From positions 178,105,956-178,169,955 of the forward strand of contig CP136063.1 of assembly GCA_032622095.1 (NCBI GenBank): 64,000 nucleotides of DNA, in the 5' to 3' direction. The notes beneath the pieces are model-generated. The model was given only the letters and a program-made list of their open reading frames with translations. It did no database searches and was not told the DNA's origin. Each line of letters opens with the position of its first letter. Position 1 is the first letter of the stretch. Shown piece after piece: positions 1 through 64,000 of this stretch. The position numbers were made by a program, and so were the translations under genes. Origin of the DNA: Siphonodentalium dalli (Eukaryota; Mollusca; Scaphopoda; Gadilida; Siphonodentaliidae).

Positions 1-1430
1 GGAGCTTATGCTAATATGCTGCCCATACATTAGCATGCGAGGACGATGCTTGCACTGCAAGGGTTCAATCACAGTTTCTGGACATAAAGTCCCCGCAAAA
101 AGGGTTCAATAGTCGACATACCGCTCAGTGTTAGAATCGAGGTCCTCATTTTAATATTCATTATGACCTGACCTCGATTCTAACACTGAGCGGTGATTGG
201 CTGTTTCTACTCTGTCAGTCATGGAAAGGTCAGGTCACAATGAATATTAAACTTAGGAACTGTGTCACTTGACAAATTTCTTTTTTAAAGTTGGAATTAT
301 CGACAGATTTCTCCTCTATTAGAATTGTTTACTGACAATGTGTTGATTTGTATGAGTAAATAAATTATTAGGCGACAATAATTCACTAAGTTCCAGATAT
401 TTATTTGATCGTTTGAACGATTTTTAATGATAGTAAACTGCATGGGTGGTGAATTTTGATACAAATGCGTCCATTGCTGTCTGAGCCGGATCAAATCGAA
501 AAAATACGCTCTCCGGAGACAATATTCGGTGGTTAAAATTTTATCAAATGCAACGTGTATGAATGTTTCTGATGGGAGTTTGTGGTATTTATTGAAAGAT
601 GAATTCTTTGCCGATCCATCCGTGTATATATCGTTATCATTACTGGGGTGAATGGGCTAAATTTGTGCGACTCCCGAGCGATGGTGAAACGTTGAATTTC
701 TACAGAGCCCCTTGTCTATATAATGTTCCATTAACGCGAAGAAGGCGCGTATATAGAGCGGCGTATATGGCAGTGCAAAAGGGGGGCGGACAGCGGAGCG
801 CGTTACAGGCCCCTGTGGTCAATACTGTCATTGACACTTTCATTATTTTCAATGAAAACAGCTTCTGACAGATTACTAGTGAACTGTCATTTGAACTAAA
901 GGCGATTTCCCAGTCATGTGAGTGATATCATTATCAGTAGTTTTTATGCGGTTTAACTTTTAGTCATTTAGACCGAAATTAGTGTGATTTGTGGGGGTGG
1001 GTGTCAAACAATTTGCGAGTAAAAAATAAAAACAAATTCAGGTGTAGGGGTGGTGTGTATCAGAAACTGCCAGATGCAACAAAACGGCATATGATACCTT
1101 CCTGCACAATTTTACTACCCCCCCCCCCCATACGACGAGAACTTTTACTTTTTCGGAGGGTAGGTACGAGCTGGTCAGGTACGAAATGACTTAATTGCTC
1201 CTTAATATTTCAAATTACCATAGACTCATGAGTAATGTTTGTCGTGTGTGTTCTTCGCTTGCAAGAATTCCACTCATAACCGCAATCGGCAATAGTCAAT
1301 GTCCAACCGAGGACAGAAGAATAGCATTCACTCGATTGTTTTTCTTGTTCGGAGAATAATGTTAATCGAACAGACCGGTTGGGATTTCCCACCAAAACAG
1401 AAACACGTGCTTCCGGTTTACCCGAGTCAA
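1..1430. other. Gene-free left flank
   Basis: No exon, conserved domain or RNA gene is recognised here. Positions 71-93 hold a lone terminal-repeat-like stretch starting ACAGTTTCTGGACATAAAG, matching the ends of the palindromic element at 13834-13996. There is a run of C at about 1121-1130. The open frame at 599-868 has no homology I can recognise and looks like chance. Confidence 0.6.
121..193. repeat. Perfect 24-bp inverted repeat (hairpin)
   Basis: Arms at 121-144 and 170-193 are exact reverse complements around a 25-base loop. A second, overlapping inverted repeat pairs about 151-174 with 228-250. The block is probably a small foldback transposon, but no target duplication was recognised. 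Confidence 0.8.
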
Positions 1431-1439
1431 CTTACAAAT
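1431..1439. repeat. Target-site duplication, left copy
   Basis: CTTACAAAT lies directly before the left TIR of the 11.1-kb element and is identical to 12567-12575. Confidence 0.85.
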
Positions 1440-1694
1440 GGTAACACCTAATAGTCAGCGAGCTATCGTATACACACATGAATATTAATATATTCTAATA
1501 TAGTTTAAGGCGGGGTCAAGTGCACGTGGTTGCGTGTTGCGGGGCTGTCATACTGTGTGATTGGCATGTTGAGACGTGGCATAAGGACCAGTTGGACCAC
1601 ATTTAACATAGAATCATTAATTATATAGCTCGCAAACATATGACTCTGAGAATTTGTGAATTTCCTGTCTCCCGGCCCGGCCGGTGAACTTAAC

Positions 1695-2000
1695 GTTGTA
1701 ATTATGATATTATGTCGATAATTTCTGCCATTAACACCTTCTTGGACCTGCACCGTGGCATACAATAGGCCTACATGTACGTGTCATTAGGCATACAATA
1801 GCTCGGCGACATACGAAAAGTTGCACTTCTCTTGTCGCGACGAAAGTTGTTATGATATTATCTATTTTGGGTAACCCCACTGATGAAGTACTTACGGTCG
1901 ATAATTTCTGGCATTAACCCCTTCTTTACAGTAAGCGTGGCATTAAACTTGGGACCTCTGTACCTGTATGTATAATAGGTCGCTGACATAGGGGAGAGCG
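1695..2000 (-). repeat. Degenerate satellite monomers next to left TIR
   Basis: About two diverged copies of the 167-bp satellite, in the same orientation as the array at 3070-4165. Recognisable pieces are the 'ataatttctggcattaacc' and 'aataggtcgctgacata' segments. They suggest the left array once reached closer to the TIR. Confidence 0.7.
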
Positions 2001-3065
2001 GGGCATCCTATAGGCTATACATGGAAATGTGAGCATGGCCGGTCCCCTTCCTTTTTCAACTTTTATTATAAAGTATACCAAAGACTTGAAATATCACATG
2101 ACATCTACTTCTATCATTATTTATGATCTATTTCGCTTTTACATGTAAAATCGAAAATAATTTCGTTCCAACATGCCCCGGCCGGGTTGTTTGAAATTAT
2201 TAGGGGCAAATTGGAACATCGACCGGGGTATGTCAGAACACTGATCGTATTATAGGGACACGTACTACATATGAAATCAATGTATACAAGAGGTAAAACC
2301 ACTAATATATTCCAAGAACTATATTAAATTGCTAGTATGAAACATAATAGCTGAGTCCGGTAAATAAAGTATGTTCGAGAAATCGTCATCACTGGAAAAC
2401 GCAGCACCCGAAAACGTCGTTTCACATTCAGGAGGGACGTAGCAATGTAAAATTTGGAAGGGGTGTTACTAACCGTGTTAGAGTTATCGATACAAATTAG
2501 GCCTATTCATCAACGAAAACGTATTGAAATCACATTTAGGACATGGTTTGCAAGCAACTGAGATGCATTGATCCATAATTCCATCTGATTTTTTCCCATA
2601 ATAGTTAATTATAGTACCTTGAGCAATGCATAATTTTGATGGAGTTTTCCGTAAGTCGCACTATATATGGGGACACAATAATGGGTGTTCCAACATGCCC
2701 CGCGACCATGGTAAAAGGGTCTAATGGTACACGATCTTAAAAAGACACTAATTAATCGGTAATTTTTTTAGTTATGAGTGAAACGAAATGAAACTGGATC
2801 ATGCAATTGGCATAATTTACACCCTTTAGGCCTATGTCTCGAAATTTTATCTTGAACATTGATGAAACCTGAAAATCTAAAAAATTACTTCATACCCCTC
2901 AAAAACGATTTTTGTTCATAACTCTTATACCATTCCGAGAATAGTCTGATATTTTTTGTGTTATTTGTGCATACAAGAGTGTTTTCTACAAATAAGTGGC
3001 AATTGTATAATTATGCTGTTTTATTTTTTAACAAGAGAAGTGGGGTGTTTCAATATACCTCACGT
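2001..3065. other. Spacer inside the MULE, no gene
   Basis: AT-rich sequence with no recognisable coding exon. The phrase 'gttccaacatgcccc' occurs at about 2166 and 2690, with a degenerate form near 3046, so a short dispersed motif is present. Small open frames here are unsupported. Confidence 0.5.
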
Positions 3066-3069
3066 TCTA

Positions 3070-4165
3070 ACGTGCACCGGTCTCCCATACGAACAGTTGC
3101 ACTTCCTGAGTCCCGATGGACGTTGTTAAGATATGATCTCATTCAGACCACCCTACTGAAGAAGTACGGGCGATAATTTCTGGCATTAACCCTTTATTGT
3201 CCTGAGGCGTGGCATTAAACGTTGGACCTCTGCTATGTACAATAGGTCGCTGACATACGAAAAGTTGCACTTCCTGAGTCCCGATGGACGTTGTTACGCT
3301 ATGATCTCATTCAGACCACCCTACTGAAGAAGTACGGGCGATAATTTCTGACATTAACCCTTTATTGTCCTGAGGCGTGGCATTAAACGTTGGACCTCTG
3401 GTATGTACAATAGGTCGCTGACATACGAAAAGTTGCACTTCCTGAGTTCCGATGGACGTTGTTAAGATATGATCTCATCCAGACCACATACTGAAGAGGT
3501 ACGGGCGATAATTTCTGGCATTAACCCTTTATTGTCCTGAGGCGTAGCATTAAACGTTGAACCTCTGCTATGTACAATAGGTCGCTGACATACGAAAAGT
3601 TGCACTTCCTGAGTCCCGATGGACATTGTTATGATATGATCTCATTCAGACCACCCTACTGAAGAAGTACGGGCGATAATTTCTGGCATTAACCCTTTAT
3701 TGTCCTGAGGCGTGGCATTAAACGTTGGACCTCTGCTATGTACAATAGGTCGCTGACATACGAAAAGTTGCACTTCCTGAGTCCCGATGGACGTTGTTAA
3801 GCTATGATCTCATTCAGACCACCCTACTTAAGAAGTACGGGCGATAATTTCTGACATTAACCCTTTATTGTCCTGATGTGTGGCATTAAACGATGAACCT
3901 CTGCTATGTACAATAGGTCGCTGACAAACGAAAAGTTGCACTTCCTGAGTCCCGATGGACGTTGTTATAATATGATCTCATTCAGACCACCCTACTGAAG
4001 AAGTACGAGCGATAATTTCTGGCATTAACCCTTTATTGTCATGGTGCGTGGCATTAAACGTTGGACCTCTGGTATGTACAATAGGTCGCTGACATACGAA
4101 AAGTTGCACTTCCTGAGTCCCGATGGACGTTGTTAAGATATGATCTCATTCAGACCACCCTACTG
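3070..4165 (-). repeat. Left satellite array, about 6.5 copies of ~168 bp
   Basis: The landmark 'gtcgctgaca' recurs at about 3246, 3414, 3583, 3751, 3919 and 4087, a period of 168-169 bp. Read on the minus strand, the unit is the same as that of the long array at 7326-11980. The array ends abruptly at about 4165. Confidence 0.95.
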
Positions 4166-4391
4166 GTTTTTGAATAGCCCGGACAACGTCGGGCTCATCG
4201 GCTAGTAATATAAATAATCTGATAGCCTGAAAATAATGTATAACCCATTGGGAGCCCCTAGTGTAGTGAAGTGAATTATGGGTAATTTTAACAGGAGTGC
4301 GCATGCCTGTTCTGTTGGAGTAACCGCTATCTTTTATTTTCTGGTCATCAAGTCAAAATTGTATCGTATACACAATGTGTTTGTACCGATG

Positions 4392-4476
4392 GATGTATCG
4401 TGACTCGACTCGTTTTCGTGGTCATATAGGCCCTATATATAACCTATGATCACGAAAACGAGCAGAGTCGCGATAT
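4392..4476. repeat. Foldback hairpin, arms ~33 bp
   Basis: Two near-complementary arms, about 4395-4430 and 4440-4475, surround a short 'ccctatatataa' loop. Both contain the 'cgttttcgtg' core. It looks like a small palindromic element nested in the MULE. Confidence 0.75.
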
Positions 4477-4839
4477 CTGATAGAATTCCAGGAATCGTAC
4501 ATTCACTTTCAATAGTATAGATTCACTGAATCTGCCGCGGAATTCCCAAAATTGTAGGCTACTTTCATTTTCAATAGGAATTTCCGAATTTCCACTTTCA
4601 CTTTTCACTGTTACAACGCAAAGCGACCTTAGTTGACCCAGATATATGGCACACTGGCTGAGTCCATGACAAATAGTGTATGTAGCATTGCTTCCTTCAT
4701 TTAATTAAAGCTCACCTCGTTAAAACGCATGTCAATCGTATTTGTTTACAAATTGCATTGGGTGCGACGATTTTCAGTAGGGCCCTATTTGCGGAGGTCA
4801 CTTTGCGGAAGTCCCCGAATTCGCGGAGGTCCCCTAAAA

Positions 4840-5200
4840 TGGGCGATATATGTAGATTTTAATGAGGGAACGGGTGCGTATAGGGACATGACAATCTGCG
4901 GGATGGGATGGGATATGGGACAAAACGACAATCTGCGGGATAGAATTTCAAATTTCAGTTGCATTATTTTGATCGACAACTGACCTAACATGGGGTGGAA
5001 TTTGGGATAGAATGACAATCTGCGGGACAGGATTTTCAAATTGCGTGGGACGGCCGATATCTCGAGGAATACAGCGCGCAGTGGGCTCCTTTTGGTGTCT
5101 AACGAAAGGTCCACATTCGCCCTATCCACACACATTAACCCCGCCACTGACCGAACACGGAAGTTACATTATTCGATCGACAACTGACCTAACATAAAAT
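4840..5200 (+). repeat. Short direct repeats ('gacaatctgcggga')
   Basis: The phrase 'gacaatctgcggga' occurs three times (about 4890, 4927, 5017) and 'gatcgacaactgacctaaca' twice (about 4972 and 5174). These look like short duplications. Open frames crossing them on both strands are read-through of the repeat. Confidence 0.6.
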
Positions 5201-5319
5201 GCTACAAACACGAAAAACTGCGTTCGACATTAATGTTTAGAATTTAGATTTCTCGATGAATACGCTAGCAAATAACAAGTTTTAGGTATCAAATAACACC
5301 ACCGCGTATGACCGTCGAA

Positions 5320-6090
5320 TGATATATTCATATGAGAACAACTGCGGTCATTCGCTGGGGGGGGGAGGTTCTCATATTAACTGCTGTCATTCGCGGGGGG
5401 GGGGGGGGTTCTCATATTATCTGCCAGTAATACGCGAGGGAGGTTCTCATATTATACGCGGGGGAGGTTTGCATATGAACATATTATCCGCCGGTCATAT
5501 GCAGTGGAGGTTCTCATATTATCCTCATTTGATTTGAGATAATATGAGAACCTCCCTCGCATATGACCGGTGGATAATATGAACCTCCACCGTGTATGAC
5601 CGGCGGATAATATGATAACCTCCCTCGCATATGACCGGCTGATAATATGTTCATATGAGAACCTGCCCCACGTATGACCGGATGATAATATGAGAACCTC
5701 CCTCGCGTATGACTGGCGGATAATATGAACCTCCCCCGTGTATGACCGGTGGATAATATGTTCATATGAGAACCTCCCCCGTGTATGACCGGCGGATAAT
5801 AAAAATTATGTTCATATGAGAACCTCCCCCACGTATGACCGGAGGATAATATGAGAACCTCCACCACATATGACCGGACGATAATATGAGAACCTCCCTC
5901 GCGTATGACCGGCGGATAATATGAACCTCCACCGCGTATGACTGGCGTATAATATGTTCATATGAGAACCTCCCCCGCGTATGACCGGCAGATAATATGT
6001 TCATATGAGAACCTCCCCCCACGTATGACCAGCAGATAATATGAGAACTTCCACCGCGTATACATATGACTGGCGGACACATAAGTTTTT
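5320..6090. repeat. Central inverted minisatellite, ~35-43 bp units
   Basis: Units containing 'gagaacctccc' and 'tatgaccggcggataatat' are tandemly repeated about 15 times at 5535-6085. They occur about five times in the opposite sense at 5320-5525, with runs of G. The two blocks meet head to head near 5527. The apparent proteins on the minus strand are translations of this repeat and are not genes. Confidence 0.9.
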
Positions 6091-6299
6091 AAGTCTATAA
6101 GCACTATTTGATTTGAATATTCTTTCGAGCAGTCTGACCATTGACATATTCATGCATTCAAACCACTTAATTTATTTTGTAACTTGGCTTGTAATCGCCG
6201 GACACCGGCTTCCGGCCTGGGCTTTTAATCACAACTAAAATAAAAAATAAGTGTGAATTATAACAAATGAAAAGCGCAAATACCTTTTAAAGATTACAA

Positions 6300-6376
6300 A
6301 TGCAAAATGTTTGTACGGACGGACGGACGTACGGACGGAGACGTCGACTATATACCCGCCGACTTAAAGTGGGCAT
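6300..6376 (-). mobile_element. Head fragment of a GTCC-type minisatellite element
   Basis: Read on the minus strand, a short imperfect palindrome containing 'tgcccactttaagtcggcgg' is followed by GTCC-type repeats (+ strand 'cggacggacggac'). This is the layout of the heads at 27480, 30742 and 42204. No core or tail follows. Confidence 0.55.
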
Positions 6377-7310
6377 AATAACATGTCTGGCTCAATAACA
6401 TCACGAAAGTACAAGCAAGGAATGATATACCATCGCAGTTTATCAGACCTCGAGAATTTGACTTGTCATTACTTACATAAAACAGTCATTTGCGCTGCAT
6501 GGAACAAAAAGAGAGTTCCGCATGTTAGTGTATTCTTATATGGTAGAAATAAAGAGCGCTAGTTAAATTTATGTGGGATAAATTGTAAACAGCTGAAGAA
6601 CGTTATATCAATATTTCGTGTAATTGTCACCCTGTCTAATTCCATATAATGTAGACACAATTTGGAAGCCCGAATTTTGGGCCATGTCCGTTTAAGTTAC
6701 CGGTATGTCACGAAATTGCACGAAAGTTCTGCCAGTGGTACTTCCCATAACACTAACATTTGAGTTAAAGTCATGGCAGGTAATGGGACAATTTAATAGT
6801 GATTTCAACATCATGTCTCTACAGGATGCATGAGCTAAAAGACATCGCTGTGTGTTGCAGACCAGGCAGGACCAGGTGTTATAATTTCACAGACTTCAGT
6901 TTGTGACATGTGCATGTAGAGCAAAATAATTAATTTTGTGCCACGCTGTAGTGTGGGTATTTTATTGTATGTTATCAAATTGTTGTGACAGTTTTAATAG
7001 GGTTGCTCTGTGGGGGTCATACGTCTCAGAGTGCTAGTAAAATTGGTTTGTCGACATTCGTAGGACTGTCTATGTGGAAAAGCTTATCTGATTTACCGGA
7101 GGGTCGAATGACGCTTATCTCTAAACTCAATATGGGGCCGACACTCATAGTAATGGACATATATATAGGCCAGTGAAACCGATCTACCACTGTAACCAGT
7201 TGCAGATGTGTTTAAATGTAGATGTTATAACTCATGGCATTTGGTTGTCCATTACCGTTGTTCAGGAACGTGGTAAGATGATACCATTGGAATGGGGTGT
7301 CAAACTTCAA
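6377..7310. other. Unique spacer within the MULE
   Basis: No repeat array, exon or domain was recognised. The small frame at 6985-7176 has no supporting signal. Confidence 0.4.
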
Positions 7311-7325
7311 ACTGGCATTAAAAAC

Positions 7326-10300
7326 GGTACTTCGTCTTTTGGTTGAATGATATAATATCATAGGAAAGTTCAGCGGGACACGGGAAGTACAACTTTACAC
7401 GCAGGCGGCCAATTGTACACATCAGAGGTCCCTTGTGCAATGCCACGGTTAAGATAAAGAAGGGGTCAATGCCAGAAATTACCGACCGTACATCATTTGG
7501 GTGACACATGAAATATTAACACAACAGCGTTCATCGGGAAACGGAAAGCACCAGTACTGTCAAGATAAATAAGGGGTTAATGCCAGAATTTACCGACCGA
7601 TCAATGTGATCCAAACTAATTAATATAACATTGTTCATCGGGACACGGTAACTGCAACTTTTCGTATGCCAGCGACCTATTGTACACACCAGAGTTCCCA
7701 TGTTTAATGCCACGCTTCGGGACAAGAAGGGGTTAATGCCAGAAATTTTCGACCGTACTTCATCTGTATGGTGGCCCAAACGAGATAATATCATAACAAC
7801 GTCCGTCGGGACTCGGGAAGTGCAACTTTTCGTATGTCAGCGACCTATTGTACACACCAGAGTTCCCTGTTTAATGCCACGCTTCGGGACAAGAAGGGGT
7901 TAATTCCAGAAATTATCGACCATACTTCTTCAGTAGTGTGGTCTGAATGAGATCATATCATAACAACGTCCATCGGGACTCGGGAAGTGAAACATTTCGT
8001 ATGTCAGCGACCTATTGTACACACCAGAGGTCCCATGTTTAACGCCACGCTTGACGACAAGAAGGGGTTAATGTCAGAAATTTTGGAACGTACTTCATCA
8101 GTATGTGGCCCAAACGAGATAATATCATAATAACATCCATCGGGACTCGGGAAGTGAAACATTTCGTATGTCAGCGACCTATTGTACACACCAGAGGTCC
8201 CATGTTTAATGCCACGCTTCGGGACAAGAAGGGTTAATTCCAGAAATTATCGACCATACTTCTTCAGTAGGGTGGTGTGAATGAGATCATATCATAACAA
8301 CGTCCATCGGGACTCGGGAAGTGCAACTTTTCGTATGTCAGCGACCTATTGTACACACCAGAGGTCCCATATTTAATGCCACGCTTCAGGACAAGAAGTG
8401 GTTAATGCCAGAAATTTTCGACCGTACTTCATCAGTATGGTGGCCCAAACGAGATAATATCATAACAACGTCCATCGGGACTCGGGAAATGCAACTTTTC
8501 GTATGTCAGCGACCTATTGTACACATCAGAAGTTCCTTGTTTACTTCCAACTTTAGACAAAGAAGGGGTTAATGCCATAAATTATCGACCGTACTTCATC
8601 AGTATGGTGGCCCAAACAAGATAATATCATAACAACGTCCATCGGGACTCGGGAAGTGCAACTTTTCGTATGTCAGCGACCTATTGTACACACCAGAGGT
8701 CCCATGTTTAACGCCACGCTTGACGACAAGAAGGGGTTAATGTCAGAAATTTTGGAACGTACTTCATCAGTATGTGGCCCAAACGAGATAATATCATAAT
8801 AACATCCATCGGGACTCGGGAAGTGAAACATTTCGTATGTCAGCGACCTATTGTACACACCAGAGGTCCAATGTTTAATGCCACGCTTCGGGACAAGAAG
8901 GGTTAATTCCAGAAATTATCGACCATACTTCTTCAGTAGGGTGGTGTGAATGAGATCATATCATAACAACGTCCATCGGGACTCGGGAAGTGCAACTTTT
9001 CGTATGTCAGCGACCTATTGTACACACCAGAGGTCCCATGTTTAATGCCACGCTTCAGGACAAGAAGGGGTTAATGCCAGAAATTTTCGACCGTACTTCA
9101 TCAGTATGGTGGCCCAAACGAGATAATATCATAACAACGTCCATCGGGACTCGGGAAATGCAACTTTTCGTATGTCAGCGACCTATTGTACACATCAGAA
9201 GTTCCTTGTTTACTTCCACGTTCAGACAAAGAAGGGGTTAATGCTAGAAATTATCGACCGTACTTCATCAGTATGGTGGACCAAACGAGATAATATCATA
9301 ACAACGTCCGTCGGGACTCGGGAAGTGCAACTTTTCGTATGTCAGCGACCTATTGTACACACCAGAGTTCCCATGTTTAATGCCACGCTTCAGGACAAGA
9401 AGGGGTTAATTCCAGAAATTATCGACCATACTTCTTCAGTAGTGTGGTCTGAATGAGATCATATCATAACAACGTCCATCGGGACTCGGGAAGTGCAACT
9501 TTTCGTATGTCATCGACCTATTGTACACACCAGAGGTACCATGTTAATGCCACGCTTCAGGACAAGAAGGGGTTAATACCAGAAAATTTCGACCGTACTT
9601 CATCAGTATGGTGGCCCAAACGAGATAATATCATAACAACGTCCGTCGGGACTCGGGAAGTGCAACTTTTCGTATGTCATCGACCTATTGTACACACCAG
9701 AGGTACCATGTTAATGCCACGCTTCAGGACAAGAAGGGGTTAATGCCAGAAAATTTCGAGCGTACTTCATCAGTATGGTGGCCCAAACGAGATAATATCA
9801 TAACAACGTCCATCGGGACTCGGGAAGTGCAACTTCTCGTATGTAAGCGACTTATTGTACACATCAGAAGTTCCTTGTTTAGTTCCACGTTCAGACAAAG
9901 AAGGGGTTAATGCCAGAAATTATCGACCGTACTTCATCAGTGACCCAAACAAGATAATATCATAACAACGTCCATCGGGACTCGGGAAGTGAAACATTTC
10001 GTATGTCAGCGACCTATTGTACACACCAGAGGTCCCGTGTTTAACGCCACGCTTGACGACAAGAAGGGGTTAATGTCAGAAATATTGGAACGTACTTCAT
10101 CAGTATGGTGGCCCAAACGAGATAATATCATAATAACATCCATCGGGACTCGGGAAGTGAAACATTTCGTATGTCAGCGACCTATTGTACACACCAGAGG
10201 TCCCATGTTTAATGCCACGCTTCAAGACAAGAAGGGGTTAATGCCAGAAATTTTCGACCGTACTTCATCAGTATGGTGGCCCAAACGAGATAATATCATA

Positions 10301-11980
10301 ACAACATCCATCGGGACTCGGGAAGTGCAACTTTTCGTATGTCAGCGACCTGTTGTAAACATCAGAAGTTCCTTGTTTACTTCCACGTTCAGACAAAGAA
10401 GGGGTTAATGCTAGAAATTATCGACCGTACTTCATCAGTAGGGTGACCCAAACGAGATAATATCATAACAACGTCACTCGGGAAGTGCAACATTTCGTAT
10501 GTCAGCGACCTATTGTACACACCAGAGGTCCCATGTTTAATGTCACGCTTCAGGACAAGGAGGGGTTAATGCCAAAAATGTTCGACCATACTTCTTCAGT
10601 AGGGTGGTCTGAAGGAGATAATATCATAACAACGTCCATCGGGACTCGGGAAGTGCAACTTTTCGTATGTCAGCGACCTATTGTACACATCAGAAGTTCC
10701 TTGTTTACTTCCACCTTCAGACAAATAAGGGGTTAATGCCAGAAATTATCGACAGTACTTCATCAGTAGGGTGACCCAAACGAGATAATATCATCATAAC
10801 GTCCATCGGGACTCGGGAAGTGCAACTTTTCGTATGTCAGCGACCTATTGTACACATCAGAAGTTCCTTGTTTACTTCCACGTTCAGACAAAGAAGGGGT
10901 TAATGCTAGAAATTATCGACCGTACTTCATCAGTAGGGTGACCCAAACGAAATAATATCATAACAACGTCACTCGGGAAGTGCAACATTTCGTATGTCAG
11001 CGACCTATTGTACACACCAGAGGTCCCATGTTTAATGTCACGCTTCAGGACAAGGAGGGGTTAATGCCAGAAATGTTCGACCATACTTCTTCAGTAGGGT
11101 GGTCTGAATGAGATCATATCACAACAACGTCCATCGGGACTCGGGAAGTGCAACTCTTTGTATGTCAGTGACCTATTGTACACACCAGAGGTCCCATGTT
11201 TAATGTCACGCTTCAGGACAAGAAGGGGTTAATGCCAGAATTTTTCGACCGTACTTCATCAGTATGGTGGCCCAAACGAGATAATACCATAACAACGTCC
11301 ATCGGGACTCGGGAAGTGCAACTTTTCGTATGTCAGCTACCTATTGTACATATCAGAAGTTCCTTGTTTACTTCCACCTTAAGAAAAAGAAGGGGTTAAT
11401 GCCAGAAATTATCGACAGTACTTCATCAGTAGGGTGACCCAAACGAGATAATATCATAATATCGTCCATCGGGACTCGGGAAGTGAAACATTTCGTATGT
11501 CAGAGACCTATTGTACACACCAGAGGTACCATGTTTAATGCCACGCTTCGGGACAAGAAGGGATTAATTCCAGAAATTATCGACCATACTTCTTCAGTAG
11601 GGTGGTCTGAATGAGATAATATCATAACAACGTCCATCGGGACTCGGGAAGTGCAACTTTTCGTATGTCAGCGACCTGTTGTACACATCAGAAGTTCCTT
11701 GTTTAGTGCCACGTTCAGACAAAGAAGGGGTTAATGCCCGAAATTATCGACCGTACTTCTTAGGGTGACCCAAAAGAGATAATATCATAACAACGTCTAT
11801 CGAGACTCGGGAAGTGCACGTTTTAGTATGTCAGCGACCTATTGTACACATCAGAGGTTCCTTGTTTATGCCACGGTTCAGACAAAGAAGGGGTTATATA
11901 ATGCCAGAAATTACGGCCGTTCTTCTTCAGTAGGGTGACCCAAAATAGATAATATCATAACAACGTCAATCGAGACCGCA
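7326..11980 (+). repeat. Right satellite array, ~28 copies of 167 bp
   Basis: The landmark GTCAGCGACCTATTGTACA recurs every 167 bp (for example about 7831, 7998, 8165 and 8332). Units differ by substitutions and small gaps and fall into a few subtypes. Since 167 is not a multiple of three, the open frames of 60-139 codons shift from unit to unit, so they are not protein genes. The unit is about the length of DNA on one nucleosome. The array lies inside the MULE and is inverted relative to the left array. Confidence 0.97.
8004..9341 (+). repeat. Higher-order repeat, 669 bp (4 x 167)
   Basis: The block from about 8004 is repeated almost base for base from about 8673, a shift of 669 bp or four monomers. 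Adjacent monomers differ more from each other than from the monomer four places away. This indicates a recent four-unit duplication by unequal exchange or replication slippage. Confidence 0.85.
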
Positions 11981-12480
11981 CTTCTTCATGATTGATGTAA
12001 ACATATATATTTTTATTTCCAAATCCAAACAATTGGCATAATACACAGAGCGACGACATAAATACACAACATACGGTATTTATAAGACTTAATTTTGGAA
12101 ATGAGGATCTTCGTGATTTGGGTGACATGACATCACAAAACTGTTAGGAAGTGCGTGCAACTTTTCGTTTGTCAGTGAGCTATTGTACTCGTCGAATGTT
12201 CAACTATTCAATTTCAATGGTTCTGTTCAGATACGTACATTTGTTCAGACACATTACAAGGGGTTAATATTAGGCATAATGCAATAAATTATCGGTTATT
12301 GTTTTTATTCAAGTCACAAAATATAACCATCTGGAATCTGGATTATGCATATTTGAATCAACATACCGTAACATAATTATATAGGTATAACAGACGACTA
12401 TGAATCAAACTACACACTAAAACTAATGTCGAATTGTCTCGCCCTTTTCGCCAAATAAAGAACATAATCTCACCTCACGC
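11981..12480. other. AT-rich spacer before right TIR
   Basis: No exon or domain was recognised. A few satellite-like words survive near 12155-12190 ('gtgcaacttttcg'), so the array probably extended further in the past. Confidence 0.45.
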
Positions 12481-12566
12481 CACACCCCATATATGAATAT
12501 TAATTAGGGTATAGTTTATAAATATTCATGAGGTATACAACAGCTCGCTGACTATTAGGTGTTACC

Positions 12567-12575
12567 CTTACAAAT
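12567..12575. repeat. Target-site duplication, right copy
   Basis: CTTACAAAT directly follows the right TIR, which ends GGTGTTACC on the + strand. It is identical to 1431-1439. Confidence 0.85.
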
Positions 12576-12740
12576 ACCCGAATACCTGAGTAGCTTCCAT
12601 CACAAATTCGATATAACAACGCTAGCAGTTTTCGATAAGTTGCTGGTCTAATGTTACTTTAGTACTAGTCAGGTACTACACACCATACACATTCACACAA
12701 TCATCTATTAGTATTATGCTAATTTATATAACTAAATTAA

Positions 12741-13702
12741 GGACTTTGCTAACCCAATTTTCCCCAAATTTGATGGAGTCAAAATAAAGGTTTATGTTCA
12801 CTTTTGTTAGTAATCACAGTAACCAAACACACGAATGCAACATGTTAAGAGCATTATTGATGGTGGAATATGTTAGAAATACTAAATGTGAAATTTATAG
12901 AGGTTTTTAAAATCTATTTTTTCGAACCCAAAATCAATAAACACAAAGTCCATATCAAATTCAAAGAAAAAAATATGGCAATGTCTACTGAACACTGTGA
13001 AGAATGATGAACAATAAAATAATATTCATATTTATCAAGCATTCTTTGATAAAATTACTAAGAACCAATTGTTTACAAATCATTGAGTAAGTTACCTGAC
13101 GTCGCTTTAATATAGTGAGGTGGAAGTTAAATGTTAATATCTGTGGACAGAGGTGTGTTGTGAATCTCTTGACAAAAGAATTGTCTAATCCCCAATCTGG
13201 TGTACCCTCATAGCCCAGAAACTAGGTCACCAATCATCCCGAGTCAGAATAAAGTACAGCACTGGCTGGTCATAATCCCCATGAATCCCAACAGACTTGA
13301 GTGAACATTATCTTGACCCATCAAATTCAGTTCCCAAATAGCTTTGCTGAGCAATGAAAGCTACCATTTGTAGACAACTGCTTCCAAGCCAAAAATCTTA
13401 ATAAAACTGAAGAAATGTGAGTATATCTTTATTGTTCATCATTCTTCACAGTGTTCAGTACACATACCCATATTTTTTTCTTAGATATGACCTTTTTGTG
13501 TTTGTTGATTTTGGGTTCGAAAAAATAAATTTTAAAAACTTCTATAAATTTCACATTTTGAATTTCTAACATAATCTACCATGAATTATACTCTTAAAAT
13601 GTAGCATCTATGGGTATGGTTACTGTGATTAGTAATAAAAGTGAACATAAACCTTTATTTTGGACTCCATTAAATTTGGGGGAAATTGGGTTAGCAAAGT
13701 CC
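12741..13702. mobile_element. TTAA-target foldback element, ~280-bp TIRs
   Basis: The ends read GGACTTTGCTAACCC and the reverse complement, each flanked by TTAA (12737-12740 and 13703-13706). The arms at about 12741-13015 and 13420-13702 are inverted copies of each other. A TTAA target site is the hallmark of piggyBac-type elements. No transposase is present, so this is a non-autonomous copy. Confidence 0.75.
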
Positions 13703-13739
13703 TTAAACAGTGCCAAACTCCCTTTTGCCTAGACACAAT

Positions 13740-13790
13740 GCCGCCAAAATGTCCAGTCCTAACTTAGTTAGGACTGGACATTTTGGCGGC
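13740..13790. repeat. Perfect 24-bp hairpin
   Basis: Arms 13740-13763 and 13767-13790 are exact reverse complements with a 3-base loop. This is probably a tiny palindromic transposon. Confidence 0.85.
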
Positions 13791-13833
13791 GTAGTGTCTA
13801 CTTTTGCCAAGTTTTGGAGGAGGAAGTCGGTGC

Positions 13834-13996
13834 ACAGTTACTGGACATAAAGTCCCAAAAATTACGTTTTAATCAAATTTATAAATCGGTATACTTAAAT
13901 ATAAGGAATTCCTTATATTACTATTACTAGTATTAGTATACCGATTTATAAATTTGATTAAAACCTTATGTTTGGGAGTTTATGTCCAGAAACTGT
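13834..13996. mobile_element. Palindromic MITE, ~163 bp
   Basis: The ends are ACAGTTACTGGAC and GTCCAGAAACTGT. An inner pair of 29-bp arms lies at about 13867-13895 and 13935-13963. A single related end is present at 71-93. No clear target duplication was seen; the CAGT-like ends suggest a Tc1/mariner relative. Confidence 0.65.
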
Positions 13997-14087
13997 GGTC
14001 AGTTTGGTTTTTTCATCGGGATCACAGTTGTTGGAAATTTGTGTCAAAAACCCCGAAAACAGATATCCCCACCCCTATTTATTATAT

Positions 14088-14315
14088 TATTTTTTCTTTA
14101 TGAACTTTGTGTTTGTTGAATTTGGGTTCGAAAAAATAGATTTTAAAAACCTCCATACTAGTAAATATCACATATAGTATTTCTAACATATTCCACCATG
14201 AATTATACTCTTAAAATGTTGCATTCATGGGTCTGGTTATTGTGATTACTAATAAAAGTGAACATAAACCTTTATTTTGACTCCATCAAATTTGGGGAAA
14301 ATTGGGTTAACAAAG
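14088..14315 (+). mobile_element. Partial third copy of the TTAA element arm
   Basis: This block matches the right arm of the element at 12741-13702, running from the 'tttgggttcgaaaaaata' stretch to 'attgggttaacaaag'. It stops where the next element begins at 14316. Confidence 0.7.
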
Positions 14316-15474
14316 CAGGGTTGGGGTAATCGTAATCAAAGTAATCGATTACAAAATTTGGAGTAATCGCCTGTAATCAGTAATCATGTCATTTCTTGAT
14401 TACAAGTAATCGTAATCGATTACTTTCAAATGTACCTGTAATCATGATTACATTTTGATTACTTTTACTAAATATCCAGATGGATGGCTATTGGATACTC
14501 ATAGCCTCACACTGTGGTACTGTGGAGTGTGCACATATACAAACAACATATTAGAATGTTAGTACAATTTTGTCATGTGTTATGTTAGTCATGGTACAGT
14601 GTGTATGTCCATTCTGGCAGTGGATACCGATATAACAAACACAATTGTTGAATACAGCATGAATGGCAATAAACTTGTTATAGAGACAATGAAATGTTCT
14701 AATATGAATAAATAGGCTAGCCAACATCAATTAGGATTAAATTGAATTGGAACTGCTGCAGACAATTGCTGTAGAGTCACACGGATACAATAGGGGTAAT
14801 TAACTGAACAAAGCAGGTGTGATGTACATCGGTAGACCTAATTAGCTGGTTTGTCATTTACTGCACTGATGGACTCTAGTTAAGCCTCATTTAATCCTCA
14901 TCAGGATTACCAACGGATGATCATCAAATAAATCTTAGTGTTATCTTCATTGTGTTGGGTATTGAATCTAACAGAACATGCAAATAATTTATAATTGTTT
15001 CTGGTGATATTTTCATAAATATTATGCGTTAGTTTGAATGCATGTAGGAAAATTAAAAATATTAAAATATATTTACATAAATTAACATAAAACATAATGT
15101 ATTCCCAATAAGTTGGTGCATAACTTCATGATGAAACCTTTCCAATACATGTAAATGTAAAACGTTTATATGTTTATTGCTTGCATCTTGCTATCGTTTC
15201 AGCCATTTCTTGTTGCCATGTTATGCAGTGATGTCTTTATTCAATCAAATTTGATATGTTAATTTGAATTATTTCATTATTTATTCCTATGCGATCAAAA
15301 TGGCTGGAAACTAACAATTGTAACCAGATGTAATCGAAAAGTAAGCGATTACATTTACTAAAGTAATTGTAATCGATTACATTGGAAAATATGTAATCAG
15401 TAATCGTAATCATGTAAATCAAAAGTAATTGTAATCGTAATCGATTACATTGGCATGTAATCGCCCCAACCCTG
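14316..15474. mobile_element. hAT-like element with 'TAATCGATTAC' subterminal motifs
   Basis: Inverted ends CAGGGTTGGGG and CCCCAACCCTG bound a 1.16-kb element. Both subterminal regions (14330-14470 and 15330-15465) are packed with TAATC/GATTAC motifs, the pattern of transposase-binding arrays in hAT elements. No transposase frame is recognised and the expected 8-bp duplication is not visible (taacaaag versus gcgcactc). Confidence 0.6.
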
Positions 15475-15912
15475 GCGCACTCACAATCAATTGATTTGAG
15501 TTCTGTCCTGAGTGTATGAAACATTTAGTGAATTATACTTAAAGTACTGTTTATACATACACAATATTTACTTGTTTTTACAAGTGTAATCATATGCACA
15601 GGGATGTGTTGTTAGAGATGTCGACATGGCAGCTGTTTGTATATGGGATAATTAACGAACCGACGGCTGAGTCGGCTGTCTCCGATTCCAACTTTTAGTG
15701 GACTGCATAATGAAAAATGTTGATAAAAGTTGAGATAAAAGATTTACAAATATCTTTTTAATTTATTTTATTTGTAATTGGCATATAGATCAATTATCAC
15801 AAACCAAAAATCAACCTTATTGGCCTTATAATAACGACAACTTGATATAAAACGAAATTGAAATATCCAACTACAACTTGTACCGGGCTCGCACAACAAC
15901 TTTTGATTATCT
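15475..15912. other. Gene-free interval
   Basis: Nothing recognisable. Confidence 0.4.
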
Positions 15913-15916
15913 TTAA

Positions 15917-16560
15917 AGGGGTACTGTACACTAAGATAGGCGATTTTTTTATTTACTCCCATTGAAATAACTTTCAAGTTAGATTGTGTTCGTGTTTTAT
16001 GAGATTCGTATAAACCTAATTTAGCGAAGAAAATATTGATCTTGGAAACAAAAATATTACGATTTCAAACTACGCGCCATTTTTTTTACCTTTACCGGAG
16101 AAGAAGCAGGTTGCAGGAAGAACCGGAAGTTCATTGCTCACACCTCCGATTGATGCATTCAATCTCTTCCATCGAACAATCTCACTCCCTATAAAATACT
16201 TGACACTTTATGACTCTTGTTTCTTTCTCCTTTTTCCTCGAATCGGTTATAACGGGCCTTCTTTTGCAGGTAACATGTTTTGTTTGCAACTCAATAATGT
16301 TCGCGAATGGTCGTCGATAAAAGACACACAACATATGCGATTTCAAGAACGGTAACTCGTAATGGCATAATTCTCCATTTTATGACTCCAGCCATAAATG
16401 AGTTTATATTAAATAATTCAATTTAACTTTTACGATAGCCTGTTAACCGGAACGTTTTCAGTAGACATCGTCGACTCAAATTAGTTATTTTATAATATAA
16501 TATTCATATTAGATCGCTATTGTCACTGGGAATTTATTGAAATTGGGGTACAGTACCCCT
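15917..16560. mobile_element. TTAA-flanked MITE, AGGGGTACTGTAC ends
   Basis: Inverted ends AGGGGTACTGTAC and GTACAGTACCCCT are each flanked by TTAA (15913-15916 and 16561-16564). The interior is non-coding. Probably piggyBac-type, based only on the TTAA target. Confidence 0.75.
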
Positions 16561-16589
16561 TTAATGTTCTACTACATTTTTTTTGTTCT

Positions 16590-17110
16590 CTAATTTTTGT
16601 GAGCGAGTTCATGGTTATTGTGGTCGTAAGCAGCACCAGTGAAGCACATATGAGAACCACAAAAACTACAGATCCAAAACATCTCTTTCAAATAGGAGTG
16701 AACCACTGATGTGAACCACTATGGTTCACAATCCACTGAACCATATATGTTAACCACAATAACCAACTCGAGCTCTCACAAAAATTAGTGAACCACAACA
16801 AAATTGAGGAGTGAATCACAATAGTCCACACCCTAGTGAACCACAAAAATTAGGCTAAGATACAATAATGTTTAACACAAGCATATAAGGGAGTGAACCA
16901 CTGTGTGAACCAGATATGGAAACCATAAGAACGAACCATATTAGTGAACCACAGTGAACCAGAAATGGATCCAACATGAGTGAACCTTAGTTATGAACCA
17001 CAACTAAACTCACTCAATGAACCACATTAGTGAACCAGAAATGGAACCTACATGAGTGAACCATAGCAGTGTACCATAACTAATCCCCACTCAGTGAAGC
17101 ACATTATCCC
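16590..17110 (+). repeat. Minisatellite of 'gtgaaccac' words
   Basis: The words 'agtgaaccac' and 'gaaccacaa' recur irregularly about twenty times with short spacers. It looks like a decayed short tandem repeat. Confidence 0.75.
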
Positions 17111-17161
17111 TTGACCTTAAAGGTTTCAACCAATCATATGGCAGGATGCCGCACCAAGGGC

Positions 17162-17169
17162 TATATAAA
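17162..17169 (+). promoter_or_regulatory. Possible TATA box
   Basis: TATATAAA lies in a locally GC-richer stretch that reads like a core promoter or LTR promoter. It sits about 280 bp before a 49-codon frame. No paired LTR was found. Confidence 0.3.
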
Positions 17170-17450
17170 CGGAGTCAGCAAGCTCCTTTTCTCACACCAC
17201 AGGTCATGAAGGATAATAACAATCCGTAACTAGTCGACCATTTCTAGCAAAGAATTATTCGTTGATGGTGATGGTGTACTACTAGTAGTACAATACACGA
17301 AATTAAATAATCATGCAGACTGGAATAAGCCTTGTGCAGGGTGGAAAATCATCTGAAATTTAATAAATGTTCATGCACCTTTATTCCAGACCTGAGAGTA
17401 ACCTCTCACCTCTCCTTATATTTATTCACTTTACCGACCATCAACGGATA

Positions 17451-17600
17451 ATGGCCATGTCACAGCCAACCTACATCGAAACTAGCATGGACTCTCCACT
17501 AGAGAGTGTCTCTGAAACCACTGTTATTGAGAACAAGAAACAAATCAAGCTCACTGACCAGACACCAGATAATGGACTGGAACCCACCATATACACATAG
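17451..17600 (+). CDS. Short hypothetical ORF, 49 codons
   Basis: The frame starts MAMSQPTYIETSMDSPLES and is acidic and Ser/Thr-rich at first, then basic. It follows the TATA-like site at 17162 and so could be a start of a retroelement gag or a small host gene. No domain is recognised and no splice donor is obvious. It may be chance. Confidence 0.2.
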   Translation: MAMSQPTYIETSMDSPLESVSETTVIENKKQIKLTDQTPDNGLEPTIYT

Positions 17601-17719
17601 GTGGATATATCCACAGACAGTATCAATCTTTATAAAGCCATTCACAACAAGACAGCATTTGAATTTGAAATAATCCTTATATAATAATAATACAAGGATT
17701 AAGAGACTCATTAATGTCC

Positions 17720-18650
17720 AAATATTAAAATATCTCTGAATTGGAATAGTTTAATTTATTGGACTAGTTTATACATATAGTCCTTTGAATCACTGATAAT
17801 AAAAGTATAAAAACTTTAAAAACCATCTATATTGTACTGAGATATACGCCAAAAGTGATCGGGTACCCCTATCCACGCTAGAACAAGTTGAAATCAATTT
17901 TTTTGAAGGAGAAATATATATTGTTCATAAAAATGATATTGAAAAATAGTGGAATTGGTGGTGGCTATTGTCAAATCGACGAACGATACCCACCAGTGAC
18001 TTTTTCCAGAAATTAACGATTTTGGTAAAGTGAGTCCTGCGGCAATGTCCTAACTTATTTGCCAACATTGTTGGTGTTAAAATTACTACATCATATCATG
18101 TCTCTACTTGCTATACAAAAAGTGTTGGTTAATTTGGATTTTCCTGCCATTTGGAGCCGAAACATTTACTTTTTGCTGAAAAATTGCTCTTTTGTCACAA
18201 AAATATTTTTTTCCAAACATCATTCACACGGATATTGCAATAATGCCGAAATGGTGAAGCAGTTATCTAACAAGCATATGTAGAAAGAAGTTAACAGAAA
18301 TTTTGAACGGTTTTCGAGATAATGGATTTTAGCTACCCCTCCCCCAAACACGTTTTTTGTCGAAATATTACATATTTTTGATAACGACTTTACAATTTTT
18401 TTTCTAATTCATCTTAATGGGACCCAATATGAATCTTGTACTGAAAGGTTTGTCCAGATATACCGTTTAATTGATTACAGATGTGTTCAGGCTTCCAGAC
18501 CCCCAGTCACAACAACAACATATTTATGATAAAGACAACACACACTTTTCTAAATGATACTAATGGGACCAAATCATGATTCATGTGATGAAAACTCGAT
18601 CCGTAGACAAAGTCAAAGGTTAAAGATGTCCTCAGGCTTCTAAACCCCCA
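17720..18650. other. Gene-free, AT-rich interval
   Basis: No exon, RNA gene or clear repeat boundary is recognised. Confidence 0.4.
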
Positions 18651-18654
18651 GTTA

Positions 18655-19777
18655 GGCCCAAAAAAAAAGATGCTATGTTTCCGTACATCGACCGACCCTA
18701 AAATAACCCGCCGACCCTAATCTTTTTATTGATATTTTGAGAAAAAGTCAAAATTTTCAACAAAAAAAAGATTTTTTTTTTTTTTTTTTTTTTTTTAATT
18801 ATTTTTTTTTACCTCTAATGCATATAATATTGATGGTTTCTAACATATCCCTGTGAAAAGTGACCATGAAGTGACTGCTGTCTCAAACGCCCCCAGGTGT
18901 GTGATGGGTTGTTGACTGATGGGCATGCATTTTTCAATTTTAATTTCCTGAGAGTGGATCTCATGCCCGCTTTATGCCTTGTTTGGGTCAAATGGAACAT
19001 AGGAACACTATCAACAGACATGGTGGGTCATGGTAGTAGGAGGGCGCGAAGCGCCCAGGATGGTCGAAAAGATCGAGAGATCTTCTCCTTCACCCTCAAT
19101 TTGATGTTTTGGTGTTGTTTTGCATGACAAAAGCCCACCAAAAGTCTCACCATGTCTGACCGTGGCAAATTATTGATTGGGTAGGGCCCACGAGCTTTAA
19201 TAAGGGGTGGAGGATGCCCAGGGAGTCCCTGACGAGGTTGATATCGTTGATGATGCTGCTGAGCGAGCCTGGAGTACATGGTGGGTGTTTATCTGTATAT
19301 ATACATGTATAGAGGTTATCACCACATGTTAGGTGTACATGTATAGCTACTGTTTCCAAAAACCAGGCATGCTAGGTTGGGTGTACTCATGACTACCTCC
19401 AGACAATGTAGTCATCACAATACAAGTACGGTATAATGGCGGTATTATGTGTAAAATTCTTATAAAAAGTTAACGACATGAATTTCGTACTAAGTTTATA
19501 GCAAATTATGGAATGTGAATAACAAAAAACATACTTTATAAGCATGAAGTAAGTTTGATCTTTTATCAATCTTAATGTATATTTCCACCGTGTTGATCAA
19601 GTAATACTTTCCCCTCAACCCGAGTTGGCATTTTATGTCATTTCGGTCGAGGTAGTTCAATATTTCTGAAGCTGGATAGAAAATATCAAAATAAAATTTA
19701 AAAAAAACATTTCCCTACCTGCCTACCCTAATTTTTTCGCTCCGTTATCGGAAACATACAATCTTTTTTTTTTTGCC
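18655..19777. mobile_element. PIF/Harbinger-like element, TTA target duplication
   Basis: The ends are GGCCCAAAAAAAAAGATG and the inverted 'atctttttttttttgcc'. They are flanked by TTA on both sides (18652-18654 and 19778-19780). A 3-bp TWA duplication with GG-starting TIRs is the PIF/Harbinger signature. The inner segments 'tttccg' and 'cggaaaca' are also inverted. A second member lies at 32952-34956. No transposase was recognised. Confidence 0.7.
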
Positions 19778-19780
19778 TTA

Positions 19781-19803
19781 CAACAACAACAACAACAACA
19801 ACA
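19781..19803 (+). repeat. (CAA)n microsatellite
   Basis: About seven CAA units directly after the target duplication of the preceding element. Confidence 0.9.
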
Positions 19804-19991
19804 CATTTGATTTATAACATGTAATTTTATATTATAAATATACCGGTAGCAATTTTGTTAAAACTAAAGTATTTGTAATAAACGACACATAATACAGACT
19901 GACATATACAGAACAAATTCATTGTTGCAGCCATAGTTATTATTGTTATTGTCTCTCTAAATTGACATTTGGCCGCTGCACACTATATGAA

Positions 19992-20280
19992 ATACTAGCT
20001 GATGTGCCCGACTTTGTCTGGGTTATTTAGGTATTTCTTTGTGATCGCCTCAGTCTGGGTTATTTAGGGATTTCTTTGTGATCGCCTCTGTCTGCCTACA
20101 TGAGTGTATATGAGCGAGGTCAAGGACATGTTCGCCTGTGAAAATTGGACCCACCCATATTGTTCCCGGGATCAAAGTAAGCTTAGATACCAAATTTGAG
20201 TCGGATTGGTCAAGCAGTTTTTGATTCTATAACACACACACACATACATACAGAAGTTCCAAAATATATATTAAATAGAT
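19992..20280 (+). mobile_element. Short TE remnant starting CTAGCTGATGTGCCCG
   Basis: It begins 'actagctgatgtgcccgact', contains an internal ~45-bp duplication ('gtctgggttatttagg'), and ends in CA and TA simple repeats. The layout resembles short non-LTR or tailed elements of invertebrates, but the class is uncertain. Confidence 0.4.
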
Positions 20281-20519
20281 AATATTTTCATGATGTATTA
20301 CAAAATGATGTGAACAGTGTTCTCATAGATATGTACTCAAGAACCTTGCTAATTGCATGACCTAATTGCATGACACAATTGTTTTGTGGAACATTGGTTG
20401 AATATTCTTCTGAAGAAATCATATTGCGAGAGAAACCAATTAATATTCACTTCCTTGAATATCTGAAATTTATTCTTGTGACATTACAGACGTGTATTGA
20501 TCATTGTTGACTATTTTTA

Positions 20520-20885
20520 TATGCCCGTTTTGAAAAAAACAACGTATTGTGTTATTGGTCCATCCACCCATCCATCTGTCTGTCCGTCCATTCTCTTTTT
20601 TTTTGTTTCCTTAAGATAACTTCATTAAGTCTGAACTGAAATTTGGTATGTGGGTTTACTAGCCCAAAATACAGGTCATGTTCGAATTTGGGTTCCGCCC
20701 GCCAATTTTTACCAGAGTTACGGCCACTTTTTTGTTGGATTTTACAATTAATTTTCGTTAGTTAAGTCTGTATTGAATGGAATGAAATTTGGAATGTGAG
20801 TTTACTAGCCCAAAATACAGGTCAAGTTCGAATTTGGGTTCCGCCGGCCAATTTTCACCTGAGTTATGGCCCATTGTTGAAATTA
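20520..20885 (+). mobile_element. GTCC-type minisatellite element, 3' truncated
   Basis: The imperfect palindromic head 'atgcccgttttg...acaacgtat' is followed by GTCC/ATCC repeats. Two copies of the core follow, with 'tttggtatgtgggtttacta', 'gttcgaatttgggttccgcc' and 'gagttacggcc'. The tail is missing. Confidence 0.65.
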
Positions 20886-20931
20886 TCACAAGTGTATTTG
20901 CCATGCCCTAATGATGCTCTTGTAATATATA

Positions 20932-21037
20932 CAGTAATGCCCTAAGTAATCGACTCCTTAAACACAGCAGAATTATGGGTAACTTTTCAGGATTTAGTCG
21001 GAAATATGGCTTGTTGCCATTCATCGGAAAGCTCTCT
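20932..21037. mobile_element. Half of a palindromic pogo-type MITE
   Basis: It starts TA-CAGTAATGCCC and runs through the 'gcttgttgccattcatcgg' centre of the family seen whole at 24843-25055, then stops at the hairpin apex. Confidence 0.75.
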
Positions 21038-21356
21038 GTATCTGTTCAGCGCCGATATATCAATCTAATCCATCGAATGCACAAATTAGGAAAGTAATCC
21101 AAGTAAGAATCATAAAGTGATTAATTCATGGTGTACCATTGTTCGCATTGATGACGTGCAATAATATTCACATCGATATACGTGTGCAACACAATATATC
21201 GTGATGGAATACTGATAGAAATAAAAATTCCTATCCTCCTCAGCCTTCGCCAGATGGCAGATATGGATTAGGATCCCCTTGTAGTAGCTCATACACAGCA
21301 TTTCCAGATCCAAAAACATGATAGCATGTAAACAACTTCCTGAAGGAAACAGAGAA

Positions 21357-21504
21357 CTGCATTACCCCAAAGAACTTTATTTGGCAAGGACTTATTTGGG
21401 GTAGTGCATGTGTAACGTTTTAACCTACACCCAGATCAATCCACAGATCCCCAGAACAAAAATTTATCCCACCCCCGATAATACTTAATCCATAGGATTA
21501 AGTA
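21357..21504. repeat. Two small inverted repeats
   Basis: Positions 21357-21370 and 21394-21408 pair ('ttaccccaaa' with 'tttggggta'). Positions 21480-21504 form the palindrome 'atacttaatcc' + 'ggattaagtat'. Confidence 0.5.
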
Positions 21505-22079
21505 TTTTAGCATGCATGCAATGCAACATTCAGTATACACTGCTTGTATTTTGGTGTCAATTTTATATTTAAAAATGCCCCATCACCAAAATTAAAATGG
21601 AGAAGACTTACAAAAAGCCACAATAGGCTTTTGTCTCGTCCCATTCCAATCACCCTATGTTATCCATATAATCATCCATTAGCATTTTGTTAAAATATTC
21701 ATCTTTTTTGTATCGGGAATAAATATTGTTGGCACCAAAATCAAAATAGAAAGTATATGTGGAAGCCATAAAATTTGTATTAATTTGGTCTAAAATGACA
21801 TATATATTTCACACTGAATTAACACTGATTGGAACATCAAACTCAAATTCGAACAATTTCAACCTTCTCTATTCCGAAGGTTCTATATTCCAAATCCAAA
21901 AGTATTAAGAGGGTTCTTTATTCTGAAATGATTTTTGGAAATGGTGTACATTGTCTGTTGAAAACCCATGAAATCTGAAACAATTAAACATTTCCTATCA
22001 GAATTGATGCCACGGGACTACTATAGTTGTGCATTGTCTATTCGAGAGATTGCACCCCATATATTAACGACCAACACAC

Positions 22080-22223
22080 AATTGAAATAAGAATCCTTGG
22101 TATACATTTTCTATACTCAGACCCATACTCGGCAAATAAATCCCTTCCATCAAAATTATAACTTATGTAGACTGGTGCTTCAGGACTGAAATTTGTAAAT
22201 GCACATTGTATTTGTGCTAAAAG
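22080..22223 (+). repeat. Duplicated POLG 5' flank, left copy
   Basis: This segment matches 23088-23213, sharing 'tggtatacatttt', 'gcaaataaatccctt' and 'cttcaggactgaaatttgta'. Its last part ('tgtatttgtgctaaaag') matches 25296-25315, just before POLG exon 1. The pattern indicates an old tandem duplication of the gene's upstream flank. Confidence 0.7.
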
Positions 22224-22252
22224 CAAGCCTGCAAATAGTGTGTCTGTCATTT

Positions 22253-22346
22253 GCAGAATGATGTCCCTAGATGGTGAATTTAGTGATGCTATCCCGCATA
22301 GTGGGCTAGCATCACCAAATTTACCCTCTGGGGACATCATTCTGCT
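22253..22346. mobile_element. Palindromic MITE, 'gaggtcccc' family
   Basis: The arms 'gcagaatgatgtccctaga' and its inverse fold around 'gcatagtgggctagc'. Relatives lie at 22546-22612, 32762-32862 and 35063-35162. The arms contain 'gtgaatttagtgatgct'. Confidence 0.75.
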
Positions 22347-22545
22347 AAGGCCTCATCTTCTGGGAAGTATCTATAGTCTCAAATTAACATTGTATTTAGT
22401 TACTGTTTCCCTTCTGCGAAGTTTCTATATCCCCCAGTTTTCAGAAGAATGATGCATAATCAAGATGACTAATGGGTGAACATCACCATGCAACTTCAGC
22501 TGGGGAACTTAATCTGATCCTAGGTCTCCCATAGCAGTTGAGTCC

Positions 22546-22612
22546 TAAGCAGAATGAGGTTCCCAGATGGATAGTGCCACTAAATTCACCCTCTGTGGTC
22601 CTCATTGTGCAA
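22546..22612. mobile_element. Diverged copy of the 'gaggtcccc' MITE
   Basis: The arms 'aagcagaatgaggttcccag' and the inverted 'gtggtcctcattgtgc' surround a shortened centre. Confidence 0.55.
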
Positions 22613-22631
22613 ATGACACACACACTATTTG

Positions 22632-22849
22632 CAGGTAATGCCCTACTAGTAAATATTCGACTCCTTAACACAGCAGAATTATGGGTAATTTTTCAGGATT
22701 TAGTTGAAAATATGGCTTGTTGCCATTCATTGTAAAGCTCGCAGTGAGAGCTTTCCGATGAATGGCAACAAGCCATATTTCCGACTAAATTCTGAAAAAT
22801 TACCCATAATTCTGCTGTGGTAAGGGGTTGATTATTTAGGGCATTATTG
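22632..22849. mobile_element. Palindromic pogo-type MITE
   Basis: A near-full inverted copy of the CAGTAATGCCC family, with long arms meeting near 22740 and a TA after the right end. Its right end abuts the shrunken POLG exon 1 copy. Confidence 0.75.
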
Positions 22850-22851
22850 TA

Positions 22852-22905
22852 CACATGGTGTGTCCATATAAACATCCAAATGCTTTCTCAAAGTCTAAAA
22901 ACCAC
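22852..22905 (+). pseudogene. POLG: Shrunken copy of POLG exon 1
   Basis: The bases 'acacatggtgtgtccata' match exon 1 at 25365-25382. They are joined directly to 'aaacatccaaatgctttctc', which matches exon 1 at about 25443-25463, so about 60 bp between has been deleted. Together with the flank copy at 22080-22223 this points to a partial tandem duplication of the start of POLG. It cannot encode the protein. Confidence 0.65.
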
Positions 22906-23087
22906 TGTGTGCAGGAAATATCAGATGACAGACATGAGAAATGATAAAACAAGTGCAGAAGGATTCATATTCATTGGAATGAAATGTTCAGATAATAAGT
23001 TTAACAAAAAGGAAACTTAGCTTCTCAATGAGTATTTTGTAAAGAAAGTGTTAAAGTACTGGATTAGTGTATTAACAACGTACACAA

Positions 23088-23213
23088 AATAAGAATCTTT
23101 GGTATACATTTTATAATCTCAGACCCATTCTCAGCAAATAAATCCCTTCGAACAAAATGATCACTTCTGTAGACTGTTGCTTCAGGACTGAAATTTGTAC
23201 AGTAATAATTTTT
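23088..23213 (+). repeat. Duplicated POLG 5' flank, right copy
   Basis: The partner of 22080-22205; a few substitutions and small gaps separate the two copies. Confidence 0.7.
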
Positions 23214-23769
23214 ATTCAGATCTCAATATATAACATCCCCAGTACATGAACAAATAAATTATATAATCAGTGATGTTCAATTTGTTTATGTTTTCCAGGG
23301 TGAGTTATGTCTCTCTTTGTTAAATTATATTGGTGGGGGTAGAATCTAAAAATGTTAATTTATGTCTGGGTATGTCTCATTTGGGGGATGCGTGGGATCA
23401 TATTAATTTGGCAAAAGTAGTCAGGGACCACTCTGAGAGATTTCCAAACCCCCCATCCTAGACCACGTACAACCAGTACGCAGAAATCTTTGAAACTGAT
23501 AGCATGGTATCCCAGGAGGGAGGTCAGAAGGCACATTGAGTGGCTCCCAGACACCTTCCCATGCACTACGCTGTGATATATGATGTAGTCAAATGTTGGT
23601 TTCTATTTGCAACATTTCTATCCATAACCTTCTTAAAGACCGAGATGTAGACAAAATGAATACCATGGATTCCATATATGTTTATACTGACAATTGATTA
23701 ACCAGACCTGTTATTATACACCTCAAAAAATAATGTTCAAGAGGTTTTTGTGGATATCATTTTTATTCA

Positions 23770-24271
23770 TTAAAGGCACGTGAGGCCTTAGTTTTCGAAA
23801 ATATTCATATTTGTTCTAATCACCGTAAACAAAAAAACATTAAAACGCATACAGTTTCGTTCATATATACCATGACCATCACATAAACAGCATGTTATCA
23901 TAAATACCTACTATACTTTACATAAGCAAGAGTCTGATTGTGTTACAGAAGACAGCACAATGCTACTGGCTAATCACACACAAATGGCATAAACGCTCTT
24001 TATTAGTTCCATATCAGGTATTCACCAACAAAGAACGCTCTTTATGTTTACTATCATAATATAAACAAACACCAGAAAAGTAACTTTTTATGCTTTTGTT
24101 TACATAACAATGGTCAAACATTTGACAATAACATACTGTTTATGCGATATTTCTTATTTGTATACGGACAAAGTCTGTCTACATTTTGATGTTCTTTCTG
24201 TTTGTGGCGGTTTTTGACGGGTGGAAATATTTTCACAGGATACCCACCGCCAAGGCCAACCGTACCTTTAA
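23770..24271. mobile_element. TTAA-flanked MITE, AGGCACG/CGTACCT ends
   Basis: TTAAAGGCACGTGAGGCCTTA at the left mirrors 'aaggccaaccgtacctttaa' at the right, with TTAA at both ends. The interior of about 500 bp is non-coding and AT-rich. Confidence 0.65.
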
Positions 24272-24840
24272 AGAGAAAAAAACTTTGATTAAAGAAGCAT
24301 AATCCGAATTAAATGCTCCCAAATTACTATTTCTTTGGTTGGGGGTAAAAAATATTTGATTCGTCGAGGAACCCACCCATCAAAGTTCAGAGTGATCAGA
24401 TGTCGATTTTTGAAATTTTCCCGAGGTATGTAATTTTTGACGCCTTGGCAAATATTTGACAAGCCGATGGTGTCGGACCAAATTGCAGATTAAGATGGAT
24501 AACTCTAATATCAAGTGGATTTGGGTGTTAGATTTTTGACAATCCGATCAAATTTCGTTGAACAAAATGTTGATAAATAATACGTTTTTGGAAATTTTAT
24601 ACTATAGTCGATTAATCGATTTTGATAACTGAAGAGGCATTTCAAAAACTTTTGTTGCTGTTGGAATTTGATGATATGGGAACCATCGATTCGGATTGAT
24701 TACCATAGGCCATTTGTTTAACTTATTATCTCCACATTTCCCACCAAAGAATATGAATCCTACTGAATTGTATTATCTTTTTGTCTGTCTGTCGTCTGCT
24801 CATGCTCATTTTTCATGAAGACCCCTCCAAATGATTAATA
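24272..24840. other. Gene-free interval upstream of POLG
   Basis: Nothing recognisable. Any POLG promoter or 5' non-coding exon could lie here or further upstream; I could not identify it. Confidence 0.35.
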
Positions 24841-24842
24841 TA

Positions 24843-25055
24843 CAGTAATGCCCTAAATAATCGACTCCTTAACCACAGCAGAATTATGGGTAATTTTTCA
24901 GGATTTAGTCGGAAATATGGCTTGTTGCCATTCATCGGAAAGCTGTCACTGAGAGCTTTCCGATGAATGGCAACAAGACATATTTCCGACTAAATCCTGA
25001 AAATTTACCCATAATTCTGCTGTGGTTAAGGAGTCGATTATTTAGGGCATTACAG
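24843..25055. mobile_element. Palindromic pogo-type MITE (best copy)
   Basis: It starts CAGTAATGCCCTAAATAATC after TA, and the second half is the reverse complement of the first almost throughout. The arms are about 100 bp and meet near 24950. CAG ends with a TA target suit a pogo/Tigger-type MITE. A stray end of the same family lies at 25268-25289, about 45 bp before POLG exon 1. Confidence 0.85.
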
Positions 25056-25333
25056 TAATTGATGTTTTTGTTTTTAAATTAATGGTTATATTTTTCATGT
25101 ATTAAGGTTAAAACTGGTGCATTAAAGTGAATACCAGTCAAAAATTATTAACTGGTTGTACAATTGCTACAAGAGACTTTTTTTATTAATTCTTAGTACC
25201 AACATTGCAGAGATAAGAAAGAATTGGTATAAGCTGCTCAAATGTTTGGAAGTTTGGAGAACTACATGGATTATTTAGGGCATTACTGTAAATGCATATT
25301 GAATTTGTGCTAAAAGTTATTTTCATTTCTAGG

Positions 25334-25896
25334 ATGAATGACGTCATGAAAAGAGCAGGTGCCTACACATGGTGTGTCCATAGAGCGCTGCACATGTCTC
25401 TCTGTCGTGTAACACCCAACAGCAACCAAAACCTCAATGAGATAAACATACAAATGCTTTCTCAAAACCTAGAACGCCAAATATTCAAATCAAAATCAGG
25501 GAGCTACAGTGAAACAAAATTGCCTCCAGCATCATTAAGCAAGATTAAATCTCATCTGAAAATGTTTGATCTGTGGGACAAGGTTTCAGAAACTCAACCG
25601 GCTGTTGACTTTAAACTGCCGAAATTGTCCGGAGAGAATATCGACGAACATTTCAGGTATATTGCCTCTAAGCAATCAGGAGAGTATAAAAATTTGGCTG
25701 ACAGTCTAAGTATTTGTGATCTTCCTCCAATGCCAGAGTGTTGGAGTTATGTAAATGGTTGGACAAGGTATGATGCAGATGGCTCATCGACCGTTGTTGA
25801 TTACCCGGAGGATGCAGCAGTTGTGTTTGATATAGAGTACCTTGTGAAGGATGGACCTTTTCCTACACTTGCAACTGCAGCTTCTGAAAAGCACTG
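25334..25896 (+). CDS. POLG: POLG exon 1: targeting peptide and Exo I motif
   Basis: DNA polymerase gamma catalytic subunit replicates and proofreads mitochondrial DNA in the matrix. The exon follows the acceptor 'tttcatttctag', with ATG one base later, so an upstream 5' UTR exon is implied. The first ~25 residues (MNDVMKRAGAYTWCVHRALH...) are basic with one early acid, consistent with a mitochondrial presequence; a second in-frame Met is at residue 5. Then come the family's IQML motif, 'HFRYIASKQS' and 'GWTRYDADG'. The Exo I motif FDIE near the end holds the catalytic Asp and Glu. The donor is CACTG|GTGAGT, leaving a split Trp codon. Recognition is firm; the start is probable. Confidence 0.92.
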
Positions 25897-25979
25897 GTGA
25901 GTATAGACAGTTAAAACCCTTCGATGTGGTGTGTGACTTGCACGATCTGAATGTATCTCATCGTTTCAAGTTTTAAAAT

Positions 25980-26501
25980 CAAGGACTGGCCCAGAGGTTT
26001 CAAAATTGAGAGTAGTCACTTCTCTTTGTTTGGTTATTAGGGAGAAACAGAGAGCAAATTACTTTTGAAATTTTGATTAGCAAATGACCTCACATTGACC
26101 TGATTAGATAGTATTGTTTTAAAATCATATAAAATTCATACCAAATTGCATAGCTATTATCCAAATTTGGGTAGCAAATTGCAATGCGATACCAGTTAAT
26201 TTGCTCCCTGGGGAGAAGTGGTGGAATGTTATCAGGGAAAAGTAACAATGGCTTCAATTTACACCCCAACATCACTCTTCTATGATCAAATGAGTATCAT
26301 GCAACACAAGAGCCAATTTATTAAACCAGTATAGTGAGTAAGAACACCATAATAATCAGCAAATATACTTTAAATATGTTGTTGGGACATATGCATACTG
26401 GTATATCAGAGAGAAGTCACTTCTCCCTAGGACAAAAATAGGGAGAAGTGGAACATTTTATGGAGAAGATGTCTCCAAAGTCGCCCCCAGGCTGGTCCCT
26501 G
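25980..26501. mobile_element. hAT-like MITE in POLG intron 1
   Basis: The ends CAAGGACTGGCCC and GGGCTGGTCCCTG-like right end are inverted. Internal words such as 'gggagaagt' and 'actggtatat' are shared with the better copy at 35879-36438. The flanking 8 bp (tttaaaat and attagaat) agree only partly, as for an old target duplication. Confidence 0.6.
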
Positions 26502-27479
26502 ATTAGAATACAACGTCGACTGTGCCTGCAGAAAAGAATCCAGGTGAGCAAATCATCAACACAGACTTTTTTTAATTTTCAGTGTTATTTGTAAGAATTT
26601 TTTTTTTTTTTACAGACATCCACATATGGAATATATTCATTCTGAATATATGCTCCTGGCAGCACAAATATAACTGGACACAATTATCACATTACTGTAG
26701 GTATTGGGAGTGATAATGAAGAGTTGGGTAGTATTTTTAATAAAAAATGATCCTGACATCAATCAGCCGTGGTCTCAATGGAACCCCGTCTTAAAACACA
26801 AACTTCTGGTGTATATAATGCTGATCGGGGATTGAACAGTTTTACTATGATCAGAGATGATTTTTTTGTTTTTTGTTTTTGCATTTATTAAAGGGTTGAG
26901 GTTTGGACCAGGGGAAACATCACTATTATTTTTAGGCCTAAATGACATATAAGACATGGTATCACTCATGAAAACAATTCTGATTATTCAAGAACAGATA
27001 TATGGAGAAATTCATGGAATATAAAGCTGTTGGCAGTGTCGCTGACACTCTAGATGCTGTAAATGTGTAGCCTCAGTAGGGGTGCCACGATTAATCGTAT
27101 AATTGATGAACCGTTGATAAAGCCGATAATCGATTACCATTTCCGTCTCGATTAATCTCCGTTATTTGTTTCGGACTTCGGAAAGTGTCGGGTATTATTG
27201 AATACCTTGTTTTTTTTACACAGTTTAATCTTCAACCGAAGGTTTAACAACCTTTGATCGTGCATCAGAGAGATTCCGACAACATGAGTATACATAGATG
27301 TTACTAGTACAGGCTATCACTTATCGTGTGGTGACTGCTGTATGAAACTCACTATTATCAATTACTTAACTTGTTCTGAGTTCTGAAATTTTTGGGTTGG
27401 AGGGGGGGGGCACCTTTGTGATTGTTACCCACACTCTGGAAGTTTGCTGAAACTTATAGTAACATTAGATTCCTTTTTT
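26502..27479. other. POLG intron 1, unclassified part
   Basis: AT-rich with runs of T and G. Near 27085-27150 there is a 'cgattaatcg'-rich stretch typical of an old TE edge. No exon is recognised. Confidence 0.4.
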
Positions 27480-28115
27480 ATACCCCCACTTTCGAAGAAA
27501 ATGTCCGTCCGTCCGTCTGTCCGACCTCATAACTCGAACAACTATGAACCGATTTCAATAATGTTTTGTATGCAATCTCCTTAGGACCGCCTCTCCGCAT
27601 GATGCTAATTGCGGTGCGGTCCGACTTTCTTTTTTTAAGTTACGCCTTACTTTTCGACTTATTTTGACTTAGAAAATTCTGTCCGACTTAATAACTTTAA
27701 CAAATATGAACCGATTTCAATAATTTTTGGTATACATGCTTCTCACAACACCCTCTTTACATGATGCGGCTCAGGGTTGGCTCGGACTGTTTTTCCTAAC
27801 ATTACACTTCATTTTCGACTTATTTTGACTTAGAAAATTTTGGGATTTTTTGTGTGTGGATGCTATCAAGTTAGGAAACACTCGACAAAAGCCATCTTAG
27901 ATGTTAAGGTTGCGTTTCATTTTCTACCCTTTTTTGGGTTTCTGCAATCATTCGAACAAATATGAACCAATTTAAATATTTTTTTCTGTACAAGCTTCTT
28001 GCGACACCATATCGATATTATTTATCCAATTTTCTTTTTTGTTGAGTTTACGGATAATGCGGATTGAATTTGCCACGGTGGGGGTATGCTAGCAAGCGAG
28101 TACACACCTCTTGTT
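27480..28115 (+). mobile_element. Head-and-hairpin minisatellite element
   Basis: The head ATACCCCCAC is followed by GTCCGTCCGTC and about three core copies with 'atgaaccgatttcaataat'. Near the end GTGGGGGTAT is the exact inverse of the head, followed by a short hairpin region and the tail 'cctcttgtt' in a T run. A foreign 3' end ('actcgacaaaagccatctta') lies inside at about 27884-27905, so it may be composite. Confidence 0.7.
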
Positions 28116-28465
28116 TTTTTTGGAACCGCCGGCGGTCCATCATGCATTCCTACTTTTATTGTTTGTATGTTTGGCTATTCATAACACTGAAATTAATGGC
28201 TATGTCCATCCTAATGAACTCACAATTATTATAACCATGACATCACCGAGAAATGTGCTGGTTTTGAATACATTGTGCTCATTAGTCATTACCGGTGGTT
28301 TATGGTGCACATTATTAACGTAAAAATTACATCAGCCGAGTTTCTGAAGGTATAAAACTAAATCTACACATCATCTCGCACACAGAAACTCGTTTTAAAC
28401 ATCAGATTGTATACTCGAATCGACGATGTGAGATGTTGTGTACATGAATCCCACTAATGAATACT

Positions 28466-28675
28466 ATAATGCCCTATAGAATCGACTCCTTAACCACAGC
28501 AGAAATATGGGTAATTTTTCAGGATTTAGTCGGAATATGGCTTGTTGCTGCATTCATCGGAAAGCTCTCAGTGATAACTTTCCGATGAAAGGGCAACAAG
28601 CCATATTTCCGACTAAATCCTGAAAAATTACCCATAATTCTGCTGTGGTTAAGGAGTCGATTATTTATGACATTA
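28466..28675. mobile_element. Palindromic pogo-type MITE in POLG intron 1
   Basis: A full inverted copy of the CAGTAATGCCC family with slightly eroded ends. It lies 120 bp before exon 2 and would form a hairpin of about 100 bp in the POLG pre-mRNA. Confidence 0.75.
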
Positions 28676-28795
28676 GCAGAGCCGCATTACTGTATGTGCT
28701 GAAAGCTCCATTAGTTATTACATAACTCATTTATATGAAATCTACTAAGATGTAATGAAGAGACCACAACATGTTTTGTTCACTTCTGTTTTCAG

Positions 28796-28982
28796 GTATT
28801 CATGGTGCAGCAGCAATCTGATTGGTCAGAAATATCGATGGAACATACAACCAGAGCTGAAGGACCTGATTCCTCTTGAAACCAAGAAGAATTCCATCAG
28901 CCAATCAAACATCAAGCGTCTCATCATTGCGCACAATGCATCTTTTGATAGGTCATTTGTAAAAGAACAGTATTTGGTTCAG
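28796..28982 (+). CDS. POLG: POLG exon 2: Exo II motif
   Basis: The acceptor is 'tctgttttcag'; the first base completes the Trp codon split by intron 1, giving HWYSWCSS. The exon encodes the middle of the exonuclease domain and contains HNASFDR, the Exo II motif with the second catalytic Asp, followed by the conserved 'KEQYLVQ'. The donor is CAG|GTTGGT in phase 0. Length is 187 bp. Confidence 0.93.
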
Positions 28983-29169
28983 GTTGGTATAAAAATAACC
29001 TCAAATTGCTTGCTACACAATCATGTAATTCTGATGAAGAAATTGCTCATTTCATATATTTGTTTTGTTTTAAATAGCAGTTAAAGATACACTAAGCGTT
29101 GTCAGTGGATATTGATTTTAAAATAGTCACATTATATATTATATTGTAGACAAATACAGAATGTGTAGC

Positions 29170-29296
29170 TAGTGTCGTCGCTTAAACTGTTTATGTCCAT
29201 GAGGGGGATTTGTGCATCTGTTGGGCGAGGCTCTGCCGAGTCCAATAGATGCCAAATCCCCCGAGCGGACATAAACAGTTTAAGCGATAACATTAC
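29170..29296. mobile_element. Palindromic MITE in POLG intron 2
   Basis: The arms 'cgcttaaactgtttatgtcc' and its inverse surround a GC-richer centre with a second small hairpin. About 125 bp in all. Confidence 0.8.
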
Positions 29297-29569
29297 CTAC
29301 ATATCTTATTTATCCATCGCACAAAACTTGTCTTTTGTGAAGTAAATCTGTCATTTTCCTCAGCTTTACATTCGTTACTTCCATGACGCCCTTACATTTG
29401 TTAGGTCAAGCAAACTAATTAGCGTTCATGATGTGCAAAAACCAGAGTGCAGCCTAGAGCGAAATAGGTTATTGTTTTTTTTTATAGTTATTCCAAGCTG
29501 GACTTGTACTAATGATTTATAGATGTTTTAGAATGATAACCAGACTTGTTTACTTTGAAAATCAGAAAT

Positions 29570-29640
29570 AGGGAGATTCACCTTCATAAATAGGGAGATT
29601 TGGGTAAAAATAGGGAGATTTTATCTTTGATGGTAAATTA
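29570..29640 (+). repeat. 'aaatagggagatt' repeats, possible hAT subterminal motifs
   Basis: Three copies of 'aaatagggagatt' lie downstream of the hAT transposase exon. A related 'aaaatcgggag' cluster is at 31775-31865 on its other side. The pair may mark the ends of the transposon carrying that exon. Confidence 0.45.
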
Positions 29641-29704
29641 CTAAAACATCACGTATAGAATGGAATTTATGGGCTACAATAAATAAAGAATAAGTTATTA
29701 TCAT

Positions 29705-29720
29705 TTGATATTTTATTTTA
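29705..29720 (-). terminator. Possible polyadenylation signal of the hAT exon
   Basis: AATAAA on the minus strand about 140 bp after the transposase stop codon. Confidence 0.4.
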
Positions 29721-29852
29721 ACTTAAAAATCAGTAACAATATATTACAACATTAACAAAATAAATTAACAATGTTCTTCACATTCACAGCTTACTTCTCA
29801 CATTCTGAAGAATGCTCTTTCACATAAGATTTGAGGGCTGATTTTGAAAGTT

Positions 29853-30511
29853 TTAGCACATCCTGTGATGGCTGGTATAATTAAAGCGATCACCATTGTT
29901 GTTTAACTCTGATCTAAAGCTTGTCTGTATCTTTTTACAAATTGAGAAAACACGTTCGCTGTCAGCATTACTGTTTGGAATAGATAACACAGTTTTAACA
30001 ACTAGTCCTAGGTGTGGAAATCTCAACAGTCCTGTGCTAGTAACTTTGGTCAATATATTCATCAAATACTCGTCGCATCGTTCATCTTCATAGTTGAACT
30101 TGAGAAGATTTACTGCAGTTTTGTAATCGATTAATTCGTCTGCGAGATCGTCGAATTGTTCATCTGTCTGAATTAGCCCAGAGCGTTTTGACAAACTAAT
30201 CGACGATGAATCCGTAACATGGTCCCTTACTTCTTCCTTTGGATTCAGAATTTTCAAGTCATCAAATACGTGTTCATCAAAGGGGAATTTCTGAATCATT
30301 TTATCGACAATTGCCTGACAAAGCGTACGCGCACTGTCATAGAATGTTTTCACTTCGCTGGGGCTTATTTGACCTTTGACCTCCTCGATGTATGCGCGCG
30401 CTGTCATGCCAACTGCGAGACTATTATCCGGAAGTTTATTTTCTTTTAACCCATATGGTACCGACGTGATAGTGTCACTGGCTTTTATAACGATGGTTTT
30501 CACAAACTTTC
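29853..30511 (-). CDS. hAT transposase C-terminal exon
   Basis: On the minus strand an acceptor 'ctttcctag' at 30512 opens a 219-codon exon that ends at a stop at 29853-29855. An AATAAA signal follows at about 29711-29716. The C-terminal part has 'LSIPNSNADSERVFS', the dimerisation motif of hAT transposases. No stop interrupts the exon. The upstream exons with the BED finger and catalytic RNase H-like core were not found in the window, so the gene is partial or lost. It could be a decayed transposon or a host gene derived from one; it lies antisense in POLG intron 2. Confidence 0.8.
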
Positions 30512-30741
30512 CTAGGAAAGAAAAATGTGTTTCGTTATATAGTCACACATAAGCTTGTAAGGAAATCCGCCGTTTATGATATTGACAAATACAGCTCAGT
30601 TTCCACTTACTCTTTCGTCACATTCACAAAAGAATCAAAGCCGACATGAAAACGAGTGTCGCTGGTAGGATTAGTCTAAATTGATTTATTGCACCCGCAT
30701 GGCTTCACTGCATGTGGTCAGCCGCTAGCTAATTGATTTTT

Positions 30742-31704
30742 ATACGCCCTTTTGAAAAAAAGGCCGTATTATAGTATTGGTCTGTCCGTCCGTCTGTCCG
30801 TCCGTCCGGGCGTCCGTTAACCTGTTGTCCGGATGATAACTTTAGTTAGAGTGAACCAAAATTAGTAAAATTTGGTATGTGGGTTTATTAGCCGAAAAGT
30901 AAGTTCAAGTTCGAATTTGGGTTCCGCCCGCCAATTTTCACCGGAGTTATGCCCCTTATTTAACGTTTTTTGACTTAGAAAATCCTTGAAATTTGTTGTC
31001 CGGATGATAACTTTAGTATAGTTTATCGGAATGAATCCAAATTTGGTATATTACTTTCTCCCACCAAAACACAGGTCAAGTTCGAACTTGGGTTCTGTCC
31101 GACCATTTTTGGCAGAGTTATGCCCCTTTTTCGACTCAGAAAATTCAGTTTTTCTTATGTTTTTTGGTTTCCGGATGATAACTCAATTTTGGAATGTTTA
31201 TATGCAAAACCCGTTTTTTTGTGGATTACATATATTAAAATACAGCTCAAGTCCGAATTTCGTTTTAATTCGATAATTTTTGCGAGAGTTATGGCCCCTT
31301 TTTTGACGTAATTTGACTTAGAAAATCCCTGAAATTTGTTGTCCGGATGATAACTTTAGTTAGAGTGAACCGATTTCAATCAAATTTGGTATGTGGGTTT
31401 ATAAGGAGAAAAGACAGCTCAAGTTCGAATTTGGGTTCCGTCCACCAATTTTCACCGGAGTTATGCCCCTTATTTGACGTAATTTGACTTAGAAAATCCC
31501 TGAAATTTGTTGTCCGGATGATAACTTTACTAGAGCTTATCGGATTCAATGATAATTTGGTATATTACTTTCTCCCACCAAAACACAGGTCAAGTTCAAA
31601 TTTGAGTTTCGTCCGCCAATTTTTACCAGAGTTATGCCCCTTTTTTACCAGTTTCCGCCGACCCAAGAGAGGGCGTATATTGCACGCCCAGCGTAGCTCT
31701 TGTT
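30742..31704 (+). mobile_element. Head-and-hairpin minisatellite element
   Basis: The palindromic head ATACGCCCTTTTG...GGCCGTAT is followed by GTCC repeats. About five core copies of ~175-190 bp follow ('ccggatgataactttagt', 'gttcgaatttgggttcc', 'gagttatgcccctt'). Near the end AGGGCGTAT is the inverse of the head, then the hairpin ACGCCCAGCGT and the tail 'agctcttgtt'. Frames inside are not genes. Confidence 0.85.
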
Positions 31705-32761
31705 GCGCCTGTGTTTGTCGCCACAGGGACAGTCTACTATTAATCACTGTACATTATTTTTTTAATCTGGTATAGACATTTGAAATCGGGAGATTCTGTT
31801 TCCGGATCGGGAGCGCGGGAAAAGACGATTAAAATCGGGAGTCTCCCGCGAAAATCGGGAGGGTAAACACATATCCGTTTACAAATTTTGTATCAATTGC
31901 AGTGAATTATGGATGATATAAATGTCCCAAAATCACAACAACGACATTTAGGTCGGTTGATGTCGCTAGATATCTGCGCAATTTGCATATGCAATTACGT
32001 CATGAAAGTAGTACTAACCTAGTAAAGCTAGGTTGCCCTAATAAAGCTACATTGACATAATAATGTAATGTTTATTAGGCAGGCTTTATGTAGGCAATAG
32101 AGGTAGTGAGCGGCGGATACATTTTGTTCTTATACCAATCATAAATATTGCATAAATTGCATGTTATTGTCATGTTAGTACTCTGTGTTATGTAAACAAA
32201 CACCATGTTATGTAAACAAACAGTATACAAAGAGTATGCAATAAGCATAACACTCAATGCCGGGGAGACCCAAATAGAGAACTTTGGTTAGAAATGCCAC
32301 AATGCAAGTTGTTTACAACATACCAGGATAGTGTTTGCTAATCTTTGCCTCTCAAGATTTAGGTGTTGAATGGGTCACCGTGAATCAATCTCCCAAAAGT
32401 ATTGCCACGGTGTTCAGTGTTATTTCTAAATTATAACATATAATGAAGGCCACCAATGCCTTTAATTGTACATGTAGTAGGTTCTTTTCTAGTAACCTCA
32501 GATAAATTTTTGGAAAAATCAAGAAATCGCAAGATAAAATATGTCTACTGACCAGAATACAATGATAAAGGTCAAATTTTGATTTTATCCCATTTTTGCC
32601 AGAGTTGTGGGACCTTTGTAACTTACTGGTAGTGAAATGTGGAACAAAATAATGGGCATATTATGTCAAGACTCAGGGCTTTTGTTAGTGCATTACTACA
32701 CTTACACTTCATAAATTGTCATGATTCAGTCTGCTGTTATTATAGGCAAGCCTTGAAATAA
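31705..32761. other. POLG intron 2, unclassified part
   Basis: It contains the 'cgggag' cluster (31775-31865) and AT-rich sequence. No exon is recognised. Confidence 0.4.
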
Positions 32762-32862
32762 TAAGCAAGCCTTGAGGTCCCCAGAGGGTGAGTTTAGTGA
32801 TGCTACCCCACACAGCGGGCTAGCATCACCACACTCACCCTCTGGGGACCTCATTTTGCTTA
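32762..32862. mobile_element. Palindromic MITE, 'gaggtcccc' family
   Basis: The arms 'gcaagccttgaggtccccag' and its inverse fold around 'ccacacagcgggc'. It lies in a dispersed repeat whose continuation (32863-32948 plus 34957-35062) matches 22347-22545. Confidence 0.8.
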
Positions 32863-33129
32863 GGCCTCATCTTCTGGGTAGTATCTATAGCCTCAAATTA
32901 ACATTGTTTTAAGTTACTTTTACCCTTCTGTTCAGTTTCTATATCTCATAAGGCCTAAAAAAAAAGACGGTTTGAAAGCGCCGAGTCTAAACTTTTTATT
33001 GCGATCGAAAAACTGATTTAAAAAAAATAATGGTACCTGTTAATTTTTCACGCATTTAACAGAGATAAAAGCACGGCGGTCGCTTCCAGTGGAAATACCC
33101 ACATGCTATAAATAGATACGTATCTCCCA

Positions 33130-33516
33130 TTGAAAACAGCCGGTGCTTTGGAAAGTAAACAGAATTCACACCACAACAGCAGCATTAAATGGCTAGCTAC
33201 CTCCGTAGGCCAGCACGTTGTTGTGGCTTTCTATCTGGACGAATGTGTCCACTGCGGAAGCAAAATAGAGATCAGATCGATAGACAACGAAGCCAAAATT
33301 GAAGAACTCTTCTTTTTAATTAAGACTGACTTCAGTAAGGTTAAAGTGAGGTGCCGTACATTGGCTGAGTCAGCGCCATTCGACATAAATGTTGAAATGA
33401 AAGTTAAGGAGTTGTCAGCATTCAACATAAACCATATCGAGTTTGTTTGCGGTGATAGAGAGATCGTGGACAACAGATCGAACATGACAAATCACCACAC
33501 AGCGGAATGCATTTGA
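33130..33516 (+). CDS. Hypothetical 128-codon ORF within PIF-like element
   Basis: An uninterrupted frame that starts ATGAAAACAGCCGG and ends TGA. It has mixed composition with several Cys and His (including CVHCGS near residue 42 and a C-terminal HH...C). It is not recognisably a Myb-like or DDE protein. No splice sites are obvious. Codon usage looks more protein-like than the surrounding AT-rich DNA. It may be a captured host fragment or an accessory gene of the element. Confidence 0.4.
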   Translation: MKTAGALESKQNSHHNSSIKWLATSVGQHVVVAFYLDECVHCGSKIEIRSIDNEAKIEELFFLIKTDFSKVKVRCRTLAESAPFDINVEMKVKELSAFNINHIEFVCGDREIVDNRSNMTNHHTAECI

Positions 33517-33756
33517 TATTCTTATGAAGAAAGAAATATATATCATCTGTAACTATGAATCTGAGTTTCTTGTTTCTATATCCCATGGGTTGACCACTGT
33601 GAGACTAAGAAGTCCATAATGTGGGCTCATATCAAGTATTATACACGTATTGTTAAAAATAAAGTAAAATAAAAATATTTATTAAAAAAAAAAGTTTTGC
33701 CTGCCTACCATCCCTATTTTTTCCCAGGTCATTAGCGGAAACAAACGTCTTTTTTT

Positions 33757-34949
33757 AGTCGAGTTTTTCAAAAACTCGACTTATGGTTTGACGAGGGACG
33801 GTTGGCGGGTGGGCGGCGGGTGGGTGGACCTAAAAAATGCCTTATAACTTTGACATTTGTGAACGGATTCAAAACAATTTTGGTATGTCAGTTGCTCCCG
33901 ATGACTATTTACTGCCTGTAGAAAATGGGTCACGTCCGAACTTTTTTTACAAGAGTTATCCATCTTATATGTTTTTTAGTTAAGTTTTTCACCGTTAGCG
34001 CGAGAACTCACGCAAATATTAACCAATTTCAACAATATTTGGTATATGAGACTCTTGCAACAATATCTCGGACGAGCTCGAAAACCAGGTTTGTCCGAAT
34101 TTTTTTCCCGGAGTTATGGGTCTTAGTTTGTCTATTTTTAGCAATTTTATCACCATTAGCGCGATAACTCGATGAAATATTAACCGATTTCAACAATATT
34201 TGGTATATGAGTCTCCTGCAACAATATCTCGGACGTGTTTGAAAACCAGGTTTGTCCAAATTTTTTTCGCGGAGTTATGGGTCTTAGTTTGTCTATTTTT
34301 AGCAATTTTATCACCGTTAGCGCGATAATTCGATGAAATATTAACTGATTTCAACAATATTTGGTATATGAGTCTCCTGCAACAATATCTCGGACGAGTT
34401 CGAAAACCAGGTTTGTCTGATTTTTTTTCGCAGAGTTATGGGTCTTAGTTTGTCTATTTTTAGCAATTTTATCACCGTTAGCGCGATAAATCGATGAAAT
34501 ATTAACCGATTTCAACAAAATTTGGTATATGAGGCTCCTGCAACAATATCTCGGACGAGTTCGAAAATCAGGTTTGTCTGAATTTTTTTCGCAGAGTTAT
34601 GGGTCTTAGTTTGTCTATTTTTAGCAATGTTATCACCGTTAGCGCGATAACTCAATGAAATATTAACCAATTTAAACAATATTTGGTATATGAGTCTATT
34701 GCAACAATATCTCGGACGAGTTCGAAAACCTGGTTTGTCCGAAATTTTTTTCCGGAGTTATGTGTCTTAGTTTGTCTATTTTAATCACAATTTTATCACC
34801 GTTAGTGCGATAACTCAATGAATTATTAACAGATTCAATTGATATTTGGTATATAAGTCTATTGTAATAAGTTGTGCACCTTATTGGCAGAAGTTTGGTT
34901 CGACTGCCAAAAAACTCGACAAAAGCATCTTAGATGCGTACCCCTTGTT
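33757..34949 (+). mobile_element. Head-and-hairpin minisatellite element nested in PIF-like TIR
   Basis: The head is AGTCGAGTTTTT joined to AAAAACTCGACT, a near-perfect palindrome. The core has about six copies of ~163 bp ('tagcaattttatcaccgtta', 'caatatttggtatatgag'). Near the end 'aaaaaactcgac' repeats the head inverted, then the hairpin 'gcatcttagatgc' and the tail 'taccccttgtt'. It interrupts the T run of the host TIR, and removal restores that TIR. Confidence 0.85.
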
Positions 34950-35062
34950 TTAGGCCTAATTTGCAGAAGATAAAATGCATAATCGAGGTGACCAATGGAT
35001 GAACATCACCAACTTCAACTGGGGAACTTCAATCTGATCCTAGAACTCCCATAGCAGTTGAT

Positions 35063-35162
35063 GCCTAAGCAGCATGAGGTCCCAAGAGGAAGTTTAGTGA
35101 TGCTAGCCCACTGTGCATGATAACATCACTAATTTCACCTTTTGGGCACCTCATTCTGCAGA
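35063..35162. mobile_element. Palindromic MITE, 'gaggtcccc' family
   Basis: The arms 'aagcagcatgaggtccc' and the inverted 'gggcacctcattctgc' surround 'ccactgtgcatgataac'. It ends 70 bp before POLG exon 3. Confidence 0.7.
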
Positions 35163-35233
35163 TGTCAGACACGCTATTTCATGGCTTGGTTTATATAAAA
35201 CGTATGAACAAATCCAAATATTTTATCTTTCAG

Positions 35234-35374
35234 GGGAGAAAAACTCGATTCCTGGATACCATGTCTCTGCATATTGCTATAGCTGGGTTTACTAGCCTGC
35301 AGCGAATGATTACAATGGCAAAAAAGAATAAAAGTGAGAGCAAGATTGTCAAAGAAAAGCTGTCCAAAATGCAA
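35234..35374 (+). CDS. POLG: POLG exon 3: exonuclease domain
   Basis: The acceptor 'ttttatctttcag' is followed by GRKTRFLDTMSLHIA, matching the conserved 'RFLDTMSMHMA' segment of the family. It continues with 'GFTSLQR' and a Lys-rich stretch. The donor is CAA|GTTAGT. The 141 bp are exactly 47 codons, phase 0 at both ends. Confidence 0.93.
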
Positions 35375-35461
35375 GTTAGTATTACCGACAGTTAAAACTT
35401 TAATTGAACTATCCACATTTTCTCTTGAAAATAGCCTGCTTGGAAGAAATATAAAATAAGC

Positions 35462-35603
35462 AATCTGGTAATCACTTGCTGCGTTTTCAAACACTGTATA
35501 CTTTGGATTCAATGTTCTTAGTATTATGTGGGAATCTGGTAATCACTTGCTGCGTTTTCAAACTCTGTATACTTTGGATTCAATGTTCTTAGTATTATGT
35601 GGG
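35462..35603 (+). repeat. 70-bp tandem duplication in POLG intron 3
   Basis: Two copies of a segment beginning 'aatctggtaatcacttgctg' lie head to tail with a 70-bp shift and almost no differences, so the duplication is recent. Confidence 0.9.
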
Positions 35604-35878
35604 AAATTTTACTATGTCTAAAATGGATAAGATATATCTGCAGGGATAGGTACTCGAAATCGGTGATTTTATTGTAGTGATTGGATTTAAGGTGACGATG
35701 ACATTTGGGGTTGCTACATGAGTTGGACACCTGTCATTGCAGGTATTGGCTGTAGTCTGGTGAGAAAAAAAATCATAGACGAATCAGTATGAATGCCGGC
35801 TATATAAGCCACCATGTGGCATGCTGAAAATGCCAGATACCAGGCTACTTTTCCATTATATGAATGTAAACTTAATGA

Positions 35879-36438
35879 CAGGGACCATGCCTAGAGAATT
35901 AAAATTACTTCTCCCAATTACAGTAATGCCCTAAATAATCGACTTCATAACCACAGGAGAATTATGGGTAACTTTTCAGGATTTAGCCGGAAATATGTCT
36001 TATTGCCATTCATTGGAAAGCTCTCAGTGAGAGCTTTCCGATGAATGGCAACAAGCCATATTTCCGACTAAATCCTGAAAAGTTATCCATACTTCTGATG
36101 TGGTTAAGGAGTTGATTATTTAGAGCATTGCTGTAGATTATTTGGAAGAAACTGACTGTTATCAGGGAGAAGTCATAAAAGTCTGAAGTTCAATTTACTC
36201 TCTAACATTACCTTTCTGTGATCCAATAAGTATTATGCATACAAGAGAACATTCAAAATACCATTGTAATAAGCAAGTATACCATTTGAGTCAGTAAGTA
36301 CACTTCAAATATGCTGTTTTTAAATATTCAAACTGGTATATGAGTGAGAAGTCACTACTCTATAGGACACAAATAGGGAGAATTGGCATATTTTAGGGAA
36401 GAATATAACTCCCAGGTCGCCCTCTAGGCTGGTCCCTG
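35879..36438. mobile_element. hAT-type MITE with 8-bp target duplication
   Basis: The ends CAGGGACC and GGTCCCTG are inverted. The flanks CTTAATGA (35871-35878) and CTTAATGG (36439-36446) are an 8-bp duplication with one change, as for hAT. A pogo-type MITE is nested inside. Confidence 0.85.
35921..36133. mobile_element. Palindromic pogo-type MITE nested in hAT MITE
   Basis: It starts CAGTAATGCCC after TA and ends GCATTGCTG before TA. The arms of about 100 bp meet near 36030. Confidence 0.85.
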
Positions 36439-36505
36439 CTTAATGGGCCACAATGAAAATGAGATTTAGTGTCGATGTCGCTAATATTTGTTACCACCAT
36501 TGTAG

Positions 36506-36652
36506 GAATATGCAGATGATTGGATGAGTGAGGGCAGCCTTAATAATCTGAGTGACGTATATCAGCTTCATTGTGGTGGGGAGCCATTAAAGAAGTCAAC
36601 TCGGGATGTATTTGTTGAAGGCTCAGCTCAGGACGTTAGAGAAAATTTTCAA
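36506..36652 (+). CDS. POLG: POLG exon 4: exonuclease domain
   Basis: The acceptor is 'accaccattgtag'. The 49 codons include 'LSDVYQLHCGGEPL' and end 'DVRENFQ', matching the family's segment before the Exo III motif. The donor is CAA|GTATTT, phase 0. A DIRS retrotransposon begins only about 25 bp after the donor. Confidence 0.93.
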
Positions 36653-36677
36653 GTATTTTCAGGAGTTATTCCTCTTA

Positions 36678-36751
36678 GATTCTCTGACGTCACTACTCTG
36701 GAGTAGTGAAATGAGATGCGCGCATATCCTATCTAGAACAGGCCTTCAGTT
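36678..36751 (+). repeat. DIRS left inverted terminal repeat
   Basis: The sequence 'gattctctgacg...ctactctggagtagtg' and on to 'ctatctagaaca' is the inverse of 43351-43426 with a few changes. Confidence 0.8.
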
Positions 36752-36965
36752 CGCGTCAATCCTTAGCTTGCGACAGTTGATCGTTCTCATCTACTTCGAA
36801 CTTCTATTTATTCAATTGCTTTCTCGGAAACAATTTTTATATTACGTTCATAATTCATAATTTTAGCCAGTTCTCTTGCGATAAAGATTATACTTTTATC
36901 GCATTTTTGTTTCCTTTATTTTCGAAATTACGAAACGTTGGCTGAAAACACGTGTTTAACAAAAC

Positions 36966-38036
36966 ATGGCGGACGTTCGAGAAAGTACCGAAAATTTTTC
37001 GGGTAAAATACCAAATAACTCTTCTTCCCGTGGGAAGAAAGGGTCCGCTAAAGACGATAAGTCGAAGAGGGACTCTTTGCCCGTTAACGTTCCACCTTCT
37101 ACTCCTGTGGGTAGTAGTAAAACAGGTGAAAGCTTCAATTGAGAGGCAATTTCCATCCTGCGCGAACTCAGTGCAAACCAGCAAAAACAAACTGATTCTC
37201 TGGAATTACTAACGCACCGAGTCACCGCAATGGAAAACCAGAGTTATAACTATGAACTCTCTGAAATCGACAGCTTTCTCGAGGAGACAGGTCATGATGA
37301 CCAGGAACAGTCTGTGCCTCCTCCACCTCCGACAAAGGTCGGAGGTGGAAAATTCGCTATTCAAATCTGTCGCCAATAAATATGCAAACACGGAACAAGT
37401 GGCCGATGACGTTCATGAGAAATTGGCAGACTTGGTGAATGGTGTGTTTCGTGAGGGTCTACCAGAAGACAAGGTTTCAGAACTCACAAAAGCCATTGTT
37501 CGCCTTGGCAACTGTGGGGCTCTCAAGAAAACTTCAGTTAACCCTGAAATTTGGCGGATATACTTATGCCCAAGACAGGGGCAGAGGACATCAAACTAAG
37601 TCGGATTCAGACTTTGCTTATCAAGGCATCTGTAAACATTACAAAAGTTCTGGACATATCTGGCACTGTTCTGTCTCCAGAGGCCCTTGAAATGACTTCT
37701 GATTCCCTCGCTTTGCTTGGCCACTCCAATCGGCGACTAAATCTCCGTCAAAGGAAGCTTCTCCGGCCAGATCTCGATACCAAGTACACGTCACTGGCGT
37801 CATCAGCTTTGCCGTTCATGGAGCTGCTTTACGGAGATGATATGACAAAAAGTGTGCGAGAAATTCATATGAATAATGTTCAAAAGAACATCGGACGTGG
37901 TTCTGACAAGACCATCGAGGTAGAGGTTATCGAGGTTCTCGTTCCAACTACCGTGGTCACTCGAGTGGTCGAAGCGACAGGCTTGATTATCATCCTTACC
38001 GGCCTCAGTAGCCCACTGGTCCCTCAAAAAACTTGA
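36966..38036 (+). pseudogene. DIRS gag-like gene, broken
   Basis: ATG at 36966 opens a Ser/Lys-rich frame that meets TGA at 37140-37142. It continues in the same frame through a leucine-rich 'LSANQQKQTDSLELLTHRV' stretch to about 37376. Frameshifts near 37350 and 37550 carry the reading into 'LADLVNGVFREGLPEDKVSE' and then 'LNLRQRKLLRPDL...LPFMELLYGDDM', typical of DIRS gag C-terminal regions. At least one stop and two frameshifts disable it. Confidence 0.8.
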
Positions 38037-38246
38037 GGGGGGACACCGGAAGTAACAGATTCGGTGAGTGTTACTAGTGATCTGTGTATTGATTTTTGTG
38101 CGGGTAATATTGCATGTCATTTTGATTAGTGGTGTTTACTCACCAGTGACACCAATATCCTTGGCACGGTTAGGGGTTGTCATCTAGACCTGAAGCCAGG
38201 GTTTGACCCAATTAGGCATGCATGTCCTCGTTACCAATTTTCATCT

Positions 38247-40585
38247 TTGGAATGGGAGACTATTAATTCTGAAATTCACCGATTGAAAACATTCGGTGTT
38301 CTTAAAGAGGTAACCTATAGTCCAACTGAGTTCATCTCGCCAATTTTTCTCCGAAAGAAGAAAAACTCCTCTGAACATAGAATAATTCTGAACCTTACTG
38401 GGTTGAATGAGTTCATTACATATAATTTCAAAATGGACACGTTTACTTCGGTGTTACCACTTATCACCAAGGATTGTGCTCTGGCCAGTATTGACCTGAG
38501 ACATGCATACTATAAGGTTCGCGTTTCCCCCGCAGACCAGCACAAGCTGAGATTCATTTGGGACAACCAACGTTTCCAATATACAGTACTTGCTAACGGC
38601 ATATCGAGTGCCCCCCCGACTGTTCACAAAACTGTTAAAACCAGTTTATGCTGCCTTAAGACAAAAAGGCCACAAAATTAGTGGTTATATTGACGACACA
38701 CTTTTGGTCTCAGAATCTCACGTTGAGTGTGAGAAAAGTATTGCAGTAACAATAAACCAGCTACAAACTCTGGGTTTTTAGCTCAACTTTACTTTGTAAA
38801 GTTTGAGCTATTGCCATGGCTTTGTCGTCCATCGTCCGTGTGTGTGCGTGTGTACGTAAGGCGTCAACAATACAGGCTACAGGTCGTACCTTTGGTCGGA
38901 TCATTATGAAATTTGTCATAGCTGTTGACATCAACATTTAGACCAGAATGATTAATTTTGGGGTCATTCGGAAAAAAAACATGGCCGCCAGCAGCCATCT
39001 TGGATTTCAAAATTCAATCCATTAGCACGGGCTTCAGGCCGTAATGTTTGTCTGATCGTCATGAAATTTGTCATGGATGTTAATATTGACATGTAGATGG
39101 GAACGAGTCATTTTGGGGTCATTCGGCCCAAAAACATGGCCGCCAGCAGCCATCTTGGATTTTACTCTTTGTATGACTAAATTCTTTAGCACGGGCTACA
39201 GGTCGTACTGTTAGTCTGATCATCATAAAATTTATCATGAATGTTAACAATGACATGTAGATGGGAACTAGTCATTTTGGGGTCATTCGGCCAAAAAACA
39301 TGGCCACCAGCAGCCATCTTGGATTTTACTCTTTGTATGACTAAATCTTTAGCACGGGCTACAGGTCGTACCTTTAGTCTGATCATCATAAAATTTGTCA
39401 TGGCTGTTGAAATTGGAATGTAGATGGGAACGAGTCATTTTGGGGTCATTAGGACGAAAAACATGGCCACCAGCGGCCATCTTGGATTTCAAAATTTAAT
39501 CCATTAGCACGGGCCACAGGTCGTACTGTTCGTCTGATCATCATGAAATTTGTCATGGATGATAATATTGACATGTAGATGGGAACGAGTAATATTGGGG
39601 CCATTCGGTCAAAAAACATGGGCTGCCAGCAGCCATCTTGGATTTTACTATTTGTTTTACTAAATCCTTTAGCACGGGCTACAGGTCGTATCTTTAGTCT
39701 GATCATCATAAAATTTGTCATGGCTGTTGAAATTGGAACGTAGATGGGAACGAGTCATTTTGGGGTCATTCGGACGAAAAACATGGCCACCAGCGGCCAT
39801 CTTGGATTAAAAAAATTAATCCATTAGCACGGGCCACAGGTCGTACCTTTAGTCTGATCATCATGAAATTTCTCATGGATGTTAATATTGACATGTAGAT
39901 GGGAACGAGTCATTTTGGGGTCATTCGGCCGAAAAACATGGCCGCCAGCAACCATCTTGGATTTTAATCTTTGTATGACTGAATTCTTTAGCACGGGCTA
40001 CAGGTCGTACCTTTAGTCTGATCATTATAAAATTTTCATGGATATTAACAATGACATGTAGATGGGAACGACTCATTTTGGGGTCATTCGATCGAAAAAC
40101 ATGGCCGCCAGCAGTCATCTTGGATTTTACTCTTTGTATGACTAAATTCTTTAGCACGGGCTACAGGTGGTACCTTTAGTCTGATCATCATAAAATTTAT
40201 CATGGATGTTAACAATGACATGTAGATGGGAACGACTCATTTTGGGGTCATTCGGCCGAAAAACATGGCCACCAGCAGCCATCTTGGATTTTACTCTTTG
40301 TATGACTAAATCCTTTAGCACGGGCTACAGGTCGTACCTTTAGCCTGATCATCATAAAATTTGTCATGAATGTTAATAATGACATGTAGATGGGAACGAG
40401 TCATTTTGGGGTCATTCGGCCAAAAAACATGGCTGCCAGCATTGACTGTAATACATTAAATGATTCACTTTCCAAGTTGAGCTACAGTGTCATTGACACT
40501 TTCATTTCATTAACAAGGACAAATCAGTTCTTGTCCCCACTACGAAAAAATCAATTTTCTGGGTTTTATTATTAATTCTGTTGAT
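38247..40585 (+). pseudogene. DIRS reverse transcriptase, frameshifted and interrupted
   Basis: The fingers and palm begin near 38247 ('LKTFGVLKEV', 'RIILNLTGLNEF'). Palm motif A is 'SIDLRHAYYKV'. A frameshift in the C run at about 38612-38618 leads to 'KLLKPVYAALR' and the catalytic box 'GYIDD' near 38690. The frame then stops at 'LQTLGF', where a 1.7-kb minisatellite element (38780-40506) is inserted. The reading resumes at 40507 with 'INKDKS', followed by an apparent one-base loss in the A run near 40550. Confidence 0.85.
38780..40506 (+). mobile_element. Head-and-hairpin (pearl-like) element inside DIRS RT
   Basis: The head is a palindrome: AGCTCAACTTTAC...GTAAAGTTTGAGCT. The core has about nine copies of ~160-165 bp marked by 'cacgggctacaggtcgta' and 'gccatcttggattttac'. 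At the end 'aagttgagct' repeats the head inverted, followed by the hairpin AGTGTCATTGACACT and the tail 'ttcatt'. Joining 38779 to 40507 restores the RT frame, so the target was TT. The ~160-bp core and layout resemble bivalve pearl elements. Confidence 0.9.
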
Positions 40586-41340
40586 ATGACAGTCACTCTC
40601 CCAACAGATAAAGTCATTATGTTGATAAAAGAGTGTCGCCGCCTGTTGGCCAACTCTAACTGTAATATTTCACAACTTGCTCGTATCCTCGGGTTAATGA
40701 TAGCTAGCTTACCGGCCGTTGATTTCGGTCGACTTCACTACCGAGCTTTGGAAGCCGAAAAAATTCAGGCACTAAAGATCTATAAAGGCAACTACAATGC
40801 AAATATGTCTATTTCATACGAGGCTCGTTTAGAGTTTGATTGGTGGTGTCAAAACCTTTCCATCCAAAGTCGGAAAATTCAACGACCACCTCCAGATATT
40901 ATTCTTACTTCTTACTTTCTGTAAAACTATGAAAAACTGTCATGTTCTCCTCAAGAGCGACAATACATGCACAATTAGCTACATTCGTGACATGGGAGGC
41001 ACTAAATCTCACATGTGTAACAAGCTAGCTTTGGACATTTGGATATTTTGTTGTCAACGAGAGATATGGTTATCTGCCTCTTTTGTCCCAGGTGCACTTA
41101 ATGAAGCAGACATTTGGTCCCGTAAGTTCAATGACAACACAGAATAGCAGCTCCATCCTGCCTACTTTAGAGAAATTGAAAAACTGTTGGGGTTGCCCCA
41201 AACAGACATGTTTGCCTCCCAGCAAAACGCTCAACTTCCCCATTATGTGTCTTGGCACCCTGATCCAGGGGCTGATCATGTTGATGCATTTTCTCTGAAC
41301 TGGACTAACAGTTTCTTTTATGCGTTCCTTCCTTTCAGTT
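40586..41340 (+). pseudogene. DIRS RNase H and connection region, broken
   Basis: The sequence resumes 'MTVTLPTDK', the usual DIRS junction after RT. A frameshift near 40840-40920 leads to 'LKSDNTCTISYIRDMGGT', with the RNase H Asp, and 'SASFVPGALNEADIWSR'. The codon expected to be Trp at 41145-41147 is TAG. 'LGLPQTDMFAS' follows, typical of DIRS. Confidence 0.8.
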
Positions 41341-41559
41341 TGGTGAGCGCAGTAATTCAGAAGTTGAAGAGCGAATCAGGCAGCTGCATCTTGATCGCTC
41401 CAATCTGGCCAACACAGAACTGGTTCAACTGTGTGATGGATCTTCTCGTGAACATCCCCAGGATAATTCCACAAACACCGGGAACTCTGAAGCTTCCTCT
41501 AAAACAGGTAGTGCACCCTCTCAGCAAAACGTTAAATCTGATGGCCTGTTTTCTTTCAA

Positions 41560-43035
41560 ACGATCCCTTGAAAATAGACAATTTTCGGAAAGAACTGCAA
41601 ATGTCATCCTTGCGTTCTGGAGAAGATCTACTAAAAAGCAATACACTGTATACCTTAAGAAATGGTTTCAGTACTGTCATCGGAGGAAACTCTGTGCTTT
41701 TCAAACCTCTTTAAACAAAGCAATGGATTTTTTGGCAGAACTTTTTGAGGCTGGACAAAGCTACAGTTCGATTAACACAGCCAGGAGCGCTCTCTCAGCC
41801 ATTGGTCTTTGTTATGACGGGTTTGCGTTCGGTGCACACCCTCTTGTTATCCATTTTCTTAAAGGCTGTTTTAATTTGCGTCCTCCAACATCTCGCTATC
41901 AGGAAACTTGGGATGTTTCGGTGGTTCTGACTTATTTGAAAAAGCTAAAATTAGCAATACTCATTGCTTTAACTCAGGCAAGCCATTGCCAATCTTTAGA
42001 ATTGTTAAGTTTATGCGGAATGGAGAAGACATCCAAAGCATACAAACTTTGTTATAGTGATATTCTTAAGCAAGCATGACCAGGATCAAGCAATACAGTT
42101 GCTGTTTTGAAAGCTTACCTGCCAGATAGGCGTCTTTCTGTTGTTTTTGTATTGAAGGAATATTTGAGGAGAACTCATGTCATCAGGAATGGCATTACTT
42201 ATTATGCCCCGATCTCCGATGGAGATTTGGGGGTATATAGTGGAGCCCTCCGTCCGTCCGTCCTTCCGTCGAGCCGTCCGTCCGTCCTTCCGTCCGTCCG
42301 TACGAACATTTCAACTCATAACTTTGGTTTCGCTAACTCAATTCAGCTGATCTTTGGTATGCTAATAGACCAGCCGGGGGGGGACAAGATTTCCCCATTA
42401 CTGCGGTTTCGTCCACCCATTTTTTCCAGAGTTACACCCTTTTTGGACTTAGAAAATTCAGGTTTTCTGCTACTTTTTTTGGTTTCCAGATTTTGGATAG
42501 TTTATTTGCAAAACCCGTTTTTTTGTGTATTACCAATATCGCAATACAGGTCAAGGTAAAATTTCGGTTCAATCGGATAATTTTTGTGAGAGTTATGACC
42601 CTTTTTCGACTTAAAAAATTCATTATTTTTTTTAGAAAATTCAGTTTTCCTTCTATTTTTGTGGCACCAGACCAAATTTGAAGCTAATATAGAACAACAT
42701 GTGGCATTTTTATAGCGCTTAACCAGAAAGTTTCTCTGATTGTACAGTCGGGGGCGTTACCTCCGCCCAGCGGTGCACTTGTTTATTTATCAGTTACGTC
42801 AAACCCCATGGACAGATCGCCAGGGGTTCCATTAGCAGATGGCTCCGAACGGTCTTATATTCTGCTGGAATTGACTCCAACAAATATGCCGCTCACAGTA
42901 TTCGTGGTGCTGTTACTTTTCGAGCTTTGTCTAATGCGGTTCTGGTCGCCAATATTCTTGCGGTAGCCGGTTGGTCCACTTCTACAACTTTCGCTAAATT
43001 CTACAATAAACCAATGGAAAGTGGGCCCCAATTTG
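41560..43035 (+). pseudogene. DIRS tyrosine recombinase, broken
   Basis: The N-terminal SAM-like region reads 'KKQYTVYLKKWFQYC' and 'GQSYSSINTARSALSAIG' (41635-41820). A TGA at 42077-42079 replaces a codon just before 'PGSSNT'. The catalytic domain is split at 42203 by a 580-bp insertion and resumes at 42784 with 'SYVKPHGQ', 'SISRWLRTVLYSAGID', 'HSIRGA' (the HxxR box) and 'AGWSTSTTFAKFY' (catalytic Tyr). The catalytic residues are still visible, so decay is fairly recent. Confidence 0.88.
42204..42783 (+). mobile_element. Head-and-hairpin element inside DIRS recombinase
   Basis: The head 'atgccccgatctcc' + 'ggagatttggggg' is palindromic and followed by GTCC/TTCC repeats and about two core copies. 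The end has the hairpin 'gggcgttacctccgccc' and the tail 'cacttgtt'. Joining 42203 to 42784 restores the recombinase frame, so the target was TT. Confidence 0.88.
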
Positions 43036-43139
43036 CAGAGGGTGTCCTACACTGCTAATTTGGTGAGTGGAGTTTAAAAAAAAAAAATTGGCATTTAGAG
43101 TGTTTTTTCTCTTTGTTGAATTTGGGCTTTGAAATCTCA

Positions 43140-43473
43140 TTTCACTACTCCAGAGTAGTGACGTCAGAGAATCCCCCAAATAAACAAGACTTACCTGTAA
43201 GGTGAAGTTTGGTTGGGGATTCTCTAAGTCACGTAACTCCTGGAGTAGTTAAATGCCCGCCCAGTTTCAATAATTTCATTCCTAACTTGTACTTTCCCAC
43301 TCTTTGGCTCACAAGGTGTTATTCAAATTTGAATCCTCACGGCTTTAAATAACTGAAGGCATGTTCTAGATAGGATATGCGCACATCTCATTTAACTACT
43401 CCAGGAGTTACGTGACTTAGAGAATCCCAACCAAAATTCTCTTACCTTACAGGTAAGTCTTGTTTATTTGGAG
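43140..43473. repeat. DIRS internal complementary region and right ITR
   Basis: 43178-43257 and 43388-43473 are inverted copies, including 'gtaactcctggagtag' and 'ccaaataaacaagacttacc'. The right ITR matches the left end at 36678-36751. Confidence 0.8.
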
Positions 43474-43602
43474 GATTATTTTCCAGGTGTCAATTTCATG
43501 GCAAAAGAATAACATCAACTAATATTATCCGATTTTAACAAAATTTTGTTTCTGGCTTCTACTCAAGCATATTTCCTTATGCTACAACTCTACTGCAGTG
43601 TA

Positions 43603-43739
43603 CAGTAATGCCCTAAATAATCGACTCCTTAACCACAGCAGAATTATGGGTAATTTTTCATGATTTAGTTGGAAATATGGCTTGTTGCCATTCATCGGAA
43701 AGCTCTCACTTAAGGAGTCGATTATTTGGGGCATAACTG
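43603..43739. mobile_element. Pogo-type MITE with deleted right arm
   Basis: The left arm is full length. The right arm keeps only its outer ~30 bp ('taaggagtcgattattt'). TA flanks both ends. Confidence 0.8.
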
Positions 43740-43896
43740 TACCTCTTTGTTTTCATTAAACCTTTCTATACTAAATGCATTCTCCCACTCAGTTATAGCA
43801 ATATATATTGGAATGGTCTATTGTTTATTTGGAGGGTTGTTCTGGAATAATGAGCAGACTATAGAAGACAAAAAGATAATACAAGTGCAAAAGGGT

Positions 43897-43971
43897 TCAT
43901 ATTGATTGGTGCGAAATGTTCAGATAATAAGTTTAACAAATGACCATGTTGAACTTATTATCTGAACATTT
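43897..43971. repeat. Small inverted repeat
   Basis: 'gaaatgttcagataataag' and its inverse face each other across ~20 bp. The same word occurs singly at 22978-23000. Confidence 0.6.
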
Positions 43972-44108
43972 CCTTCCTACTACTACTCATCAATGAGCAT
44001 TTAATATAGAAATGGTACCTGCATTAGCCACAATATATTACTCGAGATATAGAATAACTATTGTTTTTGTAAAAAAAAGATGATACACATGGATTCAATC
44101 TGTTTTAG

Positions 44109-44188
44109 GAGCTGATGACATATTGTGCCAATGATGTGTTAGCTACTCATAAGGTGTTCAGGGTATTGTGGAAAGAGTTTCCAGAGAG
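44109..44188 (+). CDS. POLG: POLG exon 5: Exo III motif
   Basis: The acceptor 'atctgttttag' opens ELMTYCANDVLATHKVF, the Exo III region with the third catalytic Asp. The donor is AG|GTAAAT, splitting an Arg codon. The 80 bp join exon 6 in phase 2. Confidence 0.92.
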
Positions 44189-44377
44189 GTAAATTCATGA
44201 TTATTGAACATTTTAAGAGTGTAACGGAGAGTGTTAAATTCATTAATATTTTGGCATTTTAAGGATATAATTCAGAGTGGTAAATTCATTAATATTTAAG
44301 ATTTTAAGTTTCCAGAATGATAGATCCAAGAAATGTAAAGCCATCTACACCTACATACCTACATATATTCTGTACCG

Positions 44378-45509
44378 TTTGAGCTATTGCCATGGGTTGG
44401 CGTCCATCGTGCGTGTGTTTGTGCATCTGTGTGTCAACAATTCCCTTGGGCATGCCCTATAGGGCGTATCCCTCATCCGATCTTCAGCAAACTTCATATG
44501 TAGACCTATAGATGGGAGCTATAAAAAAATTCTGAATTTCGATGAAAAACATAGCCGCCAGCAGTCATCTTGGATTTTAAATTTGAATCCATTGGCACAC
44601 CCTACAGCCCGTATTTATGGCTGGATCATTTTTAAATTTTGCAGGCACGATTGTGATCACCTGTAGATGGGAGCTATCAATGAACGATTTTCGATGAAAA
44701 ACATGGCCACCGTCAGCGATCTTGGATTTTACTCTTTGCATGACTAAATCCTTTGGCACACCCTGCAGACATCACCCATCATCTGATCGTTACCAAACTT
44801 CATATGAATCTTCGGGCTTACCTCTAGATAGCCTCCTATTTTGACCGAAATTTGTTAAAAAACAAGGCCGCCAGCAGCCATCATGGATTTCAAATTTGAA
44901 TCCATCCGCACACCCCGCAGCTCGCATTTATCGGGAGAATTGATTTTATTTACAGGCATGTTTAGAATCACCTCTAGATGGGAACTATCAAATTTGAACA
45001 ATTTTCGATGAAAAACATGGTTGCTGGCAGCCATCTTGGATTTTACTCTTCACATGACAAAATCCTTTTGGCACACCCTACAGACCACATCCCCCATCTG
45101 ATGCTCACCATTCTTCATAGGACCTTCAGGGTGACCTCTAGATGGAAGCCTCCTATTCTGATCGAAATTAGATGAAAAACATGGCTGCCAGTGGCCATCT
45201 TGGAAATATACTCTTTGTATGGCTAAATCCTTTGGCGCATCCTACAGACCACATCCCTCGATTTTGTCACGATTTTGGGACATTTAAAAATATATGACCC
45301 TTATGTCCGATTGTGGCCAAATTTTGACCATGCCTGGTTGCACGTCTTAGAATACGACCACATCACTCATCTGATCATCACAAAATTTCACATGGATCTT
45401 CGTGTTGACCTCTAGTTTACTTTCCTTCTTCTCTGTCATTCTATTCATTGCTCAGCAAAAAATTAGCTCCTTCCAAAGTTGAGCTACAGTGTCATTGACA
45501 CTTTCATTT
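44378..45509 (+). mobile_element. Pearl-like element, head truncated
   Basis: It starts 'gtttgagctattgccatggg', the second half of the head of the 38780 element. About five diverged core copies have 'gccatcttggatttta'. It ends 'aaagttgagct' plus the hairpin AGTGTCATTGACACT and 'ttcattt', as at 40480-40506. Confidence 0.85.
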
Positions 45510-45702
45510 ATATTAAAACATTTTAGTATAGTTATTTTTACAAAAGTTTGTATTATGGTCTGTGGTAACTTAATTAAAATTCCCGCACAGAAGAAATCTG
45601 AGCTGTCTTTATTTTTTATTATACAATGGTTTTTCCGATGATCTTTGTATGAGTTAAGGTTCCCTTTTGTTTTCAAATTTAGGTGTTTCTCTGTTAATAC
45701 AG

Positions 45703-45885
45703 GTTTCCTCATCCTGTTACATTTGCTGGTATGCTGGAGATGGGTACTGCATATCTCCCTATTAATGAAAACTGGAAGCGATATATTCACCAATCCAACA
45801 CAAATTTTGATGATCTTCAAAGAGAGCAAAAACAAATGCTGAAGAGACTCGCCAATAGTGCTTGTGAACTATTGGCAGACAACTC
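45703..45885 (+). CDS. POLG: POLG exon 6: end of exonuclease domain
   Basis: The acceptor 'tgttaatacag' opens '(R)FPHPVTFAGMLEMG', a strongly conserved POLG segment. 'YLPINENWKRY' and a Gln/Lys-rich helix follow. The donor is AACTC|GTGAGT, phase 2. The Ser codon is completed by the A at the start of exon 7, 11.25 kb away. Confidence 0.93.
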
Positions 45886-45954
45886 GTGAGTTATCTGTTA
45901 AAGGACTTAAGGCCTTCGAAGTGAGTTCATAACGGGATCTGTGCTGGTGCAGCA

Positions 45955-46142
45955 TTAAAGACCCTGTGCCAGTGCATTCTCTTGTATATGCGAGTCTCCC
46001 ATAGGGAGCCTCGCATATATAAGAGAATGCAATGGCTTACAAGGTCATGGTAAATATTGTTCGGCCAATCTATACTTTTATATATGCAACGCTCCCTATC
46101 GGAGAATCACATATATAAGAGAATGCATTGGCACAGGGTTTT
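45955..46142. mobile_element. Two piggyBac-like palindromic MITE fragments
   Basis: Two hairpins with 'tgcattctctt...tatatgcga' and 'tcgcatatataagagaatgc' arms lie side by side. The family is seen with its outer ends at 57634-57858. Confidence 0.7.
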
Positions 46143-46399
46143 CAAAATTGTTTAGGAAGCTGCAGTCATTAAAGGGTAAATAATATAAATTTTATAAAAG
46201 TTTGTAAAACAATTGTCATTAACAAGAACATGTGAAAATAGATCCACTTTGTTCTCATTTTCATTATTAGTAATTCTTCAATATCGAGATTTCACTCATC
46301 AACACTATTGTTATGTAAACATTACTGTTACAATGGCATTACCAATTTGTCCAATAAAAAAAGTTTCATCAAAAATTGACAGCAAACATTGGAAAATGT

Positions 46400-46600
46400 C
46401 AAAGCATCTATCTATATAAAAGCCAAGTGTTTGTGTGTGTGTGTGTCTAACTTTGTCACGATTTTAGGGCATTTAAAGATATATGACCCTTATGTCCGAT
46501 TGTGGCCAAATTTTGACCATGCCTGGTTGCACGTAGAATATGACACACAAAATTGCAGGCAGATCGGTTAAAGATATAGCACACTTTCTAAGGGTCATAA
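46400..46600 (+). repeat. (GT)n plus dispersed repeat
   Basis: A GT run (about 46432-46446) is followed by ~100 bp ('ttatgtccgattgtggcc') also present at 45265-45350. Confidence 0.7.
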
Positions 46601-47009
46601 AAGCTATATTTTACCTGTAATCATAGCGTGGTGTACTATGGTCAATTTAGGATAAGAGTTGGACCTGGTGGACATAATTAATAGCCTGTATCGATATTAA
46701 TTATTAATATTAATTAATATAAGAACAATGTGTATCTATTTATCCATGTTTTTCTTGGTGATGATGTTTTGACAGACTTTTATAATTGTGCACAATTACC
46801 CACTGCGAGTGCCTTAGGTCCCTTTAAACTTATGATTATTGCTATGTGCAATTAAAAAGTTATTATGCTCTCTGTTAAAGAATATGCTGTCAACTTTTTA
46901 AAAAATGCTCTTGTTCTCACGTGACTATCTGCTTGCTCTGTATTTTCACAAGTCACTATCACTTTTGTTTGTAACAAGTGTCTAGAACTAATTTCGCTAT
47001 TTAGATTGA
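46601..47009. other. POLG intron 6, unclassified part
   Basis: Nothing recognisable. Confidence 0.4.
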
Positions 47010-48292
47010 ATGCTTTGGTAACTTTAACATTTGCTTATTACAGATATCGGGGTGATCCGTGGCTGTGGGATTTAAATTAGATTATTACTAACTTTCATAT
47101 TTGTTTATTATAGATATCAAGGTGATGTGTGGTTGTGGGATTTAAATTAAGATTAATACTAGCTTTCCTGTTTGTTTATTACAGATATAAGGGTGATCCA
47201 TGGTTGTGGGATTTAAATTAGATTATTACTGACTTTCATATTTGATTATTATAGATATCAGGGTGATCCGTGGCTGTTGGATTTAAATTAGATTATTTCT
47301 AACTTTCATATTTGTTTATTATAGATATCAGGGTGATCCGTGGTTGAGGGATTTAAATTAGATTAATACTAGCTTTCATATTTGTTTATTATAGATGTCA
47401 AGGTGATGTGTGGTTGTGGGATTTAAATTAGATTAATACTAGCTTTCCTGTTTGTTTATTACAGATATCAGGGTGATCCGTCGCTGTTGGATTTAAATTA
47501 GATTATTACTAACTTTCATATTTGTTTATTATAGATATCAGGGTGATCTGTGGCTGTTGGATTTAAATTAGATTATTTCTAACTTTCATATTTGATTATT
47601 ATAGATATAAGGGTGATCCGTGGCTGTGGGATTTAAATTAGATTAATACTAGCTTTCCTGTTTGTTTATTATAGATATAAGGGTGATCCATGGTTGTGGG
47701 ATTTAAATTAAATTATTACTAACATTCATATTTGATTATTATAGATATCAGGGTGATCCGTGGCTGTTGGATTTAAATTAGATTATTACTAACTTTCATA
47801 TTTGATTATCATAGATATAAGGGTGATCTGTGGTTGTGGGATTAAATTAGATTAATACTAGCTTTCCTGTTTGTTTATTACAGATATAAGGGTGATCCAT
47901 GGTTGTGGGATTTAAATTAGATTATTACTGACTTTCATATTTGATTATTATAGATATCAGGGTGATCCGTGGCTGTTTGATTTAAATTAGATTATTTATA
48001 ACTTTCCTGTTTGCTTATTACAGATATAAGGGTGATCCGTGGCTGTTGGATTTAAATTAGATTATTACTAACTTTCATGTTTGTTTATTACAGATATTAG
48101 GGTGATCTGTAGCTGTGGGTTTAAATTAGATTATTACTAACTTTCGTATTTACTTATTACAGATATCAGGGTGATCCATGGCTGTGGGTTTAAATTAGAT
48201 TGCTACTAACTTTCATATTTACTTATTACAGATATCAGGGTGATCCGTGGCTGTGGGTTTAAATTAGATTGCTACTAACTTTCATGTTTGTT
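47010..48292 (+). repeat. POLG: Tandem array of POLG exon 7 splice acceptor, block 1 (18 copies)
   Basis: Eighteen units of about 70 bp each hold 'ctttcatatttgtttattacag' type sequence (pyrimidine tract and AG) followed by codons for YQGDPWLW and then 'gatttaaattag' or 'ggtttaaattag'. The AG sites are at about 47041, 47114, 47186, 47253 and every ~70 bp to 48230. In the exon 7 frame all units meet a stop within about 11 codons. Some have 'tatag' or lose a residue. The last complete copies are in block 2 before the real exon. Confidence 0.97.
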
Positions 48293-48617
48293 ATGTTTAC
48301 CCATACCATAGTATAGTAAACATAGTGTCATTGTCCGGATTGACCACTCGTCGTTCGTCCGTCTGTCTGTCTGTCCGTAGACACTTTACGAGTAATGCGA
48401 TAACTCAAACATTTTCTATCCGATCGGAACCAAATTTTGTATATGGGTATCTCCGTCAAATATATCTTGGACACTGAATGAACTAATGGTTATATATTTC
48501 TTGCTTGCAAGATCATAGAAGTCGTTTTAAAAATCGGTACGAAGTACCTACAGTACGCGCACTTGTCAAACATTCCACTTATAATTCTGGACCAATCGTG
48601 TGAGTCCTTTCGCTATA

Positions 48618-48650
48618 GAAGCGATTGACAGGTAAGATTTCGATCCTTTT
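48618..48650 (+). promoter_or_regulatory. Splice-donor-like site in left arm
   Basis: GATTGACAG|GTAAGATTTC is a strong donor consensus. The same site is present, inverted, at about 54895-54905 in the right arm. Transcripts entering the block from either side could splice from it. Confidence 0.4.
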
Positions 48651-48659
48651 AATTTCTTC

Positions 48660-49395
48660 TACGTCGCAAGATAAGTCGCATCTTTCATCTGTTAATTTTT
48701 AATGAACGTTCTCTTTACGATATTGCGAACTCGGTACAGCCTGCGCTGCAGGCTCGGAGTCTGTTGGTGGTCATGCCTCCTCTATTTGTAGTCGCGGCTT
48801 CCACAACCTTCGCAGCGACGAGCAGCGATGAATGTTCTGCAGCAGCTACCGCTGGTCCTGTCTCAGTCCATCCAGGTTCATGCTGTCACTGCACATAGCG
48901 GTTTTTCCGAACCCTTTCTTGCCTTGGCTACCTCATTGTTCCTTGTCGCCGACAAGTTGCATTCATTCGACTGAGTGTTTTGTACAATATTACCTCCGTT
49001 CTTTGTACTTTGAGGTTTCCTCTGTCAGTCTGCTTTCTGCCATATCACATTGCTCTGGCTATGTGCCGCAATCAGGAACTGCTCCTGAATAAGTTTATTT
49101 CGCCTCCATTCTCGCCTCCCTTCTTATCCCGTTGGGGTATTCCAGGTGCTGTTGAGACCAGTCTTTATAGTTTCGGGCCTTCAAATCTGTTAGATTTTTA
49201 TTCAACAATTAGGCCGCTTTTATGAGACAAACCTAGACGTATTATGGACTTGATCGTGTGTGTGAACCTGATAAGTAGTATGCGGGTGCTATATCTCACA
49301 GGGGACTTTAGCGTTCTACTCACTTAGCCGAACATATCATGAATATCGACCGTTCAGCTCCATAGACCCTATCGTCTGAACTACGCACATTTTGA
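48660..49395 (+). other. GC-richer, coding-like stretch, unidentified
   Basis: Between the left arm and 49395 the base composition rises and several overlapping frames exist (48832-49092 and 48980-49225). They contain stops within a plausible common reading and no motif I recognise. A decayed transposon gene is likely. Confidence 0.35.
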
Positions 49396-49403
49396 ATTTT
49401 TTT

Positions 49404-50100
49404 CCCCCGACGTTTCCGTCGGAGGACTATAGAAATGACCCTTGTGCGTCCGTGCGTCCGGGATTGGGTACCTTCATGGTGTAATCAACTCCTCCTACAG
49501 TTTTAAACGTAGAGATTTGAAACTCTGGGATATTGTTCCTAACATGTTGGTGATTTGCAACATCTATATAGCTAATAAAAAATATCATTTTTTCCATATT
49601 TTTTGGGGGGTTTCGACTTAGAAAATTTGGAACATTTTTGCCTTTTGGATGAGATTGGGTACCTTCATGGTGTAATCAACTCCTCCTACAATTTTAAATG
49701 TAGAGATTTGAAACTCTGGGATATTGTTCCTAACATGTTAGTGATTTGCAACATCTATATAGCTAATAAAAAATATAATTTTTTCCATATTTTCAGGGGG
49801 GTTTTTGACTTAGAAAATTTGGAAAAAATTTGCCTTTTGGATGAGATTGGGTACCTTCAAGGTGTAATCAACTCCTCCTACAGTTTTAAATGTAGAGATT
49901 TTAAACTCTGGGATATTGTTCCTAACATGTTGATGATTTGCAACATCTATATAGCTAATAAAAAATATCATTTTTTCCATATTTTTGGGGGGTTTTCGAC
50001 TTAGAAAATTTGGAACATTTTTGCCTTTTGGATGAGATTGGGTACCTTCATGGTGTAATCAACTCCTCCTACAGTTTTAAATATAGAGATTTGAAACTCT
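49404..50100 (+). mobile_element. Head-and-core minisatellite element, tail missing
   Basis: The head CCCCCGACGTTTCCGTCGGAGG is palindromic, followed by GTCC-type repeats and four core copies of ~190 bp starting 'gattgggtacctt' at about 49462, 49652, 49844 and 50034. The frame at 49603-50004 is a translation of the core. Confidence 0.8.
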
Positions 50101-50700
50101 GGTTTAATTTCTTTAACAAAGCGGCCATCGACATTTAAAAAAAATTCTTTAACAAAGCGACCATCGACTTGCCACGTTGTCGGGAGACCTTTTATTACTT
50201 CTAGATTCGGGATGCATCTTTCAGTGACCATCTAACACAATAGGATTTCATCATATAGCGTCTCGGCATTTCATTGGTAGACGTCTAGGCGTCCTGTATG
50301 TAGTCCATTTTGTTATAGTATTTGTCACATCACCGACTTTGACCACAAATATTTTCCAATTCTATGTTATCACTCTGGCCGAGTGTTTTACATCACTTGA
50401 CAGGCGTGATTCTAATTCTACTCCGATTTAGCGATCACCGATTCTCACCTTATTTGCAACATTTAACAATTATTGCCACATGCCCATCGGTGCTTGATAA
50501 TACCAGTTGTCGTGTTATCACAGTTTGTGTAACTTTCTGCTAACCTACGGTATGGGTTCCCTATACCACCACCTGACGAGCGATAACTAAGTTTCACATT
50601 ATTTTGAAACCATGCAGGCCTGTTCATTGCATCACAGATTGGCCGTATGATCAGACAGTGTTCCATTAGCGGTATCAGTTCCTCTCCTTGGTTGACCGTA
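50101..50700. other. Unclassified, weakly coding-like
   Basis: A 27-bp duplication ('ctttaacaaagcggccatcg') lies near 50110-50170. The rest has no recognisable domain. Confidence 0.35.
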
Positions 50701-50729
50701 CACTTCAATTTCCAGTTACTTGGCTTGGT

Positions 50730-51120
50730 GTACCAGAGGCAGCCCTTACCGAAATCACAAGCCCTCTGTAAGCATTCAGGAAGGATTCGAATGCTTACAA
50801 ATGAAGACTTAAATGAATCCTTATCTCAATCAATGCAATGGGCCAGTTACAGGCAAAATAAGCACTCGAAACAGAATTTAGCCCTCAATAGGGCCGACTT
50901 ATTTAAATGAGCTAAGTACTCCCATAAGCACTCGAAGGCTTATTAAGCCTTCGAGGGTTTAGCTCATTTAAATAAGTCGACCCTATAGAAGGCTTGTTGG
51001 TTCCCGTAAGCACTCGAAGGCTAAATAAGACTTCATTATTTGCATATAAGGCTTCGAGGGCTTATATTTAAGGCTTCGAAGCCTTATATGCAAATGATGA
51101 AGGCTTAAATGAAGCCTTAT
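50730..51120. repeat. Cluster of palindromes with 'aagcactcgaaggctta' words, left
   Basis: 'aagcactcgaaggctt' words occur in both orientations and form several hairpins. One pairs 50865-50905 with 50950-50990; another pairs 51040-51060 with 51080-51105. A matching cluster lies at 53750-54060. Confidence 0.75.
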
Positions 51121-51430
51121 GAACCATGTCTCGAATCCTTAAATTGGTCCCCGAATGCTAAAGATTATGGTGAAATGATGGCCTGTTTTCATAGAGTTAC
51201 CTATACTGCATGGAAATTAGGGATAACTCTATGCAGGATGCATGGGAATATGGGTGGTGTCATCAAAATTGGATATCCATTCTGGAGATGCTAGAAATAA
51301 CAAAACAATTATGAAGTGATAACAATTTTATATTTGTGAAATGAACAATTTTGAGTATATATGTATATCAAGAATTTATGTTAGCTGTCACTATCATGTC
51401 CATGTTTAATGCAATTTGATTTATGTACTC

Positions 51431-51540
51431 TCAGGCTCCGTGTAGGTCGCCCCTAGCTAATAAATTGTTTAGGATATCTGTCAATTCCACTGGCGAAGCA
51501 TGCAGTCTCAGTCTTCTTTTCTGGGAGTCGTTTTCAAATT
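51431..51540 (-). CDS. Possible 3'-terminal exon of an unknown gene
   Basis: On the minus strand the acceptor 'tatttctcatttcag' opens an exon of about 36 codons that reads EFENDSQKRRLRLHASPVEL and ends in TGA at 51431-51433. It joins in frame with the candidate 27-bp exon at 52749-52775. The basic 'KRRLRL' could be a nuclear signal. No family is recognised. It lies within the palindrome-bounded region and may belong to that element. Confidence 0.35.
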
Positions 51541-53749
51541 CTGAAATGAGAAATAGTAAACAAATTTTAAATTATGTTTACATCAGAAATAACTGAAATG
51601 ATATTATTATGTTTCATAAAATGAGTTATATGAATGATACAGTTGTTTGTAAATTTATCAACATTGTATTGGACTGAATATTAATATTTTCAGCTAGCAT
51701 TGAACTATTAAAATGCCCAAAAAATGATATTGGTGATGTTTTTTGTGGATTTAACATCCGATAAACCAACCTTTGAGTGATAATCAGTTTATGATATCAT
51801 TATGCAGGCATATCCAAAATTGAGATTAGATAGCTGATTAGATATTCTAAATGCGTGCATTAACTGGAAGGAAATGGTTCAAATAATAAGAAAATAAGAT
51901 ATTCAATTTATAATATAATGCTAGTTTTATAATGCTAATTTAACTTACTTTTTGCATTAATGCCCTTTGCTGTCATTTTCTTGTTAAATAGGAAATCATT
52001 GGACCAGCGATATGGTTTCATATAGGTTCCTATATCAATATTGCTCCTATAGGATATACATCCAACATGGCGGCGCGTCCCGTATCCAATTACGTGATTA
52101 AGAACGCTCTATATTACTAGTTTTGGAACCCATTGGCTCCCCTGCATTTAAATTACCATAGGTTCAAACAAGACGTGTATAATGTACTTGTTCAATATGC
52201 CAACATTATCTTCCTCTGAAATTTATGTTACCATGCATATACTAATAATTAATTAATTATGAATAATAAATAGATTATGTACACTGAAAATTCATAAAAC
52301 ACCAGAAGTCCACACAACCTTTTTAGTATTTACCCAAATATCAATTCATGCAGTTAATTGTCAACAGATGGAGATTGTCAGTTTAAAAATCAATGCACAA
52401 AATTGAGCAGTTATTTTAAAGTCACAGAAAAATTATGATACCATGCATCTATTTAATGCTGAATTTTTAAAATAACAGTTAAATAGATGGTATAATTATT
52501 TTCTTTGCTGACCCCAACATTATTTTTGTAACTCCATGCAAGTTGTAATGCTGACAATTAATTGACCTGTATCTGTCAGGCAACCTCAGCAAAATTTCAT
52601 TTTTTTGGAGACCTGTCAATTTAAAATGTTATTAACTATAAATTAAATTGCCAGTGATTTATAATACTTAAATTACGAATAAAGTATAAATATAAACATC
52701 ATCCTATATGTTATAATTTGATAAAATAAATGCAAAGTATATACTCACCTGAATTTAAACTATCAGTAAATAATCCTGAATGTGACATAAAGAAAACCAA
52801 TATAAACCTTGACTTCCCATTGTGAGCTATCCACAGTTTGTGAATTTGAGAAAATTCCATCTGGTCTCAATTTGCATTGAGGGCAAGTCAAGGTGATTAC
52901 ATAACAGGTACTCATAGACACAGAGTAAAGCAGTTGTCCCAATTAAATAGTAGGATTGATTACAATGTTAAAGTGATTTATTACTGGCAATGAGATGAAT
53001 CAGACTTATACAGGGATGTGGCTAGAAGGGTCTCCATTGGGCAAGGGGGTGTTCACCTTGGAATTTCCAACTACATTTCCTCCCTTGCACCAAACCCCCA
53101 AATTGCACCCTCCCCTTTGGGCTTTGCTTGTTCTCAATTTGTACCTTGGATGATATAGACTAGCTGTTCTGAATTATCAGTGGGCCAACATATCTTGAGA
53201 AAAATATAGAGATCTTGAGAAAATGGCAAAATCTCCTATAAAATTATTTATTGCTTTAGGTTGTCTCAAAATGTTCTTATCCATGGCAATTTTCCTATAG
53301 GAAATACGGTCCTATAATTTTCCTAATGTGAATCGTCATTTCCAATATGATTCCTATAGGTTCCTATATGACATTTCCATATGGGGGTCCTACAAGTTGA
53401 AAAATTATTAATTGTATTAATTATTTAATTAATTTTAATTTATTAAAATTCGGATTAAACCACAATATTTACACCATGTGAAAGCTTGACAAATTCTGAA
53501 TATTTTCAAATGTATATTGCCAAACAAATTGTTAAAACTACAAATTTGCCAAATAATTATTAATTTTTCCATATATTTCTCCATGTTGGACTTGGTTAAT
53601 TTGCAGCTTCAGATTCAGAACAGTTTTGTATTGAAATATTCTAAGTCGAGCATCGAGGGCTAAGAGGCCAACAATATATTGAAGCCTTAATTTGAATGCT
53701 GATTTTAGAGTCATATGTCTGGCTGAAGTCTAAATTTTATTAGTTAACA
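51541..53749. other. AT-rich interval, no confident gene
   Basis: Strongly AT-rich, apart from a short 'catggcggcgcgtcccg' stretch near 52066. Words like 'ttcctatagg' recur at 52027-52055 and 53288-53365. Confidence 0.4.
52749..52775 (-). CDS. Possible 27-bp micro-exon of the same unknown gene
   Basis: On the minus strand it is bounded by 'tatgtcacattcag' and a good donor, CAG|GTGAGTAT. Read with the exon at 51431-51540 it gives LFTDSLNSEFEN without a stop. Splicing is inferred only. Confidence 0.3.
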
Positions 53750-54060
53750 GAAAATGTTAGCCTTCGCCACAAGCCCTCATTTTCCAGAGTGCTTATGTGG
53801 GAGACCTAAGGATTCGGTTCCTTATCGAGTGCTTATACCTGCACTGCATCTTAATCACTCGAGTCCTAAGCGAGTGCATTCGAGTCCTAAGCGAGTGCTT
53901 ACTGTGATCGATATAATCACTCGAGTCCTAAGCGAGTGCTTACTGTGATCGATATAAGCACTCGAGTCCTAAGCGAATGCTTATTGTGATTGACATAAGC
54001 ACTTGAATCCTTGGCGAATCCTTGTTGAAGGCTTATTAAGCCTTCATGCTCGGTAAGGGA
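53750..54060. repeat. Cluster of 'cgagtcctaagcgagtgctta' motifs, right
   Basis: About five near-identical units of ~35-45 bp contain 'tcctaagcgagtgctta' and 'tgatcgatataa', ending in 'aaggcttattaagcctt'. It shares the 'aagcactcga' word with the cluster at 50730-51120 in mirrored order, as subterminal transposase-binding arrays do. Confidence 0.75.
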
Positions 54061-54700
54061 GGCACTCTTTCCGTCTTGGTCCCCTCCCTTATGTGTATGT
54101 TTTTTCTTTCCATGGACATTATTCCCAGTGCTCTGGACATAATCAGCTCAACTCCGTCATGTTTTCCTGGTGTATACCTGGTCCCCCCCATTGGTCTGGG
54201 CCCAACGGTTTCTCATATCTCCCCTGGGTCTCTCGGTCGGGCTCAAAATACTGTCAAGTTAGTCATACCGCCCTGCGCATTGACTCATTTTGCGAAATCC
54301 ATTATGAGCATTGATTCGTCGTTTCTGGGGGAGGGGGGGGGGGGGGGCTGCTTCATCCTGTAAGGGGGGGGTAGGTTCCTTTATCCTATTAGGTACATGA
54401 ACAAATGAGTTATCTCCCTTGCCTATGACCAATGTTTATCCTGGACACCTTCACCCTGTGATCATTACTAGTAGGGCACATGAAGTACGTGGTGTTTCCT
54501 TTTAGGAGGCTCAGTTGTTTTTGAGTTTATCTGAACTATTACATATGGGACACAATGATCTATTTTTTGGCACATGTCTACCAAGAAATCTTTTTGGTAC
54601 AGGATGCAGGTCTCTTCTTCTTCAGCAGGTGGGTTTCATGGACATAGTCGGATTATCTGCCTCGTTGCCTCCTCCTCTTCAAGAATTCTAATTATAACCA
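54061..54700 (+). other. Coding-like stretch, unidentified, with G run
   Basis: The frames at 54046-54363 and 54093-54314 look partly protein-like but match nothing I know. A poly-G tract is at 54328-54347. Probably the partner of 48660-49395 in a decayed transposon gene. Confidence 0.3.
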
Positions 54701-55100
54701 TTAGTTCATTCGGTGTCCCAAGTTATATTTGACGGAGATATAATTTTTTTTTACCCAAAATATGTATCTCCTATAATAAATATCTTGGACACTGAACACA
54801 GTAAGGGCCCTCCCAGTTGGGATCAACATTCCCGCCCCGCGCACTTGGTCAAACGCATCAAACACACAGGAGGAAGAAATTAAAAAGATCGAAATCTTAC
54901 CTGTCAATCGCTTCTATAGCGAAAGGACTCACACGATTGGTCCAGAATTATAAGTGGAATGTTTGACAAGTGCCCGTACTGTAGGTACTTCGTACCAATT
55001 TTTAAAACGACTTCTATGATCTTGCAAGCAAGAAATATATAACCACTAGTTCATTCAGTGTCCAAGATATTTATTATAGGAGATACATATTTTGGGTAAA

Positions 55101-56890
55101 AAAAATTTATTTCTCAGCCCAAAATACAGATCGAGTTCGAATTTGTGTTTGATCCGAGTTTTTGTTACAGAGTTATGGCCCTTTTTCGACTTAGAATTCA
55201 CGCATTATGCCATAACTCAAACATTTTTTATCTGATTGGAACCAAATTTGGTATGTGAGTTTCAGAGCCCAAAATACAAATCGAGTTCGAATATGGGTTT
55301 GGTCCGATTTATTTTAAAGGAGTTATGACCCTTTTTTTGAAGAAAAAAAAATCATCCAATGCTATAACCGAAGTATTTTTTGTTCGATTGTGTTCATATT
55401 TGATATTTAGGTTTATGATGACACACCCATCACCTGTAAAGTTTTTGGTATTGATTGGTTGATCGGTTTAGAAAATAATTAACCCTTTACACACATACTA
55501 TCCAATGCAATAAGTTGAACATTTTTCTTCTGATCTGCCTCATATTTCTTACCTAGGTTTTTCTTAGCACGTTCTTCGTCTGTATGGTTTTGGTTTTGTT
55601 TAATTAACCCTTTTCACTCTTATGTTTACTTAGAATTCACCCAAGCTGCTATGACTCAAATCATTTTTCATCTGACTAACACCAAATTTGGTATATGAAT
55701 TTATCACCCCTAAATACAGATCGAGTTCGAATATGGGTTTGATCTGATATATTTTAACAGAGTTATGACCCTTTATAATTCAAGTAATTACTGCTAGGAA
55801 TTTGAAGAGAACATATCCCACAGACCATGTGTGTTATTGAAATGAGTTAATTATCACTATGGACATTAGATACTACCTGCTATAAAGCCTGATAGTGGTA
55901 CCACTGGCTGGCAGGACTTGTTTACCAGATGTCAAACTGTAATTGATGACTCTCTGGTTGAGTTCTGTTTTCTGTGCAATATTAAGTTAACCCCTTTGTT
56001 GAAACAGGTTCATTACATTAGTTAATGTACACACTATATCATGACACCTATTCTAAAATAATAAATTGGAATAGTCCATTGTTACTTTGTAGGGATGTTT
56101 TACAGACATTGTGGTTTACAGACACTGTTGTCTTATCTTAGACAAAAAATAATCTACACATTCCTTAGTTCCATGATATGATGTCATTGAAAATGATTAA
56201 CCCTCTCCACACATCATATGGTTTCATGATGCTTTTCATTTGATCATTCTCCTATTTTATGTCCAGGTTGATGGTGATCCACTTTTGATTTGCATGAATT
56301 TGGGATTAAAATTAAACCATTCCATAGACACATATTATGCAATAGACAGATATAATATTATCCCTTTCACTTTGGGCCAGGTTCAGTAAGGGTTTAAAAA
56401 AATCACCAATCGAATATTCATCATTAGAGGAAATGTCTTATTTTGAAATTCCCTCAATTGCATTTGGGCTCCAGGATAATATTAATGGTGCTGGTGTTCT
56501 TGAGACTGACTTATTGTATGGGTTTCTAAATCCAATGACATGCTTTTTATAGACTATTTTGTGTTTATCAGTTCATTAGTTTGGGTAAGATTAAACCCAT
56601 TCTATCCGATTTGATAACTCAAATATTTCCATTGATTATGTTTATAGTTCTTGGCATAGTTGACGATAACACACCCCTAACCTGCATAGTGAGGGTCATT
56701 TGGTTTATTTTCTTAAAAATATTAACATCCTCCACCAATCCTGTTGACACAATGTGATAACTAAATATTTTTCACACTTTCACTATATAAAGTGTGAATT
56801 GTTGAAACTTTTGCACTCATGAAAAGGTTGGTGTAAGGATTTATAAAATTTATAAAAATGGCTAATTGCTATCGCCAAGGTAAGGGTTAA
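55101..56890 (+). repeat. Diverged core copies of the 8.6-kb element
   Basis: Units with 'cataactcaaacatttttt', 'aaatttggtatgtgag' and 'gttatgacccttttt' recur with increasing decay from 55101 to about 56760, ending in the hairpin tail at 56885-56920. Confidence 0.65.
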
Positions 56891-56920
56891 ACATCTGCCG
56901 ATCGTGATCGGCCTCTCGTT

Positions 56921-57135
56921 TATTACAGATATCAGGGTGATCCGTGGCTGTGGGTTTAAATTAGATTATTACTAACTTTCATGTTTGTTTATTACAGATA
57001 TCAGGGTGATCTGTGGCTGTGGGTTTAAATTAGATTGCTACTAACTTTCATATTTACTTATTACAGATATCAATGTGATCCATGGCTGTGGGTTTAAATT
57101 AGATTGCTACTAACTTTCATGTTTGTTTATTACAG
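56921..57135 (+). repeat. POLG: Tandem array of POLG exon 7 splice acceptor, block 2
   Basis: Three more ~70-bp units with AG at about 56927, 56997 and 57066 continue block 1 and lead into the true acceptor at 57134-57135. Their coding part ends in 'gtgggtttaa', a stop. Confidence 0.96.
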
Positions 57136-57409
57136 ATATCAGGGTGATCCGTGGCTGTGGGATTTAGATTGGAAAGTTAGCAGATACAAATTACTAGCAC
57201 AGAAAGAGAAAAAGGTTAAAAAACTAAAAAAAGGATCAGAGCAAATCATAGAAGAAAATTCTGATGACGCATTGATGCTAGATCCATCCACTCCCAGAGA
57301 TAAGGAAGACTTTGCCTCACTGTCTGAATTCAGAAAACAAAACTTAAAACATATGAAGAAAATGAGAAGGGATTTTGAAGATTCAATCAAGTATGGCAGT
57401 GATAATTTG
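57136..57409 (+). CDS. POLG: POLG exon 7: spacer region
   Basis: The acceptor 'gtttgtttattacag' is the last of about 22 tandem copies. Only here does 'gggatttagattggaaag' read through: YQGDPWLWDLDWKVSRYKLL. This matches the family's 'DPWLWDL' segment after the exonuclease domain. A Lys-rich stretch and an acidic Ser-rich linker follow, as expected for the variable spacer. The donor is TTG|GTAAGA. The 274 bp complete the Ser codon of exon 6 and end in phase 0. Confidence 0.94.
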
Positions 57410-57633
57410 GTAAGATTCTACCTAGGGTCTGTATAATCGGCCCTAAAAAAATGTTTTTTTTTATTTATTTGTTAAAGATTTTTTTGGGTTGAATTTTTTG
57501 TGGGTATGCTTACGCATGCTATAGCAAATTTAAAAACAAACTGGATAAAACCTTAAGGGCATGTTATAACTCAAAACTATCACCAAGTATTCATAGTAAT
57601 AATTTTGATGCCCATGAAAAACGTACGATTCCC

Positions 57634-57858
57634 TGGCACTAAACCTACAAAATATAAGTCTGTTAAATAATATAAGAAAAAATTATTAAAATTGTAAAAA
57701 ATTGTAAAAAATAATAACAAATGATGAAAAATTGTTAGGCCAATGCATTCTCTTATATATGCAAGGCGACCTATGGTCGACTCGCATATATAAGATAATG
57801 CATTGGCACAGGGTATATGAGTTGATACAAAAATCGGACTTGGCACTGAAAGGGTTAA
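57634..57858. mobile_element. piggyBac-like palindromic MITE in POLG intron 7
   Basis: Read inverted it starts TTAACCCTTTCAGTGCC (TTAA at 57855-57858) and ends near 'tggcactaaacc'. The centre is a perfect-looking hairpin ('aatgcattctcttatatatg'). The TTAA and CCCTTT ends suit piggyBac. An opposite copy precedes exon 9. Confidence 0.75.
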
Positions 57859-57859
57859 G

Positions 57860-58790
57860 CCTTCAATATGCATCTGCTTTTGGATGTGTACCTGTACCTG
57901 TATATATTTCCGCGGTCGATTCAAATTCTGGCATGAAGGCAGCGGGAGAGAGATCTAGATGTTCTCCTCTAGCGCATTTCTGAAGGAATCCACACATGTG
58001 TTGTCTTAGATTACTGATTCCTCCAGCTGGTTCCAGTCACATATAGTTCTACCAAAATATGAATTCGCAAACTGTGTGGTATTGTGTGACTGTGAAACAA
58101 AGCACTGATCGTGGTTACGAATAAGGTGCCTTGGCATTTGTGTCGTAACATACTTCATTAGTGTCTGATGTATCCTCCTTTTTCATTTTGTGCACGGTAT
58201 GATATACTCGTGTGAGAGGATAGCCAAGACCAACCCACTCACTGCCTTATTCACGAAAACCAATCTGCTGATCTTCCTTCTCCTATCCAGAGGTATTAGC
58301 TGGATTTCTTGCAGCATCCTAGTCATATTGCCTTTTTCTCTACTTTCTCTCTTTCTTTATGAAGTGAGATGCTCTGCGTTGTATCTGGTCAAGCTTGTTG
58401 ATGTTTGCTTGTACTTATTTGACTTGTATGCCACGAGAAATCCCCGATCTCACTCAATGAATCAATGAATGAACAATTTATATCAGCTTACATCTTCCCA
58501 CAGCAGGTTATGAACCAAAATGCAGTCGAAACAATATATCCAAGATCAGTAAGCAAAATTATCCATAGTTCAGAGAAATTTGTATTGTTGTTGAGATCAA
58601 CAAAGTAAACAACTGTCACATGTATGCTGATGTATATATAATATATCCGGAACCATATAGCAACATATATAGTTAATTCATAATGACATAGTAAACCTAT
58701 TCATTATATGTGTATTTGATGCATATTGTTTTATACTGCCATATTGAACATTTTGAACAGAATAATTGCAAGGCTCTTTAGCATAAATAA
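57860..58790. other. POLG intron 7, unclassified part
   Basis: The open frame at 58190-58468 has no recognisable domain. Nothing else is seen. Confidence 0.4.
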
Positions 58791-58803
58791 TGTTATATTC
58801 CAG

Positions 58804-58901
58804 AGAATTAAACAGAAGGAAGATGATGAGTTGGTTAGAAAGGTCGACTCAACTTCAGTTAGGCTTCCAAAAGTCAGGTCCCATATGGCTGGTTATCCAA
58901 A
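58804..58901 (+). CDS. POLG: POLG exon 8: spacer region
   Basis: The acceptor 'atgttatattccag' opens RIKQKEDDELVRKVDSTSV and ends 'RSHMAGYPK', corresponding to the family's 'PGHPGW' junction. The donor is AA|GTAGGT. The 98 bp end in phase 2, completed by the first base of exon 9. Divergent in sequence but fixed by phase and position. Confidence 0.82.
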
Positions 58902-59033
58902 GTAGGTACTGTATTTATAAAAAACATATCTTTTTTTGGTAAAACTTAGAAATGGCATTGGTCAATCCCCAGATCATATTTTATGCAACATTTTCTAAAC
59001 ACCTCAAAACAATTAAGTCCTCCTCCTGACATA

Positions 59034-59204
59034 CAGTAATGCCATAAATAATCGACTCCTTAACCACAGCAAAATTATGGGTAATTTTTCAGGATTTACT
59101 GAGAGCTTTCCGATGAATGGCAACAAGCCATATTTCCAACTAAATCCTGAAAAAGTTCCATAATTCTGCTCTGGTTGAGGAGTCGATAACTTAGGGCATC
59201 ACTG
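59034..59204. mobile_element. Palindromic pogo-type MITE, centre deleted
   Basis: The left arm starts CAGTAATGCC and jumps from 'ggattta' to 'ctgagagctttccgatg'. The right arm is complete. TA flanks both ends. Confidence 0.8.
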
Positions 59205-59632
59205 TATTGCATTGTATCTCAATTATCCTAAGTCTAGAGTGTTGGGGAAATGTTGCAAGTATGATCAGTGTCATAAGCAGGGGTGGGTGTTGGCAGGATT
59301 TTTCCTGAAGCAGGGGTTACGATATGAAGTGATTTCAATAATGTTTTGTATATAACTGAGTTACGGCCCTACATTAATCAATTTTCTCTGATTTGTTTTG
59401 CCTGGCTTGATAACTCCAACAAATATGAACCGATTTCAATAATTTTTGCTGTACAACTTGCTTGCCATACTGTTTCGAATTAGTGCAAATATAAGGTTTA
59501 TTCCCATTTTGTTGCCTGAGTTATGGCTCTTAAGTTTGTCAATTTTTTGACGAATTTTTGGTCCGTCCTGCTCTTCTGCCAATGTTTTTTTAATTTGAAT
59601 GCCTGTATACTAGTGGATTATTGTCCCCCGAA

Positions 59633-60095
59633 AAAAATAATTCGGGGGACTATTAAAATAGCCTGTGTCCGTCCGTGCGTGTGTCCGTGTGTGTGTCCGT
59701 GCGTCCGGAAATGGTTTCCGGATGATAACTTTAGTTTCGGTTATTAGATCAAAAGCAAATTTCATAGGTGTGTTTATCAGGCCAAAATAAAGGTCAAGTT
59801 CGAATATGGGTTTGCTCCGCCCATTTTTGCGAGAATTATGGCCCTTTTTTGACTTAGAAAACCCCTGAAAGTTGGTTTCCGGATGATAACTTTAGTAGAG
59901 TTAATCGGATTCAAACCAAATTTGGTATATTACTTTCTCCCAGCAAAACACAGGTCAAGTTCGAACTTGGGTTCTGCCCGACCATTTTTGGCAGAGTTAT
60001 GCCCCTTTTTCGACATAGAAAATTAAGTTTTTCTTCTATTTTTTGGTTTCCGGATGATAACTTGATTTTGGATTGTTTATATGCAAAACCCGTTT
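59633..60095 (+). mobile_element. Head-and-core minisatellite element, tail missing
   Basis: The head GTCCCCCGAAAA + TTCGGGGGAC is a near-perfect palindrome, followed by GTCC/GTGT repeats and three core units like those at 30742-31704. A diverged core remnant precedes it at 59330-59530. Confidence 0.8.
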
Positions 60096-60633
60096 TTTTT
60101 ATATATATATTTTTTGTTTTATTTCATGGCAACAATCTATATATATAAAAGAGTAGGATCTGTCTGTCTGTTCTGATTTTTCTTCCAGTTGCCTTCACCG
60201 ATTTCAACCACATTTGGTGTGGTGATTCGGGGTACCTTGGTGGAGGTTATAACAGCATTAGTTTTTCAAAATTTTGATTTAAACAAATTTAATTAAATAA
60301 ACATAAAAATACACAAATTAAAATTAGCTCATTTCAGAAAGAAGTGAAAATTTAGGTTCAATATGAACCTATTTGCAGACCAGATGTATGCTCTTTATAT
60401 ATGTGTATTCACTGCGGCCAGCGCATCCAACAGAATAATGGGTATAAGTCCACTATGGGCTTGGCTCATTTCACAATATAATAAGTTGAATATGAACCTA
60501 TGTGAATATTTAGGTCCAAATCACATGGGCCTGTGTGGCCCTTAACACACAAAGGGGTCGCAGGCCCCTCCTATGCTGAATAAAAGCCTGTTTCAACTAG
60601 TAGTCAATAACGCTAAATCTGCAGAAATAATCA

Positions 60634-61153
60634 GGGAATCAAAAATTAAGTGGGCATTTAACTTTTCCATGACTGGAGCTTCCTGAAATTGTGTGAAAAC
60701 CCTGTGCCAATGCATTCTCTTATTTTTGCGAGTCTCCCATAGGGAGCCTAGCATATATTAAATAATGCATTGGCCAGACAATATTTACCTTGACCTTGTA
60801 AGCCAGTACATTCTCTTATATATGCGAGGCTTCCTATGGGGGACTCGTATATCTAAGAGAATGCACTGGCATAGGATCTTTATTGCTGCCCCAGCGCATC
60901 TCCCATCATGAAATGGTTAATGCCAATCTCTGAGACAAGCAAAACATGTTAGGAATAGCAGAATATGAATATCTACTGAACAGTTTTAATAATTACATAA
61001 AGATCAGCAATAATAAAATTTGTATTGAGTTAAGATAATTTAAGATTTTTATTTTTAGATTTGATAGAAGTCCTTGTCGTGTAGTATTTAAAAAAATTTC
61101 ATTGATATATAATTACTCATATTTTAGAGGCCCACTTAATTTTTGAATGTCAA
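60634..61153. mobile_element. TIR element with nested piggyBac-like MITE fragments
   Basis: 'gggaatcaaaaattaagtgg' at the left mirrors 'cccacttaatttttgaatgt' at the right. Two hairpins of the 57634-type MITE lie inside at about 60699-60775 and 60800-60880. A single related end is at 63145-63170. Confidence 0.6.
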
Positions 61154-61215
61154 GATCACATTATATACAACATATTCCATATTGTATACCATTTGCAAGA
61201 GGAACTAAAAATATA

Positions 61216-62818
61216 TACCGTAAATTTCGGTGTATAAGTCGCATGCGTGTATAAGACGCACCCCCATTTTTCAACCCCAAATCCTGCCTTTTGTGAAATA
61301 CCTTTGTATAAGACGCACCCATTTTTAGATGCTGGAATTTCAGAAAACTGCCGTGCATGGTAAGTATGGTACTGGTAAGTATTGAGAGCAAGTATTCACA
61401 CATCACATTTGGGAGGAGAACAGCACAATTTATCAAAACGAACGACATTTGGGTCCGACATTTGCAATAGACAAACAATAAAAATATGAATGATTTAATA
61501 GACGGAATACACAAAACGGACATTTCAACAACAATAACATTCATTTTCGTCATCAATGTCGTCTATGAACACATCATCCTCACATTCATCCTCACATTCA
61601 TCTACAATTTTCGCACTTTCACCTTTCTTACAAACAACATCGTTGAATAACACATCGTCCTCGATGCCATCCATGGCATTAGAAATACAACATTCTTAAA
61701 AGAGTTATCGATCTTTTCCAACGCGTTGACGTTTGTGCTTAATCCCACGTTTATCCATAACAATCGAAGTATGTGAATATAATATATAGAAATTTACGGT
61801 ATGAGGAAAGACACAAAATATCCTATCATTTATAGGAATATAAAATTGAGACTCGGCTTACTGTTGTTTTAGGATAATATTGGCCTCGTTAATTTAGTTG
61901 TCGCCTAATTGTCGCGGATCATGAATGCAAACGCTTTGGGCTAATAGTGATGCAATGCACTTCTCAGTATTAAGTGTCAAATATACTCAATGTGGGGATT
62001 AAATGTTTGCACCCGAACCGTACAGCATAAAATAATGTTTATGTATTATCAATAGGGCTTCGCACTGAAGCCTCATTAAACTATTTGGAGTCAGGGTTTT
62101 ATTCCTTCCCGGGCTTTAAATAAACACTCCGATGTGACGTAATCTGGTAGAATTTAGAGCCACGTGCAGCTTCTAAACAGTTTACTATGTCGCAACACCG
62201 CAGATAAGACATCAAAGCGAAGACACCGCCGTCATTGAATGTGGGTCAATTATGCACGTGTCCAGAATTGTTACACAGTCAGGTCAAGGACGCCAACTGT
62301 TTGTGAATTTGCTGCTGTTTACGTGGAATTCTCAGATACTAATGCATATAATATGCTAAATAACAGTGAAGATGGGGGTGTTTATTTGTATAATAAATGG
62401 TGTAATAATGAGTCCGTTTCTTTTAGATGTGAAACCGTAAGACGAGTCCATTTTGTTGTTTAAGCAGAATTTGTACTTTCGGTTTCACAAATATCCGGTT
62501 ATATCACACTTTCTTTCCGGGATTTTGGGAATAAAAGTTAATATTAGTGAAGAGTAAGATAACTGTGTTCAATATTTTAAATTCAATGAATATTATCCTT
62601 CTTTATGGAGAGTTTTGTGGCTGAATCTCCGCCGATATTTGCTGTGAATATCTCCTTGTCTCCCGACACTTGTGTACTTACCGTTCGTGGATCAAACTCT
62701 CCGAAAATGAGTCAAGACTTCACCCCGATTTTGAGTTACCGTTGTATAAGGCGCACCAATATTCTGGGCTATATATTCAGGTAAAAAAGATGCGACTTAT
62801 ACACCGAAATTTACGGTA
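61216..62818 (-). mobile_element. pogo/Tigger-type transposon, 1.6 kb, decayed
   Basis: The inverted ends TACCGTAAATTTCGGTGTAT are flanked by TA (61214-61215 and 62819-62820). 'tataagacgcaccc' words recur just inside both ends. A transposase C-terminal remnant lies on the minus strand at 61555-61695. Confidence 0.8.
61555..61695 (-). pseudogene. pogo/Tigger transposase C-terminal remnant
   Basis: On the minus strand 'CCISNAMDGIEDDVLF' is followed by an acidic tail, DECEDECEDDVFIDDIDD, and a stop. The 'ISNAxDGxEDD' box and acidic end are characteristic of pogo/Tigger (jerky-like) transposases. One base is missing just upstream ('SFK' is out of frame), so it is broken. The DDE core is not recognisable. 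Confidence 0.72.
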
Positions 62819-62820
62819 TA

Positions 62821-63180
62821 TTCTAATGGAATACGGAACAGCTGTGGCCTAGGAGTGTCCACCAATGGACAGAGATTCTCAGATTCACACCGAGACTACC
62901 CTCGTTATGAACCCAGAATGCGTCATAATTCACAACTAAGAGTTATTCCCCTTCCATTGAGAATAATAGACTGGTGGTACAGACCAGATCCAAATTAATG
63001 ACATAAAACACGTTAGTACCGTGACAAAAACTACATGTTCTTCACAGTTTTTTCGACCGGATAAGTTGATAATACAATATTTTGTAGCTTCCTCTGTCAA
63101 ATGGTATATAATATAAAATATGTTGTGTATATAATGTGATTTAGGGATTCAAAAATAAAGTGGGCCTTTAAATTGGTGAT
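62821..63180. other. POLG intron 8, unclassified part
   Basis: Nothing recognisable apart from a lone 'caaaaataaagtgggcct' end near 63150. Confidence 0.4.
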
Positions 63181-63182
63181 TA

Positions 63183-63294
63183 CAGTAATGCCCTAAATAA
63201 TCGACTCCTTAACCACAGAAGAATTATGGGTAACTTTTCAGGATTTAGTCGGAAATATGACTTGTTGCCATTCATCGGAAAGCTCTGTGGTTAA
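63183..63294. mobile_element. Half pogo-type MITE cut by a TTAA insertion
   Basis: The left arm runs from CAGTAATGCCC through the apex 'ggaaagctc' to 'tgtggttaa'. That TTAA then begins the next element. Confidence 0.75.
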
Positions 63295-63460
63295 CACTTT
63301 GAGTGCCAGGTCGATTTTTGTATCAACCCATATACCCTGTGCCAATGCATTCTCTTATATATGCGAGTCGACCATAGGTCGCCTCGCATATATAAGAGAA
63401 TGCATTGGCCTAACAATTTTTTTTTTTTTTATAAATTTTTTACAATTTTAATTTTTTTTC
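63295..63460. mobile_element. piggyBac-like MITE abutting POLG exon 9
   Basis: After TTAA comes CACTTTGAGTGCC, then the hairpin 'aatgcattctcttatatatg' and its inverse, then a T-rich tail matching the inverse of 57655-57740. The far end is lost where exon 9 begins. Confidence 0.75.
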
Positions 63461-63465
63461 TACAG

Positions 63466-63729
63466 GTGGTATTCAGACTTGTGCCCAAGACTAAGATCTG
63501 ACCAATGGAAGCCAGGACCCAGTCTAATCAGCACACAAATGAGAGTCACACCCAAATTACTGCGCCTCACTTGGGACAAGTATCCAGTCCATTACAGCGA
63601 TGTCCATGGTTGGGGTTATTTGGTGCCTGCACCAACTGCCCAGTCATGTGACAACAATCAAGGCAGTGATAAAATGTCTGACTATGCAGAGGCAGATGAA
63701 TTGGGTGACAGCATTGCCTTCCCAACACG
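63466..63729 (+). CDS. POLG: POLG exon 9: start of the polymerase half
   Basis: The acceptor 'attttttttctacag' opens '(K)[17 protein letters not shown]', then '[20 protein letters not shown]' and 'HGWGYLVP'. This is the strongly conserved POLG segment entering the polymerase domain. The donor is ACACG|GTACAA, phase 2. Palm motifs A, B and C lie to the right of the window. Its pyrimidine tract is the tail of a MITE. Confidence 0.93.
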
Positions 63730-63889
63730 GTACAATTATCTTTTCTTTATTCACAGATCATCTGTTGATTTCTTTGACCAAGTGATTAGAGCGTTCAGCT
63801 CATAAATGATGTAGTGCAGTGATGTGAGTTTGACATGAATTTCCGTGCCTTTGGTTTATCCAGTCTATCATCAAAACTTTTCGGGTTCA

Positions 63890-64000
63890 TCCGTTGGGGC
63901 ATATGTTGGGGCATCTGATTGTCTATACGCTTTTAGTTTTCGGAAGATAACTTTAGATAGTCTTACTGAATGAAATGAAATTTGGTATGTGGGCTTACTA
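63890..64000 (+). mobile_element. Start of another GTCC-type element, cut by window edge
   Basis: 'gttggggcatatgttggggc' is followed by core sequence 'ggaagataactttaga' and 'aaatttggtatgtgggctta'. The rest is outside the window. Confidence 0.5.

Follow-up and report, generated by a model that had tools for sequence, protein, structure and literature searches.

The closest described systems come from amphioxus, where tandem duplications resembling minisatellites cover an intron-exon boundary, on either the acceptor or the donor side; they have been termed mirages and are reported from BflGb6, BflGb9, Adh3, TnC and PGBD5 (PMC3087553, PMC3902484). The repeat units measure 10-160 bp, the copies in BflGb6 are 81-100% identical, and the authors report regular splicing of the mRNA. 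In human, variable internal tandem repeats at exon-intron boundaries can activate cryptic sites and create introns (PMC2812944). Within the collection and terms searched, we noticed no other mirage outside amphioxus. A dog study reportedly linked a 7-bp intronic repeat in LHX3 to splicing, and a Drosophila study is said to have described intron gain through tandem duplication.

The locus described here lies in a 64,000-nucleotide stretch (the window) from the scaphopod mollusc Siphonodentalium dalli. At the 3' end of intron 6 of POLG it carries 22 copies of the gene's own 3' splice site, each together with about 11 codons of exon 7. An earlier note on this DNA had named the gene and recognized the repeat as its own acceptor and first codons, and both readings hold; its further claim that no such case had been described does not, since the amphioxus mirages are of the same kind (PMC3087553, PMC3902484).

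The POLG locus

Sequence match identifies the host of the array as POLG. The gene model is intact in the window, with nine exons, 644 codons and GT-AG at 8/8 junctions, and matches beyond the modelled exons reach about residue 1110 of chiton POLG (1159 residues). The two exons that flank the array are:

45703..45885, + strand: POLG coding exon 6, ending ...LLADNS in phase 2, donor TC^GTGAGT (gene model and POLG identity)
57136..57409, + strand: POLG coding exon 7, beginning YQGDPWLWDLDWKVSRYK..., donor TTG^GTAAGA

In the phylogenetic tree, the window's row falls inside a 28-row mollusc fork whose support (90/94) is below the tree's support mark; the smallest well-supported set that holds it consists of 20 rows outside the fork of gastropods and bivalves, and chiton is nearest to it by tree path. 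An Rfam scan of the window gave no match at the gathering threshold. All four matches to the POLG exonuclease domain in the 2.23-Gb genome fall at this locus, and POLG is apparently single-copy. It is hardly credible that we are looking at a pseudogene with an intact working copy elsewhere: no support for this was found, the frame is open and the junctions canonical over the nine modelled exons, downstream exons match as well, and the exonuclease-domain matches are all here.

Structure of the tandem array

An ungapped scan of both strands for the core TTATTAYAG^ATAT... finds exactly 22 copies, all on the + strand and none with more than 11 mismatches of 48; the next best placements have at least 19 mismatches on the + strand and at least 22 on the minus strand. 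TRF reports 18.2 copies of period 70 at 47019-48292 and 3.7 copies of period 69 at 56918-57170. Scan and TRF agree with the earlier count of 18 + 3 copies plus the true acceptor. The period, given there as about 70 bp, falls from 70 to 69, the eight or so codons per copy become about 11, and 48293-56917 is an insertion and not array. The parts are as follows:

47019..48292, + strand: 18 tandem copies of the acceptor and first codons, AG ends at 47043, 47113, 47184 and so on to 48231
48293..56917, + strand: 8.6-kb repeat-rich insertion that splits the array, with a possible 3-bp target duplication (GTT), judged by eye
56918..57126, + strand: three further copies, AG ends at 56928, 56997 and 57066
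57108..57135, + strand: predicted true acceptor, with TACTAAC at -28..-22, a Y-rich tract and CAG at 57135

The repeat unit crosses the intron-exon boundary and consists of a TACTAAC-like motif, a Y-tract, YAG and the exon 7 codons. The array adjoins the authentic boundary, and copy 22 alone runs on into exon 7. The first copy after the insertion (AG end 56928) has lost its branch-point region to it. The upstream sites look usable, because the AG is present in 22/22 copies, every time as YAG, and 10/22 have a perfect TACTAAC; copies 16-18, 20 and 21 carry both TACTAAC and CAG. Between -28 and +14 copies 20 and 22 do not differ at all, hence the sequence of the site by itself cannot decide which acceptor is chosen.

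In the single haplotype represented, an exact 129-nt block occurs twice in the array, at 47150 and 47849 (shift 699), which hints at a past block duplication. Arrays of this type are difficult to assemble, and the same block could be taken as a sign that the repeats were misassembled and are not genomic. We consider this highly improbable, because complete copies show a mean divergence of 12.7% of sites, the window contains no N, the array sits within a single 301-Mb contig with non-array sequence anchoring both sides, and smaller duplications of the same type are found at CCT chaperonin exons on other contigs.

Reading frame and constraint on the copies

When exon 6 is joined to an upstream copy, a stop follows at the 3rd to 13th codon in 21/21 cases, and copy 22 is the only one whose frame stays open after exon 6, as the earlier note had seen in finding a full exon at the last copy only. 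Frame and homology lead us to infer that the last acceptor is the one used. Two other roles for the copies were considered and rejected: recursive splice sites, since all 22 AGs precede AT and not GT, and a coding role, with the stops in all 21 upstream copies and position 3 not the most variable.

Comparing the copies with one another, we found no excess conservation of the AG (31/54 columns are invariant, and the probability for two random columns is 0.32) and no codon-position constraint. Within this one genome, the copies show no sign of selection, nor any excess invariance among them that would mark decoy splice signals under constraint.

These results bear on the proposal that array and insertion form a cluster of decoy or poison acceptors that sets the level of POLG, with the length of the array as the dial; such a cluster would detain intron 6 or divert transcripts. 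In its favour, intron retention in OGT is promoted by decoy exons whose 3' splice sites bind U2AF (PMC12017769), and intron 6, 11,250 nt long, holds 21 acceptors beyond the true one along with strong donor-like sites. Against it, the splice signals are not conserved in excess, 5/20 complete copies have G in place of the branch-point A at -23, and junction arrays are no commoner than duplications at random genome points. A role as regulatory decoy finds no support, and we judge it very unlikely. The earlier suggestion that the array tunes POLG level likewise finds no support, given copies without AG or codon constraint and the finding that 9/80 sampled junctions are duplicated.

Insertion and donor-like sites

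A Pfam search with seven chosen ORFs of the insertion gave no match and no transposase. The insertion contains the following features:

48462..48659, + strand: left arm (198 nt) of an inverted repeat, arms 98% complementary
54873..55070, - strand: right arm, pairing with the left arm
48631..48632, + strand: strong donor-like site CAG^GTAAGA, 48631 being the last exon-side base

Scored with a weight matrix for donors, the site at 48631 reaches 11.0 vs 6.7 for the donor of exon 7, and two other strong donor-like sites lie inside the insertion, at 54628 (11.4) and 56879 (11.3). Together with copy 18, the site at 48631 would delimit a candidate 400-nt poison exon (48232-48631) with a stop at its 11th codon. 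Besides the usable look of the upstream sites, it runs against a passive array that three copies precede the true AG by just 69-207 nt, in the ordinary range of exon sizes, and that a poison exon could be closed by the strong donor 400 nt past copy 18.

The array might then be leaky without adaptive function, with an appreciable share of splicing going to the upstream copies, chiefly 18-21, the products removed by nonsense-mediated decay and the resulting load on POLG expression tolerated. The expected products would be forms of exon 7 longer by +69, +138 and +207 as well as the 400-nt poison exon. The exact match of copy 20 to the true site, the intact motifs of copies 16-18, 20 and 21, the higher score of the 48631 donor and the early stops in products of upstream copies all fit this reading. 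However, amphioxus mirages are reported as regularly spliced despite splice signals in many units (PMC3087553, PMC3902484), and the 48631 donor lies inside the 198-nt inverted arm, where pairing could mask it. On balance we regard appreciable leakage as unlikely.

Origin of the array

We think it likely that the array is a mirage, that is, a minisatellite across the border of intron 6 and exon 7 that was amplified, later split and passively tolerated. A tandem duplication across this border of a working POLG gene would have founded the minisatellite, and the first duplication may have taken place between two copies of a 10-mer:

46999..47008, + strand: ATTTAGATTG, in the intron beside the start of the array, proposed left duplication breakpoint
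57162..57171, + strand: ATTTAGATTG, in exon 7, proposed right duplication breakpoint

This pair predicts a unit of 71 bp, whereas 70 and 69 bp are observed, and the model gives no clean fit because some 5 additional bases, along with a small deletion, occur at the duplication junction. A shared 10-mer turned up in 71/20,000 random draws, a figure to be read with the two compared stretches having been picked after inspection. Unequal exchange may then have raised the number of copies to 22, and the 8.6-kb insertion would afterwards have divided the array. The spliceosome would mainly take the last copy by exon definition, because it alone joins a complete exon with a donor; for the same reason the array can be passively tolerated, the upstream copies being bystanders that would leak at most a few stop-containing transcripts, which then decay.

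Other duplicated junctions

POLG contains a second, smaller boundary array:

44182..44308, + strand: 46-bp unit, 2.8 copies, lying across the coding exon 5 donor

A mirage was found at 7/32 sampled CCT exons. Judged by eye, 9/80 junctions are duplicated (7/64 in CCT genes, 2/16 in POLG), as against 75/400 random genome points. From this small POLG and CCT sample mirages look common in this genome, and duplicated junctions are no more frequent than local duplication at random DNA, which supports a blind origin. Arrays are not enriched at the POLG junctions of the window (2/16, binomial P(>=2) = 0.81, against a background of 18% repeat coverage of the POLG gene span, these arrays included), and none of the ten further downstream exon matches touches a TRF array. 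One could go further and propose that about one in ten junctions is self-duplicated, that the spliceosome routinely chooses by context, and that the POLG array is the extreme case, a decoy that varies between individuals and through its copy number sets how much mitochondrial replicase is made; we hold this broader combination to be very unlikely.

The POLG locus offers a natural experiment in how the spliceosome settles on a single 3' splice site when many are equivalent: since copies 20 and 22 match exactly from the branch-point motif to +14, the cues that remain are mainly position and exon context. By the small survey, splice junctions here seem to undergo tandem duplication nearly as often as other DNA, and this genome appears suited to the study of minisatellite-driven change of exon edges and of intron birth, both noted earlier, in the literature examined, in amphioxus (PMC3087553, PMC3902484) and in human segmental duplications (PMC2812944).

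Comparison with known systems

Human boundary repeats are reported from segmental duplications of recent origin, and no fewer than half of them alter the coding sequence (PMC2812944); the POLG copies, unlike these, stay intronic by the gene model. The OGT decoy or poison exons (PMC12017769) share with POLG the extra 3' splice sites with a donor, the long intron and the early stops, but the OGT decoy is experimentally supported, whereas POLG has 21 tandem copies of its own acceptor, read from the DNA and with no sign of constraint. In the amphioxus mirages, as in POLG, the units join a splice signal and a piece of exon in tandem. The POLG array differs in being found in a mollusc, in holding an 8.6-kb insertion and in being known at the level of genomic sequence, and its 22 copies compare with 6 and 3 in the BflGb6 haplotypes and, for PGBD5, with a maximum of 7 x 60 bp, seen in one assembly. 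Set beside the published cases examined, it is a repeat of an already described kind, but an unusually long one, with more copies than any of those compared.

Structure and reading frame of the array

The repeated acceptors of POLG lie in a single intron, arranged as follows.

45886-57135, + strand: POLG intron 6, 11,250 nt
47019-48292, + strand: first block of the array, 18 copies (from the sequence)
48293-56917, + strand: insertion interrupting the array (from the sequence)
after 56917, + strand: second block, 3 copies and then the true acceptor, AG at 57135 (from the sequence)

The sequence bears out the 18 + 3 copies that the earlier note had placed ahead of the true acceptor (47019-48292, then three after 56917). 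Each complete unit comprises a TACTAAC-like motif, a pyrimidine-rich tract, YAG, about 11 exon 7 codons and a stop-bearing linker; the repeated piece is an acceptor with the first codons, as the note had it, but its figure of about 8 codons does not hold. When exon 6 is spliced in silico to each AG, a stop follows at the 3rd to 13th codon for all 21 upstream copies, and the frame stays open only with copy 22 (AG at 57135), continuing into the WLWDLDW region that aligns, with variants, across 41 aligned homologues. The note was therefore right that every upstream copy meets a stop and only the last leads into a full exon. TACTAAC is perfect in 10 of the 22 copies, and 5 of the 20 complete copies have G for the branch A at -23. 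In copy 19 the insertion has removed the branch-point region.

Identity of the gene

The genome spans 2.23 Gb in 9 contigs, with the window inside a 301-Mb contig. Our gene model places nine POLG coding exons on the + strand (25334-63725, 644 codons, GT-AG at 8/8 junctions), starting from the first ATG and with the 3' edge of the ninth exon set by hand. Identity as POLG comes from matches to PDB entries of human DNA polymerase gamma, a tblastn scan and 1228 homologues among 7993 scored candidates; the top three belong to a chiton, an abalone and Solemya (48-55% identity). In a tree of 42 proteins, the window POLG groups with molluscs (28 rows, support 90/94) and outside the fork of gastropods and bivalves (support 95/86). 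The POLG exonuclease family has four matches in the whole genome (7 candidates, 7 scored), all of them at this locus.

Downstream stretches L005-L008 hold further tblastn matches, nine for the chiton query and ten for the abalone query, that extend to about residue 1110 of 1159 with the stretches between them partly uncovered; a chiton match printed to residue 1144 crosses a stop, and the extra part is probably intron. A 34-nt piece just upstream of the exon match at L006:2366 (L006:2326-2359) recurs about 1.35 kb downstream at L006:3677-3710 with 97% identity. The first coding exon also has a degraded partial copy 2.5 kb upstream, at 22850-22900, which matches it at 25364 and 25442.

Choice of the splice site

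Copies 20 and 22 are identical over -28 to +14. Because sequence cannot tell these two apart, a choice between them must come from context, and the simplest cue would be exon definition, with the 274-nt exon 7 and its donor joined only to copy 22. The 18 distal copies lie 8.9-10.1 kb upstream of the true site, and the exons predicted from copies 19-21 measure 343-481 nt. A strong donor-like site at 48631, within an inverted-repeat arm, scores 11.0 versus 6.7 for the exon 7 donor; used with copy 18, it would give a 400-nt poison exon. Other high-scoring donor-like sites in the insertion stand at 54628 and 56879. Nonsense-mediated decay of such stop-containing products is expected by the usual rule.

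Evolution of the copies

With 31 of 54 columns invariant among the 20 complete copies, the constancy of the AG is no more than expected (P for two columns 0.32). Variation by codon position is 0.15, 0.14 and 0.09 for positions 1, 2 and 3; since position 3 varies less than the others, these copies show no coding signature. We take them to have been shaped by neutral drift plus homogenisation.

The 10-mer ATTTAGATTG occurs in the intron beside the array start (46999-47008) and again in exon 7 (57162-57171). The first duplication may have taken place between these two 10-mers, spanning the intron 6/exon 7 border, which predicts a 71-bp unit, and the observed units are 70 and 69 bp. Random stretches of the same size shared a 10-mer in 71 of 20,000 draws, the two real stretches having been picked after the match was noticed. 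We offer this duplication as a proposal only, because a clean event would not have left the roughly 5 additional bases and the small deletion present at the junction in today's copies. Later on a block within the array was itself duplicated, as an exact 129-nt match at shift 699 shows.

The insertion has 198-nt inverted arms (98% complementary), it also carries repeats that recur in the window at 20.6, 31 and 59.7 kb, and its flanks are, by eye, compatible with a 3-bp duplication, GTT, at the ends. Copies of the 69-bp type stand on both sides of it, an arrangement suggesting that the array was unbroken until the insertion.

Duplicated junctions and the genomic background

Tandem repeats make up 21% of the window and 18% of the POLG gene span. 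In the window, 2 of 16 POLG junctions fall in arrays (44188 and 57136; P for at least two = 0.81), and the ten exon matches further downstream are all clear of arrays, so that the whole-gene count is 2 of about 36. At the first of these, a 46-bp x 2.8 array (44182-44308) crosses the donor of coding exon 5, with GTAAAT kept in the third copy. In twenty 10-kb samples along the contig repeat coverage has a mean of 18.5% and a median of 8%, and four carry an array with 15 or more copies of a unit no shorter than 40 bp.

We surveyed the CCT chaperonins (PF00118) in 32 of 53 exon-level matches, in stretches of 635-1055 bases each; the two long intron-poor matches were set aside, as was one partner in most near-identical pairs. 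Blast and reading of the sequence found a duplicated edge in 7 of the 32 exons.

L034:333-434: duplicated acceptor
L046:187-375: duplicated acceptor, degenerate
L058:89-347: duplicated acceptor
L051:455-616: duplicated donor
L055:376-521: duplicated donor
L045:379-505: duplicated donor, 63-bp duplication of exon end, donor GAG/GTAAGT
L048:403-732: duplicated donor, 39-bp units, 2.8 copies and then 5.1 more up to the end of the stretch

A GT in L037, flagged by the automatic test below but 44 nt beyond the match, and tiny repeats near L036, L038 and L040 were left out of this count. At two edges per exon, duplicated junctions number 7/64 for CCT, 9/80 with the window POLG and about 9/100 with the downstream POLG. 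An automatic test, scoring AG/GT points near match ends for local duplication, flagged the same junction as reading did in five loci (L045, L046, L048, L055, L058) and a neighbouring point only in L034 and L051, where the points tried did not include the junction itself. Under this test 75 of 400 random points were duplicated (43 of 360 once the satellite-like samples L014 and L023 are dropped). At 9/80 junctions against 75/400 random points, this one genome shows no more duplication at splice junctions, as sampled in POLG and one gene family, than in random DNA, and the rate at junctions may even be a little lower.

The first added copies of the L048 donor are in frame without a stop, and alternative donors could add protein repeats there; the second donor in L045, if used, would add 21 in-frame residues. 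Two CCT/Cpn60 matches of 1.2-1.3 kb in a single open frame (contigs C8:83763210-83764514 and C1:137265288-137266499 of the whole genome, G000) are either intron-poor copies or retrocopies. Exon match pairs at C7:133433378/133489158 and C1:68370935/68539505, with equal or nearly equal scores and 56-169 kb apart, would be either segmental duplications or unresolved haplotypes.

Other elements in the window

POLG intron 4 holds an element (36678-43173) that has a 40-nt inverted repeat at its flanks and resembles DIRS/Ngaro elements. It gives two protein matches, one to reverse transcriptase that falls short of the Pfam cut-off and one to the phage-integrase N-terminal domain that narrowly passes it. 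Intron 2 contains a hAT transposase C-terminal remnant (PF05699; 29856-30542, - strand). A 167-bp minisatellite of 26 copies (7625-11976) has a unit akin by eye, in reverse orientation, to the array at 3086-4165.

Comparison with known mirages

Duplications of splice junctions look common in the S. dalli genome. The earlier note knew of no described case, a claim that fails, as mirages (minisatellite-like tandem duplications of an intron-exon boundary) precede it in amphioxus (PMC3087553, PMC3902484). As far as the literature searched shows, a mollusc is a new phylum for mirages, and the POLG array adds 22 copies, a split array and a presumably essential gene. In amphioxus PGBD5 the repeats number 2 or 7 (60-bp unit) and 3 or 6 (108-bp unit), according to the assembly (PMC3902484); compared with its seven 60-bp copies in one assembly, the POLG array of S. 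dalli reaches 22 copies.
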